A DNA stretch of 64,000 nt from an uncultured Litoreibacter sp. GTDB lineage: Bacteria; Pseudomonadota; Alphaproteobacteria; Rhodobacterales; Rhodobacteraceae. Position 1 is the first letter of the stretch, and the number at the start of each line of letters is the position of its first letter. Both the position numbers and the translations under genes were made by a program. Shown one piece after another: positions 1 to 64,000 of the stretch. The stretch lies in NCBI RefSeq assembly GCF_947487515.1, contig NZ_CANKWO010000003.1, positions 327,103 to 391,102 on the forward strand, read 5' to 3'. Under the pieces are notes generated by a model. It was not told the DNA's origin, ran no database searches, and saw only the letters and a list, made by a program, of their open reading frames with translations.

Positions 1-300
1 GCCGCGAAAGCCAAAGCTGCGAAGCCCAAGGTGACCAAGCCCAAAGTGACCAAACCCAAGGTGACCAAGCCCAAGGTGGTCACACCAAAAGCGGCCAAAC
101 CCAAAGCCACCGCCACCGCGCCAAAGGCCAAGGTCGTGAGCAAAAAGGCGACGCCGAAACCCGCCAATAAGTACAAGCAGTTCTGCGGGGCCAACAGGCA
201 ATGCGGCACGAAGGAATGCAGGGCAGGAAATGCTGGCCAGTTTTTCAAGAAGACCCGAAACTGCAAGTTCTGCTCGTCTTATGTGGAACGCTGCCAATAG
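1..300 (+). CDS. Lys/Ala/Pro-rich basic protein with Cys-rich C-terminus (5'-truncated)
   Basis: The frame is open from base 1, so the start lies upstream; the GTG at 31 is only an internal codon. The visible 99 residues have two parts. Residues 1-57 are a low-complexity basic tail built from K-V-T-K-P and A-K-P-K units, like histone H1-type tails of some bacterial DNA- or RNA-binding proteins. The last ~45 residues hold six cysteines in a C-x5-C-x4-C-x14-C-x2-C-x6-C pattern and end in YVERCQ. The cysteines could bind metal or form disulfides. I do not recognise the family. A nucleic-acid or polyanion-binding role is inference from charge alone. Confidence 0.6.
   Translation, partial: AAKAKAAKPKVTKPKVTKPKVTKPKVVTPKAAKPKATATAPKAKVVSKKATPKPANKYKQFCGANRQCGTKECRAGNAGQFFKKTRNCKFCSSYVERCQ
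28..87 (+). repeat. Four tandem 15-bp coding repeats (Lys-Val-Thr-Lys-Pro type)
   Basis: Units start at 28, 43, 58 and 73. The first three are nearly identical (two or three synonymous changes, all encoding K-V-T-K-P) and the fourth is diverged. They lie in frame inside the Lys-rich gene at the window start, so they expand a protein repeat and are not a noncoding array. Confidence 0.8.
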
Positions 301-576
301 GGACCGTCGCCCGATGGTGCGGACGCGGCGAATGGTTATCTCTGTTTGATCAAAGTAGGCGGCCGCCCAGTTCGGGCTGCGGTCATTGTGCGTGCAGGCG
401 TCACCCTGCGTCCCTTCGGGGAGTATTGCCCCCTTATATGCCGGCGGTCACGGGATGCCCTTTGCAGGGTCATGGACCACAGATCGAATGCAGGGCGTTG
501 AGTGCGCCTTGCGATTGGTTAACCGAGGGCAGGGTATAGGGCCAAGACGTTAAGGTTTGGTGGTGGCGGCGTTCGC

Positions 577-1527
577 TCAACGCTCTTGCTGCAGGCTCTC
601 GCCGCAATGAGGGCAGAAGCACATAGAGGCCTCTTTGCGAGAATTCTGAACATTTCTACGGATGGTTTGCGCGACGCGTTTGCTTAAACCAAGGTCGCGC
701 CGAACCTTTTCAAATACCTCTTCATCTTCGGTGTCGACCTCGTCGTCATCCAGCACTGCACGCAACTTGTCCGCCAGCTCCTCGCGGGAGTGATGCAACC
801 TGTCGGCAAGGCCGCTGGCCAGAATACCGGCAGGTAGGGCGGCCATGCCAATCCCCACAACGGCCACGAGAGATCCGAAAACCTGCCCCGCAGGGGTGAC
901 GGGGGCCACGTCGCCGTAGCCCACAGTCGTCAATGTGGCCATGGCCCACCACATCGCGGCCGGAATGGAGCCGAACTTTTCGGGTTGGACTTCATGTTCC
1001 ACCAAATACGCCCCGCTTGCAGCGAGAATGAGCAACACGATCAATATGAAAAAGCCGGCAAAGAAGGCGTTGGCCTCTTCTTTGAAGACATCAAGCAACA
1101 CCGTCATGGCAGATGAATACCGCGTCAGCTTGAGGAACCGCAGCAGCCGCACGACCCGCAAAAAGCGTAGATCAAGTTTAAAGAAGAACCCAAGGTAGAA
1201 CGGCAGGATGGCCATAAGGTCAATCACCGCCATGGGAGACTTCATGTAACTTAGGCGCGGATTGGGGTGATCTTGATACTTGGGGTCCTCAACACTTGTC
1301 CAAACGCGCGCGAGATACTCAAGACTGAAGATCGCCATTGATATGACTTCAATCACCCAAAACGCAGCGTGAAATCGCGCGTCTATACTTTCCACGGTTT
1401 CCAATATGACAGCCGCCACATTGATCGCGATGAGCGCAATCAAAAACAGGTCTAGAAAACGGGCCAGCCAGTCTGATTTTTGATCAGGGTCGAGAAGTCG
1501 AAAGGCGGTTTTACGATATGTGTTCAA
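577..1527 (-). CDS. Voltage-gated-type potassium channel, six-TM single-subunit
   Basis: Inner-membrane K+ channel subunit of 316 residues, expected to work as a tetramer. S1-S3 are hydrophobic stretches at about 22-42, 54-72 and 98-116. The S4 voltage sensor at 121-136 has regularly spaced arginines (RFLRVVRLLRF). S5 lies near 155-175, the pore helix and selectivity filter TVGYGD at 201-206, and S6 follows to ~240. The cytoplasmic tail is acidic (DDDEVDTEDEEV) and then ends in a small C-x2-C motif (CPHCGES), which looks like a zinc knuckle. The start is a TTG at 1527 with only a weak upstream GGAA; no ATG lies upstream in frame. It appears monocistronic. Eukaryote-like gating is inference. 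Confidence 0.88.
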   Translation of the reverse strand: MNTYRKTAFRLLDPDQKSDWLARFLDLFLIALIAINVAAVILETVESIDARFHAAFWVIEVISMAIFSLEYLARVWTSVEDPKYQDHPNPRLSYMKSPMAVIDLMAILPFYLGFFFKLDLRFLRVVRLLRFLKLTRYSSAMTVLLDVFKEEANAFFAGFFILIVLLILAASGAYLVEHEVQPEKFGSIPAAMWWAMATLTTVGYGDVAPVTPAGQVFGSLVAVVGIGMAALPAGILASGLADRLHHSREELADKLRAVLDDDEVDTEDEEVFEKVRRDLGLSKRVAQTIRRNVQNSRKEASMCFCPHCGESLQQER

Positions 1528-1700
1528 TGTGCCGGTTCCAAATGTGTGTCCAAAGCGTAGCCTGAACTCTTCCGAAGGTTAATGGCCAAGTTATCGGGAA
1601 ATGTAGGGCGCAAAGGCCGGACAGTTTTTCGCGGGGGACTTCTGGAGGCTGAATCCAAAAGATGCAGTATTGCCCGTGTTACTATAGTTTGAGAATTTAC

Positions 1701-1949
1701 ATGTTTACCAAAAAAATCGCTGTTGCCATCGTCGGGATGTCTCTTTTGGCGTCCCCTGCCGTGGCCGGAAATACGACCATGAAAAACGATGCGGGCGACA
1801 AGATTCGGATTGCTTGCAAGGACAGTGGCTGCACTGTGAAAAGCAAGAAATCAGACGCCAAGAAATATGGCTTGGTCGAAAAGACCAAGGGCGGCGTGGA
1901 CACATTCAAAGCGCTTGAGGCGAAGTATCAAGGCTTGGGATACAAGTAA
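1701..1949 (+). CDS. Small secreted protein, unknown function
   Basis: 82 residues. A clear Sec signal peptide (MFTKKIAVAIVGMSLLASPAVAG) ends with an A-V-A type cleavage site near residue 21. The mature part (~60 residues) is basic and has two cysteines in C-K-D-S-G-C, which may form a periplasmic disulfide. The ATG at 1701 is chosen over an in-frame start at 1662 because the signal peptide begins there. A strong hairpin terminator follows 14 bp downstream, so the gene is probably a single unit. No family recognised. Confidence 0.65.
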   Translation: MFTKKIAVAIVGMSLLASPAVAGNTTMKNDAGDKIRIACKDSGCTVKSKKSDAKKYGLVEKTKGGVDTFKALEAKYQGLGYK

Positions 1950-1962
1950 GCGACAAAACTGA

Positions 1963-2005
1963 AGGGGCAAGGACAAGGCTTTCGGCCTTACAGACTTGCC
2001 CTTTC
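1963..2005 (+). terminator. Terminator of the small secreted protein gene
   Basis: Two-tier hairpin: outer stem GGGCAAG/CTTGCCC, inner stem AAGGC/GCCTT around a TTTCG loop, followed by CTTTCC. It lies 14 bp after the stop codon at 1949. Confidence 0.7.
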
Positions 2006-2027
2006 CCCCAACTCAGGCTATATGCGC

Positions 2028-2105
2028 GACTGTCTGAAGGGGCGAGAACAGTCTCAAGGCATTCATTCAAACGGGCAGGGTCGGTTTTCCGGCCCTATTT
2101 GTTTT
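2028..2105 (+). promoter_or_regulatory. Structured leader of rpsA with attenuator-like hairpin
   Basis: A GACTGT/ACAGTC inverted repeat (2028-2033 and 2048-2053) is followed by a compact 8-bp hairpin AGGGTCGG-TTTT-CCGGCCCT (2077-2096) and a T-rich run (ATTTGTTTT). The second hairpin has the shape of an intrinsic terminator but sits 111 bp before the rpsA start. It may be a backup terminator for the upstream gene or an attenuator in the rpsA leader. Autogenous control of S1 synthesis is known in E. coli; its relevance here is inference. Confidence 0.4.
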
Positions 2106-2215
2106 GAAAAATGCCCTTGAATTGGAATTGGCCCAGACGACCAACATGAAACCCAAAGACCGGCGGAGACAACCGCTCGGCCCGCATAAACATTAGATTA
2201 GGAAACCCACGCCAC

Positions 2216-3895
2216 ATGGCTACAAATGCAACTATGGACGAATTCGAAGCCCTCTTGAATGAAAGCTTCGAAATGGACACTCCGGACGAAGGTTCGGTTG
2301 TCAAAGGTAAGGTCATCGCTATCGAAGCTGGCCAAGCTATCATCGACATCGGCTACAAAATGGAAGGCCGCGTCGAGCTTAAAGAATTCGCTGATCCAGG
2401 CGAATCCCCGAAAATCGAAGTGGGCGACGAAGTTGAGGTTTACCTCGACCGCGTAGAAAACGCCCGCGGCGAAGCCTCCATCAGCCGCGACAAAGCGCGC
2501 CGCGAGGAAGCTTGGGACCGTCTGGAAAAAGCATACGCTGATGAAGAGCGCGTCGAAGGCGCAATCTTTGGTCGCGTCAAAGGTGGCTTCACCGTGGATC
2601 TGGGCGGCGCAGTTGCGTTCCTTCCTGGCTCCCAAGTTGACGTACGTCCCGTACGCGACGCTGGCCCATTGATGGGCATGAAGCAGCCGTTCCAAATCCT
2701 GAAAATGGACCGTCGCCGTGGCAACATCGTTGTATCGCGTCGCGCCATTCTGGAAGAATCGCGTGCTGAACAGCGTGCAGAAGTCATCGGCAACCTTACT
2801 GAAGGTCAGGCTGTTGACGGTGTGGTCAAGAACATCACCGAGTACGGCGCATTCGTCGACCTTGGCGGCGTAGACGGCCTGCTGCACGTCACCGACATGG
2901 CATGGCGCCGTGTGAACGATCCTCGCGAGATCCTGACAATTGGCGAAACCGTCAAAGTACAGGTTATCAAGATCAACAAAGAGACGCACCGTATCTCCCT
3001 CGGCATGAAACAGCTGCAGGACGATCCATGGGGCGAAGTTGCTGCGAAATACGCTTTGGACTCTACACACCAAGGCCGCGTCACCAACATCACTGACTAC
3101 GGCGCATTCGTTGAGCTGGAGCCAGGCGTTGAAGGTCTTGTGCACGTGTCCGAAATGTCTTGGACCAAGAAGAACGTACACCCAGGCAAAATCGTGTCTA
3201 CGTCCCAAGAAGTCGAAGTCATGGTTCTGGAAATCGACAGCTCCAAGCGTCGCGTTTCCTTGGGTCTCAAGCAGACTCAGCGCAACCCATGGGAAGTGTT
3301 CGCAGAGAACAACCCTGTCGGCAAAGAGATCGAAGGCGAAGTCAAGAACATCACCGAATTCGGTCTGTTCGTTGGTCTCGACAACGACATCGACGGCATG
3401 GTTCACCTCTCCGACATCACGTGGGAAGGCCGTGGCGAAGACGCATTGGGCGACTTCCGCAAAGGCGACATGGTTAAAGCCGTTGTCACCGAAGTTGACG
3501 TTGAGAAAGAGCGCATCTCGCTCTCGATCAAAGCCCTCGACGGTTCGTTCGACACAGCAGTGGACGGCGTTAAGCGCGGTTCCATCATCACGGTTGAGGT
3601 TACCTCCATCGAAGACGGTGGCATCGAAGTGGAATATGAAGGCGCTAAATCCTTCATCCGCCGCTCCGACCTGTCGCGTGATCGTGCCGAGCAACGCCCA
3701 GAGCGCTTCGGCGTTGGCGACAAGCTGGACGTACGTGTGACCAACGTGGACGCAAAAACCCGCCGCTTGGGTCTGTCCATCAAGGCACGTGAGATTGCTG
3801 AAGAGAAAGAAGCAGTTGAGCAGTACGGTTCTTCCGACTCCGGCGCATCCTTGGGTGATATCCTTGGTGCGGCTCTGAAGTCCGACGACGAGTAA
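2216..3895 (+). CDS. rpsA: 30S ribosomal protein S1
   Basis: RNA-binding protein of the small subunit that helps bring mRNA leaders onto the ribosome. It has 559 residues and six S1 (OB-fold) domains at about 26-92, 112-175, 198-264, 285-351, 370-440 and 457-526. Domains 3-6 carry the repeated signature (N-I-T-E-Y-G-A-F-V-D-L, N-I-T-D-Y-G-A-F-V-E-L and similar). Length and layout match the alphaproteobacterial family. A purine-rich AGGAAA lies upstream of the ATG, and the codon use is typical of highly expressed genes. The cytidylate kinase gene that often precedes rpsA is not present here. A strong terminator follows at 3919. Confidence 0.98.
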   Translation: MATNATMDEFEALLNESFEMDTPDEGSVVKGKVIAIEAGQAIIDIGYKMEGRVELKEFADPGESPKIEVGDEVEVYLDRVENARGEASISRDKARREEAWDRLEKAYADEERVEGAIFGRVKGGFTVDLGGAVAFLPGSQVDVRPVRDAGPLMGMKQPFQILKMDRRRGNIVVSRRAILEESRAEQRAEVIGNLTEGQAVDGVVKNITEYGAFVDLGGVDGLLHVTDMAWRRVNDPREILTIGETVKVQVIKINKETHRISLGMKQLQDDPWGEVAAKYALDSTHQGRVTNITDYGAFVELEPGVEGLVHVSEMSWTKKNVHPGKIVSTSQEVEVMVLEIDSSKRRVSLGLKQTQRNPWEVFAENNPVGKEIEGEVKNITEFGLFVGLDNDIDGMVHLSDITWEGRGEDALGDFRKGDMVKAVVTEVDVEKERISLSIKALDGSFDTAVDGVKRGSIITVEVTSIEDGGIEVEYEGAKSFIRRSDLSRDRAEQRPERFGVGDKLDVRVTNVDAKTRRLGLSIKAREIAEEKEAVEQYGSSDSGASLGDILGAALKSDDE

Positions 3896-3918
3896 TCAAG
3901 CTCGACCAAAAATTGGGG

Positions 3919-3950
3919 AACGGCCTCGCCAGCAATGGCGGGGCCGTTTT
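3919..3950 (+). terminator. Rho-independent terminator after rpsA
   Basis: Stem CGGCCTCGCC/GGCGGGGCCG (one G-U pair) with loop AGCAAT, preceded by AA and followed by TTTT. It lies 24 bp after the rpsA stop. The rest of the gap to ihfB (3951-4188) has no ORF I can support and should hold the ihfB promoter. Confidence 0.85.
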
Positions 3951-4188
3951 CACGTCTACGACCCCGAATCGATCAAAGGCGCAGGGCGGCTTCACGCGGA
4001 ATTGGTGCGATTTTCTAGCCAGTTTTCTGTGCAAAGCAGCAAGACCCGTCGGTTTTCACACGTTTTTCCCCGACATCTTGGAAGAAGATGCGCTCTAAAT
4101 GCTTTCCTCAGTTGGATAATTCGGCCTATAGTTTCCCAAGGCGGGGCTGCCACCCGTATTTAGGAAAAAGTCCTGGGGAGGATATTTT

Positions 4189-4476
4189 ATGATACGCTCT
4201 GAGCTGATCCAAAAGATCGCCGATGAAAACCCACATCTCTATCAGCGGGATGTCGAGCGCATCGTGAACACTGTCTTTGAGGAAATCGTCGATGCAGTGG
4301 CCTCGGGCAACCGCGTGGAACTTCGCGGATTTGGCGCGTTCTCGGTCAAAAAGCGGGATGCTCGCACAGGCCGGAACCCGCGCACCGGTGAATCTGTCCA
4401 AGTGGATGAGAAGCATGTGCCTTTCTTCAAGACCGGCAAGCTGCTACGAGACCGTCTAAACGGTAACGAAAGCTAA
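4189..4476 (+). CDS. ihfB: Integration host factor subunit beta
   Basis: DNA-bending nucleoid protein that pairs with IhfA; 95 residues, the usual length. The HU/IHF fold begins [16 protein letters not shown]. The DNA-intercalating beta-arm with its conserved proline is at residues ~63-70 (TGRNPRTGE), preceded by the G-F-G-A-F turn. An AGGA-type ribosome site (GGGGAGGAT) precedes the ATG. It starts the conserved block ihfB-lapA-trpF-trpB; the next ATG is only 5 bp after its stop. The partner ihfA is not in this window. Confidence 0.96.
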
Positions 4477-4481
4477 TCTAA

Positions 4482-4841
4482 ATGCGCTACATCCGCTATG
4501 TGTTCATGGCCGTCGTCGGCCTCTCGTTGATTCTTGTCGCCTTGGCCAACCGTGGCATGGTGACGATCAAACTTCTGCCTGAAGAACTTGCAGCCTATTT
4601 GGGCCAGCCTCTCTCCTACGAATTGCCGCTGTTTGTGGTGATCTTTGGCGGGATCATCGTTGGTTTGCTGATCGGGTTTGTCTGGGAATGGTTTCGCGAG
4701 CACAAGCACCGCGCCGACGCCCGCCTGCAAAAACGCGAAAAAGAAAAGCTGGAGCGCGAGGTCAAAGGCCTCAAGCGCAAATCCAACGAAGGCAAAGACG
4801 AAGTTCTTGCCCTTCTGGATGACAGCACGGCGACAAGCTAG
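4482..4841 (+). CDS. lapA: LapA-domain membrane protein (DUF1049)
   Basis: 119-residue inner-membrane protein with two transmembrane helices, at about 4-22 and 43-65. They are joined by a short periplasmic segment and followed by a strongly charged, Lys/Arg/Glu-rich coiled-coil tail (residues ~70-110). In E. coli the LapA/LapB pair controls lipopolysaccharide assembly through LpxC turnover; lapB is not next to this gene, so that role is inferred. It lies between ihfB (5 bp) and trpF (9 bp), an arrangement common in Rhodobacteraceae. Confidence 0.85.
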   Translation: MRYIRYVFMAVVGLSLILVALANRGMVTIKLLPEELAAYLGQPLSYELPLFVVIFGGIIVGLLIGFVWEWFREHKHRADARLQKREKEKLEREVKGLKRKSNEGKDEVLALLDDSTATS

Positions 4842-4850
4842 GCCAATCAC

Positions 4851-5504
4851 ATGACCACGCGCGTCAAAATTTGCGGCCTTGGCCAGCCTGAAGATGTTGC
4901 TGCTTGTGCAGCGGCAGGGGCGGCCTATGTGGGGTTCGTCTTCTTTGAAAAATCCCCTCGCAATGTAAGTTTGGACACCGCGCATAAGCTTTCCTTGGAA
5001 GTTCCTTTGGGGATCGCCAAAGTCGCGCTGACGGTAAACGCCACCGACGCAGAGCTGGATGCACTGGTGGACCGCGTGCCGTTGGACATGTTGCAGCTGC
5101 ATGGCTCTGAAAGCCCAGACCGCGTGGCGCAGGTGCGCGACCGCTTTGGCCTGCCGGTGATGAAGGCCGTGGGCATCGCGGATGAGGGCGATCTGGCGGG
5201 GCTGAATGACTACTTCCGCGTGTCGGACCAAATCTTGATTGATGCCAAACCCCCTAAAGGCGCGGACCTTCCCGGCGGCAACGGCCTCTCCTTCGACTGG
5301 CGCCTGATCGCCGAGCGCCGGTGGGGCATTCCTTGGATGCTGGCGGGCGGGCTGACGCCGGACAATGTGGCCGAGGCGATCCGCCTCACAGGGGCAAAGC
5401 AGGTTGACGTGTCCTCTGGCGTGGAATCCGCGCGTGGGGTGAAGGACGCAAATCTTATCAAGCAGTTCGTAGCTGCCGCCCATGACGATATACCGAAGCT
5501 CTAG
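4851..5504 (+). CDS. trpF: Phosphoribosylanthranilate isomerase
   Basis: Third step of tryptophan synthesis: Amadori rearrangement of N-(5-phosphoribosyl)anthranilate to CdRP. 217 residues, a single (beta/alpha)8 barrel. The catalytic cysteine is in V-K-I-C-G-L at residues 5-10 and the general acid aspartate in L-I-D-A-K-P near 130. The phosphate-binding loops are L-A-G-G-L-T-P and V-D-V-S-S-G-V-E. It is co-transcribed with lapA and followed by trpB after an 84-bp gap. trpA is about 7 kb away on the other strand. Confidence 0.96.
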
Positions 5505-5588
5505 TTTCCGCGCCTCATTGCGGCCTTACGCTTTACCCCGACCCGTTCACGGGCTACATCAGCTAAGTTGCAACGGGAGTGTTCCAAA

Positions 5589-6821
<1,233 letters not shown>

Positions 6822-6891
6822 GGCGGGCTGATGATCGCCCACGGCGTAGATCACTTTAAGATCAATCGCTTGGGGTGATCTTCACTGAGGC

Positions 6892-7584
6892 TCAGTTGAA
6901 GCGATCCAACAGCTTTTGCATCGGGCTGCGGGTGTCTTCGGCTTCTGGCGAAGGCTCCGCCTGTGTCTGCCCCTGCGTTTGGGGCTTTGGCTTGGGCTGT
7001 GTGGTGGAGGAGCGGGCAGGAGCCACGCGAAGGGCCACAGCGTTAAGAAATTTAGCGCTGTCGTCTTCGGCCAGAAAAGGCGCCCCGTCAGAAACGCCAC
7101 GCAACACATCGTCCAGCCAGTTTTGCTCCGCCTTGGCGAAATCGTTCAGCACATAGGACGGCACTTTGTCTTTGTGACCCGGATGCCCGACGCCAAGACG
7201 CACGCGATCGTAATGCGGCCCGATATGTTGGTGGATCGACCGCAGGCCGTTATGCCCCGCGTGCCCCCCGCCCGATTTGCACTTGGTTTTGGCTGGGGCT
7301 AGGTCGATCTCGTCGTGAAAGACGGTGATATCGGTGCTGTCGAGCTTGAAGAACCGCATGGCTTCGCCCACGGATTGCCCCGACAGGTTCATGAAGGTGG
7401 CGGGCTTGAGCAGCATCACCTTTTCATGACCCAAACGCCCCTCGGACAGCTGCCCTTGGAACTTGGACTTCCACGGGCTGAACCCATGATCATCCGCGAT
7501 GCGGTCCAATGCCATAAAGCCGATGTTATGCCGGTTGTGGCTGTATTTTGCGCCTGGATTGCCGAGGCCTACGAAGAGTTTCAT
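6892..7584 (-). CDS. pth: Peptidyl-tRNA hydrolase with extended C-terminal tail
   Basis: Cytosolic esterase that recycles peptidyl-tRNA released from stalled ribosomes. Residues 1-~185 are the Pth fold: G-L-G-N-P-G with Asn10, catalytic His19 in H-N-R-H-N-I-G-F, the substrate loop F-M-N-L-S-G, and Asp near 92 in V-F-H-D-E-I-D. At 230 residues it is about 35-40 longer than E. coli Pth. The extra tail is rich in Pro, Gln, Thr and Lys and looks unstructured. In many relatives rplY is the direct neighbour; here an SDR and a VOC gene separate the two. Confidence 0.95.
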   Translation of the reverse strand: MKLFVGLGNPGAKYSHNRHNIGFMALDRIADDHGFSPWKSKFQGQLSEGRLGHEKVMLLKPATFMNLSGQSVGEAMRFFKLDSTDITVFHDEIDLAPAKTKCKSGGGHAGHNGLRSIHQHIGPHYDRVRLGVGHPGHKDKVPSYVLNDFAKAEQNWLDDVLRGVSDGAPFLAEDDSAKFLNAVALRVAPARSSTTQPKPKPQTQGQTQAEPSPEAEDTRSPMQKLLDRFN

Positions 7585-7666
7585 ATCGCCGTTTTACCGC
7601 GTCTGCTGGGCGGGGGCCAGAGGGGGAAATCTGCCGTTGATCAAATGATGACCAACGGCAAGCCAG

Positions 7667-8428
7667 TCAGAGCAGACGTGTGGCCATACCACCATCCGCT
7701 GCAAGCGGTGTGCCGGTTATGAAGCTCGATCGGTCCGACAGAAGGAACAAGGCGGCTTGTGCCATCTCTTTCGGGTCCGCCAGGCGCTTTACCGGATGCA
7801 GCCCCGCGATGAATTCATGCGTATCAGGGTCATCCCCTGCCATCGCCGTCAGTGTTCCACCGGGCAACAGGGCGTTGACCCGCACATTTTGCGCAGCATG
7901 ATCACTCGCTAAGGATTGCACCAATCCGATCAGCCCTGCTTTGGATGCAGCGTAAGCGCCCATGCCCGGCATGCCACCGTTGCTAAACCCGACGAAGGAG
8001 CTGGTGAACACCATCGAACCGCCTCCGGCCTCCAAAAGGGCAGGGAGTTGGGCTTTTGCACAGTAGAATGCACTGGTGAGATTGCAGTCGATCACGGATT
8101 GCCAGTTTGTGGTTTCCATGTCGGGAATAGGCCCCATGTCGCCCATCATTCCCGCATTGTTGAAGGCCCCATCAAGGCGGCCAAATTCGAATTTCGCCAA
8201 AGCGACCAGTTCGGCTGAATAGGATTCGTCGGTCACATCCCCTGCGAGGCATACGGCTTTACCGTTGCTTTGCTGTATCTGCCCGACGATTTGGCTAAGT
8301 TCTTTTTCGCGGCGTGCCCCAAGCACAAGATTTGCGCCTTGAGCCGCGAACAAAAGCGCAGAAGCCGCACCGATGCCGCTGCTTGCCCCAGTGATTAAAA
8401 TGGTTTTATCTTTTAGGTCCATGGTCAT
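7667..8428 (-). CDS. SDR-family NAD(P)-dependent oxidoreductase
   Basis: 253 residues, classical short-chain dehydrogenase. The Rossmann motif G-A-S-S-G-I-G lies at ~15-21 and the structural N-N-A-G at ~92-95. The catalytic set is Ser near 144 and Tyr/Lys in Y-A-A-S-K near 160. The C-terminus has the usual P-L-A-A-D-G-G. A basic ARRE after the second strand suggests NADP(H). Two ATG codons (8428 and 8422) are possible; AAGGAAA lies just upstream. It is divergent from the VOC gene across 223 bp in which I see no other gene. The substrate cannot be read from sequence. Confidence 0.9.
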   Translation of the reverse strand: MTMDLKDKTILITGASSGIGAASALLFAAQGANLVLGARREKELSQIVGQIQQSNGKAVCLAGDVTDESYSAELVALAKFEFGRLDGAFNNAGMMGDMGPIPDMETTNWQSVIDCNLTSAFYCAKAQLPALLEAGGGSMVFTSSFVGFSNGGMPGMGAYAASKAGLIGLVQSLASDHAAQNVRVNALLPGGTLTAMAGDDPDTHEFIAGLHPVKRLADPKEMAQAALFLLSDRSSFITGTPLAADGGMATRLL

Positions 8429-8651
8429 GCTTTCCTTTTATTGCATGCCATCTAGGTAGCGAAGGTGATCCAAATGCCGCGACCCGCATCGTGCTTTTAG
8501 CGAAGGCGTGACGTTGAAACAGCAAAGATCGGGTCGGGACGAGCGCGCGAGGATTACCCCTTAGCGAGGTGTTGATGAGGGCGATACTCTGCTCTACCAA
8601 TTTGCAGCAAGGTCGTCGCAACACCTCACTATCGGGAAGGTTACACGTAGT

Positions 8652-9071
8652 ATGATTGCCTATGTCACCGTCGGTGCAGATGATATCGCACGTGCAAAAT
8701 TGTTCTATTCGGCGTTCCTACCGGCGTTGGGCTATGGGGTGAAAGAGGGGCCAGAAGGCCTCAGTTACGCGCTCCCCTTTTCGCCGGACCAGTCCGCTGT
8801 GCCACCAGATTTCTACGTTAAACCAACCTTTGATGGATGTCCGGCCTCGGCTGGAAATGGCGCAATGGTTGCCTTTGAGGCACGCAACCAAAAGCAGGTG
8901 CGCAGTCTTCATTCTGCCGCCATTGCAGCAGGTGGCGCGGACGAAGGGCAACCCGGTTTCCGCGACTCTTATGGGCCACATTTCTTTGTGGGTTATCTTC
9001 GTGACCCTCAAGGCAACAAGATCGCAATATTTTCCAGTGACCCAAGTGAACCCGGGCGTCCCGACGCATAG
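8652..9071 (+). CDS. VOC/glyoxalase-fold protein
   Basis: 139 residues. The protein starts with the family pattern of a metal-site beta strand (M-I-A-Y-V-T-V-G-A-D-D-I) and helix (A-R-A-K-L-F-Y-S-A-F-L-P-A-L-G). It ends with Y-L-R-D-P-Q-G-N-K-I-A-I-F, the usual last strand of a vicinal-oxygen-chelate module. The first metal histidine common in glyoxalase I is not obvious, so a binding or minor-metabolite role is as likely as glyoxalase activity. Convergent with rplY, with a shared terminator between them. Confidence 0.8.
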   Translation: MIAYVTVGADDIARAKLFYSAFLPALGYGVKEGPEGLSYALPFSPDQSAVPPDFYVKPTFDGCPASAGNGAMVAFEARNQKQVRSLHSAAIAAGGADEGQPGFRDSYGPHFFVGYLRDPQGNKIAIFSSDPSEPGRPDA

Positions 9072-9124
9072 GCACTGGCCAAAACGGGTGTTCACAAGTT
9101 CAAGGCAGAAGGGCTGCACAAACG

Positions 9125-9158
9125 AAAAACGCGCGACCCGTTCAGGCCGCGCGTTTTA
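9125..9158. terminator. Bidirectional terminator between VOC gene and rplY
   Basis: Perfect 10-bp stem AAAACGCGCG/CGCGCGTTTT with a 12-nt loop. A-tracts on one side and T-tracts on the other allow it to act for both convergent genes. Confidence 0.85.
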
Positions 9159-9185
9159 ATTAAGTCGCAAGAAGCGGCGGGAGGA

Positions 9186-9836
9186 TTACTCCTCGGCGGC
9201 TGCTTCTGCTTCCGGAGCTTCTTCGCCCTCGGCTGCGTCATCCTCATCATCGCCGGAAGATTTCAGGCTTGATGGAGCGGAAAGAGTCGCGATCACGAAG
9301 TCACGGTCAATCGTAACTTTCGCGCCGTCTGGCAATTTCACGGAAGAAATCGTGACGTTTTCGCCGACTTCAGTCTCGGAGACATCGATAGTGATGCTCT
9401 CTGGGATGTCGCCAGCGGTTACAACCAGCTCAACCTCAGGACGTACCAGCGTCAGAACGCCGCCTTTTTTCAGGCCAGGGGATACGTCTTCGCCAACAAC
9501 TTCGACCGGAATGAACAGGGCGATTTTTGTTGTGCGGCGCAGGCGCATGAAGTCGATGTGTGTTGGCAGATCTTTTACCAGATCGCGTTGCACGTTACGG
9601 CAGATGACGCGGAAGTCTTCTTGGCCTTCGATTTTCATGTTCTGCAATGTGGACATGAAGCGTCCAGCGCGCAGTTGCTTCAGCAACTTGTTGAAGGAGA
9701 TCTGAATGGCTTGCGGCTCTTCACCACCACCATACACGATACCTGGCACCATGCCGTTACGGCGTGCTGCGCGAGCGGCCCCCTTGCCCGTCCCCGCGCG
9801 TGTCTCAACTTCAAGATCAGGGATCTTACCAGCCAT
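9186..9836 (-). CDS. rplY: 50S ribosomal protein L25 (CTC-type, long form)
   Basis: 5S rRNA-binding protein of the large subunit. From the ATG at 9836 ([11 protein letters not shown]) it has 216 residues. A 13-residue longer reading from 9875 lacks family similarity. Residues 1-~95 are the L25 domain ([21 protein letters not shown]) and ~100-190 the CTC/TL5 beta domain. The acidic Ala/Glu-rich tail is common in alphaproteobacteria. It is transcribed away from the MFS gene. Confidence 0.96.
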
Positions 9837-9986
9837 GACTATATTCCTTTGTTTAATGGGTGCGGCTGCCTCCAAGGGTGTCGGGCCGCGTGAAGAGTGC
9901 CGTATAGGAGGGAATCGCCTGCTTGAAAAGGGGTTTCATCGGCTTTTCCATTGCTGCGCGATCGGTGTGACGATACCGCTTGGCCT

Positions 9987-11120
9987 ATGACGATTGCAAA
10001 CGCCCTGCGAACTTCCAAAACCCCCGCACTCACCTTCGCTATTGTGGGGCTGTATTGGGGCTGTTTTGCGGCCTATGTGCCCGAGTTAAAGGAGCAGATT
10101 GGCGCGGGGGATGCCCGATTTGGTCTTCTGTTGTTGGGGTCGGCTTGCGGGCTGGCCACAACCATGTGGTTTGCCCCCGTATTTGACCGGTGGCTGGGGC
10201 GTTGGTCGATGGGGGTCAGTGCCATGTTGCTGGCCTTTGCCTTCCTGATGCCGGGGCTGGCGACAACTTCAACGACCTTCTTTTTGGCGATGTTTGGCTG
10301 CGGTCTGGCCTCGGGGCTAACGGATGTGATCATGAACGCCCGCGTGTCCGAATTGGAGGCCGCAACAGGCCGCCCCCTTATGAATGCAAACCACGGCGCC
10401 TTTTCCTTGGCCTATGCGATTGCCGCTGCGGGAACCGGTTTGGCGCGCGAAGCCAGTATTCAACCTGCCGTGTTGTTTGCGATGATAGGGGCGGTCGTCA
10501 TGGTACTGTTTTACCGGCTCAGAATGAAACCCGATGACGCCAAGCATGACGGTCGCCCCGTTTCCTTGCCTTGGGGGACGGTCGCGCTATGCGGCGCGGT
10601 GGTGCTGATCGCCTTCATGTCGGAGGCGGCGGTGGAGGCATGGTCCGCACTGCATGTGGAGCGGACATTGGGGGGCAGCGCCGCCGAAGGTGCGCTAGGG
10701 CCCGCGATGCTGGGGCTTACCATGACCATCGGTCGCTTCGGAGGTCAGGCGGTCAGCGAGCGGTTGAGCGACACCAGCGTGATCCTAGGGGCCGCAGGTC
10801 TGTCGGTTGTGGGCACCCTGTGTGTTGTCGTGGCCGCAACCCCGCTGATCGCCTACATCGGCTTTGGGGTCATGGGGCTGGGCATATCGGTGATCGGTCC
10901 CTTGGGGTTGGCTTTGGTCGGGCGGATGGTGCCCCCTTCGCTACGTACCGTCGCGATTTCGCGCACGGCGGTGTTGGGGTTTCTGGGCTTCTTTGCCGCG
11001 CCAACGATTATGGGCCTTATCTCTGAGGGCTACGGGTTGCGGGCCGCCTATGCGGCGGTCGCGTTATTGCTGGTGGGGCTGGTGCCCTTGGTTTTTGCCT
11101 TGCGAGGCCGCGGGGCCTAA
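9987..11120 (+). CDS. Major facilitator superfamily transporter
   Basis: 377 residues from the ATG at 9987. About 12 hydrophobic helices with the N/C pseudo-repeat of the MFS; a charged loop near residue 180-190 (Y-R-L-R-M-K-P-D-D-A-K) separates the two halves. Many helices carry Gly/Ala-rich packing motifs (for example G-F-G-V-M-G-L-G-I-S-V-I-G). The general appearance is YbjJ-like, but no substrate can be assigned. Its last 4 bases overlap the end of lldD on the other strand. Confidence 0.85.
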   Translation: MTIANALRTSKTPALTFAIVGLYWGCFAAYVPELKEQIGAGDARFGLLLLGSACGLATTMWFAPVFDRWLGRWSMGVSAMLLAFAFLMPGLATTSTTFFLAMFGCGLASGLTDVIMNARVSELEAATGRPLMNANHGAFSLAYAIAAAGTGLAREASIQPAVLFAMIGAVVMVLFYRLRMKPDDAKHDGRPVSLPWGTVALCGAVVLIAFMSEAAVEAWSALHVERTLGGSAAEGALGPAMLGLTMTIGRFGGQAVSERLSDTSVILGAAGLSVVGTLCVVVAATPLIAYIGFGVMGLGISVIGPLGLALVGRMVPPSLRTVAISRTAVLGFLGFFAAPTIMGLISEGYGLRAAYAAVALLLVGLVPLVFALRGRGA

Positions 11121-12280
11121 GCCCAATCGCCATAGAAGTCGCGCGGCACCAGCAGGTTTTGCTTGCCCAAGTCCTGCACGGTTTTTTCACCGCAAAGGGC
11201 CATAGTGATGTCCAGCTCTTTGTGGATGACGCTCAGCGCCTCTTCCACACCTTGCTGGCCGTTCGCCCCCAACCCGTAGATGAAAGCGCGTCCGATATAG
11301 GTGCCTTTGGCCCCCATCGCCAAGGCCTTCAACACGTCTTGACCCGACCGGATGCCGCTATCTAGGTGAACCTCGATCTTGTCACCCACCGCATCCATAA
11401 TTGATGGCAGCGCTTTGATCGAAGACATCGCACCGTCCAATTGCCGCCCGCCGTGGTTCGACACCACGATCGCGTCAGCCCCCACGTTCAACGCCATTTT
11501 GGCGTCATCGGCATCCAAAATGCCCTTGAGGATCAGCGGCCCGCCCCAGAGGTCTTTGATCTCTTTGACATAGTCCCAATCCAGTTTCGGATCGAAGCTT
11601 TCTGCGGCCCAAACGGACAGCGAGCTCATGTCCGTGATCCCGTCAATGTGACCGACAATATTCCCAAAGCTGCGCCGTTTGGTTTGCAGCATCTGCAAGC
11701 CCCACCGCCATTTGGTTGCCAGATCAAAGATCGTATGGGGGGACAGCTTGATTGGTACCGTCAGCCCGTTCTTGATATCCTTGTGGCGTTGCCCCAGAAT
11801 TTGCAGGTCCAAGGTCAATACCAAAGCCGAACACCCCGCATCCTTGGCGCGTTGAATGGCGCGTTTGGTAAACTCGCGGTCTTTCATCACGTAGAGCTGG
11901 AACCAGAAGGGGGCGGAGGTATGCTCCGCGACGTCCTCAAGAGAGCACACAGACATGGTCGACAGCGTGAATGGCACGCCGAATTTTTCCGCCGCCTTGG
12001 CCGCAAGGATTTCACCGTCCGCATGTTGCATGCCCGTGGACCCAACAGGGGCCAAAGCCACCGGCATGGCAACATCTTGCCCGATCATCTGGCTTTTGGT
12101 GCTGCGGCCGGTCATGTCCACCGCCACCCGTTGGCGCAGTTTGATCAGATCGAAGTCCGATGAATTCTCGCGGAACGTCTGCTCGGTCCAGCTTCCACTT
12201 TCGCAATAGTCAAAGAACATCTTCGGCGTGCGCCGCTTGTAGATGCGCTTCAGGTCTTCAATTTCAGTGATTTTAGCCAT
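11117..12280 (-). CDS. lldD: FMN-dependent L-lactate dehydrogenase / alpha-hydroxy-acid oxidase
   Basis: 387 residues, FMN (beta/alpha)8 barrel that oxidises L-lactate or a related 2-hydroxy acid, probably at the inner face of the membrane. The catalytic histidine is in S-N-H-G-G-R-Q-L-D-G (~residue 275). The FMN phosphate site follows in D-S-G-I-R-S-G-Q-D and G-A-K-G-T-Y-I-G-R-A-F. The N-terminal A-P-V-G-S-T-G-M and W-F-Q-L-Y-V motifs are conserved. A long inverted repeat lies 13 bp upstream of its start. Substrate choice within the family is not certain. Confidence 0.9.
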   Translation of the reverse strand: MAKITEIEDLKRIYKRRTPKMFFDYCESGSWTEQTFRENSSDFDLIKLRQRVAVDMTGRSTKSQMIGQDVAMPVALAPVGSTGMQHADGEILAAKAAEKFGVPFTLSTMSVCSLEDVAEHTSAPFWFQLYVMKDREFTKRAIQRAKDAGCSALVLTLDLQILGQRHKDIKNGLTVPIKLSPHTIFDLATKWRWGLQMLQTKRRSFGNIVGHIDGITDMSSLSVWAAESFDPKLDWDYVKEIKDLWGGPLILKGILDADDAKMALNVGADAIVVSNHGGRQLDGAMSSIKALPSIMDAVGDKIEVHLDSGIRSGQDVLKALAMGAKGTYIGRAFIYGLGANGQQGVEEALSVIHKELDITMALCGEKTVQDLGKQNLLVPRDFYGDWA

Positions 12281-12292
12281 GCCGCAGCCTTA

Positions 12293-12331
12293 CCGTCCAA
12301 ATTGGTTAGGAGTTGTTACCAATTTGGGCGG
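12293..12331 (-). promoter_or_regulatory. 14-bp inverted repeat between trpA and lldD
   Basis: Arms CCGTCCAAATTGGT (12293-12306) and ACCAATTTGGGCGG (12318-12331), 13 of 14 paired plus one G-U, with an 11-nt loop. It lies 20 bp after the trpA stop and 13 bp before the lldD start. The inner halves AATTGGT/ACCAATT resemble half-sites of LldR/PdhR-type GntR regulators, but the spacing is longer than the usual three bases. It may be an operator, or a terminator of trpA without a T-run. Confidence 0.5.
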
Positions 12332-12351
12332 TTTGGTGTCAATGCGGTGCG

Positions 12352-13143
12352 TTAAGCCCGATGCGCGCCATCCGCCAGCGACTTCACGAAGGCTAAGACG
12401 TCTTCCGTGCTGTCGCCATTTGCGATCTTGGACACGATTGCCGACCCCACAACGGTGCCATCCGCCACAGCGGCCACGGCCTCAGCGGTCTCAGGCGTTT
12501 TCACACCGAAGCCCACGATGACCGGAAGGTCTGTGCTGCCCTTGATGCGCGCCACTTCGGGGGCCACATCGGTTGCACTGGCTTCGGCAGCACCTGTGAT
12601 GCCGGTGATCGAGACGTAGTAGAGAAACCCAGAGGTATTCTGCAGCACCTTAGGCAAGCGTTTGTCATCAGTGGTTGGGGTGGCCAAACGGATGAAATTG
12701 AGGCCAGCGGCTTGGGCGGGGATGCAAAGTTCTTCGTCTTCCTCAGGGGGCAGGTCGACAATGATCATACCGTCGATACCAACCTCTTTGGCTTCAGCCA
12801 GAAACTTGTCCACGCCGCGTGAATAGATCGGGTTGTAGTAGCCCATCATCACAATCGGCGTGATGTCATCTGTGGCGCGGAAGTCGCGGACGAATTGCAG
12901 GAACTTATCCAGCGTCATGCCCGCTTCCAACGCGCGTTGTCCGGCCAGCTGAATGGTCTCGCCATCGGCCATCGGGTCGGTGAAGGGAAGGCCCAGCTCG
13001 ATGATATCAACACCGGCTGCGGGCAGGCCTTTGACGATCTCTAGGGCGCGGGCCTCATCGGGGTCGCCGGCCATCACATAGGTGACAAAAGCCTTTTTGC
13101 CCTCGGCCTTCAGCCGCGCGAATGTGTCGTCGATGCGTGTCAT
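12352..13143 (-). CDS. trpA: Tryptophan synthase alpha chain
   Basis: Cleaves indole-3-glycerol phosphate to indole and glyceraldehyde-3-phosphate; partner of TrpB. 263 residues. The catalytic Glu is in [11 protein letters not shown] (near 49) and the catalytic Asp in F-T-D-P-M-A-D-G (near 60). The phosphate loops are V-G-F-G-V-K-T and [10 protein letters not shown]. It is not next to trpB, which is 5.5 kb away on the opposite strand. The start is an ATG at 13143; ychF is divergent across 187 bp. Confidence 0.96.
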
Positions 13144-13330
13144 GTGGCGTCCCCTGACTTATAACTCACAGGGGTTTGCACCATGTTAAGGGGGGAGATC
13201 AACGGGCGAGGGGGGATTTCTTCGATTTGGGGGGCGTTGCTGTGCTGCGCGCCATCAAAAAACCCATATATGCTTGACCAGAGCCGCCACCAGCCCCTAC
13301 ATGCGCCGGAACCGGATTTAGGAGAGCGTC

Positions 13331-14428
13331 ATGGGTTTCAAGATGGGTATTGTCGGACTGCCAAACGTAGGCAAGTCCACGTTGTTCAACGCGTTGACCC
13401 GAACGGCGGCGGCGCAGGCGGCGAACTTTCCGTTTTGCACCATTGAGCCCAACGTGGGCGAGGTCGCTGTCCCAGACGCGCGGCTTGATACTTTGGCCGA
13501 GATCGCAAGCTCCAAGTCGATCATCCCGACCCGCATGACCTTTGTGGATATCGCAGGGCTGGTGAAGGGCGCATCGCAGGGCGAAGGGTTGGGCAACCAG
13601 TTCCTTGCCAACATCCGCGAGACCGACGCCATCGCCCATGTGCTGCGCTGCTTCGAGGATGGCGATGTAACGCACGTGGATGGCCGCGTAGACCCCGTGG
13701 CCGACGCGGATGTGATCGAGACCGAGCTGATGCTGTCGGACATGGAATCCATCGAGAAACGTCTGGTCAACATCGTGCGCAAGGTGCGCGGTGGGGACAA
13801 AGAGGCCGTTCAGCAAGAACGTCTGATGAAAATGGCCATGGAAGCGTTGGAAAACGGCAAGCCTGCGCGCACGGTCGAGGTGGATGAGGACGACCAAAAG
13901 CAGTGGAAAATGCTGCAGCTCCTGACCTCCAAACCGATCCTATATGTGTGCAACGTGGATGAGGCATCTTCTGCCACGGGCAATGAGTTCTCGGAAAAAG
14001 TCGCGGTAATGGCAGCAGAGCAAGGCGCCGCCCATGTTGTGATCTCTGCGCAGATTGAGGAAGAAATTTCCCAACTGGAAGCCGAAGAAGCCGAGATGTT
14101 CTTGACCGAAATGGGCCTGCAGGAAGCAGGCTTGGACCGGTTGATCCGCGCGGGCTACGAGCTTTTGCACTTGGAGACCTATTTCACCGTAGGCCCCAAA
14201 GAGGCGCGCGCGTGGACGATCAAGCAGGGCACGCTGGCCCCGCAGGCCGCGGGCGTGATCCATGGCGACTTCGAGAAAGGCTTCATCCGCGCCGAGACGA
14301 TTGCCTATGATGACTTCGTGACCTTCAAGGGTGAACAACCCGCCAAAGAAGCGGGCAAGATGCGCGCCGAGGGTAAGGGCTACACCGTCAAAGACGGCGA
14401 CGTATTGCACTTCTTGTTCAACAAATAG
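13331..14428 (+). CDS. ychF: Redox-regulated ATPase YchF (Obg-like)
   Basis: 365 residues, ribosome-associated P-loop ATPase of the OLA1/YchF family. G1 is G-L-P-N-V-G-K-S-T at ~8-16, G3 D-I-A-G-L near 74, and the degenerate G4 Y-V-C-N-V-D-E near 205. A coiled-coil arm and a C-terminal TGS domain (to I-K-D-G-D-V-L-H-F-L-F-N-K) follow. TAGGAGAGCGTC precedes the ATG. It is a single gene, with a hairpin 20 bp after the stop. Confidence 0.96.
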   Translation: MGFKMGIVGLPNVGKSTLFNALTRTAAAQAANFPFCTIEPNVGEVAVPDARLDTLAEIASSKSIIPTRMTFVDIAGLVKGASQGEGLGNQFLANIRETDAIAHVLRCFEDGDVTHVDGRVDPVADADVIETELMLSDMESIEKRLVNIVRKVRGGDKEAVQQERLMKMAMEALENGKPARTVEVDEDDQKQWKMLQLLTSKPILYVCNVDEASSATGNEFSEKVAVMAAEQGAAHVVISAQIEEEISQLEAEEAEMFLTEMGLQEAGLDRLIRAGYELLHLETYFTVGPKEARAWTIKQGTLAPQAAGVIHGDFEKGFIRAETIAYDDFVTFKGEQPAKEAGKMRAEGKGYTVKDGDVLHFLFNK

Positions 14429-14447
14429 CCGGACGCATCATCCAGCA

Positions 14448-14470
14448 GGTTTGGTGTTCCGCGCCAAACC
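14448..14470 (+). terminator. Hairpin after ychF, probable weak terminator
   Basis: Stem GGTTTGG/CCAAACC with a 9-nt loop, 20 bp after the ychF stop. There is no T-tract, so termination would need Rho or another factor. Confidence 0.4.
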
Positions 14471-14554
14471 GGCCCCCAGAGAGGGAAAACCCGCAGCGCT
14501 TTCCCATACAGCGCGCAGCGCAGGGCTGTATCTTGAGTGCAAAGGAGAGATGTC

Positions 14555-14878
14555 ATGTCCAAGACAGCTACACCCGCTCAACATCACAGCGATCTATTGT
14601 GGCAACTGACCGGAGCACGGGCAGGGCCGGTACTGCTTGTGACAGGGGATTTGGATGCGCTGGGCCCCGTGGTCGAGAGGATGCAAGCGCTTCCCTCGCT
14701 GGTCTATATGCGGGGCACCTTAAAGGTTGGCGGACACAACGTGCAAGAAGACGCAGATGTCGTGTTTGAACTTCCAAGCCGCGATCCAACAGAAAGCTAT
14801 TGGCTGATCCTGACGCAAGCTAAGGGTTTGGGCATGATCTCGGGGCGCGGCATTCCGACGGATTTAGAGGCCGCGTAA
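14555..14878 (+). CDS. Conserved-looking small cytosolic protein, unknown
   Basis: 107 residues from the ATG at 14555, which follows a good AAGGAGAG site by 7 bp. No signal peptide or membrane helix. The sequence is soluble and mixed alpha/beta (V-L-L-V-T-G-D-L-D-A-L-G-P-V-V-E, D-A-D-V-V-F-E-L-P). It lies 109 bp before another unknown gene and upstream of tRNA-Ser. I do not recognise the family. Confidence 0.6.
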   Translation: MSKTATPAQHHSDLLWQLTGARAGPVLLVTGDLDALGPVVERMQALPSLVYMRGTLKVGGHNVQEDADVVFELPSRDPTESYWLILTQAKGLGMISGRGIPTDLEAA

Positions 14879-14986
14879 CGCCCCAAATCTGTTATAGTTC
14901 AGCTTAGAAACCAGTTTCTTTTTCTCCTGTTTATGGCAGGGTGTCGGAATTGAAACGAGTGATTCCAAACTGAACGGATACCCATT

Positions 14987-15637
14987 ATGGCTGGCCCAAA
15001 AACACGCCCCGACAACAATTTTCACTGCTTTGAAGGGGCCGGTTACGGGTTCTGGAAAGCCATCGCCCAAGGCATGCGCCCGACTGGCATGTCGAATTCC
15101 CCTGACGGGTATCAACTGGATTATGCAAAGGACGTTGATGGCTCGATCGTGCACAATGGTGGCATGTTCGCGCCCCAAGAAGTGAAGCTGAAGCCGGGAA
15201 ATTACTTTCGGTTCTTCGGAACGGCGTCCAAAAATGTATATGGTGCGAAGTCGTCAATGGCTGGCGGCTGGTGGCTGGACTACGATAACTTCGTGAAGGT
15301 CGGCGCATGGGCTGAAGAGCATGACATTTCGTTGGCGCGTGCAGCGCAAGCCTTGCTGGTGATCCCCAAGGAATGGCACGACTGCGGATACGTCGGCCGC
15401 GCAAGACTGAGCACGACAATGAAGGCGTGGGTTGGCAAAGGGAAACCTGCCACCGGCTCGATCAGCCCCGACAGCGCCAAGCGCGACAAAGCCACGACCC
15501 CTGTTACGACGGCACCTACACATCTGGAAATGAAGCAGTATTTTGTTCCCGGAGAGCGCGAATTGCTGAAAGGATGCTTCAAGTTGTTGAACTCCCAACA
15601 AGTGATCCGAAAAGGTACAGGCCTGCCGCAGGTTTAA
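14987..15637 (+). CDS. Unknown 216-residue protein upstream of tRNA-Ser
   Basis: Soluble protein with an aromatic-rich N-terminal half: F-H-C-F-E-G-A-G-Y-G-F-W, Y-F-R-F-F-G-T, G-G-W-W-L-D-Y-D-N-F. A helical middle follows (W-A-E-E-H-D-I-S-L-A-R-A-A-Q-A-L-L-V-I-P-K-E-W-H). After residue ~150 comes a Pro/Thr/Lys linker and a short hydrophobic end. The G-G-W-W-L-D-Y and K-N-V-Y-G-A-K patterns hint at a compact enzyme or toxin-like fold, but this is only an impression. The leader (14879-14986) shows no clear ribosome site. Its position beside a tRNA-anchored integrase relic makes horizontal origin possible. Confidence 0.55.
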   Translation: MAGPKTRPDNNFHCFEGAGYGFWKAIAQGMRPTGMSNSPDGYQLDYAKDVDGSIVHNGGMFAPQEVKLKPGNYFRFFGTASKNVYGAKSSMAGGWWLDYDNFVKVGAWAEEHDISLARAAQALLVIPKEWHDCGYVGRARLSTTMKAWVGKGKPATGSISPDSAKRDKATTPVTTAPTHLEMKQYFVPGERELLKGCFKLLNSQQVIRKGTGLPQV

Positions 15638-15700
15638 AGGACGTTCAGCGGGGCAATTTTTCGGTTGCTGCCCCGTAAACCTATCGCTAAACGGGTCAAC

Positions 15701-15790
15701 GGAGACGTGGCCGAGTGGTCGAAGGCGCTCCCCTGCTAAGGGAGTAGGCCCGGAAGGGTCTCGAGGGTTCGAATCCCTTCGTCTCCGCCA
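15701..15790 (+). tRNA. tRNA-Ser (anticodon GCU)
   Basis: 90 nt including an encoded CCA. The acceptor stem pairs GGAGACG with CGTCTCC. The anticodon stem CTCCC/GGGAG encloses the loop CTGCTAA, with anticodon GCT at 15735-15737. It has the long variable arm typical of serine tRNAs, and the T-arm holds GGTTCGAATCC. Confidence 0.97.
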
Positions 15791-15888
15791 CTTGACCTGT
15801 AACTCACTGGTCATAACCGTTTTTCCAAGAGCGCTTCTGGCAAATCCAGCCCCTGCTAAAGACACCTGTTACAGTAGGAACGCAAAGG

Positions 15889-15999
15889 ATGGGCATTACT
15901 CCGCGTCTCGTGCTTCGAGGCACGACCTATTACTTTCGCATGGCTGTGCCGCGCCACCTCGTGAAACGATTGGGCAGGCAGATGGCGTGCAAGGTCTAG
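15889..15999 (+). pseudogene. N-terminal remnant of a tyrosine-recombinase integrase
   Basis: A 36-codon frame ends in TAG at 15997. It reads like the N-terminus of phage-type integrases with a DUF6538-like segment: L-V-L-R-G-T-T-Y-Y-F-R-M-A-V-P-R-H-L-V-K-R-L-G-R-Q (compare the family pattern of L-x-R-R-G-x-x-Y-Y-F-R-x-R-V-P-x-D-L). It begins 98 bp after the 3' end of tRNA-Ser, the usual place for an island integrase. No core-binding or catalytic domain follows; the rest has been lost. AAAGGA lies just before the ATG. This reads as a relic of a tRNA-integrated element. Confidence 0.6.
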
Positions 16000-16298
16000 A
16001 CACTGTTCGCAATGGGACATGGTCGTTGTCTTGTTCTCCCCCGCGCACATTGTTCTGGATGGTACGCCCCACCCGTGAAATTATGCTGACGGCAGGCATG
16101 GGATGGGACCCCGAAGAGGAACGTTGGTTCGTCACTGGCGTTCGATTGGGCAACATCAGACGACGTTAGCCCCGTGCCTCATTACGCATCCCCCCCGCGA
16201 ATGGAACGCATCTGAGCCTTTGAGGCAGGCGACGTTGCTTCGCATGATCTCTGGGTGCTGCCGTATATCCAACAAGCAAACCCGCAGCAGCCGGTTGG
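16000..16298. other. Gene-free stretch after the integrase relic
   Basis: About 300 bp with only short open frames (for example 16060-16169, ending V-T-G-V-R-L-G-N-I-R-R-R). None has a ribosome site or a recognisable family. It probably contains decayed island sequence. No second copy of the tRNA 3' end is visible in the window. Confidence 0.5.
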
Positions 16299-16697
16299 CT
16301 ATCGGTCGAGGCTGGACAATATGGCTGACGCGGTTGCCTCGTTGATGGCGAGGACCGTGTTGTAGAGGGTCGCCAATCTCAAAAGCGATTTGACGTCGAC
16401 ATCATGGGGGAGTGCCGACAACGGATCGGTAAAGAAGATGAGTGTACCCAATCGTCCTTCCGCAATCATTGCGCCGATTTGAGCGTCCCCGCCCAACGGG
16501 CCACTTTTGAGCCGCGTGATCGGCAAGTTCACTTCGTCGGCAATCCGCCCGCCGGTCGTCCCTGTGCCGAAAAGTTCGAACTCGCGCAGGATGTCGGCAT
16601 TTGCCCCAGCCCATTCGACCATGCGGTCTTTCATTTGGTCATGCGCGACCAGCGCGATGCTCCGGTCGCCACCGGTTGGGGTCGCCTTATGTGTCAT
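16299..16697 (-). CDS. mgsA: Methylglyoxal synthase
   Basis: Converts dihydroxyacetone phosphate to methylglyoxal and phosphate, a bypass of lower glycolysis. 132 residues from the ATG at 16697 (AGAGGA lies 9 bp upstream; the TTG two codons earlier is less likely). Family motifs: A-L-V-A-H-D-x-x-K with the catalytic region near residue 15-20, the phosphate loop G-T-G-T-T-G-G, and S-G-P-L-G-G-D-A-Q-I-G-A followed by F-T-D-P-L. The start overlaps the end of the gntR gene by 11 bp, so the two are co-transcribed. A DHAP-consuming enzyme beside this cluster could handle excess triose phosphate from it. Confidence 0.93.
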   Translation of the reverse strand: MTHKATPTGGDRSIALVAHDQMKDRMVEWAGANADILREFELFGTGTTGGRIADEVNLPITRLKSGPLGGDAQIGAMIAEGRLGTLIFFTDPLSALPHDVDVKSLLRLATLYNTVLAINEATASAILSSLDR

Positions 16698-17634
16698 CGT
16701 CAAGTTTCCTCTGACTGCTGGTATCCGCGGCCCAGTTCCAAGCGAGCGGGGATTTTCGTTTAAGCGCCCCGCTTAAGTGTTGCCGCATTCTGTAGGAGGC
16801 ATCGGCGATATTGCCCAATTCAAGTAGCGACAAAATCTCGAGGTGTTCGGTGCATTGCTCGATCAACCGCTCTCGGTTTATCTCGGCGCGATATTCCATC
16901 AAGCGCCGCATGCGGTTCACCCGTTGAAGAGACATTAAGAAGAAAGGGTTGCCTGACATTTTGATGATGTCTTCGTGGAACGTTGACCCGTTCTCGAGAA
17001 GAGATTCCCCATGGGCGGAGTTCAGATCGATCTCCAGCATATGCTCTTGGGTGCGGCGTTGCTCGTCCAGAACTTTGTGATCCAGCTCGAACGAGGGCTC
17101 AAGCATTGCCACGGGTTCAATCGCCATCCGGAACCGGTAGATTTCATCAAAGGCCTCGGGTGTTTTCGCGACTGGAAGAAAGCGCCAACCGTACCCTTCC
17201 TTTCGTTCTGCCCAGCCTTCGCGTGCTGCGCGAACCAGAAGTTCGCCGACCTTGGCCTTGGTCCAATCATACTTCTGGCGCAAAAATTGTTCTGTGACGT
17301 CTTCGGGGATTTCATTGGTTAGCCAATCGTCCGCCAGTCTTTGATAATCGTCTGCCTGACCCTGATCAGTGTCTTTCAGGGTATCCTTGATACTTGGCGG
17401 CAATTGATCGGCGACGAAGTAGCCGCGGTTGGCCTGACGAACGAGAATATTCTGGGCCTCAAGGGTGATCAGTGCTTCGCGCACGGGGGTTCGTGAGACG
17501 CCGTAGCGATCCGCCACTTGCTGCGCGCCGATATGTTGCCCTTGTTTCAGTGCTCCGGTCACAATGTCGTGTATCAGTCGATTGGATATCTTTCGTGACA
17601 GTTCGCTCGTTCGCACAGGTGGGGTCACTTTCAT
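16687..17634 (-). CDS. GntR-family (FCD) regulator with an extra winged-helix-like segment
   Basis: Probable ligand-responsive repressor of the adjacent tct cluster. 315 residues against ~230-250 for a usual FadR/FCD protein. Residues ~10-75 form the GntR winged helix (Q-Q-V-A-D-R-Y-G-V-S-R-T-P-V-R-E-A-L). Residues ~95-165 are extra and look like a second winged helix (Y-D-W-T-K-A-K-V-G-E-L-L ... G-Y-G-W-R-F-L-P). The rest is a helical FCD sensor domain with a His metal-ligand candidate in F-H-E-D-I-I-K-M-S-G-N-P-F-F. It is divergent from tctC, and a long inverted repeat lies 39 bp upstream of its start. Confidence 0.88.
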   Translation of the reverse strand: MKVTPPVRTSELSRKISNRLIHDIVTGALKQGQHIGAQQVADRYGVSRTPVREALITLEAQNILVRQANRGYFVADQLPPSIKDTLKDTDQGQADDYQRLADDWLTNEIPEDVTEQFLRQKYDWTKAKVGELLVRAAREGWAERKEGYGWRFLPVAKTPEAFDEIYRFRMAIEPVAMLEPSFELDHKVLDEQRRTQEHMLEIDLNSAHGESLLENGSTFHEDIIKMSGNPFFLMSLQRVNRMRRLMEYRAEINRERLIEQCTEHLEILSLLELGNIADASYRMRQHLSGALKRKSPLAWNWAADTSSQRKLDDDT

Positions 17635-17672
17635 GATGCCTAGAAGTCAGGTTGGATTGCATTTTCTAATCG

Positions 17673-17701
17673 GCATGAGGCCAGAAAAACTGGCTTTATG
17701 C
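17673..17701. promoter_or_regulatory. Interrupted palindrome, candidate GntR operator
   Basis: Arms GCATGAGGCCAG and CTGGCTTTATGC match at 10 of 12 positions around a 5-bp A-tract. It lies in the 342-bp divergent gap between gntR (start 17634) and tctC (start 17977). The same gap also has a TGATATCA palindrome at 17904-17911 and AT-rich stretches that should hold both promoters. No ORF in the gap is credible. Confidence 0.45.
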
Positions 17702-17976
17702 AAATTAAAAGCCGAAAAATACGGACTGTTGCGGCAATTTCTCACCCCAGCTTGCAAGAGCATTCTCCCAAATCAGAGCCGTCAGGCGATCACATTCGTG
17801 TCAGTGGAATTGGGTAAATCATTGTTAATATTAGGTTAATCGGAGTTTTCAATAAGGGCGCAGGAATATCGATTGCACAAGTGAAAATATGTATTGGCTT
17901 TTATGATATCAATATGCAATTCATTGGGGGAGCGCAGGAATCGCGCTTGGGAGTTTACTCAATGGGAGGACGATCA

Positions 17977-18963
17977 ATGTTCATGAAATTTACACGGGTC
18001 AGCTTGCTTGCTGTCGCCACAACACTAACAGGTGCCACAGGCGCTTTTGCAGAGTTCAAGGCGGAAAGCCCGCAGTGCATCGCACCATCCAACCCTGGTG
18101 GCGGTTGGGACTTTATTTGCCGTACAACGGCGAAGTACCTGTTTGATCTGAAAGTCATCGAAGATTCGATGCAGGTCACAAACATGTCTGGCGGCGGCGG
18201 CGGTGTTGCTTTCGCGCATGTCACTAAAGAGCGCAACGAAGACAACAACCTGATCGTTGCTGCATCTATGAGCACCAGCGCACGTATTGCTCAAGGTATC
18301 TACGAAGGTGCTGAGCAGGACGACGTTCACTTCTTGGCGACATTCGGCGCTGAGTACGGTGCGATCGCTGTTCGCGCGGATTCACCTTACACATCCCTCA
18401 AGCAAATGATGGATGACATTGTAGCGGATCCTAAGTCTGTTGGCATCGCTGGCGGTTCTTCTGTTGGCAGCTTTGACCACATCAAGCCGATGCTGGTTGC
18501 ACGCGAAGCAGGTTTGGCCGATGTGACGCAAATGAAATACGTCTCATTTGACGGCGGCGGCGAAGCTATGACTGGCCTTCTGTCCGGTGCGGTTGAAGCG
18601 CTTTCGGGTGACTTCTCTGAAATGTTGGGCTTCTTGGAATCAGGTGACATTCGCATCCTGACCATCATGGCGCCTGAGCGTTTGAAGAACTTCCCTGACA
18701 TCTCCACAGCCAAAGAAGAAGGTTACGATGTTGTTGGTGCGAACTGGCGCGGTCTCTACATGCCAGCTGGTGCAACTGACGAAGCCAAAGAATTCTGGAA
18801 AGGCGCAATCATGACGCTGACACAGGACCCAGGTTTCCAAGCAGAGCTTGAAGCAGCAGCGATCGAGCCATTCAACAACTTCGGCGATGACATGCACAAG
18901 TTCGTAGCTGGCAGCATTGCAGATGTGACCAAGCTTTCCAAAGAAATTGGCATCATCAAGTAA
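17977..18963 (+). CDS. tctC: Tripartite tricarboxylate transporter, periplasmic binding protein
   Basis: Binding protein of a TTT-family, ion-driven carboxylate importer. 328 residues from the ATG at 17977, which follows TGGGAGGA; an earlier frame start at 17881 would bury the signal peptide. Sec signal peptide at 1-26 (ends T-G-A-F-A-E). Then the Bug/TctC fold: I-A-P-S-N-P-G-G-G-W-D-F, the ligand loop M-S-G-G-G-G-G-V-A-F and G-I-A-G-G-S-S-V-G-S-F-D-H. Its codons are those of a highly expressed gene. A perfect hairpin separates it from tctB. TTT proteins bind citrate, tartrate, aromatic acids and others; the ligand cannot be read here. Confidence 0.93.
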   Translation: MFMKFTRVSLLAVATTLTGATGAFAEFKAESPQCIAPSNPGGGWDFICRTTAKYLFDLKVIEDSMQVTNMSGGGGGVAFAHVTKERNEDNNLIVAASMSTSARIAQGIYEGAEQDDVHFLATFGAEYGAIAVRADSPYTSLKQMMDDIVADPKSVGIAGGSSVGSFDHIKPMLVAREAGLADVTQMKYVSFDGGGEAMTGLLSGAVEALSGDFSEMLGFLESGDIRILTIMAPERLKNFPDISTAKEEGYDVVGANWRGLYMPAGATDEAKEFWKGAIMTLTQDPGFQAELEAAAIEPFNNFGDDMHKFVAGSIADVTKLSKEIGIIK

Positions 18964-18974
18964 CTAAATAAAAA

Positions 18975-19002
18975 TGGCTGATCCATTCTGATGGATCAGC
19001 CA
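18975..19002 (+). promoter_or_regulatory. Perfect 12-bp hairpin between tctC and tctB
   Basis: TGGCTGATCCAT pairs fully with ATGGATCAGCCA around a TCTG loop, 12 bp after the tctC stop. No T-tract follows. It probably protects the tctC mRNA 3' end, so that the binding protein is made in excess over the permease. Confidence 0.65.
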
Positions 19003-19028
19003 GCATCTTACATTCCTGGGAGATTAAG

Positions 19029-19460
19029 ATGAGTGACCGTATCTTTGGTGGTTTTGGGCTGGCCCTTGCCATTTTCTACATTTGGGCCGCCTCGATAATT
19101 AAAGACAGCTTTATGGTTGATGTAGTGGGCCCTCGGGCCTTTCCTTACATCGTCGGGACCGTATTGGCTCTCACCTCCATCTACTTCATTGCGCGGCCGG
19201 ACGAAGAACCGAAATGGCCAATCTTGCGTGATATGGCAGAAATTCTATTCGCTACGGCGGTCATGGTTCTTTACGCGTTGCTTTTGTCTGATGTCGGCTT
19301 CGTCATCTCGACAACATTCGCAACAGCATACCTGACATGGCGCCTTGGTACTCAACCCCTATGGTCACTGCTTGTAGGCCTACTGACCGCTGTCGGTATC
19401 TACGTTGTTTTCCATCTTATCCTCGGCCTCGCGTTGGCTGAAGGCCCACTTGGATTCTGA
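19029..19460 (+). CDS. tctB: Tripartite tricarboxylate transporter, small membrane subunit
   Basis: 143 residues with four predicted transmembrane helices (about 5-23, 33-50, 73-95 and 108-138), the usual layout of TctB. The helices include P-R-A-F-P-Y-I-V-G-T-V-L-A, typical of the family's P-R-x-F-P motif. GGGAGATTAAG precedes the ATG. It lies 11 bp before tctA, with which it forms the membrane complex. Confidence 0.92.
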   Translation: MSDRIFGGFGLALAIFYIWAASIIKDSFMVDVVGPRAFPYIVGTVLALTSIYFIARPDEEPKWPILRDMAEILFATAVMVLYALLLSDVGFVISTTFATAYLTWRLGTQPLWSLLVGLLTAVGIYVVFHLILGLALAEGPLGF

Positions 19461-19471
19461 GGTAACTAAAC

Positions 19472-21016
19472 ATGGATACTCTCTCGCTACTTTTTGATGG
19501 CTTTGCCATCGCGCTGACACCGCAGAACCTCTTTCTGTCTGTCGTTGGCTGTTTCTTGGGAACGCTTATGGGGGCTTTGCCTGGTCTTGGACCGGCAAAC
19601 GGTGTCGCCATCTTGATTCCTATCGCATTTTCGCTCGGGCTTGGCCCGATCCCATCGCTCATTTTGCTCACCAGTGTTTACTACGGTGCGATGTATGGGG
19701 GGCGGATCAGTTCGATCTTGCTGAATATTCCCGGTGATGAACCGGCGATGATGACCTGTATCGACGGCTACCCCATGGCCCTGAAAGGGCAGGCGGGGGA
19801 GGCCTTATCTCTCGGCGGCGTCGCATCGTTTGTCGGTGCCTTCGTTGCAACCATCGGTCTGGTAATCCTTGCGCCGCAGTTGGTGAAAATTGCGCTGCTG
19901 TTCGGTCCTGCAGAATACTTCGTCCTGTTTACAGTTGCATTCGCAACCCTTGGCGGCGTGTCTTCAACCAATCAGGCCAAATCAGCCTTCGCTGCTGCTT
20001 TGGGTCTGGGGATTGCGATGATCGGCAGTGACTCACAAACAGGGTCGCAGCGGTTCACCTTCGATCACATCCACCTTTATGACGGGATTGACTTCCTGAT
20101 CGCCATCGTTGGCCTGTTTGCCCTGAGTGAAGTTCTGATCTTTCTGGAGCATCACAAAGGCGGCGCAGCCGGAACAACTGGATCCGCCAAAGTTGGGCGC
20201 ATTCTTCCTGATTTCAAAATGATCAAGAGCTGCATTCCCTCCATGGCGCGGGGCACAGGGCTTGGGTTCTTCTCAGGCGTTCTTCCCGGTGCGGGTGCTT
20301 CGTTGGGATCGTTCCTTGCGTATTCTCTTGAAAAGCAAACAGTCGACCGTGATGGGAAGACCTTTGGTAAAGGTGACCCACGTGGTGTTGCAGCCCCTGA
20401 GGCTGGTAACAATGCGGCAGCCGGTGGCGCGCTTGTGCCAATGTTGTCGCTTGGTGTGCCAGGCTCGGGAACGACGGCTGTTATGTTGGCGGTGCTTTTG
20501 CAACTCAACATCACCCCAGGACCTCTTCTGTTCACTAAGAACCCAGATGTGGTTTGGGGGCTGATTGCAGCGCTCTTCATTGCGAACTTCATCTTGCTTT
20601 TGATGAACGTACCGCTGGTTGGCCTGTTTACGCGGGTTCTGCTGATCCCCACACGCATCTTGATGCCTGTCGTCGCAATGATTTCCTTCGTGGGCATCTA
20701 TTCGATCACCGGTTCAACTTTTGATGTGCTGCTGATGGTCGGGTTCGGATTTGCGGGTTGGCTCTTGCGGAAACTTGAGGTGCCTTTGGTGCCGGTGATC
20801 CTTGGTATTCTTCTGGGCAACCAGATGGAGGTCAACTTGCGCCGTGCCATGACGATTTCTGACGGGGACTGGTTGGTCCTAGTGGGAAGCCCGCTTGCCA
20901 TCATCCTTTGGTTGATCGCGATCACAGGGTTCATGCTGCCGATGTTCATCGGTCGCCGCATGAAATCCCGTATCGAGGACGAACGCAAAACAAGCGAAAC
21001 ACCACTGGGCGACTAA
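19472..21016 (+). CDS. tctA: Tripartite tricarboxylate transporter, large permease subunit
   Basis: 514 residues, about 12 transmembrane helices. The N-terminal signature G-T-L-M-G-A-L-P-G-L-G-P-A-N-G-V-A-I is the conserved first half of the family's duplicated motif. The second copy is G-V-L-P-G-A-G-A-S-L-G-S-F near residue 270. E-A-G-N-N-A-A-A-G-G-A-L-V-P and L-G-V-P-G-S-G-T-T-A-V are also canonical. It ends 57 bp before a dehydrogenase gene whose ribosome site follows, so the transporter and enzymes are probably one operon. Confidence 0.95.
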   Translation: MDTLSLLFDGFAIALTPQNLFLSVVGCFLGTLMGALPGLGPANGVAILIPIAFSLGLGPIPSLILLTSVYYGAMYGGRISSILLNIPGDEPAMMTCIDGYPMALKGQAGEALSLGGVASFVGAFVATIGLVILAPQLVKIALLFGPAEYFVLFTVAFATLGGVSSTNQAKSAFAAALGLGIAMIGSDSQTGSQRFTFDHIHLYDGIDFLIAIVGLFALSEVLIFLEHHKGGAAGTTGSAKVGRILPDFKMIKSCIPSMARGTGLGFFSGVLPGAGASLGSFLAYSLEKQTVDRDGKTFGKGDPRGVAAPEAGNNAAAGGALVPMLSLGVPGSGTTAVMLAVLLQLNITPGPLLFTKNPDVVWGLIAALFIANFILLLMNVPLVGLFTRVLLIPTRILMPVVAMISFVGIYSITGSTFDVLLMVGFGFAGWLLRKLEVPLVPVILGILLGNQMEVNLRRAMTISDGDWLVLVGSPLAIILWLIAITGFMLPMFIGRRMKSRIEDERKTSETPLGD

Positions 21017-21073
21017 GCCCGACCTTCAAAACATTAATTTAACTTGGCTTCGGCCAATATAGGAGACAACAAA

Positions 21074-22159
21074 ATGCGTATCATGACCTTACCCTGCGAT
21101 GGAATCGGGCCTGAAATCATGGCCGCGACGCTTGAAGTGGTTGAGGCAGCAAACAAGCGGTTTGATCTTGGGTTGACCTTCCATGAAGAAGAGTCCGGCT
21201 TCACCAGCCTCAAGAAACACGGCATTACGCTGCGTGATGAAGTGCTGGAGCGCGGCCGCAACGACTTTGATGGCGTGATCCTTGGGACACAATCCCACAT
21301 GGATTACCCGCCAGTCGTGGAAGGTGGCCGCAACGTCAGCGCCGGGTTCCGCATCGGATTGGACCTCTACGCCAATGTCCGCCCTGCACGTAGCCGCAGC
21401 TTCCTGCCAAACAAGGCAGAGGGCATGGATCTGGTCATCATGCGTGAGGCGACGGAAGGGTTCTACCCTGACCGCAACATGTACAAAGGTGTCGGTGAAA
21501 TGATGCCGGACCCAGACATGGCGCTGTCCGTGCGCAAAATCACCCGTCACGGCTCCATGCGGATTTGCCGCGAGGCCTTCAAGCTGGCCATGCAGCGTGA
21601 AAAGAAAGTGGCTGCCATCCACAAGGCCAACTCTTTCTTGATGACTGACGGTCTGTTCCTCGAGTGCTTCCGTGAAGTTGCTAAGGACTACCCAGAGGTC
21701 GAAACCGAAGAGCTGATCGTTGACGCCTTCGCCGCTCTGTTGGTGCGCAAGCCACAAGAGTATGACGTTGTCGTCGCGACAAACTTCTATGGTGACATTC
21801 TGTCTGATCTGGCATCGGAACTGTCCGGCTCTCTGGGCTTGGCTGGCTCGATCAACGCGAATGCTGAAACAGGGTTGTGTTGTGCTCAGGCGCAGCACGG
21901 TTCTGCTCCTGACATTGCTGGTAAGAACGTTGCGAACCCAACCTCGTTGATCCTGTCGGCCTCCATGATGCTGATCTGGCTTGGCGAACAGCGCGGCATT
22001 CAGAAGCTTATGGATGCGGGACAGGCTATTGCTGATGCGGTTGATGCGGTGATCGATGATCCGGCAAAACGCACACGCGACATTGGCGGCACAGTCAACA
22101 CAGACGCATTTGGTAGCTTCGTCGCAGAAGCTGTTTCCAAAGAGTCTGTGGCAGCCTAA
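21074..22159 (+). CDS. Isocitrate/isopropylmalate/tartrate-type beta-hydroxyacid oxidative decarboxylase
   Basis: 361 residues from the ATG at 21074 (TAGGAGA lies 7 bp upstream). NAD(P)- and metal-dependent family that oxidises a 2-hydroxy acid and often decarboxylates it. The active-site set is present: substrate arginines in N-V-R-P-A-R-S (~101-107), Tyr131 in E-G-F-Y-P-D-R-N, Lys184 in H-K-A-N-S, and metal aspartates near 217, 241 and 245 (N-F-Y-G-D-I-L-S-D-L). It differs from LeuB in the specificity loop before the arginines. Context with tctCBA, an OtnK kinase and an aconitase suggests a substituted malate, tartrate or isocitrate analogue as substrate. Confidence 0.85.
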   Translation: MRIMTLPCDGIGPEIMAATLEVVEAANKRFDLGLTFHEEESGFTSLKKHGITLRDEVLERGRNDFDGVILGTQSHMDYPPVVEGGRNVSAGFRIGLDLYANVRPARSRSFLPNKAEGMDLVIMREATEGFYPDRNMYKGVGEMMPDPDMALSVRKITRHGSMRICREAFKLAMQREKKVAAIHKANSFLMTDGLFLECFREVAKDYPEVETEELIVDAFAALLVRKPQEYDVVVATNFYGDILSDLASELSGSLGLAGSINANAETGLCCAQAQHGSAPDIAGKNVANPTSLILSASMMLIWLGEQRGIQKLMDAGQAIADAVDAVIDDPAKRTRDIGGTVNTDAFGSFVAEAVSKESVAA

Positions 22160-22170
22160 GGCCGCATCTT

Positions 22171-22228
22171 ACAGGCAAAAGTGCCTGTGAACACTATCGG
22201 CGCCACCTGAAATGGCTCAGGTGGCGCC
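22171..22228 (+). promoter_or_regulatory. Two consecutive intercistronic hairpins
   Basis: ACAGGCA/TGCCTGT (22171-22188, loop AAAG) is followed by a perfect 12-bp stem GGCGCCACCTGA/TCAGGTGGCGCC (22199-22228, loop AATGGC). They fill the gap between the dehydrogenase and the next gene. The second hairpin is followed by GTGTCCTTTCC. Either partial termination or mRNA processing is likely. Confidence 0.6.
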
Positions 22229-22252
22229 GTGTCCTTTCCTTCGGATACCAGC

Positions 22253-22915
22253 ATGAAAACGCATCCCAGAATTGCCCTGATCCACGCAACACGAGTGGCG
22301 ATTGATCCTATTGAAGCAGCTGCCAAGGCACTTTGGCCCGAGGCTGAAACAATCACGATCCTCGAAGAAGGTCTTTCTACGGATCGGGCCAAATCGGAAA
22401 AACTCTCCGATGATATGTCCCGCCGGATTATCGATCTTTCGCACTATGCGGCGGACGTGAAATCGGATGGTATCCTCTATACATGTTCAGCATTTGGCGC
22501 GGCGATCGAGCAGGCCAATGACGAACTAAGCATTCCGGTCATGAAGCCCAATGAGGCCATGTTTGATGCCGCCTTTGACCATGGCGACCGCATTGCCATG
22601 ATCTACACATTCCAACCCGCCGCTCAGGGAATGGAAGAAGAATTCAGCGAGGCCGCGAAAAGCAAAGGTAGCGGCGCGCAAATCACATCCTACTTCTGCG
22701 AAGGAGCCTTGGAGGCAAAACGGGCGGGCGATGACGCGACGCATGACCGCCTGATAGCACAAACCGCCGCAACCATTCGCGATGCGGATGCGATCATGCT
22801 GGCGCAGTTTTCCATGGCCGGCGCGGCAGAAGCCGTGCGCAACGAAGTCGACATCCCCGTCCTCACAAGCCCCGAAGCAGCCATTGCTGAAATTCGGCGG
22901 CGTGTAGAAACTTAA
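22253..22915 (+). CDS. Aspartate/glutamate racemase-fold protein with only the first catalytic cysteine
   Basis: 220 residues from the ATG at 22253; a GTG at 22229 is also in frame, and neither has a strong ribosome site. The fold is that of Asp/Glu/hydantoin racemases and maleate isomerase. The first catalytic cysteine is C78 in Y-T-C-S-A-F-G. Where the second cysteine is expected (~185) the sequence is L-A-Q-F-S-M-A, so two-base racemisation is unlikely. One-cysteine relatives include decarboxylases and isomerases such as arylmalonate decarboxylase, although that enzyme keeps the other cysteine. It lies between the dehydrogenase and otnK and probably acts on a pathway acid. Confidence 0.75.
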   Translation: MKTHPRIALIHATRVAIDPIEAAAKALWPEAETITILEEGLSTDRAKSEKLSDDMSRRIIDLSHYAADVKSDGILYTCSAFGAAIEQANDELSIPVMKPNEAMFDAAFDHGDRIAMIYTFQPAAQGMEEEFSEAAKSKGSGAQITSYFCEGALEAKRAGDDATHDRLIAQTAATIRDADAIMLAQFSMAGAAEAVRNEVDIPVLTSPEAAIAEIRRRVET

Positions 22916-22932
22916 TCGAAAGACCAAATCCC

Positions 22933-24210
22933 ATGTTTATAGGTGTGATTGCAGATGATTTTACCGGCGCCAGTGATATCGCCAATACATTGGCGAAAGG
23001 TGTAGCGCCTGAAGGCGGTCTGCGGACCGCGCAATTCTCTGGCGTTCCGGTTGGACCTGCTCCGAAGGACATCGAAGCCGGTGTAATCTCGCTTAAAAGC
23101 CGCACAGCCCCCGTTGCCGAGGCCGTGGAAGACAGCCTGCGCGCGCTGCGCTGGCTGATCGATCAAGGATGCGAGCAGTTCATTTTCAAATATTGCTCTA
23201 CTTTTGATTCCACTCGCGAAGGCAACATTGGTCCCGTCGCCGAGGCCCTCGCGAAGGAGCTTGACGCCTCTGGCGTGATCTTCTGCCCAGCCTTTCCGAC
23301 GACCGGCCGCACAATCTATCAGGGCCATCTGTTTGTTCACGACAAGCTGCTGAACGAATCCGGCCTTGAAAACCATCCGCTGACCCCGATGACCGACGCC
23401 AACCTTCAGCGCTGGTTAGGTCACCAAACCAAACTGCCGGTAGGCCTGATCCCGACAAGCACCGTGACGCAAGGGGCAGATGCGATCAGAACCGCGATGA
23501 AAACCGCGGATGAGCCATTCCTCATTGCGGATGCGGTCTCGGACGAAGACCTATTGGTTTGGGGCGAAGTTCTCAAAGGGGCCAAGCTGATCACTGGCGG
23601 CTCCGGCATTGCGCTTGGACTGCCGCGCAACTTCATCAAATCCCAATCGACGGCACGCGATGTCAGCGCCTATGACGGCGTATCCGGCCCAGAGGCGATT
23701 TTGGCGGGCTCTTGCTCCGGTGCGACCCGTGGGCAAATTGACTTCCACGCCCAATCCAACCCCGTGTTTGCCATCGATGTGGCGGGTGTCATGTCCGGTG
23801 ACGTGACCACCGAAACTTTGCTGGAATTCTACAAGGGCCACGTCGGGGAAGCACCGCTGGCGTATTCCTCCGGCAACCCCGAAGAGGTACAGGCCATTCA
23901 AACTCGATTTGGGCGGGAAGCTGTTGCCTCCAAGCTTGACCTGTTGTTCGCCGACACGGCACGCGCGTTGATCGAACTTGGCTATCGCCGGATCGTGGTG
24001 GCGGGTGGCGAGACGTCAGGCGCCGTATCGCAGGCCGTTGTGACTGCGGTGGGGGTACCAGCTATGACCATCGGGCCAGAGATTGACCCAGGCGTGCCGG
24101 TTCTAACCCTCGGGGAGACCAACCCGATTGCCCTTGCGTTGAAATCTGGCAACTTCGGTGCGACCGACTTTTTCACCAAGGCCCTTCGCGTAATGAAGGC
24201 GGGTGCTTAA
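22933..24210 (+). CDS. otnK: Four-carbon acid sugar kinase, 3-oxo-tetronate 4-kinase type (DUF1537)
   Basis: 425 residues. The N-terminal domain begins F-I-G-V-I-A-D-D-F-T-G-A-S-D-I-A, the substrate-binding signature of the family, followed by L-K-S-R and K-Y-C-S-T-F-D-S-T. The C-terminal ATP domain has V-A-G-G-E-T-S-G-A-V near residue 355. The pattern F-D-S-T-x-E-G-N-I-G-P is that of OtnK rather than of D-threonate kinase DtnK. OtnK phosphorylates 3-oxo-tetronate made by a dehydrogenase. Its usual partners OtnC (aldolase), OtnI (isomerase) and LtnD are absent here, and no pdxA2 is present. Confidence 0.88.
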   Translation: MFIGVIADDFTGASDIANTLAKGVAPEGGLRTAQFSGVPVGPAPKDIEAGVISLKSRTAPVAEAVEDSLRALRWLIDQGCEQFIFKYCSTFDSTREGNIGPVAEALAKELDASGVIFCPAFPTTGRTIYQGHLFVHDKLLNESGLENHPLTPMTDANLQRWLGHQTKLPVGLIPTSTVTQGADAIRTAMKTADEPFLIADAVSDEDLLVWGEVLKGAKLITGGSGIALGLPRNFIKSQSTARDVSAYDGVSGPEAILAGSCSGATRGQIDFHAQSNPVFAIDVAGVMSGDVTTETLLEFYKGHVGEAPLAYSSGNPEEVQAIQTRFGREAVASKLDLLFADTARALIELGYRRIVVAGGETSGAVSQAVVTAVGVPAMTIGPEIDPGVPVLTLGETNPIALALKSGNFGATDFFTKALRVMKAGA

Positions 24211-24438
24211 TCTACAAGGCGCTAGCCCTGCTTCAGCAGATGGCGAGCGCTTTGATGTTTGATCGGGGTTTGCCGCTGAGTGACGCAAGACAAATATCAG
24301 CGCGCCTGCCGGACGGCATTGCGAAGACAGGCCACCGAGGTGCTGAAGGAAACCGCGACGCTTCAGGCGCGCAAACGGTTTTGAGACCTTTGGTAAGGTC
24401 AATGAAGAGAAACAACATTTGGTAGGAAGTAGGCCATC

Positions 24439-24912
24439 ATGAAAACCGCTGATCTCATCGACACGAATGCAGCAGACCTAACCCTTGTGCATTTGCCGTT
24501 TCGGCGCTTTGGCGCAAAGGCGCATTTCGCGGGAAAGGTGCAAACGGTCAAATGCTTTGAAGATAACACCGAACTTCGCGCCCAGCTTGAAACACCAGGA
24601 GAAGGTCGCGTGCTGGTCGTCGACGGTGGCGGGTCAACCCGTATTGCCATTTTGGGCGATATGATTGCCGAGCTGGCGATCAAAAACGGCTGGGCCGGAT
24701 TGGTTCTGAACGCCGCCATCCGTGACAGCGCAGAAATTGATCAGATGGATATTCAGGTCTTTGCCCTTGGAACCAGCCCCGTCAAAAGCGCCAAGCGTGG
24801 CTGGGGCGTCGTAGGTGAACCCATTGGTTTTGGCGGTGTCCAGTTTGAGGCTGGAGACTGGATTTACGGCGATGCGGATGGTGTTTTGCACAGCAAGAAG
24901 AAACTGGTCTGA
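24439..24912 (+). CDS. RraA-fold protein, probable aldolase/decarboxylase
   Basis: 157 residues, overall most like RraA (the E. coli RNase E regulator): T-V-K-C-F-E-D-N and V-L-V-V-D-G-G-G-S-T-R are shared. Unlike E. coli RraA it keeps G-D at 73-74 and R95-D96 (A-A-I-R-D-S), the positions that bind substrate and metal in HMG/CHA aldolases of this fold. A lyase or oxaloacetate-type decarboxylase role fits the catabolic context better than RNase control. AGGAAG precedes the ATG. I see no gene in the 228-bp gap before it. Confidence 0.75.
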   Translation: MKTADLIDTNAADLTLVHLPFRRFGAKAHFAGKVQTVKCFEDNTELRAQLETPGEGRVLVVDGGGSTRIAILGDMIAELAIKNGWAGLVLNAAIRDSAEIDQMDIQVFALGTSPVKSAKRGWGVVGEPIGFGGVQFEAGDWIYGDADGVLHSKKKLV

Positions 24913-25967
24913 TTTTCACCTCACCCTCATATCCCGCTGCGCTGGCGGCGCTTGTTGGCGCCGCAGTCGGCGGGTGGCTCGTCTCGTTAACGGGTATTCC
25001 GTTGGGGTGGATGATTGGGTCAATGCTGGTGACGGCGGCGGCCTCACTGGGGGGGGCGTCCGTTAAACAACCCGGCTTTGTGATGGATGTTGTGCGCGCA
25101 TCCATCGGCCTTATGCTCGGAGCGGCTTTCACCCACGAGCTTCTGGCTTCTTTTGCCGCGTGGTGGGTGTCTTTGGCCTTCTTGTTTGTGGCGCTCTCTT
25201 TGATGTTTGTCGCGGCCTTCTTTGCGTTACGGCGGATCGCGGGGTTTGACAAAGCCACAGCGGCGCTTTGTGCCATGCCAGGTGGCATTGCAGAAATGGT
25301 TCTATTGTCCGAGCAGCAAGGGGCCGATCAGGCGCGGGTCGCGATAGTGCATGCGTTGCGCATCGCCATGGCGATCTTGCTGATACCGATACTGGTAAGC
25401 CAAATCACCACGATCGAGCCTGTGGCGGCTGCCTCAACCTCTGGCCTGACATCTTTGGCTGCGTTGGATTGGCTCTGGATTGTCGTTTGCATCGCGGCGG
25501 GGCTGTTGGCGCGGGGGCGTGTGCGAATGCCCGCCCCAATCGTGGTTGTCCCGATGATCATCAGCGCCGCGGTTCATCTGCTTGGCTGGACAATGTTTGA
25601 AGTCCCCGCGTCGATCACGGCGCTTGTACAGGTCTTCATCGGGATCAATGTCGGTGGCCGGTTTGCCGGTGTTCCAATGAAAGCACTCATGGGCGCCCTC
25701 GGCGCCGCTGCCATGGTTGTGGCTTTGCAAATTGGGGTGGCTTTCGGGGGGGCTTTGCTTGTCGCCAAAAGCAGCGGGGCGGATCCCGTGGCGCTTGTGT
25801 TGGCCTTCGCACCTGGCGGTTTGGCTGAAATGTCGATCATCGCGCTTAGCGTGGGCCGTGATGTTGCATTTGTGGGGCTGCACCATGTGTTTCGCGTTCT
25901 CATTGCGCTGAGCTTGGCGCCCTTGTTGCTGTCGTGGCTTCTTAAACCCTCGGGACCTTCAAAATGA
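24909..25967 (+). CDS. AbrB-family (PF05145-type) membrane protein
   Basis: Integral membrane protein with two copies of the AbrB duplication, each ending in a conserved segment: A-M-P-G-G-I-A-E-M and F-A-P-G-G-L-A-E-M. About ten helices. The first helix (A-A-L-V-G-A-A-V-G-G-W-L-V-S-L-T-G-I-P) lies upstream of the first conventional start (TTG 25002). The only start-like codon before it is CTG at 24909, overlapping the rraA stop as CTGA. From there the protein has 352 residues; from 25002 it has 321. The family is often misnamed ammonia monooxygenase or regulator. Carboxylate export or import is possible but unproven. Overlaps the next gene by ATGA. Confidence 0.78.
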   Translation: MIFTSPSYPAALAALVGAAVGGWLVSLTGIPLGWMIGSMLVTAAASLGGASVKQPGFVMDVVRASIGLMLGAAFTHELLASFAAWWVSLAFLFVALSLMFVAAFFALRRIAGFDKATAALCAMPGGIAEMVLLSEQQGADQARVAIVHALRIAMAILLIPILVSQITTIEPVAAASTSGLTSLAALDWLWIVVCIAAGLLARGRVRMPAPIVVVPMIISAAVHLLGWTMFEVPASITALVQVFIGINVGGRFAGVPMKALMGALGAAAMVVALQIGVAFGGALLVAKSSGADPVALVLAFAPGGLAEMSIIALSVGRDVAFVGLHHVFRVLIALSLAPLLLSWLLKPSGPSK

Positions 25968-28552
25968 ACGATATCTCAGTCGACCTTGGCCACAGACAAC
26001 TGCGCGCAGTCGATTTGCGGGGCATTTTCGGAGAGGGCCTAGAGCAGCTTCCCATGGTGCTGCGGTTATTGTGCGAGAACCACATTCGAACGGGAGGGGC
26101 CATTGCCCCAATGCTGAACGCCATGCGCGAACGGCAAAACAGCGGTTTCGAGTTTGAATTTCGCCCCAACCGATTGCTGATGCATGATACGACCTGTACG
26201 CCCGCTTTGGCTGATGTCGCAGGACTGCGCGATGCCGTCGCCGAGGCTGGCGGTGACCCGAGCATTCTGGCCCCGACACTTCCTGTAGATGTGTCCGTCG
26301 ATCATTCGTTGGCGGTTGATGTTTTCGCGTCGAAAAATGCGTTCCTGCAAAATGCGAAGAACGAATATGAGCGCAACTCCGAGCGCTATGCCTTCATGAA
26401 ATGGGCCTCTCAAACCATGGATGGGGTGCGTGTTCATCCGCCTGGCACTGGTATCATGCACACGATCAACCTTGAGCAACTCGCGACAGTGCTGGACGTC
26501 AGTGAAGACGGGTTTGCGCATCCCGATATGCTGCTGGGAACCGACAGCCACACCCCGATGATCAACGGCATCGGGGTTATGGCTTGGGGCGTGGGCGGAC
26601 TAGAAGCCGAAAGCGTTATGTTCGGGCAAACCGTGTTCCTTGCGGTTCCAAGAACTGTTGGCGTGCGTCTGACGGGGCAATTGCCCGCCGGCAGCTTTGC
26701 CACCGACCTTGCTCTGGAGCTGACCCACCGGTTGCGCGAAATGGACGTAACGAGTGAGTTTGTGGAGTTCTTTGGCCCCGGCGTGTCCACGCTAAACGCA
26801 GATTCCCGTGCAGTGGTGGCCAATATGGCACCTGAATATGGGGCGTCGACGGGGTATTTCCCAGTGGACAGCACGACAGTAGATTACTTGATGCGCACAG
26901 GGCGGGATCCACAGCATTGCGCCAGCATTGAGCCGGTTTATCGGGCCATGGGGCTTTGGTTCGACCCTGCGGCTTGCCCGCACTACGACCGCGTTCTGGA
27001 GCTGGATCTTGCGACGGTGTCTTCGGTTATTTCTGGGCCGCGCCGCCCGCAAGACCGATGCGCACCAGGGGAGGCGGCTGAACGGGTTGAAGCCGCAATC
27101 GGGCGGCCGTTGGAGACCGCGAAAACGGCCCCAGACCACTTGCCCGATGGCGCGGTCGGTATCGCAGCGATCACCAGCTGTACCAACACCTCTGACCCCG
27201 CGTTGCTTGTCGCGGCAGGCATTTTGGCACGCAACGCGCGGGCAAGAGGCTTAACATCCGCGCCGTGGGTGAAAACATCCTTGGCGCCTGGATCGCCTTC
27301 GGCGCGCAGCTTGCTGCGAAAATCGGGGCTGGATGACGATTTATCGGCCCTTGGGTTCGACGTCGTCGGGCATGGCTGCACAACATGTATTGGCAATTCA
27401 GGACCGTTGCCGCCGGTGATCGAGCAAGGGCTGACGGACGGTAAGGCGGTCGCAGCGGTCTTGTCGGGCAACCGGAATTTTCCCGGTCGCGTCCACCCAA
27501 AACTTGACCTCGGGTTTCTAGCGTCTCCGCCTATGGTCGTTGCCTATGCATTGAAGGGAAACTTGCATGGGGATATCCAGTCTGACCCTCTTGGGGTTGG
27601 ATCAGACGGGGAAGAGGTCTTTTTGTCCGACGTTTGGCCTGCGCCAGACGACATCCAGCGCGAGATTGCCAACGCCCTTCACGCAAGCGATGTGCCGGAA
27701 GCTTTCGCTTCTGCGGGGAACAGTGCGGCGTGGGACGCAATCTTTGCCCCAAGTACACAGCAGTTCCCTTGGGACGAGGCGTCACGCTACCTCAGACGAC
27801 CAAAGTTCGCCTCGCGCGCGCAAACATCCCGTTTGGGCCGGTATGAGGCCAAGCCTTTGATGGTGCTCGGGAATGACATAACCACCGACCATATTTCGCC
27901 TGCCGGTGCGATCTCCGCCGACAGCGCCGCAGGAAAATGGTTGATCGCGCGCGGCGCGGCACAGGACGATCTGAATGTTTATGCGGCCTATCGCGGAAAT
28001 TGGGAGGTCATGCTGCGCGGGTTGTTCACCAACAGGTTGGTTCGCAATCAACTGCAAGCTGGTTTGGCGCCCTCCGAAACGGTGCTGGAGGACGGGCGGA
28101 CATTGCCGGTTTTTGAGGCAGCCATCGAGCTGTCTCAGAGTGGTCAGAATGCCATTTTGCTGGCTGGCGAGCGCTACGGCATGGGCTCCAGCCGCGATTG
28201 GGCGGCCAAAGGACTGGCTCTTTTAGGCGTCAGAGCAGTGGTTGCACGCAGCTTTGAACGTATTCATCGTTGCAATCTGATCGGCATGGGTATTTTGCCG
28301 CTTCGGATTGAAGATGACTTTGAGCCCCATTCTGCCGGGATAACCGCCTCTGATAAATTCACTATCGATGTGCCCAGTGAGACATTGACCATCGGGCAGA
28401 GAATCCCAGTTCAGATATCGCGATCCAATGGCTTGGTGGACGAAATTTCGTGCTGTGCGGCGGTGGAAACTCAACAGGATTTGGACCTGCTTCGCCAAGG
28501 AGGAGTATTGCCCAATATTCTATCGTCCTGTCTGGATGATAAGCAGGAATAA
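25964..28552 (+). CDS. Aconitase-family hydratase, AcnA type
   Basis: 862 residues, 4Fe-4S hydro-lyase. The cluster cysteines are C406 (T-S-C-T-N) and C472/C475 (G-C-T-T-C-I-G-N-S-G). N-terminal V-D-V-S-V-D-H-S and G-T-D-S-H-T are conserved. The C-terminal swivel domain has G-S-S-R-D-W-A-A-K-G near 740, with the catalytic serine. It is about 30 residues shorter than the housekeeping AcnA of this group and is the last gene of the tct cluster. It is therefore probably a dedicated enzyme for a citrate-like or isocitrate-like substrate rather than the TCA-cycle copy. The substrate is unknown. Confidence 0.87.
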   Translation: MNDISVDLGHRQLRAVDLRGIFGEGLEQLPMVLRLLCENHIRTGGAIAPMLNAMRERQNSGFEFEFRPNRLLMHDTTCTPALADVAGLRDAVAEAGGDPSILAPTLPVDVSVDHSLAVDVFASKNAFLQNAKNEYERNSERYAFMKWASQTMDGVRVHPPGTGIMHTINLEQLATVLDVSEDGFAHPDMLLGTDSHTPMINGIGVMAWGVGGLEAESVMFGQTVFLAVPRTVGVRLTGQLPAGSFATDLALELTHRLREMDVTSEFVEFFGPGVSTLNADSRAVVANMAPEYGASTGYFPVDSTTVDYLMRTGRDPQHCASIEPVYRAMGLWFDPAACPHYDRVLELDLATVSSVISGPRRPQDRCAPGEAAERVEAAIGRPLETAKTAPDHLPDGAVGIAAITSCTNTSDPALLVAAGILARNARARGLTSAPWVKTSLAPGSPSARSLLRKSGLDDDLSALGFDVVGHGCTTCIGNSGPLPPVIEQGLTDGKAVAAVLSGNRNFPGRVHPKLDLGFLASPPMVVAYALKGNLHGDIQSDPLGVGSDGEEVFLSDVWPAPDDIQREIANALHASDVPEAFASAGNSAAWDAIFAPSTQQFPWDEASRYLRRPKFASRAQTSRLGRYEAKPLMVLGNDITTDHISPAGAISADSAAGKWLIARGAAQDDLNVYAAYRGNWEVMLRGLFTNRLVRNQLQAGLAPSETVLEDGRTLPVFEAAIELSQSGQNAILLAGERYGMGSSRDWAAKGLALLGVRAVVARSFERIHRCNLIGMGILPLRIEDDFEPHSAGITASDKFTIDVPSETLTIGQRIPVQISRSNGLVDEISCCAAVETQQDLDLLRQGGVLPNILSSCLDDKQE

Positions 28553-28645
28553 TGAGCGGCTCAAAATAACTACTCATTTGCGTTTAATTGATTGGCATCT
28601 CATAGTGGTCCTCAGCTATTAAAAGTATTTAATCAGGCCGAGCGC

Positions 28646-29377
28646 ATGTCAGCTAAACAAAAAATCTACGCTAGGTTCGTGGAAGATATCCGCAGCGGCG
28701 AGATCCCGATCGGATCGCAACTCCCGACTGAGAAGGTGATTGCCGCCGAATTCTCTGTCAGCCGCTCAACGGTTCAAGCCGTGATGACGCGACTTGCAAA
28801 TGAAGGGATCGTCAAGCGTCAGGCAGGGCGGGGAACTTTCGCGTCGCGCGTTGATGACGACATGTCAGTCAAAGTTGCCTTGGATATTCACAACATCCAG
28901 TCCTTTGAAAACGAGATGGCAGTGGCTGGCGATCGTGTCTCCTACAAATTGGTGTCGTTCACCAAAACCCCGTCGCTGCAACGTGTGGCCCGCAAACTTG
29001 ATGTGGCGCAGGGTACGGAAGTTCGATGCCTCTATCGATTGAGATTTGTGGATGACAATTGCATTGGCTCTGAGGTGAGGTATTTGTCCCCCATGATCGA
29101 TTGGGACGTGTCCTTGGCCGCGCTGGAAACCCAAGGCGGCCACCAGATTATTCAAGAAGGCTTGGGGCTGCGCATTGGGCGAATTGACGCCGCCTTGCGC
29201 GCAGTCTGTGCGAATGAAACGCAGGCACAGGATATGGAGGTCGCCTTGGGCGCGCCGCTCTTGGTGCGATCACATACGATCATTTCCGACGAGGAGCGGG
29301 TCATCTTATATGGCGAGTCCTTTTATGTGGAACCCTTCTCCTTCCGCTACACGGCCAATGTGGCGGGCCATAGCTAA
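28646..29377 (+). CDS. GntR/HutC-family regulator with UTRA domain
   Basis: 243 residues from the ATG at 28646. N-terminal winged helix (L-P-T-E-K-V-I-A-A-E-F-S-V-S-R-S-T-V-Q-A-V-M) at ~20-70. The C-terminal UTRA ligand domain runs from ~90 to 235, with the usual R-L-R-F-V-D and E-R-V-I-L-Y-G-E-S-F-Y. It follows the aconitase gene by 93 bp and converges with the amidohydrolase gene with a 4-bp overlap. It could control the lactonase-TRAP genes, the tct cluster or both; the ligand is probably a sugar acid or carboxylate. Confidence 0.9.
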   Translation: MSAKQKIYARFVEDIRSGEIPIGSQLPTEKVIAAEFSVSRSTVQAVMTRLANEGIVKRQAGRGTFASRVDDDMSVKVALDIHNIQSFENEMAVAGDRVSYKLVSFTKTPSLQRVARKLDVAQGTEVRCLYRLRFVDDNCIGSEVRYLSPMIDWDVSLAALETQGGHQIIQEGLGLRIGRIDAALRAVCANETQAQDMEVALGAPLLVRSHTIISDEERVILYGESFYVEPFSFRYTANVAGHS

Positions 29378-30240
29378 AACCCGAACAGAGAATTCGCGGT
29401 ATCACTCGTAATCTCTTGAAATATTGAATCATTTCCTGACCACTTGCGGATATTGTCCAAGCTGGCGTTGTCGTCAATAGCCATGAAAGGTTCTATCTCG
29501 CTTAGCGGTCGCTGCGCCCTTTCGGATGATTTCCCAGTATGAGGCCAGTCGCTGCCCCAGATCACCCGCCCGCGCGCCGCGGCAAATAATGTCGGTGCGA
29601 CATCATCAAGTGCCGATGTCGTCGAGGCGTAATCGATGGCCCTGCAGGCCCCTGATGCTTTGAGGATGACATTGGGTAAACTGAGGACCTCCAAGAGGCC
29701 GGCAAGCTCTTCGTCTCTTGTAGGGCTTGATGTTTTTAGACCCGCAAAATGATCCAAGATCACCGGACGTCCTAATGACTTGAATGTTTCTGCCATGGCG
29801 ATGGTCACCTTGATCGGCAGAAAGACTTGCAGCATTAAATCTGTTCCAGCCATCGTGCGCGAGATTTCTTGCAGCTGGCGCTCGACGTCCTCAATGGCGT
29901 TCACCCCTGCGGTCTTCAAATTTGCGCGCAGGCCACGAATTCCTTCACCCCAAAGCGCATCGAGATCTTCCTTAGATGTCGATGCGGGAGAGATCACACA
30001 AACACCCCGCGTGCAGTCTTGCCCCCGCTCACTGACGGCCCGAAGCGTGGGGCGATTGTCGGTTCCATGGGGGCTGGGTTGAACGATGACCGCGTTCTGC
30101 CCACCGATTCGTCCCAGATGATTTGCAAGATCAGCGACGTTTGCCGGCCCAGGTGTGTAGGAGCGAGACGCGTCCAGCGGATATTTTTCTGGTGCGAAAA
30201 CATGAACATGGGCGTCGGTGATTGGGAAATGAGTGGTCAT
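29374..30240 (-). CDS. Amidohydrolase-superfamily lactonase (LigI/COG3618-like)
   Basis: 288 residues, TIM barrel. The metal-site opening is I-T-D-A-H-V-H-V-F at ~7-15, the barrel has I-L-D-H-F-A-G, and the catalytic aspartate lies in I-W-G-S-D-W-P-H near 232. The closest known activities in this group are 2-pyrone-4,6-dicarboxylate lactonase, L-fuconolactonase and galactarolactone isomerase. It is divergent from an SMP-30 lactonase across 80 bp, so two lactone-handling enzymes share one promoter region. The substrate is unproven. Confidence 0.85.
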   Translation of the reverse strand: MTTHFPITDAHVHVFAPEKYPLDASRSYTPGPANVADLANHLGRIGGQNAVIVQPSPHGTDNRPTLRAVSERGQDCTRGVCVISPASTSKEDLDALWGEGIRGLRANLKTAGVNAIEDVERQLQEISRTMAGTDLMLQVFLPIKVTIAMAETFKSLGRPVILDHFAGLKTSSPTRDEELAGLLEVLSLPNVILKASGACRAIDYASTTSALDDVAPTLFAAARGRVIWGSDWPHTGKSSERAQRPLSEIEPFMAIDDNASLDNIRKWSGNDSIFQEITSDTANSLFGF

Positions 30241-30320
30241 TTTGGAAAAAGACTACCTTTTTTGTTGATCTGATATTAATTTTGCATTTACCCTACGTCA
30301 AAAGCAATCCAGAGAGTCAC

Positions 30321-31244
30321 ATGTTTTTCGCAGCACCAGATGAAATTACAGCAGATGTTTTTGCCAGAGTGCCCTCTGAGTTCGAGCCGAAATCATCCTC
30401 GGCTTGGGCGGACGTGCAACATCCTGGCAAACGCTTTCGGGCTTTTCTGGAAGGGCCGTCATTTGACCGTGATGGAAACCTCTACTGCGTCGACATCTGT
30501 CACGGCCGGATTCTGCGGTGCGACCCAAAGGGCGAGTTCACGGTCGCGGCGGATTATGATGGGGAACCCAACGGGCTGAAAATCCATAAGGACGGGCGCA
30601 TTTTCATCGCCGATCATGCGCATGGCATCATGGTTATGGATCCGGTGTCAGGGAAGGTGGAGAAGTTCATCACCCGCCCCGGATTGGAGCAATTCCACGG
30701 CGTCAATGATCTGTGCTTTGCGTCCAACGGAGACCTCTATTTTACCGATCAAGGACAAAGCGGACTTCACGCGCCTTATGGGCGGCTGTTCTGCTATCGG
30801 ACCAACGGTGAGCTTGATTGTCTGATTTCCAACATACCGAGCCCGAACGGGCTGGTGTTCAACGAAACGGAACAACAGCTTTACCTCGCTGTTACACGCA
30901 TGAACGCCGTATGGCGCGTGCGATTTCTCCCGGGTGGCCGGACCGTCGTAAAAACCGGTACGTTCATTCAGCTATCGGGCGGGCTTGCAGGTCCGGACGG
31001 TCTGGCGCTCGGAGAGGGTGGAGAACTGATCATCGGCCACATGGGGCTGGGCACCGTATGGGTAATGTCACGGCTGGGAGAGCCGATGTTACGGATCAAA
31101 TCACCCGAAGGAATACTGACAGCTAATTGCGCATTTGGCGGGCCGGAGGGGCGCCACTTGTACATCACCGAAGCCGAAACATCGACGATTCTGCGGGCAG
31201 AACTGCCTTTTGCAGGGAAAAAAATGTTTTCCCATATGGACTGA
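30321..31244 (+). CDS. SMP-30/gluconolactonase-family lactone hydrolase
   Basis: 307 residues from the ATG at 30321; an upstream extension to 30222 has no family support. Six-bladed beta-propeller with the metal-site pattern: Glu in F-L-E-G-P-S-F-D (~50), Asn in V-N-D-L-C-F (~132), and Asn/Asp in S-P-N-G-L-V-F and G-P-D-G-L-A-L (~235). No signal peptide, so it is cytosolic. The TRAP genes follow 35 bp later on the same strand. It probably opens a sugar lactone imported or formed by this cluster. Confidence 0.88.
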   Translation: MFFAAPDEITADVFARVPSEFEPKSSSAWADVQHPGKRFRAFLEGPSFDRDGNLYCVDICHGRILRCDPKGEFTVAADYDGEPNGLKIHKDGRIFIADHAHGIMVMDPVSGKVEKFITRPGLEQFHGVNDLCFASNGDLYFTDQGQSGLHAPYGRLFCYRTNGELDCLISNIPSPNGLVFNETEQQLYLAVTRMNAVWRVRFLPGGRTVVKTGTFIQLSGGLAGPDGLALGEGGELIIGHMGLGTVWVMSRLGEPMLRIKSPEGILTANCAFGGPEGRHLYITEAETSTILRAELPFAGKKMFSHMD

Positions 31245-31279
31245 ATACTGCCGCATGGGACGGCAAAAGGGAGGAAGAT

Positions 31280-31822
31280 GTGATCAAGAAACTGGATGGG
31301 CTACTGTCCGCAATAGAAGTGTGGTCAATGGTGGCCTTGACCTTGCTCGGGTTGGCATTCGCCTTCCTGCAGGTCGTGCTGCGCTACGTGTTCAACACAG
31401 GTATTCACTGGCTGGAAGCTGGGTTGGTCACGGCGCTGATTTGGGCCATGTTGATCGGCTCAGTTCGCGCGGTGCGTGAGGGCTATCACCCGCGTGTGGA
31501 GCTTCTGCCCAATCTTGTCGGCGAGAAGGCCCGTGCCGTTCTCAACTTTCTGGCAATAGGCGGGGCCTTTCTTTTGGCCTGCTTCTTCCTGTGGGACAGC
31601 ATTTTCTACGCGCGCTTCATCGATATGATTAACGCGCTTCATCCGGAGCTGGGGATCAAGCAAGTCTATCCCTTTCTAATCGTTCCCATCATCACCTTTA
31701 TGATGCTTATCCGCTACGGCTTGTTGGCTTGGGCACTTCTTTCAGAGCCCGCCAGCCATTCACCAGATGCGACTTTCAGAAAACAGGTCGGTGACACATC
31801 CGACAAGGGGATCGTAGACTGA
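31280..31822 (+). CDS. TRAP transporter small permease (DctQ type)
   Basis: 180 residues with four transmembrane helices. The start is a GTG at 31280 directly behind GGGAGGAAG; the longer frame upstream overlaps the lactonase and is not coding. The family motif R-Y-V-F-N-T-G-I-H-W-L-E-A is at ~38-50. It forms the membrane complex with the large permease, which starts on the last base of this gene. Confidence 0.92.
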   Translation: MIKKLDGLLSAIEVWSMVALTLLGLAFAFLQVVLRYVFNTGIHWLEAGLVTALIWAMLIGSVRAVREGYHPRVELLPNLVGEKARAVLNFLAIGGAFLLACFFLWDSIFYARFIDMINALHPELGIKQVYPFLIVPIITFMMLIRYGLLAWALLSEPASHSPDATFRKQVGDTSDKGIVD

Positions 31823-33141
31823 TGGCCTTTATAACTCTCATACTCATATTCTTCGTCATCATCGCGGTGGGCGCGCCGATTGCGGTTGCACTTGGTGGTT
31901 CTGCCCTGATTGCGTCGATGCTGTTCTCACCGATCCCAGACGGGATTGTGGGGCAGAAGGTTTTCTCTAACCTGAACCACTTCACTTTGATGGCCATTCC
32001 GTTTTTCTTCCTCGCCGCAGGGCTGATGGAGAAGGGTGGGTTGGTTCAACGTTTGGTCTCGCTTGCGCAGGCCATGGTTGGTCACCTTCGTGCGGGCCTT
32101 GGGATGACTACTGTTCTGACCTGCATTTTCTTTGCGGCGATTTCAGGCTCCAGCCCTGCCACCGTCGCGGCTGTCGGTAACATTCTCTACCCGTCGCTGA
32201 TGAAAGAGGGATACTCGCCGAAATACGCTGTGGGCGCTTTGGCGACCTCTGGCTCGATCGGCATTTTGATCCCGCCGTCAATTCCACTGATCCTTTATGG
32301 GTTCGTAACCGAGACTTCGATCCCTGCGCTGTTTTTGGCGGGCATCATTCCCGGCATCATCTACGGAGCTTTGCTCTTGTTCACGGCACGGTTCCTCGCG
32401 GCCCGTGAAGGCATCGAAGTTAAGCCAAAGGCCACCGGAAAAGAGCTGTCTCGGGCCTTTCGAACAAGCCTTCCCGCCCTGTCCCTGCCGGTATTCATCG
32501 TTTTTGGCATCTACGGGTTCCCAGAATTCGATCTGATGGGCATCTACTACGATGGCGGCGCGATCTTCACGCCGACAGAAGCAGCAGCCGTTGCCGCCGT
32601 GCTGGCGATGTTGATTGGTATGTTCATCTACCGCGAACTTTCCGTTCGGGATGTTCTGAAGATCACGGCGGAAACGGGTCCGCGTGTGGGGATGATTTTC
32701 TGGATCACCGCCAATGCGCTGCTCTTCGGGTTCTTCTTGACGAAAATCGGTTTGCCCGCCGCGATGGCACAAGCCGTGCTGGACATGAACCTGTCACCGA
32801 TCGTCTTCTTGCTTTGTGTGAACCTCTTGTTGGTGGTTGTCGGCTTCTTTCTTGAAGGTGTGCCAACCATTCTAATCTTTGCCCCGCTGTTGGTGCCTGC
32901 CGCGGAAACTCTGGGCATTGATCCTGTGCACTTTGCGATCATCATGGTGGTCAACATCGAGCTCGGGCTAATCACCCCGCCGGTTGGGATCAACCTATTC
33001 GTGGCAAGTTCCATCTCTGGCATCCCGCCTTTGCAAGTGTTCCGCGCAACCTTGCCGTGGATGGGGGCCACGATCATCACGCTGTTGCTCGTGACCTACG
33101 TTCCGACGCTTTCGCTTTTACTGCCCGGTCTCACACGTTGA
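31822..33141 (+). CDS. TRAP transporter large permease (DctM type)
   Basis: 439 residues, about 12 helices plus two re-entrant hairpins. Family motifs: A-I-S-G-S-S-P-A-T-V-A-A-V-G (first hairpin), I-G-I-L-I-P-P-S-I-P (~150), F-T-P-T-E-A-A-A-V-A-A-V (~250) and I-T-P-P-V-G-I-N-L-F (~390). Its ATG shares a base with the small permease stop. The stop codon lies inside a hairpin that precedes the binding-protein gene. Confidence 0.95.
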   Translation: MAFITLILIFFVIIAVGAPIAVALGGSALIASMLFSPIPDGIVGQKVFSNLNHFTLMAIPFFFLAAGLMEKGGLVQRLVSLAQAMVGHLRAGLGMTTVLTCIFFAAISGSSPATVAAVGNILYPSLMKEGYSPKYAVGALATSGSIGILIPPSIPLILYGFVTETSIPALFLAGIIPGIIYGALLLFTARFLAAREGIEVKPKATGKELSRAFRTSLPALSLPVFIVFGIYGFPEFDLMGIYYDGGAIFTPTEAAAVAAVLAMLIGMFIYRELSVRDVLKITAETGPRVGMIFWITANALLFGFFLTKIGLPAAMAQAVLDMNLSPIVFLLCVNLLLVVVGFFLEGVPTILIFAPLLVPAAETLGIDPVHFAIIMVVNIELGLITPPVGINLFVASSISGIPPLQVFRATLPWMGATIITLLLVTYVPTLSLLLPGLTR

Positions 33142-33147
33142 GACCGG
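33125..33147 (+). promoter_or_regulatory. Hairpin over the dctM-type stop codon
   Basis: Perfect 8-bp stem CCGGTCTC/GAGACCGG with a 7-nt loop that includes the stop codon (33139-33141). It lies 37 bp before the binding-protein gene. It may block degradation from the 3' side or adjust transcription into the binding-protein gene. Confidence 0.45.
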
Positions 33148-33184
33148 TTCAATCCCTGAGTTCAATTCTAACGGAGGAAGAAAA

Positions 33185-34186
33185 ATGCTCATACAATCCC
33201 TAAAATCAGCAGCCCTTACGGCGACGTTGTTGCTGGCGCCAGTTGCCGCTTCGGCACAGGTCCAGATGATCATGTCGAACGACAACAACAACAAAGGCCT
33301 GAAAGGCCAGACCTTTGACTATCTGGTCGGGCAGCTTGAAGAGCGCCTTGGCGATAAGATCAACGTCGAGATGCACCACAGTGGCACGCTTTTCGACCAG
33401 CAAAGCCAGATTCAAGGCCTGCAGCTGGGCGGCACGCATATTATTTCGCCGACAGCCGGCATCTATAGCACCGTCGAACCCAAGGTTGCCGCGTTGCAAC
33501 TGCCGTTCATGCTGAACACCCCTGAAAAGATTCAAGAAGCCGTCGCTGATCCGACCATTCGCGAAGCGATCATGCCTGGCTTGAACGGTCAGAACATCGA
33601 AATCGTTGCGGTTTGGATGAACGGACCTCGTGATCTGGGCTATAAGGCGCAAGATCCAATCCTGTTGCCCGAAGATGCAAAAGGGCTGAAAGTTCGCGTG
33701 CAGTCCGCGCCGATCTTCGTCAAAACATGGGAGGCCGTCGGAGCCAACCCAGTAGGGATCAACTGGTCCGAAGCCCCAACAGCCCTGCAGCAGGGTGTCA
33801 TTGATGCAGGCGAAGTGACGCCCAATTCATGGCGCGGCTCTTCTACATACCAGTTTGTAGATCACATCACGATGACGGATCACCAGTACTCCTTCTATCT
33901 GGTTGGTGCGAACAAACAGTGGTGGGACGGTATGTCTGCTGACGTGAAAACTGAAGTACAGGCAGCTTTGGCTGACGCTACAAAGTGGAACATGGCAAAG
34001 AACACCGAGATCAACGGTTCTGCAGCTGAGTTCATCGCAGGCGAAGGTGTTGGCGTACATTACCTCAATGACGAGCAACGTGCGGCTTGGGCCGAAGCAA
34101 TGAAGCCAGTTTGGGCAGAGCTGGGCAACGAACTTGTTGGCGATGAGGTCATGGACCGTCTGAAAACCATTGCAGGCGTGAACTAA
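33185..34186 (+). CDS. TRAP transporter substrate-binding protein (DctP type)
   Basis: 333 residues with a Sec signal peptide (M-L-I-Q-S-L-K-S-A-A-L-T-A-T-L-L-L-A-P-V, cut near A-S-A-Q). Mature protein has the DctP fold. The ligand arginine is expected in L-K-V-R-V-Q-S-A-P near 178 and the conserved A-L-Q-Q-G-V-I-D-A-G-E follows. CGGAGGAAG precedes the ATG. The neighbouring lactonases suggest a sugar acid, lactone or aromatic dicarboxylate ligand. A strong terminator ends the operon. Confidence 0.93.
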   Translation: MLIQSLKSAALTATLLLAPVAASAQVQMIMSNDNNNKGLKGQTFDYLVGQLEERLGDKINVEMHHSGTLFDQQSQIQGLQLGGTHIISPTAGIYSTVEPKVAALQLPFMLNTPEKIQEAVADPTIREAIMPGLNGQNIEIVAVWMNGPRDLGYKAQDPILLPEDAKGLKVRVQSAPIFVKTWEAVGANPVGINWSEAPTALQQGVIDAGEVTPNSWRGSSTYQFVDHITMTDHQYSFYLVGANKQWWDGMSADVKTEVQAALADATKWNMAKNTEINGSAAEFIAGEGVGVHYLNDEQRAAWAEAMKPVWAELGNELVGDEVMDRLKTIAGVN

Positions 34187-34210
34187 AACACCTCTTTCAC
34201 ATGACGTTAG

Positions 34211-34239
34211 AAGGCGGCTGGATTTCAGCCGCCTTTTTT
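34211..34239 (+). terminator. Rho-independent terminator after the TRAP operon
   Basis: Stem AGGCGGCTG/CAGCCGCCT with loop GATTT and a run of six T, 24 bp after the stop codon. Confidence 0.92.
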
Positions 34240-34457
34240 CGTTCCAGCAAAGAAATTTGTGGGCAGGCGGGCTGTGTTTGGCAAGGATCTGACCGCGTGA
34301 ATCCTGCATGGTGAGTCGGGGAAAATCGACTGCTTTGGGGCTGAATTGGCGATCATGTAAAGGTAACGTTAACACTTTTTGACATACGAAACCTTTAAAT
34401 ATTCTTTTATATATCAATTGGTAAGGGGTGAATTTTTCCACATTTTTCGAGAAGTTA

Positions 34458-34471
34458 TGCAACCGGTTGCA
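34458..34471. promoter_or_regulatory. LacI-type operator, copy 1
   Basis: Perfect palindrome TGCAACCGGTTGCA with a central CG, the hallmark of LacI-family sites. It lies 253 bp upstream of the sugar ABC transporter. The identical 14-mer occurs at 42034-42047 in front of iolD. A TTGACA box lies upstream at 34379. The regulator is probably the LacI-family protein at 37832. Confidence 0.75.
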
Positions 34472-34723
34472 AAAATGAATCTAACCGCTAATCTACCTTA
34501 AGTGACTACGTTGGAAGGCCGTCTGGTTCAGGCAAGGATTCACACGCAACCTGATTGTGACCTGCCGTGGAGGGAACTGATGAGACGGCTTTGCGCATCT
34601 GCGTCATGGAGGACTTAGACATCGCCTTCGGCGCATGAACGGGTCGAGATGGACTAATCGCCCTAATCGGGGCTCCCGGTATCAACAACTTCGTGCGCCG
34701 GGCACGGTTCTTGGGAGGAATAG
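34472..34723 (+). promoter_or_regulatory. Long leader before the sugar ABC transporter
   Basis: About 250 bp with no credible ORF between the operator and the binding-protein gene. It contains a paired GCCGTCT (34518-34524) and AGACGGC (34583-34589) enclosing ~58 nt. It ends in TTGGGAGGAATAG, a strong ribosome site. If transcription starts near the operator, the mRNA has an unusually long 5' leader. Confidence 0.4.
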
Positions 34724-35662
34724 ATGAAAAAATTACTACTTACCGCAGGCCTGACGGTCTTGATGGGAACCTCGGCTATGGCGCAGCAAATTGGCGTATC
34801 GGTTGCCCGCTTTGACGACAATGGCCTCACGGTTATGCGCAACGGCATGACCACACATGCTGACACGCTGGATGGTGTAAACCTGCAGGTCGAAGACGCC
34901 ACTGACGACGTGGCCAAGCAGCTTGACCAGATCAACAACTTCGTGGCCTCGGGCGTGGATGCGATCATCGTGAACGCGGTTGATACCAACGCAACCGAAG
35001 CCATGTCCGCCGCTGCCGCCGCCGCCGGAGTTCCGCTGGTCTATGTGAACCGCCAGCCGATCAACATGGAGACCTTGCCCGATGGTCAGGCCTTCGTGGC
35101 CTCCAACGAGATCGAATCCGGCACATTGGCCGCATTCCGCATGTGCCAAGATTTGCGCGCGCAGGGTAAGTCCGGCGGTGCCAAGGCCTATATGCTGATG
35201 GGCCAGTTGTCGAACCAAGCGGCTGTTCAGCGCTCAAAGGATTTCCATGACGTGATCGGCATGGACATGTGCAACTTCATCACCCTGATCGACGAGCAAA
35301 CGGCTGAATGGTCCCGCGACAAGGCGCAGGATTTGATGACCAACTGGATCTCTTCCGGCGAGCCGTTTGACGCAGTCTTTGGCAACAATGACGAGATGGC
35401 CATCGGCGCGATCCAAGCGATGAAAGCTGCAGGCATCTCTATGGATGACGTGGTTGTCGGCGGTGTCGACGCAACGGCTGATGCACTTGTTGCCATGCAG
35501 GCGGGCGAGATGGACGTCACCGTGTTCCAAGACCTTGCAGGTCAGGGCAGTGGCTCCATTGATACGGCGTTGAAACTGATTGCGGGCGAAGACGTCGACA
35601 AAACAGTGTTCATTCCGTTCAAGCTGGTCACCCCAGAGAACATCGGCGACTTCTTGCAATAA
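34724..35662 (+). CDS. Sugar/inositol ABC transporter, periplasmic binding protein
   Basis: 312 residues. Sec signal peptide at 1-21 (ends S-A-M-A-Q). Mature protein is a ribose-type (type I) binding fold: I-G-V-S-V-A-R-F-D-D-N at the start, D-A-I-I-V-N-A-V-D-T-N, V-Y-V-N-R-Q-P, and F-G-N-N-D-E-M-A-I-G-A near 222. The G-V-D-A-T-A-D-A-L hinge is conserved. The location next to iol genes points to myo-inositol or a related cyclitol as ligand (IbpA/InoE-like); this is inference. Confidence 0.92.
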   Translation: MKKLLLTAGLTVLMGTSAMAQQIGVSVARFDDNGLTVMRNGMTTHADTLDGVNLQVEDATDDVAKQLDQINNFVASGVDAIIVNAVDTNATEAMSAAAAAAGVPLVYVNRQPINMETLPDGQAFVASNEIESGTLAAFRMCQDLRAQGKSGGAKAYMLMGQLSNQAAVQRSKDFHDVIGMDMCNFITLIDEQTAEWSRDKAQDLMTNWISSGEPFDAVFGNNDEMAIGAIQAMKAAGISMDDVVVGGVDATADALVAMQAGEMDVTVFQDLAGQGSGSIDTALKLIAGEDVDKTVFIPFKLVTPENIGDFLQ

Positions 35663-35746
35663 GCCGCGACAAAACCTGGTGCGAGGAGGTCATAGGACCA
35701 CCTCGCACACGCATAAATTACCGACATACCAGAAGGGGGCTGACAC

Positions 35747-36820
35747 ATGTCAGACACGAGCCAAGGGACCGGTGGATTGGCCTTTGATAAGTCTAAGCGC
35801 CAGTGGCCGAACGAGATCAATGTCTTTGGCGCTTTGATCCTGATCATCCTTATCTTTGAGGGACTTGGCGCAGCCATCATGGGGCAAAGCTTCCTGTTTG
35901 ACAGCAACGGACGTTTTGACAGCATCTTCAACGAAGCGCGCCTGAAGATTATCATCCTTCAAGTGTCCATCATTGGCATTATTGCCCTTGGGGTGACGCA
36001 GGTTATCATTTCTGGCGGGATTGATCTGTCCTCTGGCTCTGTGGTGGGGGCGGCGGCGATGATCGCGATGAGCTTCGCGCAGGTGGCCGAGGTGAACGGC
36101 AGCCCCAATCCCAAGGCCGTGTTTGGCCCCGCGTGGATGGACCTTCCGATCATTGTTCCAATCTTCGTGGGCCTCGCCATCGGTGTGCTGGCTGGCATGG
36201 TGAATGGCATGTTCGTGGCCATCGCAAAAATTCCGCCGTTCATTGCCACATTGGGGATGATGGTCTCAGCCCGCGGGGTCGCAAAATGGTGGACCAGCGG
36301 GCAGCCCGTGTCCTTCCCAACCGAGTCCTACGGCATGATCGGTGGCGGCATGATGCCGGTGGTGATCTTTGTGGTTCTGGCCATCACGTTTCACATCATC
36401 ATGACGCAGACCATCTATGGAAAGCACACATATGCGATTGGCTCGAACGAGGCCGCGGCGCGAATGTCGGGGATTAATGTCGGCCGCCACAAGATACTGG
36501 TCTACGCGATTGCCGGTATGTTGGCGGGCCTGTCTGCGGTTGTTTTGACGTCCAAAAACCTGACCGCGCAATCGGGCATGGGCATTATCTATGAGCTGGA
36601 CGCGATCGCCATGGCGGTCATTGGTGGCGTGTCTTTGGCGGGGGGGCGCGGGTCCATTATCGGGACCGTGATCGGGGCCTTGATCTTTGGGGTTATCATC
36701 TCGGGGTTCACCTTTCTGCGCCTCGACGCCTACTACCAAGAGATGGTGAAAGGCGCGATCATTGTCGGCGCGGTCGTCCTTGATCAATGGCGCCAGCAAC
36801 GCGCCGCGATGAAAGCATAG
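35747..36820 (+). CDS. Sugar/inositol ABC transporter permease (RbsC type)
   Basis: 357 residues, about 10 helices of the BPD_transp_2 family. The N-terminal cytoplasmic segment is ~25 residues long. Motifs: G-V-T-Q-V-I-I-S-G-G-I-D-L-S-S-G-S-V-V-G (~85), T-L-G-M-M-V-S-A-R-G, and the ATPase-contact loop A-I-G-S-N-E-A-A-A-R-M-S-G-I-N-V near 228. A strong AGAAGGGGG site precedes the ATG. It is followed by the ATPase gene after 11 bp. Confidence 0.94.
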   Translation: MSDTSQGTGGLAFDKSKRQWPNEINVFGALILIILIFEGLGAAIMGQSFLFDSNGRFDSIFNEARLKIIILQVSIIGIIALGVTQVIISGGIDLSSGSVVGAAAMIAMSFAQVAEVNGSPNPKAVFGPAWMDLPIIVPIFVGLAIGVLAGMVNGMFVAIAKIPPFIATLGMMVSARGVAKWWTSGQPVSFPTESYGMIGGGMMPVVIFVVLAITFHIIMTQTIYGKHTYAIGSNEAAARMSGINVGRHKILVYAIAGMLAGLSAVVLTSKNLTAQSGMGIIYELDAIAMAVIGGVSLAGGRGSIIGTVIGALIFGVIISGFTFLRLDAYYQEMVKGAIIVGAVVLDQWRQQRAAMKA

Positions 36821-36831
36821 GGGGTCAGATC

Positions 36832-37605
36832 ATGTCAGACATAATTCTAGAAACAACAGACCTGACCAAACACTATGGTGGTGTGCACGCGCTGGAAGGG
36901 GCCAACTTCGCCCTGAAAAAGGGCGAGCATGTCGCGATTATGGGGGACAACGGCGCAGGTAAATCGACCTTCGTTCGTCAAATCACCGGCGTTGAGCAAC
37001 GTACCCGTGGCACCGTCAAATTTGACGGCGCGGAGGTGAATTTTGCCGGCCCGATTGACGCCCGAGAGGCCGGAATCGAAACGGTGTTTCAAACCCTCGC
37101 CTTGGCAGATGATTTGAACGTACCCGACAACTTGTTCTTGGGGCGCGAAAAGACCAAATGGAACTTTCTTGGCCCCTTTCGCTTCCTCGACTATAAAGCC
37201 ATGCGCGATGACACGATGGCAGGATTGGAAAAAACGGCCGTAAAAATACCCAACATCAAGAACACCATTCGCAATATGTCGGGGGGGCAGCGCCAATGCG
37301 TGGCGATTGCGCGGACGGCCACCTTCGCCTCCAAGCTGACCATCATGGACGAACCAACAGCGGCACTTGGCGTGCAGGAAACAGAGCAAGTGGAAAACAT
37401 CATCCGAACGTTGAAAGAGCAGGGCGAAAGCCTGATCCTCGTCAGCCATAATATGCGCCAAGTCTTTGATTTGGTGGACCGGATTATCGTGTTTCGGCGG
37501 GGGCGCATTGTGGCCAATCTGCGCAAGGAAGACACCGACGGGCAGGATGTCGTCGCCTATATCACAGGGGCCAAAACGGGCGCTGAATTCGAAGGCGCGG
37601 CGTAG
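36832..37605 (+). CDS. Sugar/inositol ABC transporter ATPase, single-domain
   Basis: 257 residues from the ATG at 36832. Walker A G-D-N-G-A-G-K-S-T at ~37-45, Q-loop near F-Q-T-L-A, signature M-S-G-G-Q-R-Q, Walker B L-T-I-M-D-E-P-T, switch His in V-S-H-N-M. It has one nucleotide-binding domain rather than the fused pair of RbsA/MglA, so it would act as a homodimer like FrcA. Confidence 0.94.
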   Translation: MSDIILETTDLTKHYGGVHALEGANFALKKGEHVAIMGDNGAGKSTFVRQITGVEQRTRGTVKFDGAEVNFAGPIDAREAGIETVFQTLALADDLNVPDNLFLGREKTKWNFLGPFRFLDYKAMRDDTMAGLEKTAVKIPNIKNTIRNMSGGQRQCVAIARTATFASKLTIMDEPTAALGVQETEQVENIIRTLKEQGESLILVSHNMRQVFDLVDRIIVFRRGRIVANLRKEDTDGQDVVAYITGAKTGAEFEGAA

Positions 37606-37612
37606 CTCAGGT

Positions 37613-37819
37613 ATGTTCAATTTGGCCGTTCCCTTTTTCATCCCAGTCTGGCGTCGCCTTTGTGTGGTCGTCGTGGCGGTAATCTGGGGGCTGTTTGAGG
37701 TCTCAACGGGGGCGGTATTCTGGGGGGTTATCTTTTTGGGAATGGGCTTTATAGCTGCATGGAAGTTTTCGACGGCTGACTGGGAGGCCGTCGCGCAAGA
37801 AGAAGACGACCTGCAATAA
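37613..37819 (+). CDS. Small two-helix membrane protein in the inositol transporter operon
   Basis: 68 residues from the ATG at 37613, 7 bp after the ATPase stop and 12 bp before the lacI gene. Two hydrophobic helices (about 5-27 and 31-50) and an acidic tail (E-E-D-D-L). CTCAGGT is a modest ribosome site. The tight spacing supports real co-expression. No family is recognised; an accessory role for the transporter is speculation. Confidence 0.55.
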   Translation: MFNLAVPFFIPVWRRLCVVVVAVIWGLFEVSTGAVFWGVIFLGMGFIAAWKFSTADWEAVAQEEDDLQ

Positions 37820-37831
37820 GGGGCAGCAGAC

Positions 37832-38839
37832 GTGGCGGTGACACTCAAAGATGTAGCGGAACGTGCGGGGGTCTCCCGATCTGCCGTGTCGCGCACCTAC
37901 ACTGAAGGTGCCTCGGTTTCGAAGCAAACCCGCCGCAAGGTTGAAAAGGCTGCGGATGAATTGGGCTACAGCCCGAACGCCTTGGCGTCCTCCCTGACCA
38001 CTGGTCGCACCAAACTGATTGGCTTGGTGTCCAACAATTTTCACAACCCGATCTTTCTAGAGGTGTTCGACCTGTTCACCAAAGGGTTGCAGGATCGCGG
38101 GTTGCGCCCATTGCTGGTGAACCTGTCGGATGAGGTGGACCCCGAAAACTCTGTGCGCATGTTGCGTGCCTATTCGGTGGATGCGGTGATTGTGGCGTCT
38201 TCGACATTGCCCGAAAGTTTTGCCGAAGGGTTTCGCGCAGCCGGTGTGCCGGTGGTGCATTCCTTCGGACGGCACGTCGCCAGCCCCAAGGTGAACGTGC
38301 TGGGGATCAACAATATCGAGGCGGGCCGCATGGCTGCGCAAACCCTTGCGGCGCGCGGTTATCAGCAGGTCGCCTTTTTGGGAGGGCCGAAGTCCGCTAC
38401 CTCCACCCAAGACCGGCATCACGGCTTTGCCGATGAGATCGCCCGAACTCCAAACATTGAGATGATCGCCAGCTATGCAGAGGATTACACCTTTGAGGCG
38501 GGCCGCGCCGAGATGCTGCGGGTTCTAGAAGGCCCAAGAGCCGAGGCCTATTTCTGCGGCGACGACGTGCTGTCCATCGGGGCGCTCTCGGCCATTCAAT
38601 CGGCGGGGCTATCGGTGCCACACGACATAGGGTTGCTTGGCTTGAATGACATGGAAATGGCGGGCTGGGAAAACATCAACCTGACGACAATTCACAACCC
38701 GATTAAACAGATCATTGCGTCGTCGGTTGAATTGGTGGCCGCCATGTTGAAAGACAGTGACCGCCACCCCGAAGCGCGGCTTTTCGCGTGCCACGTTGTA
38801 GAGCGCGGCACGCTTCGTCCGGTGAAGTCGCTACCTTAA
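37832..38839 (+). CDS. LacI-family transcriptional regulator
   Basis: 335 residues, GTG start behind AAGGGGC. N-terminal helix-turn-helix and hinge: V-T-L-K-D-V-A-E-R-A-G-V-S-R-S-A-V-S-R (residues 3-21), then L-G-Y-S-P-N-A-L-A. The effector domain resembles periplasmic sugar-binding proteins (V-N-V-L-G-I-N-N-I-E-A-G-R-M-A). It probably binds the two TGCAACCGGTTGCA palindromes and represses both the transporter block and the iolD block. Its 3' end overlaps the convergent Gfo/Idh gene by 9 bp. Confidence 0.93.
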   Translation: MAVTLKDVAERAGVSRSAVSRTYTEGASVSKQTRRKVEKAADELGYSPNALASSLTTGRTKLIGLVSNNFHNPIFLEVFDLFTKGLQDRGLRPLLVNLSDEVDPENSVRMLRAYSVDAVIVASSTLPESFAEGFRAAGVPVVHSFGRHVASPKVNVLGINNIEAGRMAAQTLAARGYQQVAFLGGPKSATSTQDRHHGFADEIARTPNIEMIASYAEDYTFEAGRAEMLRVLEGPRAEAYFCGDDVLSIGALSAIQSAGLSVPHDIGLLGLNDMEMAGWENINLTTIHNPIKQIIASSVELVAAMLKDSDRHPEARLFACHVVERGTLRPVKSLP

Positions 38840-39988
38840 CAGCGGGGGGACTGCGTCCACCCATGTGCCACCGTCCTTGGCTGATTTTACGCAAGCATAT
38901 ACCGCCGCCATGGACCGAAGCCCGTCCTCCGCACGCGGATATAAATCCGCCGCTTTGTCGACCGCGACGCCTGCTTTCTCGGCACGGATCACGGCCGCCA
39001 GATCAGAGTAAATATTGGCAAAGGCCAGCGGCATCCCCTCGGCGTGACCGATGGTGACGCGGGTGGCGCGATCTGCCTCAGGGGACAGCTCCGCCTCGCC
39101 GCGCTCGATCACTTGGACACGGCCATTGGTGGGGGTGAAATACAACTGGTTTGGCTGCTCTTGTGCCCACCGCAATCCGCCTTTCTCACCGAAGACCTGA
39201 ATGGTCAGCCCATGCATGCGCCCCACCGCAATCGCGGAGGTCCACAGGCGCCCAACCGCGCCCCCGCTCATGCGGAAGTTGACCATTGCGTCGTCTTCCA
39301 ACTCACGGCTGGGGATGGTGGAGGCGAAGTCGGCGGACAGCCTGTCCACCTCCTGTCCGGTCACAAAGCTGGCCATATGCATAGCGTGAATGCCGCAATC
39401 TGCGAACTGTGCAGATGCCCCCATTTGCGCGGGATCGTAGCGCCAGCGGATGCGCGGGTTGTCGGCCTGCGCGGCGTCAGCGTGGTGGCCGTGCGAAAAC
39501 TCCGAGACGACCACACGCACTTTGCCCAGATCACCACGCGCAATCATCGCACGCATGTGGCGCACCAATGAATACCCAGTGTAGCCATAGTTCACCGCGC
39601 AAAGTTTGCCGGTTTTGCGGCTGATTTTGACGATCTCCTCGCCTTCCTCAACCGTCATGGTCATTGGCTTTTCGCATAGGACGTGAAAGCCGCCTTCCAG
39701 AAAGGCCTTGGTGATCTCAAAATGTGTGGAGTTCGGTGTGGCCACAGTGACCAGATCAACGCGGTCTTCGCGTGCCCGTTCACCCGTTAGCATTTCACGC
39801 CAGTCGCCGTAGGCGCGATCCGCTTCAATGCCTAATTCTTGCGCATAGGCGCGGCCCGCATCCGCGTTGTGATCCAGCGCACCGGCCACAAAGGAAAAGT
39901 CGCCATCAAGGCCAGAGCCCAATCGATGAGCCGGCCCGATTTGGCTGCCCTTGCCGCCGCCAATCATACCCCAGTTTAGTCGTGCCAT
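38831..39988 (-). CDS. Gfo/Idh/MocA-family dehydrogenase (copy 1)
   Basis: 385 residues from the ATG at 39988 (AGGAG lies 10 bp upstream; a TTG two codons earlier is too close to it). NAD(P) Rossmann fold with W-G-M-I-G-G-G-K-G-S-Q-I-G at ~5-17 and the E-K-P-M lysine motif near 98. The catalytic-histidine region is D-C-G-I-H-A-M-H near 190. The glycine-rich start with G-S-Q-I-G-P-A-H-R is typical of a subfamily found with inositol or pseudo-sugar catabolism. It probably oxidises an inositol isomer or derived sugar. Confidence 0.88.
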   Translation of the reverse strand: MARLNWGMIGGGKGSQIGPAHRLGSGLDGDFSFVAGALDHNADAGRAYAQELGIEADRAYGDWREMLTGERAREDRVDLVTVATPNSTHFEITKAFLEGGFHVLCEKPMTMTVEEGEEIVKISRKTGKLCAVNYGYTGYSLVRHMRAMIARGDLGKVRVVVSEFSHGHHADAAQADNPRIRWRYDPAQMGASAQFADCGIHAMHMASFVTGQEVDRLSADFASTIPSRELEDDAMVNFRMSGGAVGRLWTSAIAVGRMHGLTIQVFGEKGGLRWAQEQPNQLYFTPTNGRVQVIERGEAELSPEADRATRVTIGHAEGMPLAFANIYSDLAAVIRAEKAGVAVDKAADLYPRAEDGLRSMAAVYACVKSAKDGGTWVDAVPPLLR

Positions 39989-39990
39989 GG

Positions 39991-40887
39991 TCAAGCTCCT
40001 GTAAAGCCGATGGATTGCAAATAGGCGCGGTTCAGTTTTGCGTCTGCGATCGGAGACGTGTCCCCCTCAGGGTCGCAATCCTGCTCGACCGTGCACCAGC
40101 CGTTGAAACCTGCGGCTTCTAGTTTGGCACGAACTGCAGGGAAGTCGACATCGCCGTCGCCCAAGTTGCAAAAGATACCCTGCGCACAGGCGTCATAGAA
40201 ATCGGTGCGATTTTTCACCACTTCCGCCTTCACCACAGGATCAATGTCCTTGAAATGCATATAGCTGATACGGTCGATGAAGCGGTCCATGAAGGCCACA
40301 GGGTCGAAGCCCGCGTAGGAATGGTGGCCCGTGTCGAAGCAAATCTTCAAGATGTTTTCATCCACTTCGCTAAGCAGGCGATCCAGCTCTGGCTCGAAAT
40401 CCATAAAGCCACCCGCATGGGCGTGAATGCCAACGGTTAACCCGTATTCCTCGGCCCCCAATTTGGCGATGGTGGTGATGCGATCGCGAAAGGCGGTCCA
40501 TTCGGCTTTGTCCATCTGCACCGCCTCGGAGGCGCGGCCAGCGGTGGGCGCACGGCGCTCCGCGATGGAATCGATCAGCACCAAGTGCTTGGCGCCATGC
40601 GCGGTAAGCGCTTTGCAGGTGCGCACGGCCCCGTCCAGAACATCGTCCCATTGGGCCGCGTCGTGGAAGGGGCGAAACACCACGCCGCCGATCAGCTCTT
40701 GGCCGTATTCTTCCAAAGCCTCGCCCAGAATGGTCGGGTCTTCGGGCATGAAGCCCACAGGGCCCAATTCGATCCCAGTATATCCGGCGTCGGCGTTTTC
40801 TTGCAGAACTTTGCGCCAATTCGGGTTGCGCGGGTCATCTGCCCATTCGACGCCCCAGCTACAGGGGGCATTGCCAATTTTGATCAT
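39991..40887 (-). CDS. TIM-barrel sugar isomerase/dehydratase, candidate inosose dehydratase
   Basis: 298 residues from the ATG at 40887; the frame upstream to 40962 has no family character. AP-endonuclease-2-type (beta/alpha)8 barrel with the metal set Glu/Asp/His/Glu in V-G-I-H-A-H-A-G, C-F-D-T-G-H-H, M-H-F-K-D-I-D and T-V-E-Q-D. The start (G-N-A-P-C-S-W-G-V-E-W) and E-L-G-P-V-G-F match the IolE/MocC group better than hexulose isomerases, but it differs from the common I-x-P-I-x-W start of IolE. No other IolE is in the cluster, so it may supply that step. Confidence 0.75.
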   Translation of the reverse strand: MIKIGNAPCSWGVEWADDPRNPNWRKVLQENADAGYTGIELGPVGFMPEDPTILGEALEEYGQELIGGVVFRPFHDAAQWDDVLDGAVRTCKALTAHGAKHLVLIDSIAERRAPTAGRASEAVQMDKAEWTAFRDRITTIAKLGAEEYGLTVGIHAHAGGFMDFEPELDRLLSEVDENILKICFDTGHHSYAGFDPVAFMDRFIDRISYMHFKDIDPVVKAEVVKNRTDFYDACAQGIFCNLGDGDVDFPAVRAKLEAAGFNGWCTVEQDCDPEGDTSPIADAKLNRAYLQSIGFTGA

Positions 40888-40903
40888 TGTGTTCGCCTTT
40901 GTT

Positions 40904-42007
40904 TTAGTAGTCCGCCACATCAACCCATACGCCCTTGGCGCTGGAATCGAGTGCTGCCGCAACCACGCGGTTTACTTCCATGCCTTCCGCAAAGGTTGGC
41001 CATTGAGGGGTGTTCTCAGAGATCGCCGCGAGGAAGTGAGCCGCCTCGATGGTGATCTGGTCTTGGTAGCCCGTGCCATGCCCCGGACCCTGACAAAACG
41101 GCAGGTAGTCGGGGTGCGCCGGTCCCGCGAGTATCTTGCGAAACCCTTGTTCCGCCTCGGGGCCTTCGCGCAGATAAAGGTGCAGGGCGTTTTGATCTTC
41201 GCCGTCAAAGCGGATCGCCCCTTTGGTGCCGTGGACCTCATAGGCATAGCCCATCTTGCGACCGGTTGCGATGCGGCTGACGTGGATGTGCCCAGTTACC
41301 CCGCTTTCAAATTTCACCATGATCTGAGCCTGATCGTCGTTGGTCACGGGTACACCGCCGCGCTGGTGGTGCACCGTTTCCACCACCGCGTTCACCGCTT
41401 TGATCGGCCCCATGAGCCGTCGTGCGCCATTGATCATATGCGGGGCCAAATCGCCCATCGTGCCGTTCGCCATTCCGGTGGTGCGCCAAGTGGCAGGGGC
41501 GTCAGGGTCGGCATAAAAGTCTTCGGTGTGCTCGCCGCGAAAGTAGGTGATATCGCCTAAGCGTCCGCTTTGGATCAGCGCGTAAGCGTATTGCGATGCG
41601 GGGGTGCGAATATAGTTGAAGCCCACCATGTGAATACCCCCCGAGGCCTCGGCCGCCGCAAGCATGGCGCGGCTGTCATCCAGCGATCCCCCGAGTGGTT
41701 TCTCACACATGACATGCTTACCAGCGGCGAGCGCTGCAACGGCGATCTCGCGGTGGGTTTCTTGAGGCGACGCAATGATGATTGCATCGATCTTCGGATC
41801 ATCCACCATTACACGCCAGTCACTGGTTGCGCGGGCGAATCCATAGGCCACGCGGTAGCGTTCTGCCGATGTAGCGCTGGAGGCGCAGACCATCTCCAAT
41901 CGGGGCTTTAGGGCCGTGTCAAACAGGGCAGAGACGCAGGAGAAGGCAACCGCATGGGCCTTTCCCATATAGCCGCCGCCGATAATTCCTATGCCGAGAT
42001 CATTCAT
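40904..42007 (-). CDS. Gfo/Idh/MocA-family dehydrogenase (copy 2)
   Basis: 367 residues. Rossmann motif G-I-I-G-G-G-Y-M-G-K-A-H at ~7-18, C-E-K-P-L near 100 with the catalytic lysine, and D-L-A-P-H-M-I in the second half as the catalytic His region. First gene of the minus-strand block 42007-38831, divergent from iolD over a 121-bp gap containing LacI operator copy 2. The minus block also holds the TIM-barrel gene and copy 1, so all three are probably co-transcribed. Probably an inositol or scyllo-inosose-type oxidoreductase. Confidence 0.88.
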   Translation of the reverse strand: MNDLGIGIIGGGYMGKAHAVAFSCVSALFDTALKPRLEMVCASSATSAERYRVAYGFARATSDWRVMVDDPKIDAIIIASPQETHREIAVAALAAGKHVMCEKPLGGSLDDSRAMLAAAEASGGIHMVGFNYIRTPASQYAYALIQSGRLGDITYFRGEHTEDFYADPDAPATWRTTGMANGTMGDLAPHMINGARRLMGPIKAVNAVVETVHHQRGGVPVTNDDQAQIMVKFESGVTGHIHVSRIATGRKMGYAYEVHGTKGAIRFDGEDQNALHLYLREGPEAEQGFRKILAGPAHPDYLPFCQGPGHGTGYQDQITIEAAHFLAAISENTPQWPTFAEGMEVNRVVAAALDSSAKGVWVDVADY

Positions 42008-42033
42008 TGCGAAGCTCCTTCCAAGAAAGCAAT

Positions 42034-42047
42034 TGCAACCGGTTGCA
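42034..42047. promoter_or_regulatory. LacI-type operator, copy 2
   Basis: Identical to copy 1 (TGCAACCGGTTGCA). It lies between the divergent genes at 42007 (minus) and 42129 (plus, iolD), 27 and 82 bp from their starts, so one site could repress both directions. Confidence 0.78.
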
Positions 42048-42128
42048 AAATGGTTATCTTGGATTCGGGCGGCGGGTCAATATGCAATCGCGCTGCAGTA
42101 TAATTTCGACGATCTTGGGGGGCATGGC

Positions 42129-44000
42129 GTGGCATCATCCGGCGACACCATCACACTGACAACAGCGCAGGCCATTGTGCGCTATCTGGCGGCACAATTT
42201 ATCGAGATCGACGGGGTGAAAACGCGCCTGTGCGGTGGCGGTTTTGGCATCTTCGGGCATGGCAATGTGACCTGTCTGGGAGAGGCGCTCTATGATTACC
42301 AGGAACAGCTTCCGCTATATCGCGGCCAAAACGAACAGGGCATGGGGTTCGCCGCGGCAGCCTATGCCAAGGCCCAGCTGCGCCGCAGGTTTATGTTTTG
42401 CACCGCCTCAGCCGGACCAGGGACCGCGAACCTGCTGACGGCATCAGCTCTGGCCCATGCGAACCGTTTGCCCATGTTGATGTTGTGCGGGGATACCTTC
42501 ATCACACGCCTACCTGATCCCGTATTGCAGCAGCTAGAACATTTCGGGGATCCGACCTTCGGGGTAAATGATGCGTTCAAGGCGGTTACGCGGTTTTGGG
42601 ACCGCATCACGCACCCCGCACAGATCATTCAATCCCTTCCTGCGGCTTTGAACACGATGCTGGACCCAGCGGATTGCGGCCCAGTATTCATTGGCTTGCC
42701 ACAAGATGTGCAGGGGTGGGCCTATGAGTATCCGGCGCGCTTCTTTGACGAAAAACTGCACCGAATTCGCCGCCAAAGCGCTGACGCCGACGAGATTTCC
42801 GATGCAGCCGCACTGCTGACCCGCGCAAAGCGCCCGATGATTATCGCGGGTGGCGGTGTGCAATACTCTGGTGCTGTAGCGCAGCTCACCGCCTTCGCAG
42901 AGGCGACCGGAATCCCTGTGGTGGAGACCATCGCCGGACGGGCCAACTTACTGGACACGCATCCGTTGAATATCGGGCCGCTTGGCGTAACGGGGTCCAA
43001 TTCTGCCAATGCCATCGCTGAGCAGGCTGACGTGATTTTGTCGGTTGGCTCGCGATTGCAGGACTTCACCACCGGCAGTTGGACGGCCTTTTCTCAGGAC
43101 GCCAAGATCATTGGATTGAATGCTGCCCGCCATGACGCGGCGAAGCACATGTCGATGACAGTGGTGGGGGATGCAAAACTGGGGCTAAGCGCCTTGCAGA
43201 AGGCGATGGGCAGCTATTCGTCGCCACAATCATGGACCAAAGAGGCCCAATCAGAGCGGATCAAATGGGCCGGGTATGTTGAGAAGAACACACGATTGGG
43301 CAATGGCCCAGCCTCCTACGCGCAAGCCATCGGGGTGGTGAATGCCCTGTGCGACCCACGTGATCGTGTGGTGGCCGCCGCAGGTGGGCTGCCCGCAGAG
43401 GTGACGGCCAACTGGCGCACTTTGGACATTGGGACGGTAGATGTTGAATTCGGGTTTTCCTGCATGGGGTATGAAATCGCGGGCGGTTGGGGGGCGCGGA
43501 TCGCGCAATCCGAAACAGAGCCGGATCAAGACACCATCATCTTCACCGGTGACGGATCCTACTTGCTAATGAATTCGGACATATATTCGTCGGTTCTTAC
43601 GCAGAAAAAGATGATTGTTCTGGTGCTGGATAACGGTGGCTTTGCGGTGATTAACAAGTTGCAAAACAATATGGGTGCGGAAAGCTTCAACAACCTAATT
43701 GCGGACACACCAACCGCTACCCATCAGGTGGGGGTGGATTTTGAAGCGCATGCGAAGGCAATGGGCGCCCTGGCGGAAACGGTTTCTTCACCTGAGGGGC
43801 TTGCGGATGCGTTCAAACGTGCCAAATCCGTAGACCGCACCTACGTCATTTCCATGAAAGTCGACCCCTATGAGGGCTGGACCAAGGAAGGCCACACATG
43901 GTGGGAAGTCGGCACGCCGCATGTGTCCCAGAAGCCGAAAACACGCGCGGCGCATGAGGATGTGGAACGTGCGCGCCCCAAGCAGCGAAAGGGCGTCTAA
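42129..44000 (+). CDS. iolD: 3D-(3,5/4)-trihydroxycyclohexane-1,2-dione acylhydrolase
   Basis: ThDP enzyme that opens the cyclohexane ring in inositol breakdown. 623 residues from a GTG at 42129 behind GGGGGG; the frame upstream to 41991 overlaps the operator and is not coding. The activating Glu is in N-E-Q-G-M-G-F-A-A-A (~62). The ThDP/Mg motif starts G-D-G-S-Y-L-L-M-N near 478. The protein begins with I-V-R-Y-L-A-A-Q-F and R-L-C-G-G-G-F-G-I-F-G-H-G-N-V, both diagnostic of IolD. Confidence 0.95.
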   Translation: MASSGDTITLTTAQAIVRYLAAQFIEIDGVKTRLCGGGFGIFGHGNVTCLGEALYDYQEQLPLYRGQNEQGMGFAAAAYAKAQLRRRFMFCTASAGPGTANLLTASALAHANRLPMLMLCGDTFITRLPDPVLQQLEHFGDPTFGVNDAFKAVTRFWDRITHPAQIIQSLPAALNTMLDPADCGPVFIGLPQDVQGWAYEYPARFFDEKLHRIRRQSADADEISDAAALLTRAKRPMIIAGGGVQYSGAVAQLTAFAEATGIPVVETIAGRANLLDTHPLNIGPLGVTGSNSANAIAEQADVILSVGSRLQDFTTGSWTAFSQDAKIIGLNAARHDAAKHMSMTVVGDAKLGLSALQKAMGSYSSPQSWTKEAQSERIKWAGYVEKNTRLGNGPASYAQAIGVVNALCDPRDRVVAAAGGLPAEVTANWRTLDIGTVDVEFGFSCMGYEIAGGWGARIAQSETEPDQDTIIFTGDGSYLLMNSDIYSSVLTQKKMIVLVLDNGGFAVINKLQNNMGAESFNNLIADTPTATHQVGVDFEAHAKAMGALAETVSSPEGLADAFKRAKSVDRTYVISMKVDPYEGWTKEGHTWWEVGTPHVSQKPKTRAAHEDVERARPKQRKGV

Positions 44001-44992
44001 TGAAACCTGTTGCTGAACTTCTTGCTGGGTTTAGGCAAAACAATTTCGTCGTTGTCGGGCGCGCGGGGATGGATTTTTTCCCCGACCCAGCTGGTACGAA
44101 AACCGAAGATGCGACGGTCTTTCGGTCCAGCCTTGGCGGCAGTGCGGCGAACACGGCCGCCGGCATCTGCAAACTTGGTGGCCAATCCGCCTTGGTTACG
44201 CGTGTGTCAGATGACAGCATCGGGCGATACGCCGTGAACCAGCTGAAACACTACGGCGTTGATGCCACGCATGTGACGCCGGTTGGTGGTGAGTTTCGCA
44301 ACTCTTTGGCGGTTTATGAAAGCCGGATTGAGGACCATCAATCGGTGATTTACCGCAATGGGGCCGCCGATTTTCAGATGAACACTGCGGATGTCGAAGC
44401 GGTCGATTTTGGCGCATATGGGGCCTTGATCACGGCCGGCACCGTCTTCGCAGCAGAGCCTTCCCGCACCGCAGCGTTCCTTGCCTTTGATCTGGCCGCA
44501 AAGACAGGTCTTCCGATCGTGTTTGACGTGGATTACCGGCCGTATTCATGGCCATCAGCACAGGTCGCCTCGGATGTTTTAAGTCGGGCGGCCGATCAAT
44601 CCGATATGATCGTGGGGAATGACGAAGAATTCGGGTTCATGGCGGGCGGAATCGAAAAGGGCTTGGAGAAAGCCCGAGAATTGGCCCGAAATTCAGCTGC
44701 GATTGTGGTGTATAAAATGGGGCCCGAAGGGGCGATTACCTTCACTGGAGACCAAGAAATCCGCACTGGAATCTACGCCGTTGAGGCTTTGAAACCCACC
44801 GGTGCAGGGGACAGTTTTATGGCGGGGCTGATGACCGGATTGGCGGGCCAACTGCCGTTGGCGCAGGCAATTTTGCGCGCCTCCGCTTGCGCGTCCGTGA
44901 CCGTCTCAAAACCCGGCTGCGCCCCTGCGATGCCCGACACCAAAACACTAGAAGACTTCTTGGCCGGACATCCCGGCCCGACCTCCGCCTAA
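44000..44992 (+). CDS. iolC: 5-dehydro-2-deoxygluconokinase
   Basis: PfkB-family kinase, 330 residues, that phosphorylates 2-deoxy-5-keto-gluconate. It begins V-V-G-R-A-G-M-D-F-F, has the G-G-S-A-A-N-T-A-A-G substrate motif near 49-58 and the catalytic/anion-hole motif G-A-G-D-S-F-M-A-G near 268. The start codon shares a base with the iolD stop (TAATG), so translation is coupled. Confidence 0.93.
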   Translation: MKPVAELLAGFRQNNFVVVGRAGMDFFPDPAGTKTEDATVFRSSLGGSAANTAAGICKLGGQSALVTRVSDDSIGRYAVNQLKHYGVDATHVTPVGGEFRNSLAVYESRIEDHQSVIYRNGAADFQMNTADVEAVDFGAYGALITAGTVFAAEPSRTAAFLAFDLAAKTGLPIVFDVDYRPYSWPSAQVASDVLSRAADQSDMIVGNDEEFGFMAGGIEKGLEKARELARNSAAIVVYKMGPEGAITFTGDQEIRTGIYAVEALKPTGAGDSFMAGLMTGLAGQLPLAQAILRASACASVTVSKPGCAPAMPDTKTLEDFLAGHPGPTSA

Positions 44993-45020
44993 AACGTCCT
45001 CCGCCTAAAAGGAACATACA

Positions 45021-45863
45021 ATGCACATCCCTCCGTTTGACAACAAGAACACCCCCATTGTCGATGTGGATGATACCACGGTTCCGCTGAACTATTTCAA
45101 CATCGTAAAGTTGAAGAAAGGCGAGGCGTTTGAATACAGCGTGCCCCGCTACGAGACCTGCATCGTCCCTGCAACGGGGTCGATTGACGTGAATGTTGAA
45201 GGATTCAAAGCGCAGGACATCGGAGGGCGTGTCGAGGACGTTTGGGGCGGAGAGCCGGAGGGCGTTTACGTCCCGAGCGCGGCCAAGGCCGAATTTGTTT
45301 GTACCAGCGACGAGGCCGAAATTTTTGTAGCGGGTGCTTTGTATGAAAAGACGCTAGAGGCTTTTGCCGTGCGCTCTGACGAATTGGACCTCGTGCAATA
45401 CGGCTCGGATGACACGAAAACACACCGCAAAATCAAGCATATCCTTGGCACGAAATATCACGACAAAGTCGGGCGTTTGCTTGTCTCTGAGCTGTTCACA
45501 GTGGGCGAGGGCGGATGGTCCGGCTTCCCGTCTCACAAGCATGATACCGACCGTTTGCCTCTAGAGACCCGCCACGACGAGACCTACAATTTTCGCTTCA
45601 AGCCCAACCATGGGTCTGGCGTACAGATGCTGCAACGCGAGGACGGTAAGGCCGGAGACGCATATCATCTGGTAGATGGTTCGACGATTTGTCTTGATAG
45701 CGGCTATCACCCTTGTGCCGTTTTACCAGGGTATCAAATGTACTACTTCACCATTCTGGGAGGTTTGTCGCAGCGCAGCCTTGTGCAATATTTCCAACCC
45801 AGCCACGCCAGTCAGATTGAAACCATTCCCGGCATCAAAGACATGATTGCGAAGTTCAAATGA
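45021..45863 (+). CDS. iolB: 5-deoxy-glucuronate isomerase
   Basis: 280 residues, bicupin. Metal ligands of the second cupin are visible in F-P-S-H-K-H-D-T and the D-E-T-Y-N-F pattern (~175-195). The late G-Y-H-P-C-A-V-L-P-G-Y-Q-M-Y-Y-F is an IolB hallmark. The product, 2-deoxy-5-keto-gluconate, is the substrate of IolC. AAAAGGAAC precedes the ATG, and the stop overlaps iolJ by 4 bp. Confidence 0.93.
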   Translation: MHIPPFDNKNTPIVDVDDTTVPLNYFNIVKLKKGEAFEYSVPRYETCIVPATGSIDVNVEGFKAQDIGGRVEDVWGGEPEGVYVPSAAKAEFVCTSDEAEIFVAGALYEKTLEAFAVRSDELDLVQYGSDDTKTHRKIKHILGTKYHDKVGRLLVSELFTVGEGGWSGFPSHKHDTDRLPLETRHDETYNFRFKPNHGSGVQMLQREDGKAGDAYHLVDGSTICLDSGYHPCAVLPGYQMYYFTILGGLSQRSLVQYFQPSHASQIETIPGIKDMIAKFK

Positions 45864-46687
45864 CGCTTGCGACATTGTCTGACGTGCTGCATCCGGCCAA
45901 GGCCCACGGCTATGCTGTGGCCGGTCTGGTCACATTGGGGTGGGAAGACATGCGTGCCTATGTGGCCGCCGCGGAGGCCGAGAATTGTGCGGTGATTTTG
46001 CAAGCGGGGCCAAGCTGCCGTGAGCACACCCCCCTGCCTGTGCTGGGCAAAATGTTCCGCCATTTGGCCGAAGCCGCGCATGTGCCTGTGGTGGCGCATC
46101 TGGACCACGGCTACACCTATGATGATTGCGCGCAAGCTGTGGACTGTGGGTTTACGTCCGTAATGTATGACGGCTCGCGCAAGCCCCTGAATGATAACAT
46201 CAAAGAGACCCGCAAGATCGCCGATCTGGCCCATGCCGCAGGAATATCCTGCGAAGGGGAAATCGGGTTTGTCGGCTACGCTGACGGGGAAAGCTCTGCG
46301 GGCACGGATCCTGAAGATGCCGCCATCTTCGCGCGCGAAACCGAAGTGGACGCGATGGCGATTTCGGTTGGGAATGTACATCTACAGCAAGACAAACAGG
46401 GCGGCTTGGACGAGGCCCGCATTGCCACCATTCAGGCCTTAACGGATGTGCCATTGGTGATCCACGGGGGCTCTGGGGTGCCAGTAGAGCAGCGTCAACG
46501 CTTGGCCAGATCGACCAACATCTGCAAGTTCAACATCGGAACCGAATTGCGCATGGTGTTTGGGGAGGCCCTGCGGACTGCCATCGGAAAGGACCATGCC
46601 CGTTTTGATCGTGTGGCGATTTTGAAAGACGTCCATGATCCGATTGAACAAGCCGCACGGAGCGTGCTGGCGACTATGAAAGGCTAG
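45860..46687 (+). CDS. iolJ: Class II aldolase, 6-phospho-5-dehydro-2-deoxygluconate aldolase
   Basis: 275 residues. Zinc-dependent class II fructose-bisphosphate aldolase fold: H-L-D-H-G near 79-83, E-G-E-I-G near 132, N-V-H, V-I-H-G-G-S-G-V-P near 205 and K-F-N-I-G-T-E near 230. In this operon it should split the IolC product to DHAP and malonate semialdehyde. A general tagatose/fructose-bisphosphate aldolase is the alternative by sequence alone. Confidence 0.88.
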   Translation: MTLATLSDVLHPAKAHGYAVAGLVTLGWEDMRAYVAAAEAENCAVILQAGPSCREHTPLPVLGKMFRHLAEAAHVPVVAHLDHGYTYDDCAQAVDCGFTSVMYDGSRKPLNDNIKETRKIADLAHAAGISCEGEIGFVGYADGESSAGTDPEDAAIFARETEVDAMAISVGNVHLQQDKQGGLDEARIATIQALTDVPLVIHGGSGVPVEQRQRLARSTNICKFNIGTELRMVFGEALRTAIGKDHARFDRVAILKDVHDPIEQAARSVLATMKG

Positions 46688-46690
46688 CCC

Positions 46691-47683
46691 ATGTTGAGTT
46701 TCGGAATCCTCGGATGCGGACGTATCGGACAAGTTCATGCGCGGGCAATTATGGCTTCACCCGATGCGCGTGTTGCTGCGGTGAGTGACTTCCTACCCGC
46801 CGCCGCCGAAACGCTTGCCGTAAAGACAGAGGCGGCGGTGATGACTTCGGATGAAATCATCGCGGATACCTCCATCGATGCGGTGATTATTGGCACGCCG
46901 ACGACCACTCATTATGATCTGATCCATCAGGCCGCCGCTGCAGGCAAAGCGATCTTTTGCGAAAAACCGATTGATCTGAGCGCAGAGCGAATCCGCGAGT
47001 GCTTGAAGGCGGTAGAGACCGCTGGCGTCCCCTTCATGGTAGCCTTTAACCGCAGGTTCGACCCAAACTTCGCAAGCATGCAGGCGCGTATTGAAGCGGG
47101 GGAGGTCGGGGATGTGGAGCTTGTTACCATTTTGTCGCGCGATCCCTCCGCCCCGCCAATCGATTACATAAAGACCTCGGGCGGGATTTTCCGCGACATG
47201 ATGATCCACGACCTTGATATGGCACGTTTCTTGCTCGGGGAGGATCCAGTATCCGTGCATGCCACAGGTTCCTGCCTTGTTGATCCGGCAATCGGCGAAG
47301 CCGGAGATTTTGACACTGCAGCCGTGACTTTACGCACCGCAAGCGGCAAGATTTGCCAGATAAATAACTCCCGCCGGGCAACATATGGGTATGACCAACG
47401 GATCGAAGTACACGGGTCCAAGGGGATGATACGGGCGGATAATATTCTGGAATCCTCGGTCGAAGTCGCAACCGAAACCGGCTATCGGCGTGCCCCCCCG
47501 ATGAACTTCTTTTTGGAACGGTATGAAGCTGCATATGCCAATGAATTGGCGCATTTCGTGGCCGCGTTGACGCAGGGGAAGGCGCCGCTGCCAAACGGTC
47601 TGGACGGCCTGAAGGCGCAGATGCTGGCGGACGCCGCCGCCCAGTCATGTGCTGATGGGCTTGTGAAGTCCCTATCGCTGTAG
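46691..47683 (+). CDS. iolG: Inositol 2-dehydrogenase
   Basis: 330 residues, first step of the pathway (myo-inositol to scyllo-inosose, NAD+). Rossmann motif G-I-L-G-C-G-R-I-G-Q-V-H, catalytic lysine in C-E-K-P-I-D-L near 95, and the Asp/His pair in M-M-I-H-D-L-D-M-A near 172. I-N-N-S-R-R-A-T-Y-G-Y-D-Q-R is typical of IolG. It lies 3 bp after iolJ. mmsA (iolA), needed for malonate semialdehyde, is not in the window. Confidence 0.92.
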   Translation: MLSFGILGCGRIGQVHARAIMASPDARVAAVSDFLPAAAETLAVKTEAAVMTSDEIIADTSIDAVIIGTPTTTHYDLIHQAAAAGKAIFCEKPIDLSAERIRECLKAVETAGVPFMVAFNRRFDPNFASMQARIEAGEVGDVELVTILSRDPSAPPIDYIKTSGGIFRDMMIHDLDMARFLLGEDPVSVHATGSCLVDPAIGEAGDFDTAAVTLRTASGKICQINNSRRATYGYDQRIEVHGSKGMIRADNILESSVEVATETGYRRAPPMNFFLERYEAAYANELAHFVAALTQGKAPLPNGLDGLKAQMLADAAAQSCADGLVKSLSL

Positions 47684-47687
47684 CCTC

Positions 47688-47716
47688 TTGACAGGCGACG
47701 CATTCATCGGTCATTT
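47688..47716 (+). promoter_or_regulatory. Possible promoter of the gcv operon
   Basis: A perfect TTGACA at 47688 is followed after 17 bp by a poor -10 (TCATTT). It is placed correctly, about 45-70 bp before the riboswitch. Confidence 0.3.
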
Positions 47717-47760
47717 GGCTGTGCTTGGTCGCGACAACACGTCGGGATCAAATGCAGTCA

Positions 47761-47910
47761 CGTCGGGAGAACCAGCCCAGCTGGTGCCGAAGGAGCAACC
47801 GCCCCGGAAACTCTCAGGCCACATGGACCGACGCGGCGAAGGACGATCTGGAGAGAGGTGTTAAGTCACCCGCCGAAGGGATAGCGATCTCAGGCAAAAG
47901 GACAGAGTGG
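47761..47910 (+). ncRNA. Tandem glycine riboswitch upstream of gcvT
   Basis: Two aptamers. Aptamer 1 (47761-47833) is closed by CGTCGG/CCGACG and carries GCCGAAGGAGCAA and AAACTCTCAGGCC...GGACC. Aptamer 2 (47844-47910) carries GGAGAG, GCCGAAGGGATA, ATCTCAGGCAAAAGGACAGA. These are the conserved core elements of the gcvT class. The ~10-nt linker and the location 88 bp before gcvT fit an on-switch that raises glycine cleavage when glycine is abundant. Confidence 0.95.
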
Positions 47911-47997
47911 GCATCAATCGTGTGGGCAACCGCACGTGACTTGATGCCGGTTATTGTCTCCACAGACATTTCGGCGAACATTTGAAGGGCCGAAAAA

Positions 47998-49113
47998 ATG
48001 TCAGACCTGTTGCAGACCCCGCTTCATGATTTGCATGTCAGCCTTGGCGCGAAAATGGTACCCTTTGCAGGGTATTCCATGCCGGTTCAATACGGGCTTG
48101 GCGTCATGAGCGAACATCTGCACACGCGCGCCAAGGCCGGATTGTTCGACGTTAGCCATATGGGACAGGTCAAAGTCACCGGAGACACAGCCGCATTGGC
48201 TTTGGAGGCGTTGATACCGGTCGATATTGCGGGACTTGCCGAAGGCCGACAGCGGTACGGCTTCTTCACGAATGACGCTGGCGGCATTATGGACGATCTG
48301 ATGTTGGCCAACCGCGGGGACCATATTTTTGTGGTGGTCAACGCCGCCTGCAAGGATGCGGATATCGCCCATATGTTGGCCAAACTGGGGCCTTCGGTTC
48401 AAGTCACACCGGTCACCGATCGCGCGCTGCTTGCCTTGCAAGGCCCGTCTGCCGAGGCCGTCTTGGCGGATTTGAACCCAGCGGTTGCAGAAATGAATTT
48501 CATGGATGTCGCAACCTTGCAGTTGAACGGCGCAGAATGCTGGGTGTCTCGGTCCGGATACACCGGAGAAGACGGGTATGAGATTTCGGTGCCCGATCAG
48601 GACGCAGAAGCACTGGCCAAAACCCTGCTGAGCCATGCAGAGGTCGAAGCCATCGGGTTGGGCGCACGGGATTCATTGCGCCTCGAGGGAGGTCTGTGCC
48701 TTTATGGCCATGACATCGATGCGGCGACAACGCCGGTTCAAGCCGCGCTGACATGGGCCATTCAGAAGGTCCGGCGCGCCGGCGGTGATCGGGCAGCCGG
48801 CTTTCCCGGCGCAGACATCATCCTTCGTGAAATAGCATCGGGCGCATCGCGCAAACGCGTAGGCTTGCGGCCCGAAGGACGCGCACCAATGCGCGAAGGA
48901 GTACCGCTTTACGCCCAAGCGCAGGGTGGGGAGCAGATCGGCTCAATCACCTCTGGTGGCTTCGGGCCGACTGTCGAAGGCCCCGTGGCCATGGGGTATG
49001 TCACGGCTGATCTGAGCAAACCCGACACGACGGTCTTTGGGGAATTACGCGGGAAACGCCTGCCGCTCACAGTTACCAAGATGCCGTTCACACCGGCCAA
49101 TTTCAAACGATAA
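47998..49113 (+). CDS. gcvT: Glycine cleavage system T protein (aminomethyltransferase)
   Basis: 371 residues. Transfers the methylene group from the H-protein-bound intermediate to tetrahydrofolate. N-terminal signature L-H-x-x-H-V...M-V-P-F-A-G-Y-S-M-P-V-Q-Y and D-V-S-H-M-G-Q at ~50. Central F-x-x-N-D-A-G-G-I-M-D-D-L and the conserved R-S-G-Y-T-G-E-D-G-Y-E-I. Under riboswitch control and followed by gcvH after 16 bp. Confidence 0.96.
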   Translation: MSDLLQTPLHDLHVSLGAKMVPFAGYSMPVQYGLGVMSEHLHTRAKAGLFDVSHMGQVKVTGDTAALALEALIPVDIAGLAEGRQRYGFFTNDAGGIMDDLMLANRGDHIFVVVNAACKDADIAHMLAKLGPSVQVTPVTDRALLALQGPSAEAVLADLNPAVAEMNFMDVATLQLNGAECWVSRSGYTGEDGYEISVPDQDAEALAKTLLSHAEVEAIGLGARDSLRLEGGLCLYGHDIDAATTPVQAALTWAIQKVRRAGGDRAAGFPGADIILREIASGASRKRVGLRPEGRAPMREGVPLYAQAQGGEQIGSITSGGFGPTVEGPVAMGYVTADLSKPDTTVFGELRGKRLPLTVTKMPFTPANFKR

Positions 49114-49129
49114 CCAACGGAGAAATATA

Positions 49130-49489
49130 ATGAAATTCACAGAAGAGCACGAATGGCTACGCGTCGAAGATGACTTGGTCGTCGTAGGCATCACCGAATA
49201 TGCAACCACTCAACTGGGTGACATTGTCTTCGTTGAGTTGCCTGAAGTCGGCACCACAGTGAGCAAGGATGACGAAACCGTCGTGATCGAATCTGTGAAG
49301 GCCGCCTCGGACATTCTGGCCCCGATTGACGGCGAGATCGTCGAAGTGAATGACGCATTGACCGACAACCCGAGCCTGACCAATGAGGACGCAATCGGCG
49401 ATGGCTGGTTCTTCAAAATCAAACCTTCCGACGCGTCCCAGATGGACGACTACATGGACGAAGCAGCCTACAAATCCCTGATCGGATAA
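49130..49489 (+). CDS. gcvH: Glycine cleavage system H protein
   Basis: 119-residue lipoyl carrier that shuttles the aminomethyl group between GcvP, GcvT and the L protein. The lipoyl lysine is K57 in [11 protein letters not shown]. The start [10 protein letters not shown] is exact for the family. ACGGAG precedes the ATG at 49130. It lies 13 bp before gcvP. Confidence 0.97.
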
Positions 49490-49502
49490 GCGGAGCAAAT
49501 CA

Positions 49503-52337
49503 ATGACCTTCACCCCCACAGACTACCTGCCCTACGACTTCGCCAATCGTCGCCACATTGGTCCTTCTCCAGCAGAGATGGAGGCGATGTTGCAGGTCGT
49601 GGGGGCGGAAAACCTAGACAGGCTGATTGACGATACACTTCCAAGTAAAATCCGTCAGAAAGACCCGTTGGAATTCGGCAAGCCCAAGTCAGAGCGCGAA
49701 CTTTTGCATCACATGAAGGCTGTCGCATCCAAGAACAAGTTGCTGACGTCTTTGATCGGGCAGGGCTATCATGGAACGGTGACGCCCCCAGCAATTCAGC
49801 GCAACATTCTGGAGAATCCAGCATGGTACACGGCCTACACCCCCTACCAGCCAGAGATTAGCCAAGGGCGTCTAGAGGCATTGTTGAATTTTCAAACCAT
49901 GGTCTCGGACCTGACTGGGTTGGAGATGGCCAACGCCTCCTTGCTAGACGAAGCGACCGCCTGCGCAGAAGCAATGACCATGGCGCAGCGGGTGGCGAAA
50001 TCGAAGTCCAAGGCTTTCTTTATCGATGAAAACTGCCACCCTCAGAACATTGCGGTGATGAAAACCCGCGCGGCTCCTTTGGGAATTGAAGTAATCGTGG
50101 GCAACCCCGACGATCTGGATGCCAGCGCAGTATATGGTGCGATTTTTCAATATCCCGGAACGCATGGGCATTTGCGCGATTTCACCACGGAAATAGCCGC
50201 GCTGCATGAGGTGAAATCCATCGGTATTATTGCGGCAGACCCAATGGCGCTAACCTTGCTGAAAGAACCGGGGGCCATGGGGGCGGATATCGCGGTCGGC
50301 AGCACGCAGCGCTTTGGGGTGCCTATCGGCTATGGCGGACCACATGCCGCCTATATGGCAACCCAGCAAAAACACGTACGCGCCATGCCTGGACGGATTA
50401 TCGGGGTGTCGATTGACAGCCACGGCAACCGTGCCTACCGGCTGTCGTTGCAAACCCGAGAGCAGCACATCCGCCGCGAGAAGGCCACCTCGAACGTGTG
50501 TACTGCGCAGGCGTTGCTGGCTGTGATGGCGGGATTTTATGCCGTGTTTCATGGGCCGCAGGGCTTGAAGGCAATTGCGCAGCGCATCCACCGAAAAACT
50601 GTGCGACTGGCGCGCGGTCTAGAGGCAAAAGGCTTCAAGATTGAGCCAGAGAGCTACTTTGACACGATCACCGTCGACGTGGGCCCACTGCAAGAGGCGG
50701 TGATGAAATCCGCAGTGGATGAAGGCATTAACCTGCGCCGCGTCGGGACGACCAAGGTCGGTATCGCCTTAGACGAGCGCACGCGCCCCGCGACCATTCG
50801 CGCGGTTTGGCGGGCCTTTGGGATCAATGACCGCGACACAGGTTTAACCGCCGAGTACCGCATCCCAGATGCGCTGCTTCGAACGTCGGATTATCTGACA
50901 CATCCGGTGTTCCACATGAACCGCGCCGAGACAGAGATGATGCGGTATATGCGCCGCTTGGCCGACCGTGACCTTGCCCTTGATCGCGCGATGATTCCTC
51001 TTGGGTCTTGCACCATGAAGCTGAACTCAGCGGCCGAAATGATGCCGGTGACATGGGACGAATTCTCGCTTTTGCACCCGTATATACCGGCCGATCAGGC
51101 CGCAGGATATCACGAGATGATCGATGACCTGTCATCGAAGCTATGTGACATTACTGGGTATGATGCGATTTCCATGCAGCCCAATTCCGGCGCGCAGGGC
51201 GAGTTGGCAGGGTTGCTAACAATTGCGGCCTTCCACCGTGCCAATGGTCAGGGGCATCGCAACATTTGCCTGATCCCGATGTCCGCGCATGGGACAAATC
51301 CCGCCTCTGCGCAGATGGTTGGCTGGAAGGTTGTGCCCGTGAAATCCGCTGACAATGGCGACATCGATATAGAAGACTTCCGCGCCAAGGCAGAAAAACA
51401 CGCTGACGATTTGGCGGGCTGTATGATCACCTACCCCTCGACCCACGGCGTGTTTGAGGAGACAGTGATAGACATTTGCCAGATCACGCATGACTTCGGC
51501 GGGCAGGTATACATCGACGGCGCGAATATGAATGCGATGGTCGGTCTGTCGCGTCCCGGAGATTTGGGCGGCGATGTGAGCCACCTGAACTTGCACAAAA
51601 CCTTCTGCATTCCGCATGGCGGCGGCGGGCCGGGCATGGGGCCAATTGGTGTGAAGGACCACTTGATCAAGCATTTGCCGTCTGACCCGACCAGCGGCGA
51701 AGAGGGCGCGGTATCCGCTGCGGCCTTCGGATCCCCCTCGCTACTGCCGATTTCTTGGGCCTACTGCCTGATGATGGGGGGCGAAGGGCTGACACAGGCA
51801 ACGCGCGTGGCCATCTTGAATGCCAATTACATCGCCAAGCGTTTGGAGGGGGCGTTTGAGGTTCTCTACAAAGGCCCGACAGGTCGTGTGGCGCATGAAT
51901 GCATCATCGATACCCGCCCCTTTGCCGAGAGCGCCAATATCACGGTGGATGACATCGCAAAGCGCTTGGTCGACGCAGGTTTTCATGCGCCCACGATGAG
52001 TTGGCCAGTGGCTGGCACCTTGATGATTGAACCCACCGAGTCTGAAGCCAAGGCCGAGTTGGATCGCTTTTGCGATGCGATGCTGGCAATCCGCGCAGAA
52101 ATTGCGGCCATTGAAAATGGAGAGATGGACGCGGAAAACAATGCGTTGAAGAATGCGCCACACACAATGGAAGACTTGGTGAAAGATTGGGATCGGCCTT
52201 ACTCTCGCGAAACCGGCTGCTTCCCACCTGGTGCATTCAGGGTCGATAAATACTGGCCGCCGGTCAACCGCGTCGACAACGTTTGGGGGGACCGTAACCT
52301 GACCTGCACATGCCCGCCAATGGACAGCTATAGTTAG
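49503..52337 (+). CDS. gcvP: Glycine dehydrogenase (decarboxylating), P protein
   Basis: 944 residues, single-chain form with two homologous halves. PLP lysine K699 in [13 protein letters not shown], followed by the Gly-rich [12 protein letters not shown] loop. The N-terminal R-H-I-G-P, and the C-terminal [11 protein letters not shown] substrate tunnel motif are present. Last gene of the operon. The L protein (lpd) is expected elsewhere in the genome. Confidence 0.97.
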
Positions 52338-52407
52338 GCGTCGTCACAAAGGTTGGTTGACGCCTAAAAGGGGCGGGCTGTGCGGTGCTAGTGCCAAATG
52401 GCCCGCC
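52334..52407. terminator. Two hairpins between convergent gcvP and tupA
   Basis: TTAGGCGTC/GACGCCTAA (52334-52367) overlaps the gcvP stop codon, and GGCGGGC/GCCCGCC (52372-52407) follows next to the tupA end. Neither has a strong T-run on either strand. They fill the 77-bp gap and are probably joint transcription ends. Confidence 0.5.
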
Positions 52408-52414
52408 TATGCCG

Positions 52415-53221
52415 TTAGGGATGAGCGTTGAACGTGAACAACACTTCACCGTTGATGGTATAGGCGTTGATCAAACCCTTAGCCCTGTCGCCCACCAGCC
52501 AGTTCTCCAACTGAGCCGCCGGATCCTGCTTCACATGCGGATGTTTCTTCGGGTTGATCGGAATATAGGCGTATTGGTTGAACAGCAGCGGGTCGCCCTC
52601 AAACAGGATTGCGAGGTCGGCCTTATTGCCAAAGTTTAGCCAACTCGCACGGTCCGACAATATGTGTCCCGACAGGCCCGACGCGGTATTCAATGCAGCC
52701 CCCATGCCTGCTCCAACGGCGTTGTACCAAGGGCCAAAATTCTCGGGGTTCAAACCCGCGCGGCGCCACAGTGACATCTCCCGCTTATGGGTGCCGCTTT
52801 CGTCATCGCGGCTGACGAATGTTGCCTTTGACTGAGATATTTGCGCCAGTGCCGCGACGATACCGTCGGGTGCTGCAAGTCCCGCGGGGTTCGACTTAGG
52901 GCCGATAAGAACGAAATCATTGTACATGATCTCGCGGCGGTGGGTGCCAAAACCCGCCTCAACGAACGTCTCTTCTGCACCGCGCGAATGGACAAGAATG
53001 GCATCCACATCGCCCGCCTCTCCGAGGCGCAAAGCCTGCCCTGTTCCGACCACCAGAAGCTGAACATCAAGCCCCGTGTCTTCTTTGATTACGGGCAGCA
53101 GGATGTCGGATAGGCCGGAGTTGTGAAACGAGGTAGTGACCGCGAGTTTCATGGTTTCGGCCTTGGCACCGATAGCAAGGAACAAAGTTGCCAAGACGGC
53201 AAGCAAGACGGGGCGGATCAT
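52415..53221 (-). CDS. tupA: Tungstate-type ABC transporter, periplasmic binding protein
   Basis: 268 residues, Sec signal peptide at 1-21 (A-K-A). The mature start K-L-A-V-T-T-S-F-H-N-S-G-L-S-D corresponds to the TupA oxyanion loop, where the family usually has T-T-T-S; here it reads T-T-S-F. Other TupA features are present: D-A-I-L-V-H-S-R-G-A-E, M-Y-N-D-F-V-L-I-G-P and F-V-S-R-D-D-E-S-G-T-H. Tungstate serves formate dehydrogenases and aldehyde oxidoreductases. It overlaps tupC by 4 bp. Confidence 0.9.
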   Translation of the reverse strand: MIRPVLLAVLATLFLAIGAKAETMKLAVTTSFHNSGLSDILLPVIKEDTGLDVQLLVVGTGQALRLGEAGDVDAILVHSRGAEETFVEAGFGTHRREIMYNDFVLIGPKSNPAGLAAPDGIVAALAQISQSKATFVSRDDESGTHKREMSLWRRAGLNPENFGPWYNAVGAGMGAALNTASGLSGHILSDRASWLNFGNKADLAILFEGDPLLFNQYAYIPINPKKHPHVKQDPAAQLENWLVGDRAKGLINAYTINGEVLFTFNAHP

Positions 53222-53928
53222 ACGATGTCTCCTGTTAGGAATGCGGCGGCTTCGGGGGTTTGCGGGGCATCGAAGAAGGCGTCGGCCCTACCGGTTTCAT
53301 GGACACATCCGCCCAGCATGAAGATCACGCGCGTGGCCAGACGGCGGGCCTGCCCAAGGTTGTGCGTGGACATAACGATGGTGCGCCGCGCCGCGCGTTC
53401 CGCCAGCAACATGGTCTCAATGTCTCGGGTGGCATGGCCGTCAAGATTGGCGCAGGGTTCGTCAAGAAAGACCAACTCCGGTTCACGAATGAGGGCACGG
53501 GCAACCGCGACCTTTTGCTTTTCGCCCCCCGACAAATTTGGCGCAGACTGATCCAGCGCGTGACGCAGGTTGATGCGCTGGGCCCAATCATCGGCCTGCG
53601 CATTGGCTGCGGACTTGGAAACGCCCCGTAGCTGCAACGGATAAATCAGATTGTTGCGCAAGGAGCGGCGCATCATGATCGGGTTTTGGGGCACGAAGGC
53701 CTGTGCTTGGCGGGCGTCGTCGATGGAGCAGGCAAACTCCAACACACCTGACGTCAACCGTTGCAGCCCGTGCATCGCTCGCATCAGCGTGGTTTTTCCA
53801 GCGCCATTGGGGCCAATAATGATCGTCAGCTCCGCCGCCTCGATGCTTAGGTCAATCGGCCCGATAAGCGTTTTGCCTCGACGCTTGACGTAGGCATTGG
53901 AGAGGGTCAGAGGCAGGATGCTGCTCAC
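53218..53928 (-). CDS. tupC: Tungstate-type ABC transporter ATPase
   Basis: 236 residues, GTG start coupled to the tupB stop (GTGA). Walker A G-P-N-G-A-G-K-T-T, signature L-S-G-G-E-K-Q, Walker B L-V-F-L-D-E-P-C, switch His in M-S-T-H-N-L. The short length lacks the regulatory domain of ModC, as expected for TupC. Confidence 0.93.
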   Translation of the reverse strand: MSSILPLTLSNAYVKRRGKTLIGPIDLSIEAAELTIIIGPNGAGKTTLMRAMHGLQRLTSGVLEFACSIDDARQAQAFVPQNPIMMRRSLRNNLIYPLQLRGVSKSAANAQADDWAQRINLRHALDQSAPNLSGGEKQKVAVARALIREPELVFLDEPCANLDGHATRDIETMLLAERAARRTIVMSTHNLGQARRLATRVIFMLGGCVHETGRADAFFDAPQTPEAAAFLTGDIV

Positions 53929-54629
53929 CAGAATTTCCCCCGCTCGGTTCTGCCCAAAGCATGTGTGGCGAAGTTAACCAGCAAGGACAAAAAGATCAGC
54001 ACAAAGCCCAAACCCAAGGCCAAGGCAAAATCCCCTTTTCCGGTTTCCAACGCGATGGCGGTCGTCAAGACGCGGGTGGCGTGGTCTATGTTGCCGCCAA
54101 CGATCATGATGGCCCCGACCTCGCCAATGGCGCGCCCGAACCCTGCCAAAGCGGCAGTAATCAACGCGCGCCGTCCGTCCCATATTAAGGTGCGAATACG
54201 TTGCCCACTTGTGGTGTTCATCGAGATGAGCAGATCATGATATTCGGCCCAAAGTTCGCGAATGGCCTGATGCGCGATAGAGGCAATCAAAGGAGTGATG
54301 ATAATGACCTGCGCGATAATCATGGCCGCGGGCGTAAACAGAAGATCAAGCACACCAAAGGGGCCGGACCGCGACAACAGCAAATAGACGACCAACCCCA
54401 CGACAACCGGCGGCAGGCCCATAAGGGCATTCAGAACCGCAATCGCAGCGCGTCGCAGCCGGAACCGGCGAATAGCAAGCCATGCGCCGAACGGAAGCGC
54501 AACAAAAGACGAGATGGCTACCGCGCTTAGGGTCACCTGAAGCGACCGCAAAGTGATCTCCATGAGATCGCGATCAAATGTAACCAGCAGATAAACGGCG
54601 GCTTTGATGCCGTCCCATATGTTATCCAT
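53925..54629 (-). CDS. tupB: Tungstate-type ABC transporter permease
   Basis: 234 residues, about five or six helices with the BPD_transp_1 contact loop R-A-I-G-E-V-G-A-I-M-I near 165. G-L-P-P-V-V-V-G-L-V-V-Y-L-L and the ~234-residue length fit TupB. First gene of the tupBCA operon. The promoter must lie in the 111-bp gap to dctD, which also holds the dctD terminator. Confidence 0.93.
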   Translation of the reverse strand: MDNIWDGIKAAVYLLVTFDRDLMEITLRSLQVTLSAVAISSFVALPFGAWLAIRRFRLRRAAIAVLNALMGLPPVVVGLVVYLLLSRSGPFGVLDLLFTPAAMIIAQVIIITPLIASIAHQAIRELWAEYHDLLISMNTTSGQRIRTLIWDGRRALITAALAGFGRAIGEVGAIMIVGGNIDHATRVLTTAIALETGKGDFALALGLGFVLIFLSLLVNFATHALGRTERGKFW

Positions 54630-54659
54630 GCATCGCCTTTCTCATATCTCGCTGGTTTC

Positions 54660-54693
54660 ACAAAAACGCAAGCTCCGTTGGTAGCGGTTTGCG
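54660..54693 (-). terminator. Terminator of the dctBD operon
   Basis: Read on the minus strand, the stem CGCAA..CCG/CGG..TTGCG is followed directly by TTTTTGTG. It lies 48 bp after the dctD stop and separates dctBD from tupBCA. Confidence 0.7.
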
Positions 54694-54740
54694 CCATGAG
54701 GATTGGTATTTGCGACAAAGCCGGTGAATCCACTGCCGCT

Positions 54741-55979
54741 TTAAGGGGGGGCGTTGCGAAAATCCTTGGCCTTGAGGTCGTGTTTGGCCAGTTTGTCGTA
54801 CAGTGTCTTGCGCGGTAAGCCCAAGGCTTCGGCCACTGCGGCGCTTTTCCCACCCAACCGGCGCAAAGTATCGGTCAGGACAAGTTTCTCAAATGCGTTC
54901 ATTTGCTCGACAAGGCTGAGTTCGGAGCTCTTGTTCGCATCAGTTTGCACGTTCAAACCCAAAGCAAAGCTGCGGGCGAAGTTGCGCAGCTCCGGGAGGT
55001 TGTCGGGCCAGTCGCGCGCGATGACCTGCGCATAGAGGCTTTCCGGAATTTCGCGCATGTCACCATTCATCCCGCGTATGGTTTGGCGCACCAAGGCTTC
55101 GAAAATCGTGGCGAGGTCTTTGCGCCTTTGTGCCAACGACGGGACGGTGACTTGCATCATGTCGAGGGCGTAGAACAGGTCATCCCGCAACCCGTTTTGT
55201 CTGAGTTGATCCAAGCTTTTGGGCGAGGAGGCAATCACACGCAGGTTAGGGAACTGCTCCATCATTTCCAGCAAGGCGGTTTGCTGTGCAGAGGTCGCCA
55301 GATCAAGGGATTTCACCGACAAGTCGGTTGGCTGGGAGGTCAACTCGATTGCGCTCAGTGCTTCGGGGGGCGTATCGCGCAAGGAGACAGCAATGAAGCG
55401 CTGTTTTTCAGGGGCGAGCGCGTGAATCGTGTGCGCAGCCAACCGTTTCCCAGCCCCAGCAGGGCCTTGCAGATAGATATGAACAGGCAAGCTGGCGGCT
55501 TGGCGCAGGGCCTTGCGCAGCCGGTTAACGGCTGCACAACTTCCAGGGAAATTGGTGGCCGCAGGGTCGCCGGCCTGCAGTTGGCGTTCCATATTGCGCG
55601 ACTTGTGAACGAGGCGGCGATGCTCCATCGCGCGCGTAATAACTTCCAAAAGCTGGTCGGGCGGGCAGGGTTTTTGACGAAAATCATAGGCCCCTTCCGC
55701 CATCGCGCGCACGGCCATGGGGACATCAGCTTGACCGGTCAAAAGCACCACAGGCAGGTCCGGATCGACCTGCCTTGTATACGCCAAGACGTCGAAGCCG
55801 TCCTTTCCGGGCATTCTGATGTCAGACAATATGACGCCTTCAAAGTCTCGCGAAATGTTGGATTTAGCCATCACGAAGCTGGAGGCCGCAATGACCGTGA
55901 TGTCCTCCAACTCAAAGCTTTGCGCCAGCGACCGGCGCAGGGCAGCGTCGTCCTCAATGAGTAGCAGCGTAGGGGTCAT
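54741..55979 (-). CDS. dctD: DctD-type response regulator lacking the sigma-54 contact motif
   Basis: 412 residues. Receiver domain at 1-120 with acidic pocket D10/D11 and phospho-acceptor D53 (V-I-L-S-D-I-R-M-P-G). The AAA+ region starts near 150 with a P-loop variant G-P-A-G-A-G-K-R. The GAFTGA loop is missing, the Walker B segment is not recognisable, and of the arginines in the usual F-R-x-D-L-Y-Y-R-L only the first remains (L-R-D-D-L-F-Y-A-L). The C-terminal Fis-type HTH (A-A-V-A-E-A-L-G-L-P-R-K-T-L-Y) is intact. It therefore probably regulates a sigma-70 promoter, as known for Rhodobacter capsulatus NtrC. Its start overlaps dctB. Confidence 0.88.
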   Translation of the reverse strand: MTPTLLLIEDDAALRRSLAQSFELEDITVIAASSFVMAKSNISRDFEGVILSDIRMPGKDGFDVLAYTRQVDPDLPVVLLTGQADVPMAVRAMAEGAYDFRQKPCPPDQLLEVITRAMEHRRLVHKSRNMERQLQAGDPAATNFPGSCAAVNRLRKALRQAASLPVHIYLQGPAGAGKRLAAHTIHALAPEKQRFIAVSLRDTPPEALSAIELTSQPTDLSVKSLDLATSAQQTALLEMMEQFPNLRVIASSPKSLDQLRQNGLRDDLFYALDMMQVTVPSLAQRRKDLATIFEALVRQTIRGMNGDMREIPESLYAQVIARDWPDNLPELRNFARSFALGLNVQTDANKSSELSLVEQMNAFEKLVLTDTLRRLGGKSAAVAEALGLPRKTLYDKLAKHDLKAKDFRNAPP

Positions 55980-57730
55980 TGCGAGGCCTCCTGATGGGTC
56001 GCGATCGCAGGCAAGGTAATGGTGAAGGCCGCACCGCCTTGATCAAGGTTCTCGACGCTAAGCAAGCCGCCAAAACTGCCGACAATCCCGTAGGAAATCG
56101 ACAGCCCCAACCCCAGCCCTTTGGACGCGCCGATGTCCTTGGTCGTATAGAACGGCTCGAAGGCGCGCTCGATATCCTTCAGTCCGGGGCCGGTGTCAGA
56201 GATGACCAACTGGACCTGCTTTCGGTGTTGGCTGAGGGTCACGGTGATCTTTTTGCTTTCGCAGTCGCTCAATGCATCCATCGCGTTGGACAGCAAGTTT
56301 ACAATAACCTGCTGCAACCGGATTTGACCCGCGTCGACCCATGCATGCGGGACCGAGTGAAGAACTATGTCCACATTCTCCGATTTGGCGCGTTGCTCGG
56401 CCAAGCCAAGTGACGCCGCAAGAACGTCCGCGACATTGACGGTCTCCAAGGGTTCCGTTTCCTTGCGGGCAAAGCCGCGCAGGTTGTGGATGATCCGGTC
56501 CATGCGTTGGGTCTGTTCGGCAATGAGCGTCAGGTTCTCACGCGCTTCCGGTTCGCGCCCGCGTTCAATGAGTTTCTCTGCATTGGCGGTATAGTTTTGA
56601 ATGGCCGACAAAGGCTGGTTCAGCTCATGGCTGATCCCCGCAGACATTTGACCAAGAGCCGTCAATTTGCTGGCTTGAATGAGGTTATCTTGCGCTTGTT
56701 GAAGTTGCGCATTGCGCTTGGCGACGCGGGCTTCCAGTTGGGTGTTGGCCTCTGCCTCCACCCGCAGCTGATCTGCTAGGCGATCTCGGCTTTGGGCGAA
56801 AAAGGCAAACCCCATCCCGAACAACGACAAGACCGCTGCCGCCAATGCGGCAAGCAGGCGGGCCTCGCTGAAGGCGGGGTTGGTGTCAATAAAGGCACGG
56901 GCGGTCATGTTGATCAACGGCACGTCTTGGGATGCGATCAATGCACGTTCGGGCATCTCTGATCCGCTTTCAAAGTTCCAAATATCATGGCCACCGGCGC
57001 GCGACAGCTGATGATGCGGGAAGCTTTGCAGCGTTTCGGGGTAACCAAAGGACGCAGAGGGCGTCTGCTGTAGCTTACTGTCGTGACGCAGCGCCAGACC
57101 CAACCTGTTGGACACAAAACTGACCCCCGACGTATCAAAGAAGGTCACCACAGTTTCGTCGATCCGCCACTCTGCTTCCAGTTCGTCCATGTTTACCTTC
57201 ACGACGACATAGCCTTGCGGGTTCCCCGTGTCATTCAACACGCTGCGCGCGAAGTAATAGCTGCGTTGTCCAAGGTCATCGGCCGAGTGGTAAATCCCCA
57301 TGCGACGCGTTCTGGCGGCGATGACATCGGCGCGGTTAGACCAATCTGTGCCAATGATGTGAGGTGCTTCTTCTAAAGTGGAGGAGGCCAGCACCCGCCC
57401 TTGGGCATCCAATGTATGCAGCTCTTTCGCGCCGGTAGTCAAAGCCGTGCGCAGCAGAAATTCCGACGTTACCGCGCGGCTGCTTCGGCCTTCGATCAGG
57501 GCTGACACCTGTGGGTGGCGCGCCATCAGATCGGTCATCTCGCGGTAGCTCTCTAGCTGGGCAATCAACCGGTCGGACGATTGCTCCAGTACCACTCTTC
57601 CGGTGCGAGACAATCGGGCCAGTTCCGAGCGCAAGGTGACATGGAAAGTCGCCCCCACGGCGGCCACAGACATCACGAGGTAAATCACCACATAGGTCCA
57701 GCGTCTACGGTTTCTGTCGGTGGAGTTCAT
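55976..57730 (-). CDS. dctB: C4-dicarboxylate sensor histidine kinase
   Basis: 584 residues. N-terminal helix at ~12-30, a periplasmic double-Cache (PAS-like) sensor at ~35-285 and a second helix at ~290-308. A coiled coil (~315-350) is followed by the HisKA domain with the phospho-His in G-I-S-H-E-L-N-Q-P-L (~375). The HATPase domain has N-L-L-S-N-A-M-D-A, D-T-G-P-G-L and G-L-G-L-G-L-S-I-S. It senses external C4-dicarboxylates, phosphorylates DctD, and is divergent from dctP across 244 bp. Confidence 0.93.
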   Translation of the reverse strand: MNSTDRNRRRWTYVVIYLVMSVAAVGATFHVTLRSELARLSRTGRVVLEQSSDRLIAQLESYREMTDLMARHPQVSALIEGRSSRAVTSEFLLRTALTTGAKELHTLDAQGRVLASSTLEEAPHIIGTDWSNRADVIAARTRRMGIYHSADDLGQRSYYFARSVLNDTGNPQGYVVVKVNMDELEAEWRIDETVVTFFDTSGVSFVSNRLGLALRHDSKLQQTPSASFGYPETLQSFPHHQLSRAGGHDIWNFESGSEMPERALIASQDVPLINMTARAFIDTNPAFSEARLLAALAAAVLSLFGMGFAFFAQSRDRLADQLRVEAEANTQLEARVAKRNAQLQQAQDNLIQASKLTALGQMSAGISHELNQPLSAIQNYTANAEKLIERGREPEARENLTLIAEQTQRMDRIIHNLRGFARKETEPLETVNVADVLAASLGLAEQRAKSENVDIVLHSVPHAWVDAGQIRLQQVIVNLLSNAMDALSDCESKKITVTLSQHRKQVQLVISDTGPGLKDIERAFEPFYTTKDIGASKGLGLGLSISYGIVGSFGGLLSVENLDQGGAAFTITLPAIATHQEASQ

Positions 57731-57756
57731 TTCACTTTCGATTCGTCAGAAGGGTC

Positions 57757-57814
57757 TGTGCGAAATACCGGAATTTTTGTGCAAATGTCAGTGATTTTGT
57801 CTGATTTTTCGCAC
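57757..57814. promoter_or_regulatory. Repeated TGTGC-type boxes in the dctB-dctP gap
   Basis: TGTGCGAAAT (57757) and TGTGCAAATG (57778) are direct repeats 21 bp apart, two helical turns. TTTCGCAC (57807-57814) forms an inverted repeat with the first. They lie in the 244-bp gap between dctB and dctP and are candidate DctD sites. No TGGCAC-N5-TTGC promoter is visible in the gap. Confidence 0.45.
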
Positions 57815-57974
57815 TTTTTGCAGGGGTGACTTTGCTAGATTGACGTTACTTTATTGTTATAAATAGATTTTTCGAAATTTGCATGGGGCGCTTGCACCGA
57901 TTGTCGGCTTCTTGTCATGGTTTGAAAATCCAGCGGGACAGCCCGTTTGATCGAACATCCATTGGGAGGATACC

Positions 57975-58979
57975 ATGAAAACACTATTGAAAGCGGCCTG
58001 CGTCGCCTCTGTTGCCCTTGTTCCATCTGTTGCCGCAGCAGCCTGTGACGATGGCGAAGTCGTTATCAAATTCAGCCATGTAACCAACACCGACAAGCAC
58101 CCGAAAGGTGTGGCTGCATCCTTGTTGGAGCAGCGCGTCAATGACGAGATGAATGGCAAAGCCTGCATGGAAGTCTTCGGCAACTCGACGCTTTATAATG
58201 ACGACAAAGTGCTCGAAGCCATGTTGCAAGGTGACGTTCAATTGGCGGCCCCTTCGCTGTCCAAATTTGAGACATTCACCAAGCAATTCCGCTTGTTTGA
58301 CTTGCCGTTCATGTTCAAAGACATCAACGCCGTTGACGGTTTCCAAAACTCCGAAACAGGCCAAGGCATGAAAGATTCCATGCAAAAGCGCGGCCTTCAA
58401 GGGTTGGCGTTCTGGCACAATGGCATGAAGCAAATGTCCGCAAACAAGCCCCTCGTCTTGCCGACAGACGCCAATGGGCTGAAATTCCGCGTGCAACCGT
58501 CTGACGTGCTGGTGGCACAGATGGAAGCCATCGGTGGGTCGCCCCAGAAAATGGCCTTCTCGGAGGTTTACGGTGCGCTCCAGCAGGGCGTTGTAGATGG
58601 TCAGGAAAACACTTGGTCGAACATTTTCGGCAAGAAGTTCTTCGAAGTCCAAGACGGCGTTACCGAAACCAACCACGGCATTATTGACTACCTTGTCGTG
58701 GCCTCTGTGGACTGGCTGGACAGCTTGGATGCAGATGTGCGTGACCAGTTCATGACCATTCTGTCCGAAGTGACCGAAGCCCGTAATGGCGAGGCCTTTG
58801 CGACCAATGAAAAGGCCAAAGAGAACATCTTGGCAGCCGGTGGCGTCATTCGCCAGTTGGACGCCGAGCAACGTCAAGCTTGGGTCGATGCCATGAAACC
58901 GGTTTGGGCGCAGTTTGAAGCCGATGTCGGCGCTGACAACATCGCTGCGGCTCAAAAGTTTAACGAAACGGGTTCCTAA
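57975..58979 (+). CDS. dctP: C4-dicarboxylate TRAP transporter binding protein
   Basis: 334 residues, Sec signal peptide at 1-23 (ends S-V-A-A-A-A-C). DctP fold with K-F-S-H-V at ~32-36, the carboxylate-binding arginine in L-K-F-R-V-Q-P-S near 172 and A-L-Q-Q-G-V-V-D-G-Q-E-N near 212, the latter typical of succinate/malate/fumarate DctP. GGGAGGATACC precedes the ATG. A strong hairpin follows before dctQ. Confidence 0.95.
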   Translation: MKTLLKAACVASVALVPSVAAAACDDGEVVIKFSHVTNTDKHPKGVAASLLEQRVNDEMNGKACMEVFGNSTLYNDDKVLEAMLQGDVQLAAPSLSKFETFTKQFRLFDLPFMFKDINAVDGFQNSETGQGMKDSMQKRGLQGLAFWHNGMKQMSANKPLVLPTDANGLKFRVQPSDVLVAQMEAIGGSPQKMAFSEVYGALQQGVVDGQENTWSNIFGKKFFEVQDGVTETNHGIIDYLVVASVDWLDSLDADVRDQFMTILSEVTEARNGEAFATNEKAKENILAAGGVIRQLDAEQRQAWVDAMKPVWAQFEADVGADNIAAAQKFNETGS

Positions 58980-58999
58980 TCCGGCTTCGACAATCACGA

Positions 59000-59030
59000 G
59001 CGCGGCGGCATCCGTCCGCCGCGCTTTTCT
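59000..59030 (+). terminator. Attenuating terminator between dctP and dctQ
   Basis: Perfect 9-bp GC stem GCGCGGCGG/CCGCCGCGC with loop CATCCGT followed by TTTTCT. It would end most transcripts after dctP and let fewer run into dctQM, giving excess binding protein. Confidence 0.8.
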
Positions 59031-59057
59031 AATTTCGCGACTATTGGGGAGGGGCAG

Positions 59058-59735
59058 ATGGCACAGGCCGCGCGCTCGTTTATCGACCGTATAGAAGAGA
59101 TCTTCATCGCCCTGTTGCTGGGGCTGATGACGCTGCTGACTTTCGCCAATGTGATCGCGCGTTATGTGTTTAACGCTAATATCTTATGGGCGCTGGAGTT
59201 GACCGTTTTCATGTTCGCGTGGCTGGTGTTGCTGGGGGCGTCCTATGCGGTCAAGAAAGGTGCGCATCTTGGCGTGGACGCCATTGTGAATGTCGTTTCG
59301 CCGAAATTGAAGCGCGCGCTTGGTGTCGTCGCGGCCGTGGTTTGTATGGCTTTCGCATTTTTGCTGCTGAAGGGCGCATGGGATTACTGGGCCAATTTCG
59401 CCAATCTCCCTGCAACGGAGGGGCGGTGGTTCCCAACAGGCTTTGAGGAAAAGTTCCGCGGCAAAGGTTGGTACGAAACCAACGACATTCCGGTGCCCGA
59501 GGTGCTGCGGTTTATTGAGGGGCTGTTCAACGATGGTGACGAGTACGAAAAGCTTCCACGCCTCATCCCCTATGTTGTGTTGCCCGTGTCTATGGCGCTT
59601 TTCTTGTTGCGATCCGTGCAGGCCTTCTTCGCCATTGTAACCGGCAAAATTGACATGCTCATCGTCAGCCATGAGGCCGAGGACGATGTGGAAGAGGCCG
59701 CCGAGCGCCTCGCTGCTGACTTGAAGGAACAATAA
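59058..59735 (+). CDS. dctQ: C4-dicarboxylate TRAP transporter small permease
   Basis: 225 residues, four helices. F-A-N-V-I-A-R-Y-V-F-N-A-N-I-L-W-A-L-E-L near 33-52 is the family motif. A periplasmic insertion between helices 3 and 4 (~115-165) makes it longer than the other small permease in this window. The acidic C-terminal tail is cytoplasmic. GGGGAGGGGC precedes the ATG. It is 3 bp from dctM. Confidence 0.94.
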   Translation: MAQAARSFIDRIEEIFIALLLGLMTLLTFANVIARYVFNANILWALELTVFMFAWLVLLGASYAVKKGAHLGVDAIVNVVSPKLKRALGVVAAVVCMAFAFLLLKGAWDYWANFANLPATEGRWFPTGFEEKFRGKGWYETNDIPVPEVLRFIEGLFNDGDEYEKLPRLIPYVVLPVSMALFLLRSVQAFFAIVTGKIDMLIVSHEAEDDVEEAAERLAADLKEQ

Positions 59736-59738
59736 GTT

Positions 59739-61115
59739 ATGGAAATCATCCTTCTTTTCGGAATGGTCATTGGCTTCATGCTTATCGGTGTGCCGATTGC
59801 GGTCTCTTTGGGCTTCTCGTCGGTGCTGTTTTTGCTGTGGTTCTCGGACGCCTCGCTTGCCTCTGTCGCGGGGACTTTATTCGAAGCCTTTGCGGGACAT
59901 TATACCTTGTTGGCGATCCCGTTTTTCATTCTCGCCTCCAGCTTCATGTCAACGGGCGGCGTCGCGCGGCGGATCATCAACTTCTCAATTGCCTGCGTGG
60001 GGCATCTTCGTGGCGGCATGGCGATTGCATCCGTGTTTGCCTGCATGATGTTTGCCGCTTTGTCCGGCTCTTCGCCTGCCACAGTGGTCGCCATTGGCTC
60101 CATCGTGATCGCGGCGATGCGTCAGGTCGGCTACACCAAGGAATTCGCAGCAGGGGTGATTTGCAACGCGGGGACGCTGGGCATCTTGATCCCGCCCTCC
60201 ATTGTGATGGTTGTCTACGCTGCTGCCGTAGAGGTTTCCGTTGGGCGGATGTTCTTGGCTGGTGTGATCCCAGGGCTTCTTGCAGGCTTCATGCTGATGG
60301 TCGGCATCTACGTCATGGCCCGCATTAAAAACCTGCCAAAGGGCGAATGGGCAGGGTGGGCGCGTATTTTCGAAACGGGCAAAGAGGCCGGTTGGGGCCT
60401 GTTTCTGATCGTTATCATCTTGGGGGGCATATACGGCGGGGCGTTCACCCCAACCGAGGCCGCTGCCGTGGCTGCGGTATATGCGTGGATCATCGCGTGT
60501 TTCGTGTACCGCGACATGGGGCCGCTGGCGACGCGGGAAGGGGAAAAGAACGTCTCCCTTTTTGCTAAGCCACAGGCCTTGGTGACGGCGTTTTTCCACA
60601 AAGACACCCAACAAACCTTGTTTGACGCCGGCAAATTGACCGTGACGTTGATGTTTGTGATCGCCAATGCGCTGATATTGAAACACGTCCTCACCGACGA
60701 GAAAATTCCGCAACAGATCACCGCCGCCATGCTGGATGCAGGGTTCGGTCCGGTCATGTTCTTGGTTATCGTCAATGTGATCTTGCTGATTGGCGGGCAA
60801 TTCATGGAGCCGTCGGGTTTGTTGGTTATCGTGGCACCGCTGGTGTTCCCGATTGCCATTGAGCTGGGCATCGACCCCATCCATTTGGGCATCATCATGG
60901 TGGTGAACATGGAAATCGGGATGATTACCCCGCCGGTAGGTTTGAACCTGTTTGTGACCTCTGGGGTGGCCGGAATGCCGATGATGGCGGTCGTTCGCGC
61001 GGCGCTGCCGTTCTTGATGATCCTTGTCGTATTCTTGATCATGGTGACCTATATCCCGTCCATCTCGACGTGGTTGCCGAACTTGGTCATGGGGCCGGAG
61101 CTGATTACGAATTAG
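59739..61115 (+). CDS. dctM: C4-dicarboxylate TRAP transporter large permease
   Basis: 458 residues, about 12 helices. A-L-S-G-S-S-P-A-T-V-V-A-I-G near 108, I-L-I-P-P-S-I-V near 148, F-T-P-T-E-A-A-A-V-A-A-V near 235, and M-I-T-P-P-V-G-L-N-L-F near 395. A soluble loop of ~25 residues (R-E-G-E-K-N-V-S) precedes the second half. With dctPQ it completes the succinate/malate/fumarate importer. Confidence 0.96.
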   Translation: MEIILLFGMVIGFMLIGVPIAVSLGFSSVLFLLWFSDASLASVAGTLFEAFAGHYTLLAIPFFILASSFMSTGGVARRIINFSIACVGHLRGGMAIASVFACMMFAALSGSSPATVVAIGSIVIAAMRQVGYTKEFAAGVICNAGTLGILIPPSIVMVVYAAAVEVSVGRMFLAGVIPGLLAGFMLMVGIYVMARIKNLPKGEWAGWARIFETGKEAGWGLFLIVIILGGIYGGAFTPTEAAAVAAVYAWIIACFVYRDMGPLATREGEKNVSLFAKPQALVTAFFHKDTQQTLFDAGKLTVTLMFVIANALILKHVLTDEKIPQQITAAMLDAGFGPVMFLVIVNVILLIGGQFMEPSGLLVIVAPLVFPIAIELGIDPIHLGIIMVVNMEIGMITPPVGLNLFVTSGVAGMPMMAVVRAALPFLMILVVFLIMVTYIPSISTWLPNLVMGPELITN

Positions 61116-61205
61116 GCTGCAAGCCCTTGCAAAAACAGTCATAACTTGCGCGTGAAACCCGTTGAAGGAGCAGGCGCTGGTTATGAAACTTCAGATTGAA
61201 TTGAC

Positions 61206-61850
61206 ATGAAGGCTATCATTTTTGACCTAGATGGTACGCTTGTTCATTCCGCGCCGGATATTCACGCGGCGGCAAATGTGATGTTGGCCCATGCGGGACG
61301 TGATCCGGTGACATTGGATCAGGTGATTGGCTTCATCGGCAACGGAATTGAAAAAACTGTCGAGCGCTGTTTGCGCGCGACGGGCGGGGTGCCAGAAAAC
61401 CTAGCCCCGCATTGCGCCGAGATGAACCGCGCCTACGGGCAGGATTTGACCACCCTGACACGCCTGTTTGATGGGGTGCGGGACACTTTGGATGCGGCAA
61501 GCGTGCCGATGGCGATCTGCACCAACAAACCCGAAGCACCGGCGCGTGACCTGTGCCAGAAAATGGACCTGACGCGCTACTTCAAGGCAATTACGGGTGG
61601 CGACAGTACTCCGGCGATTAAGCCCGACCCTTTGCCGTTGCTTCACACCGTCGCCGCCCTTGGGCTTGGCGTCGAAGATTGCCTCTATGTTGGCGACAGC
61701 GTGACCGATTTTCGCACCGCGCGCGCCACTGGCATGGCCTTTGCGTTCTACACTGGGGGATACCAACCGACAAAGGTTGAAGGGCTGTCCCCGTCGGAAT
61801 GTTTTGATAGCTGGCAAGGACTAGATTTAGCCCGTTTCTACCCTGTTTAA
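61206..61850 (+). CDS. gph: Phosphoglycolate phosphatase-type HAD hydrolase
   Basis: 214 residues. Motif I D-L-D-G-T-L at 6-11 with the nucleophile Asp6, motif II C-T-N-K near 101, Lys of motif III in I-K-P-D-P near 140, and motif IV G-D-S-V-T-D near 162. The cap domain V-I-G-F-I-G-N-G-I and the overall length fit Gph. It removes 2-phosphoglycolate from DNA repair or oxygenase side reactions; other small phosphates are possible substrates. An 82-bp-plus gap from dctM suggests its own promoter. Confidence 0.88.
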   Translation: MKAIIFDLDGTLVHSAPDIHAAANVMLAHAGRDPVTLDQVIGFIGNGIEKTVERCLRATGGVPENLAPHCAEMNRAYGQDLTTLTRLFDGVRDTLDAASVPMAICTNKPEAPARDLCQKMDLTRYFKAITGGDSTPAIKPDPLPLLHTVAALGLGVEDCLYVGDSVTDFRTARATGMAFAFYTGGYQPTKVEGLSPSECFDSWQGLDLARFYPV

Positions 61851-61931
61851 TCGGGTCGCTGTGGGCCGTTTTGGTCTGAAGTTTTGACCTGAACATGGGA
61901 GCACTAGAACGCGCTGGATCCTGATCAGATA

Positions 61932-61957
61932 GAAGAACCGCGCAACACACGCGCGGT
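61932..61957 (-). terminator. Terminator of the amino-acid binding protein gene
   Basis: On the minus strand the 7-bp stem ACCGCGC/GCGCGGT (loop GTGTGTT) is followed by TCTTCTATCT. It lies 24 bp after the stop codon at 61981. Confidence 0.6.
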
Positions 61958-61980
61958 CCCTCCGGTTTTGTCGAGGTTGC

Positions 61981-62751
61981 TCAGAGGCCCCATTTCTGTG
62001 CAACGGTATCGAAGAAGCCGCGCGCTTTTTTGACTTCGATCCAATTGTTTACGTAGTTGATCCAAACCTGATCGGCCTGCGGCAGCAGCATCGCAATAGG
62101 CGAGGGCGCGCGCGCTTCGGCGCCATTCACGCGCATGATCGGGAATTTGTCGTCCAATGTGGAGCCTTCAATGTTAGAGGTGATGAACACATCCGCACGC
62201 CCCGCAATCACTTCTTGATACCCGCGCGCCGGGGCTTCTACCACTTTGATGGTTGCGTTCGGGAACCATTCTTTGGCCAAGCTTTCAAACGTCGTGCCCA
62301 GCGTGGTGGCAACGGTGACTTCTGGCTTGTTGATGCTGTCATAGCCGTCAAATTTGTCGGCGTTTTCCTTCAGGGTGAAGGGAAAGATTTCAACCGCGAT
62401 GTAGCTGTCCGAAAAACCTGCAACCTTCATGCGCGCAGGTGAGATCGAGGCGGAGCCAGTCATGTGATAGCTGCCTGCGGTCACGCCATTCACCAGCGTT
62501 TTCCAGTCGGTCGGCACAAATTCGACCTCGACGCCAAGGTCTTTGGCCAATTCTGTCATGATGTCGATGTCGTACCCTTTATAGCTGTTGGTGGCGGGGT
62601 CGCGCACGGACATTGGGTTCCAGTCACCGGTGGTACCGACTTTCATCACACCGCCGTCCAGTATTTCGTTCAAGGCGGATTGGGCGATTGCGGCCGTGCT
62701 CATGGCTGCGCCAAAGGCCAGTGCCACGAGGGCGTTTGCGAATTGTTTCAT
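61981..62751 (-). CDS. Polar amino-acid ABC transporter binding protein (family 3)
   Basis: 256 residues from the ATG at 62751, where the signal peptide begins (M-K-Q-F-A-N-A-L-V-A-L-A-F, cut after A-I-A-Q). Family-3 fold: V-G-T-T-G-D-W-N-P-M near 35, Y-K-G-Y-D-I-D-I-M near 60 and D-V-F-I-T-S-N near 180. A resemblance to cyclohexadienyl dehydratase (PheC) is present in G-D-W-N-P-M-S and G-F-D-I, so an enzymatic relative cannot be fully excluded. Divergent from the ATPase gene across 104 bp. Confidence 0.87.
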   Translation of the reverse strand: MKQFANALVALAFGAAMSTAAIAQSALNEILDGGVMKVGTTGDWNPMSVRDPATNSYKGYDIDIMTELAKDLGVEVEFVPTDWKTLVNGVTAGSYHMTGSASISPARMKVAGFSDSYIAVEIFPFTLKENADKFDGYDSINKPEVTVATTLGTTFESLAKEWFPNATIKVVEAPARGYQEVIAGRADVFITSNIEGSTLDDKFPIMRVNGAEARAPSPIAMLLPQADQVWINYVNNWIEVKKARGFFDTVAQKWGL

Positions 62752-62855
62752 AGCGGGAGTGTCTCCGGTGTTGAGAAAGTGATCGTGGCTTGAAGTTTCG
62801 GCCACATGGCCCGTAACCTCAAGCTGTATGATGAATTGGCCGGAAGGGCGCGGAT

Positions 62856-63596
62856 GTGACGCAAAATGCGATCGAGATGGTCAATGTAGACAAGTGGTTT
62901 GGCGACTTTCAGGTGCTTAAGGGCATTAATCTTAACGTCCAATCCGGTGAGCGGGTTGTTATCTGCGGGCCATCTGGATCGGGGAAATCGACGGTCGTGC
63001 GCTGTATCAACCGGCTTGAGGCTCATCAAAAAGGCGTGATCAAGATCGGTGGTGTGGTGCAAGATGGCAGCGCAGCGGCGCTTGAGGCGATCCGGTCCGA
63101 GGTCGGAATGGTCTTTCAGCAGTTCAATTTGTTCCCACATCTTAGCGTCATGGAAAACCTTGTTTTGGGGCCAATGAAGGCACGCGGAATGTCGCGTCAG
63201 CAAGCGGAAGAGCGTGCCATGGAATATTTGGAACGTGTGCGTATCCCCGAGCAAGCCTTCAAGCGCCCGAGCCAGCTATCAGGTGGCCAGCAGCAACGCG
63301 TCGCCATCGCGCGAAGCCTGTGTATGGAACCAAAAGTGATGCTGTTCGACGAGCCAACATCAGCCCTGGATCCCGAGATGATCTCGGAGGTGTTGGATGT
63401 GATCGTTGAACTGGCGGAGGAAGGGATGACCATGGTTGTTGTCACCCATGAGATGGGGTTTGCCCGAAAGGTCGCGGATAAAATGGTGTTCATGGATGCG
63501 GGCGAAATTATTGAAACCGGCACCGCTGGAGATTTCTTTTCCGCACCGAAGTCCGAACGCACTCAGGCGTTTCTTCAGCAAATTTTGCAGCACTGA
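62856..63596 (+). CDS. Polar amino-acid ABC transporter ATPase (GlnQ/HisP type)
   Basis: 246 residues, GTG start. Walker [10 protein letters not shown] at ~36-44, Q-loop V-F-Q-Q-F-N-L-F, signature L-S-G-G-Q-Q-Q-R, Walker [13 protein letters not shown], switch V-T-H-E-M-G-F. V-K-W-F-G-like start (V-D-K-W-F-G) and F-P-H-L-S-V are typical of the GlnQ subgroup. The permease ATG follows after 1 bp. Confidence 0.94.
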
Positions 63597-63597
63597 T

Positions 63598-64000
63598 ATG
63601 CGCGTGGTCCTGTTCCTTTTCGGGGTGCTGCTGCTGTCCAGCTGCGGGTCGTCGGACACATGGGGGTGGTATGTCGTCAATCCGATGACGCCCTCCGGCT
63701 GGGTCAACATCAGGTTCTTGATCAATGGCATGGGGGCCACGGTTTTGCTGTCGGTAATCGCAGCATCGATCTCCATCGTGTTGGGGTTGCTGGTGGCCCT
63801 TCCAGCCTTGTCAGAGCATCGCGGCATACGCGCGATCAACCGCGTCTACGTTGAGGTTATCCGCGCGATTCCGCTGCTTCCAATGCTGTTTTGGGTCTTC
63901 TACGGGTTGCCGATTGTGTTCAAATCAATGGGGCTTAACATCCAGATTGATCCCTTCTGGGGCGCGATTATTACCCTTGCTTTATCCGACAGCGCATTCA
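63598..64000 (+). CDS. Polar amino-acid ABC transporter permease (3'-truncated by window end)
   Basis: 134 residues are visible. Starts M-R-V-V-L-F-L-F-G-V-L-L-L-S-S-C-G, which resembles a lipoprotein signal with the lipobox L-S-S-C. A short periplasmic segment (W-G-W-Y-V-V-N-P) follows, then the first permease helix at ~55-78 and the HisM-type contact sequence V-E-V-I-R-A-I-P-L-L-P-M-L-F. The conserved Y-V-E-x-x-R-x-x-P-L motif assigns it to the family. The 3' part lies outside the window. Confidence 0.88.
   Translation, partial: MRVVLFLFGVLLLSSCGSSDTWGWYVVNPMTPSGWVNIRFLINGMGATVLLSVIAASISIVLGLLVALPALSEHRGIRAINRVYVEVIRAIPLLPMLFWVFYGLPIVFKSMGLNIQIDPFWGAIITLALSDSAF

Follow-up and report, generated by a model that had tools for sequence, protein, structure and literature searches.

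We describe here an operon in a 64,000-nucleotide stretch of Litoreibacter DNA (the window) that, on balance, probably serves the catabolism of an imported hydroxylated acid and ends in the known OtnK and OtnC steps. Its gene content is conserved in relatives and its linked otnC gene has decayed; the chemistry proposed below is predicted from the sequences.

The eight same-strand genes with a TTT importer listed in a first-pass annotation were borne out by Pfam matches and, for OtnK, by an equivalog model (Table 1), with all three components of the tripartite tricarboxylate transporter (TctC, TctB and TctA) recognized by Pfam. That list had missed the AbrB-type gene, which shares 4 bases with the start of the aconitase gene and possibly begins further upstream, as well as both GntR regulators and the downstream amidohydrolase/SMP-30/TRAP set. 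The sole NCBIfam match of the amidohydrolase was 4-sulfomuconolactone hydrolase (95.4 of 500 bits), and an mgsA-like gene, noted earlier as adjoining the cluster, was recovered on the minus strand. Acn and the GntR/UTRA, SMP-30 and DctQ genes occur in the same order in five related loci (L082, L086, L100, L101, L107). An Rfam search of positions 16600-34300 returned zero matches, and a strong hairpin lies between IsoDH and AGrac in the window, a stem of at least 9 pairs being found in just 9 of 53 adjacent pairs. A literature search at the level of listings and passages found no description of such a cluster.

Table 1. Features of the operon and its surroundings, in window coordinates
Feature	Position	Strand	Evidence
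mgsA-like, methylglyoxal synthase family	16299-16703; PF02142 match approx. 16356-16622	-	44.5 bits at C3:343458-343724; frame start uncertain
GntR/FCD regulator, divergent	16687-17634	-	PF00392 + PF07729
TctC solute-binding protein	17977-18963	+	PF03401, 75.6 bits
TctB	19029-19460	+	PF07331, 67.4 bits
TctA permease	19472-21016	+	PF01970, 492.9 bits
IsoDH, Iso_dh-family dehydrogenase	21074-22159	+	PF00180, 267.5 bits
AGrac, Asp/Glu-racemase-fold enzyme	22253-22915	+	PF01177, 52.1 bits (cut-off 31)
OtnK, 3-oxo-tetronate kinase	22933-24210	+	equivalog NF043035, 517.2 bits (cut-off 350)
Intergenic stretch, 228 bp, with degraded otnC remnant	24211-24438	+	tblastn
RraA-family protein with a motif of aldolase or oxo-acid decarboxylase type	24439-24912	+	PF03737, 151.1 bits
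AbrB-type membrane protein, possible transporter	25002-25967	+	PF05145, 245.5 bits
Acn, aconitase paralogue	25964-28552	+	PF00330 + PF00694
GntR/UTRA regulator	28646-29377	+	PF00392 + PF07702
Amidohydrolase_2, lactone-hydrolase-like	29374-30240	-	PF04909, 76 bits
SMP-30/gluconolactonase family	30222-31244	+	PF08450, 134.8 bits
TRAP transporter DctQ, DctM, DctP	31127-34186	+	PF04290, PF06808, PF03480

We compared the operon with 80 IsoDH loci, which are the best 80 of 240 relatives and hence biased towards close ones, some of them, such as L082 and L036, lying on contigs already represented by other loci. Fifty-six have 9 kb or more on either side of IsoDH, the 24 shorter loci being left out. 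In these 56 full-flank loci IsoDH was accompanied by AGrac in 53, a GntR/FCD homologue in 51, OtnK in 49, OtnC in 45 and RraA in 38, whereas Acn was present in 27. Same-strand neighbour pairs were similarly frequent across all 80 loci: IsoDH-AGrac in 53, AGrac-OtnK in 56 and OtnK-OtnC in 58. Conservation as a block, set beforehand as a point on which the single-pathway idea could fail, was indeed observed, with the core genes linked in Alpha-, Beta- and Gammaproteobacteria. LtnD was found in none of the 80 loci and an OtnI-like gene in 6. An mgsA-like gene was present in 17/80, and plasmid loci carrying otnK also held tpiA, pyk and GAPN. The frequency of OtnC and the mgsA, tpiA, pyk and GAPN neighbours favour the earlier suggestion that the pathway leads to triose phosphate by way of a kinase for a C4 hydroxy acid. 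A Cupriavidus locus speaks against the route proposed below: it combines IsoDH with tpiA, gpmA, pyk and GAPN, but AGrac, OtnK and OtnC were not found in the 19 kb covered.

Scores against other kinase models fell far below threshold for the window's OtnK (D-threonate kinase, 114.1 of 450; OiaK, 92.3 of 700). In the window, no intact otnC, otnI or ltnD gene is linked to the cluster. However, tblastn of the gap downstream of otnK with two OtnC proteins gave 29.3 and 33.1 bits, against 25.0 and 23.5 for the best of 1000 dinucleotide shuffles, and relatives L036 and L038 carry an intact otnC at the corresponding place, between otnK and rraA. The gap thus holds a weak but non-random otnC remnant, the linked gene having decayed. 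Class II aldolases of the relatives, used as OtnC queries, pass the OtnC cut-off of 250 bits (307.1, 323.2 and 302.6), as does an unlinked OtnC in the window's own genome (295.5). This copy and an OtnI-like gene that follows it together occupy 334.7-336.1 kb of contig C1; the OtnI-like gene, the genome's sole match to the OtnI model NF043033 (C1:335397-336143), stays under the cut-off at 264 of 325 bits; elsewhere on C1 (426-428 kb), LtnD (403.1 of 350) sits beside a second OtnK. The first-pass claim that LtnD, OtnI and OtnC are all absent therefore holds for linked genes but not for the organism, where the unlinked copies on C1 rule it out. The supposition that the enzyme types fall outside known pathways found no support either, since the lower half, with OtnC seen in relatives, matches the OtnK/OtnC pathway. 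RraA as a plain substitute for OtnC was rejected because RraA lies directly downstream of OtnC in 42/80 loci. The otnC genes of relatives, the remnant and the unlinked OtnC, OtnI-like and LtnD genes together mark the operon as a variant of the four-carbon acid-sugar pathway already known to run through OtnK and OtnC, with DHAP as the expected product.

The distinctive enzyme of this variant is IsoDH, which matched 17 NCBIfam models without reaching the cut-off of any. With TIGR02089, TIGR02088, NF040626 and NF006529 it scored 226-272 bits where 410-540 are required, the tartrate dehydrogenase model (TIGR02089) giving 225.8 of 470.4. Among the sequences compared, relatives at 64% identity or more all fall within its own subfamily, and OtnK is linked in 70/85 tree members at this level versus 1/26 relatives at 48-56%, the base of the clade having weak support (0.51). 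Counting against the route proposed below, members of the IsoDH clade also occur near PrpF genes without OtnK (L136, L143, L150), and relatives at about 50% identity accompany tcuAB, a setting in which a tricarboxylate of the isocitrate kind would be a fitting substrate. The specificity loop N87-x-S89 failed as a substrate discriminator because these tcuAB-linked relatives have the same loop.

Iso_dh-family genes also appear to take the place of OtnI beside OtnK. We examined 60 OtnK loci, taken from 86 matches by choosing genomes with long contigs (4 loci end at contig ends), and counted an Iso_dh-family gene within about 6 kb of OtnK in 24, a frequency with a chance of 1e-27 given the gene density of the window's genome. 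OtnI-like genes, a label that denotes family resemblance, were found in 29; in the 10 of these that were checked, NF043033 was the best model for each and 2 passed its cut-off. The two rarely coincided, with Iso_dh alone in 23 loci, an OtnI-like gene alone in 28, both in 1 and neither in 8 (Fisher 7e-9, a value that is too small because related genomes are not independent), and the table was unchanged with a profile HMM. Twenty-two of the 24 OtnK-linked Iso_dh genes belong to two other groups, separated by eye from alignments rather than by a tree, that are 33-40% identical and lack AGrac. From this pattern we infer that IsoDH makes 3-oxo-tetronate without OtnI. More broadly, and only tentatively, at least three divergent Iso_dh groups may represent undescribed acid-sugar dehydrogenases that yield 3-oxo-tetronate in one step, replacing LtnD/DenD plus OtnI; those of the window type would act together with a racemase-fold enzyme of a new, single-Cys kind and with an aconitase dedicated to a non-citrate substrate, so that a di- or tricarboxylic hydroxy acid such as a pentarate, an apiarate or hydroxycitrate would be converted to DHAP.

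The place of AGrac in such a route is harder to assign. Asp/Glu racemases use two catalytic cysteines; AGrac keeps one of them, Cys78 alone being conserved (82/82 distinct sequences). Positions 186-187 are Phe-Ser in all 82. The alignment that locates the second racemase cysteine is weak (E 0.046); at that site 42 sequences have His and 40 have Gln. Foldseek found a fold like those of arylmalonate decarboxylase (AMDase) and hydantoin/allantoin racemases (TMq 0.62-0.75), and phmmer returned zero matches among PDB sequences; the single Cys of AMDase sits in the half opposite to that of AGrac. One could suppose that IsoDH is a (2R)-tetronate 2-dehydrogenase standing in for LtnD/DenD and that AGrac replaces OtnI as the 2-oxo to 3-oxo isomerase, as AGrac adjoins IsoDH in 53 of the 56 full-flank loci, OtnI-like genes occur in just 6 of the 80 loci, and the two tetronates found in nature share the 2R configuration, the one oxidized by the Iso_dh family. 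We judge this somewhat unlikely: the 22 other-group loci pair Iso_dh with OtnK in the absence of AGrac, and 21 of them (the exception being L239) also lack an OtnI-like gene, so that an Iso_dh enzyme on its own seems to make an isomerase superfluous; moreover, AGrac adjoins OtnI-like TIM-barrel genes in L057, L073 and L075. The absence of AGrac from the other two groups also counts against the route proposed below, which does not account for the step of AGrac.

RraA retains the R-D-x2-E motif, which we take to be the aldolase residues, in line with the first-pass annotation. The pattern fits 42 of 43 related RraA proteins, the last also reading RDSLE with a mismatch further upstream, whereas E. 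coli RraA has R-Q at the R-D position. Acn carries His74 at the position of pig aconitase Gln72, a residue with a role in substrate binding. In a tree of aconitases from which 5 duplicates and ORFs shorter than 780 aa had been removed, Acn falls in a clade of 37 with support of 1.0 and none of 30 housekeeping enzymes inside. His occupies the marker in all 37, in L071 and L162, and in 12/12 AcnD loci (the best of 23 genomes above cut-off), whereas 28/30 housekeeping enzymes have Gln; it is thus common to AcnD and, by motif, LeuC, and is not found in the AcnA, AcnB and pig sequences compared. Acn stays below the cut-off of the AcnD model (TIGR02333, 703.6 of 1419.85) and lies in a separate clade. 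As His stands where the citrate aconitases compared have Gln, Acn probably acts on an acid other than citrate, as had been proposed. That Acn is just a second citrate aconitase backing up the TCA cycle would agree with its retained Fe-S cysteines and checked Arg, Ser, Asp and His residues and with its score for the NCBIfam AcnA subfamily PRK12881 (1097 of 905), but we consider it quite improbable in view of the Gln-to-His change throughout the clade, a score below the TIGR01341 equivalog cut-off (864.7 of 945) and an additional AcnA-like gene in the same genome.

The uneven linkage of Acn and RraA raises the question of whether the locus encodes two pathways under one regulon, one for a substituted tricarboxylate such as hydroxycitrate and one for a co-occurring acid sugar. 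In the first, Acn, IsoDH and RraA would isomerize the substrate, decarboxylate it oxidatively to 4-hydroxy-2-oxoglutarate and split this by an aldol reaction into pyruvate and glyoxylate; the acid sugar would be handled by AGrac, OtnK and OtnC. Several loci fit this division: Acn and IsoDH occur without OtnK, in the stretch covered, in L090 and in Priestia L162, the latter with RraA-family, lactonase and citrate symporter genes; L138 has IsoDH and RraA without the remaining cluster genes; lactone-hydrolase-type neighbours are present and tam is found in 7/56 full-flank loci; and the Acn marker is shared with AcnD. Yet AGrac and OtnK track IsoDH better than Acn and RraA do, and in both other Iso_dh groups the pairing with OtnK occurs in the absence of Acn, so we regard two separate pathways as unlikely.

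The route that we favour is a single one. The TTT system would import a hydroxylated acid, and IsoDH, like other members of its family, would oxidize a hydroxyl in beta position to a carboxylate. This would give 3-oxo-tetronate, either straight away or once a second carboxylate is lost, and the usual LtnD/DenD and OtnI pair would then not be needed. With its one conserved Cys, AGrac may next adjust an intermediate; it could, for example, epimerize 3-oxo-tetronate at its acidic C2 or carry out a decarboxylation of the malonate type. OtnK would phosphorylate and OtnC, here from the unlinked copy, decarboxylate to DHAP, which would be taken up by MgsA and, in certain other hosts, by TpiA, GAPN and Pyk. 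The attached AbrB-Acn-GntR-amidohydrolase-SMP30-TRAP module probably channels a lactone, or a substituted acid resembling citrate, to this IsoDH as well. Against this route, the operon has no intact otnC of its own, and Acn followed by IsoDH would by textbook chemistry give a 3-deoxy-2-oxo acid, which is not convertible to 3-oxo-tetronate. Itatartarate, hydroxycitrate and citrate were weak candidates for the OtnK route, none leading to 3-oxo-tetronate by chemistry on paper.

If this model is true, the recurring combination of otnK with an 'isocitrate/isopropylmalate dehydrogenase family protein' and an 'aspartate/glutamate racemase family protein', seen in Proteobacteria from the sea and from plants, would gain a testable function. 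The OtnI step would be optional in a pathway already described, and proteins annotated as 'AcnA' that have His in place of Gln72 could be separated out as probable non-citrate enzymes.

Among known systems, IsoDH shares its Pfam family and framework residues with the tartrate/D-malate dehydrogenase TtuC and with homoisocitrate and isocitrate dehydrogenases. Acn is, like the 2-methylcitrate dehydratase AcnD, of AcnA type with His at the pig Gln72 position, but its clade is separate. AGrac has a fold like the hydantoin/allantoin racemases, with Gln or His, by weak alignment, at the second Cys position. The closest pathway is that of L-threonate and D-erythronate, which, as outlined in PMC12540250 and PMC10580937, runs through LtnD or DenD, OtnI, OtnK and OtnC (Zhang et al. 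2016). On that outline, the operon has in common with it OtnK, an Aldolase_II-type OtnC in most relatives and DHAP as the expected product, and differs in having an Iso_dh dehydrogenase and a racemase-fold protein in place of linked LtnD and OtnI, a TTT importer, added aconitase, RraA and lactonase-type modules, and a linked otnC that has decayed in the window. OtnI is also absent from the system of Guo et al. 2024, as summarized in PMC12540250; the OtnC of that system is of the F_bP_aldolase type, as opposed to the Aldolase_II type in L036.

The first-pass annotation had described a same-strand block of catabolic genes, and Pfam searches confirmed that all of its genes run in one direction, identifying TctC, TctB and TctA, an Iso_dh-family dehydrogenase (IsoDH), an Asp/Glu-racemase-fold protein (AGrac), an RraA-family protein, an aconitase and an OtnK-type kinase with SBD_N and NBD_C domains. 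The listed genes were all recovered, together with a GntR/UTRA regulator and an overlooked gene for an AbrB-type membrane protein, which shares 4 bases with the beginning of the aconitase gene. The kinase exceeded the NCBIfam cut-off for 3-oxo-tetronate kinase (517.2 against 350), and IsoDH lay under the cut-off of all 17 NCBIfam models that it matched. The block is preceded by an mgsA-like gene and a divergent GntR/FCD regulator and followed by genes for an amidohydrolase, an SMP-30 family protein and a TRAP system. Two intergenic hairpins are also present; hairpins often sit after solute-binding-protein genes, and those in the IsoDH-AGrac gap of relatives differ in sequence, with at least 9 pairs in 9/53.

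Features of the block and their positions in the window
Feature	Position	Remark
TctC, TctB, TctA	17977-21016	TTT importer
Hairpin	18975-19002	12-bp stem, between TctC and TctB
IsoDH	21074-22159	Iso_dh family
Hairpin	22198-22229	13-bp stem, between IsoDH and AGrac
AGrac	22253-22915	Asp/Glu-racemase fold
OtnK	22933-24210	kinase
RraA	24439-24912	RraA family
AbrB-type gene	25002-25967	membrane protein
Aconitase	25964-28552	cluster aconitase

IsoDH relatives occurred in 25 of 295 genomes of the family, its own included (protein search, E <= 1e-90), and the order TctCBA-IsoDH-AGrac-OtnK was identical in four further genomes, at 88-90% identity. With each species represented by a single genome, a wider scan yielded 240 relatives, and the best 80 were retained. 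Among the 56 loci flanked on both sides by at least 9 kb, the most frequent genes were AGrac (53), GntR/FCD (51), OtnK (49), OtnC (45), RraA (38) and TctA (35), followed by the aconitase (27), AbrB (16), amidohydrolase (14), SSADH (13), cupin (12) and tam (7). Same-strand adjacency among the best 80 of 240 held for IsoDH-AGrac in 53, AGrac-OtnK in 56, OtnK-OtnC in 58 and OtnC-RraA in 42. The importer varies: Rhodobacterales mostly have the TTT type, most Rhizobiales loci encode an ABC system of the Fbp type, and Paraburkholderia and Pantoea have an MFS, DctA or SLC13 carrier. The core genes are thus kept together across species, as the proposed conservation check had asked, and the conserved block probably represents a single pathway.

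Enzymes of the Iso_dh family oxidise a hydroxyl beta to a carboxylate, as established for isopropylmalate and isocitrate dehydrogenases, and such an oxidation of tetronate would yield 3-oxo-tetronate directly. OtnK gave 86 matches in 149 genomes of the order, and for 60 of these we inspected about 6 kb in each direction. An OtnI-like gene lay close to 29 of the 60 and an Iso_dh-family gene close to 24, with both at 1 locus, Iso_dh only at 23, OtnI-like only at 28 and neither at 8 (Fisher 7e-9, the true significance being lower because the genomes are related). Going by gene density in the window's genome, chance would place one Iso_dh gene in 1.6% of stretches of this size; LtnD and Iso_dh occurred together in 2 of the 60. 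Since the OtnI queries were themselves under the NCBIfam cut-off, the search was redone with a profile of the 29 matches, which left those loci and the cross-tabulation unchanged and again placed OtnI-like genes in 6/80 IsoDH loci. For all 10 of the 29 that were scanned the 2-oxo-tetronate isomerase model scored best, and only 2 passed its cut-off, so the label OtnI-like is apt. We infer, as the simplest reading, that Iso_dh enzymes make OtnI unnecessary, with OtnK and OtnC then leading to DHAP.

The window-type IsoDH was present at only 2 of the 24 Iso_dh loci (L255, L270). The other 22 enzymes are 33-40% identical to it and fall into two groups, split by eye; some share an operon with OtnK and OtnC, others are divergent and a few kilobases off with a TTT or TRAP importer in between, and AGrac was found at none of these 22 loci. 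Loci such as L250, L256 and L259 carry a separate OtnK-OtnC system in which an Iso_dh-family gene is accompanied by a metallo-beta-lactamase (MBL)-fold protein and a TTT or TRAP importer, with neither LtnD nor an OtnI-like gene; five MBL-like neighbours scanned were MBL-fold proteins. A similar Iso_dh lies near an MBL-like ORF in the window's genome (contig C4, 242 kb), where no OtnK match occurs. AGrac-OtnK clusters on Agrobacterium vitis, Erwinia and Pantoea plasmids (L075, L163, L073) have no IsoDH; in its stead they carry a small SBP-annotated protein together with an OtnI-like TIM-barrel gene (L073, L075) or an alpha-hydroxy acid oxidase (L075, L163). On an Ancylobacter plasmid (L072, 7559-8998), a DRL_cat and SAF-domain oxidoreductase sits at the place of IsoDH, beside AGrac, otnK and otnC.

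In loci L036 and L038 the genes for OtnK and RraA are separated by one for a class II aldolase of 213 aa, and the OtnC cut-off of 250 was passed in L036 (307.1), Agrobacterium (323.2) and Pantoea (302.6). In the window this position is a 228-bp gap, in which tblastn of two OtnC proteins scored 29.3 and 33.1 bits, against 25.0 and 23.5 bits for the best of 1000 dinucleotide shuffles. The corresponding gap of L039 holds a second remnant (38.5 bits; the C-terminal 42 residues and an N-terminal piece), indicating that otnC decayed in two genera. The window's genome and two others (G007, G218), all lacking a linked intact copy, each encode an unlinked OtnC (51-53% identity). That of the window's genome scored 295.5 against the cut-off of 250 and is followed by an OtnI-like gene under its own cut-off, with LtnD and an OtnK elsewhere on the same contig, so that a standard L-threonate set is present apart from the cluster. 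The reported absence of LtnD, OtnI and OtnC therefore holds for linked intact copies, not genome-wide.

A model of AGrac with high confidence (mean pLDDT 92.1) bore out the racemase fold, its nearest matches being hydantoin and glutamate racemases and arylmalonate decarboxylase. Cys78 is the sole cysteine conserved among the 82 distinct sequences; the site of the second racemase cysteine, placed by a weak alignment, holds His in 42 of them and Gln in the other 40. Judged by sequence, a two-cysteine racemase does not fit, and AGrac is possibly a one-base epimerase, tautomerase or decarboxylase.

The window's genome has two further aconitase-family genes, named by length and motif as AcnA-like (910 aa) and LeuC-like (509 aa). 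The cluster aconitases group in a single clade of 37 tips (support 1.0), which has 45 diagnostic columns and includes 0/30 housekeeping enzymes, and they retain the Fe-S cysteines and the checked Arg, Ser, Asp and His residues. At the position of pig Gln72, which we take to participate in substrate binding, all 37 have His. The same residue is present in the cluster aconitases of Pantoea (the clade's sister, support 0.97) and Priestia (within the housekeeping group), in 12/12 AcnD enzymes compared and, by motif, in the LeuC-like protein. Housekeeping AcnA has Gln in 28/30, with one gap and one Pro; by motif, Gln is also the residue in E. coli AcnB. From this alignment we take the His to mark a substrate other than citrate. 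One AcnA-like protein, L187 from genome G004, has Pro at this position and is a possible further aconitase paralogue. Eight Rhizobiales clusters (L067, L129, L139, L141, L145, L147, L149, L155) carry a gene with the annotation trans-aconitate methyltransferase (tam) or similarity to it, a hint of a by-product resembling aconitate.

By textbook chemistry, the aconitase and IsoDH in series would yield a 3-deoxy-2-oxo acid with no entry to OtnK/OtnC. Either the aconitase feeds IsoDH from a second substrate, then, or aconitase, IsoDH and RraA degrade a substituted tricarboxylate while AGrac, OtnK and OtnC serve a separate acid sugar. Several neighbourhoods weigh against IsoDH as a source of 3-oxo-tetronate: relatives at about 50% identity adjoin tcuAB and PrpF-type genes, those at 55-57% PrpF-type, Ldh-family or SSADH genes, and gamma clade members at 66-68% (L136, L143, L150) have PrpF and no OtnK in the stretch seen; in Cupriavidus IsoDH lies with tpiA, gpmA, pyk and GAPN, and AGrac, OtnK and OtnC are absent from 19 kb. 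In the IsoDH tree the 85 sequences of at least 64% identity cluster together with a support of only 0.51, and OtnK shares the locus in 70 of them against 1/26 (L160) at 48-56%, counts that are lower bounds because locus lengths differ. A DHAP product of the OtnK/OtnC route is favoured by mgsA in 17 loci (best 80 of 240), tpiA after otnC in Rhizobium CB3060, and pyk and GAPN alongside otnK in Paraburkholderia. By Iso_dh chemistry, 3-oxo-tetronate would arise from a tetronate, from 2-C-hydroxymethyl-tartrate (apiarate) or from a pentarate through oxidation at C3, none of these candidates being favoured over the rest.

Among the openly licensed papers searched, no description of this gene combination was found. 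The first-pass annotation had proposed a pathway of a new kind; its conserved block stands, and the pathway is better described as a variation on the acid-sugar route already known for OtnK/OtnC, its unusual features being the apparent exchange of Iso_dh for OtnI, a single-cysteine racemase-fold enzyme and an aconitase with a putative non-citrate marker.
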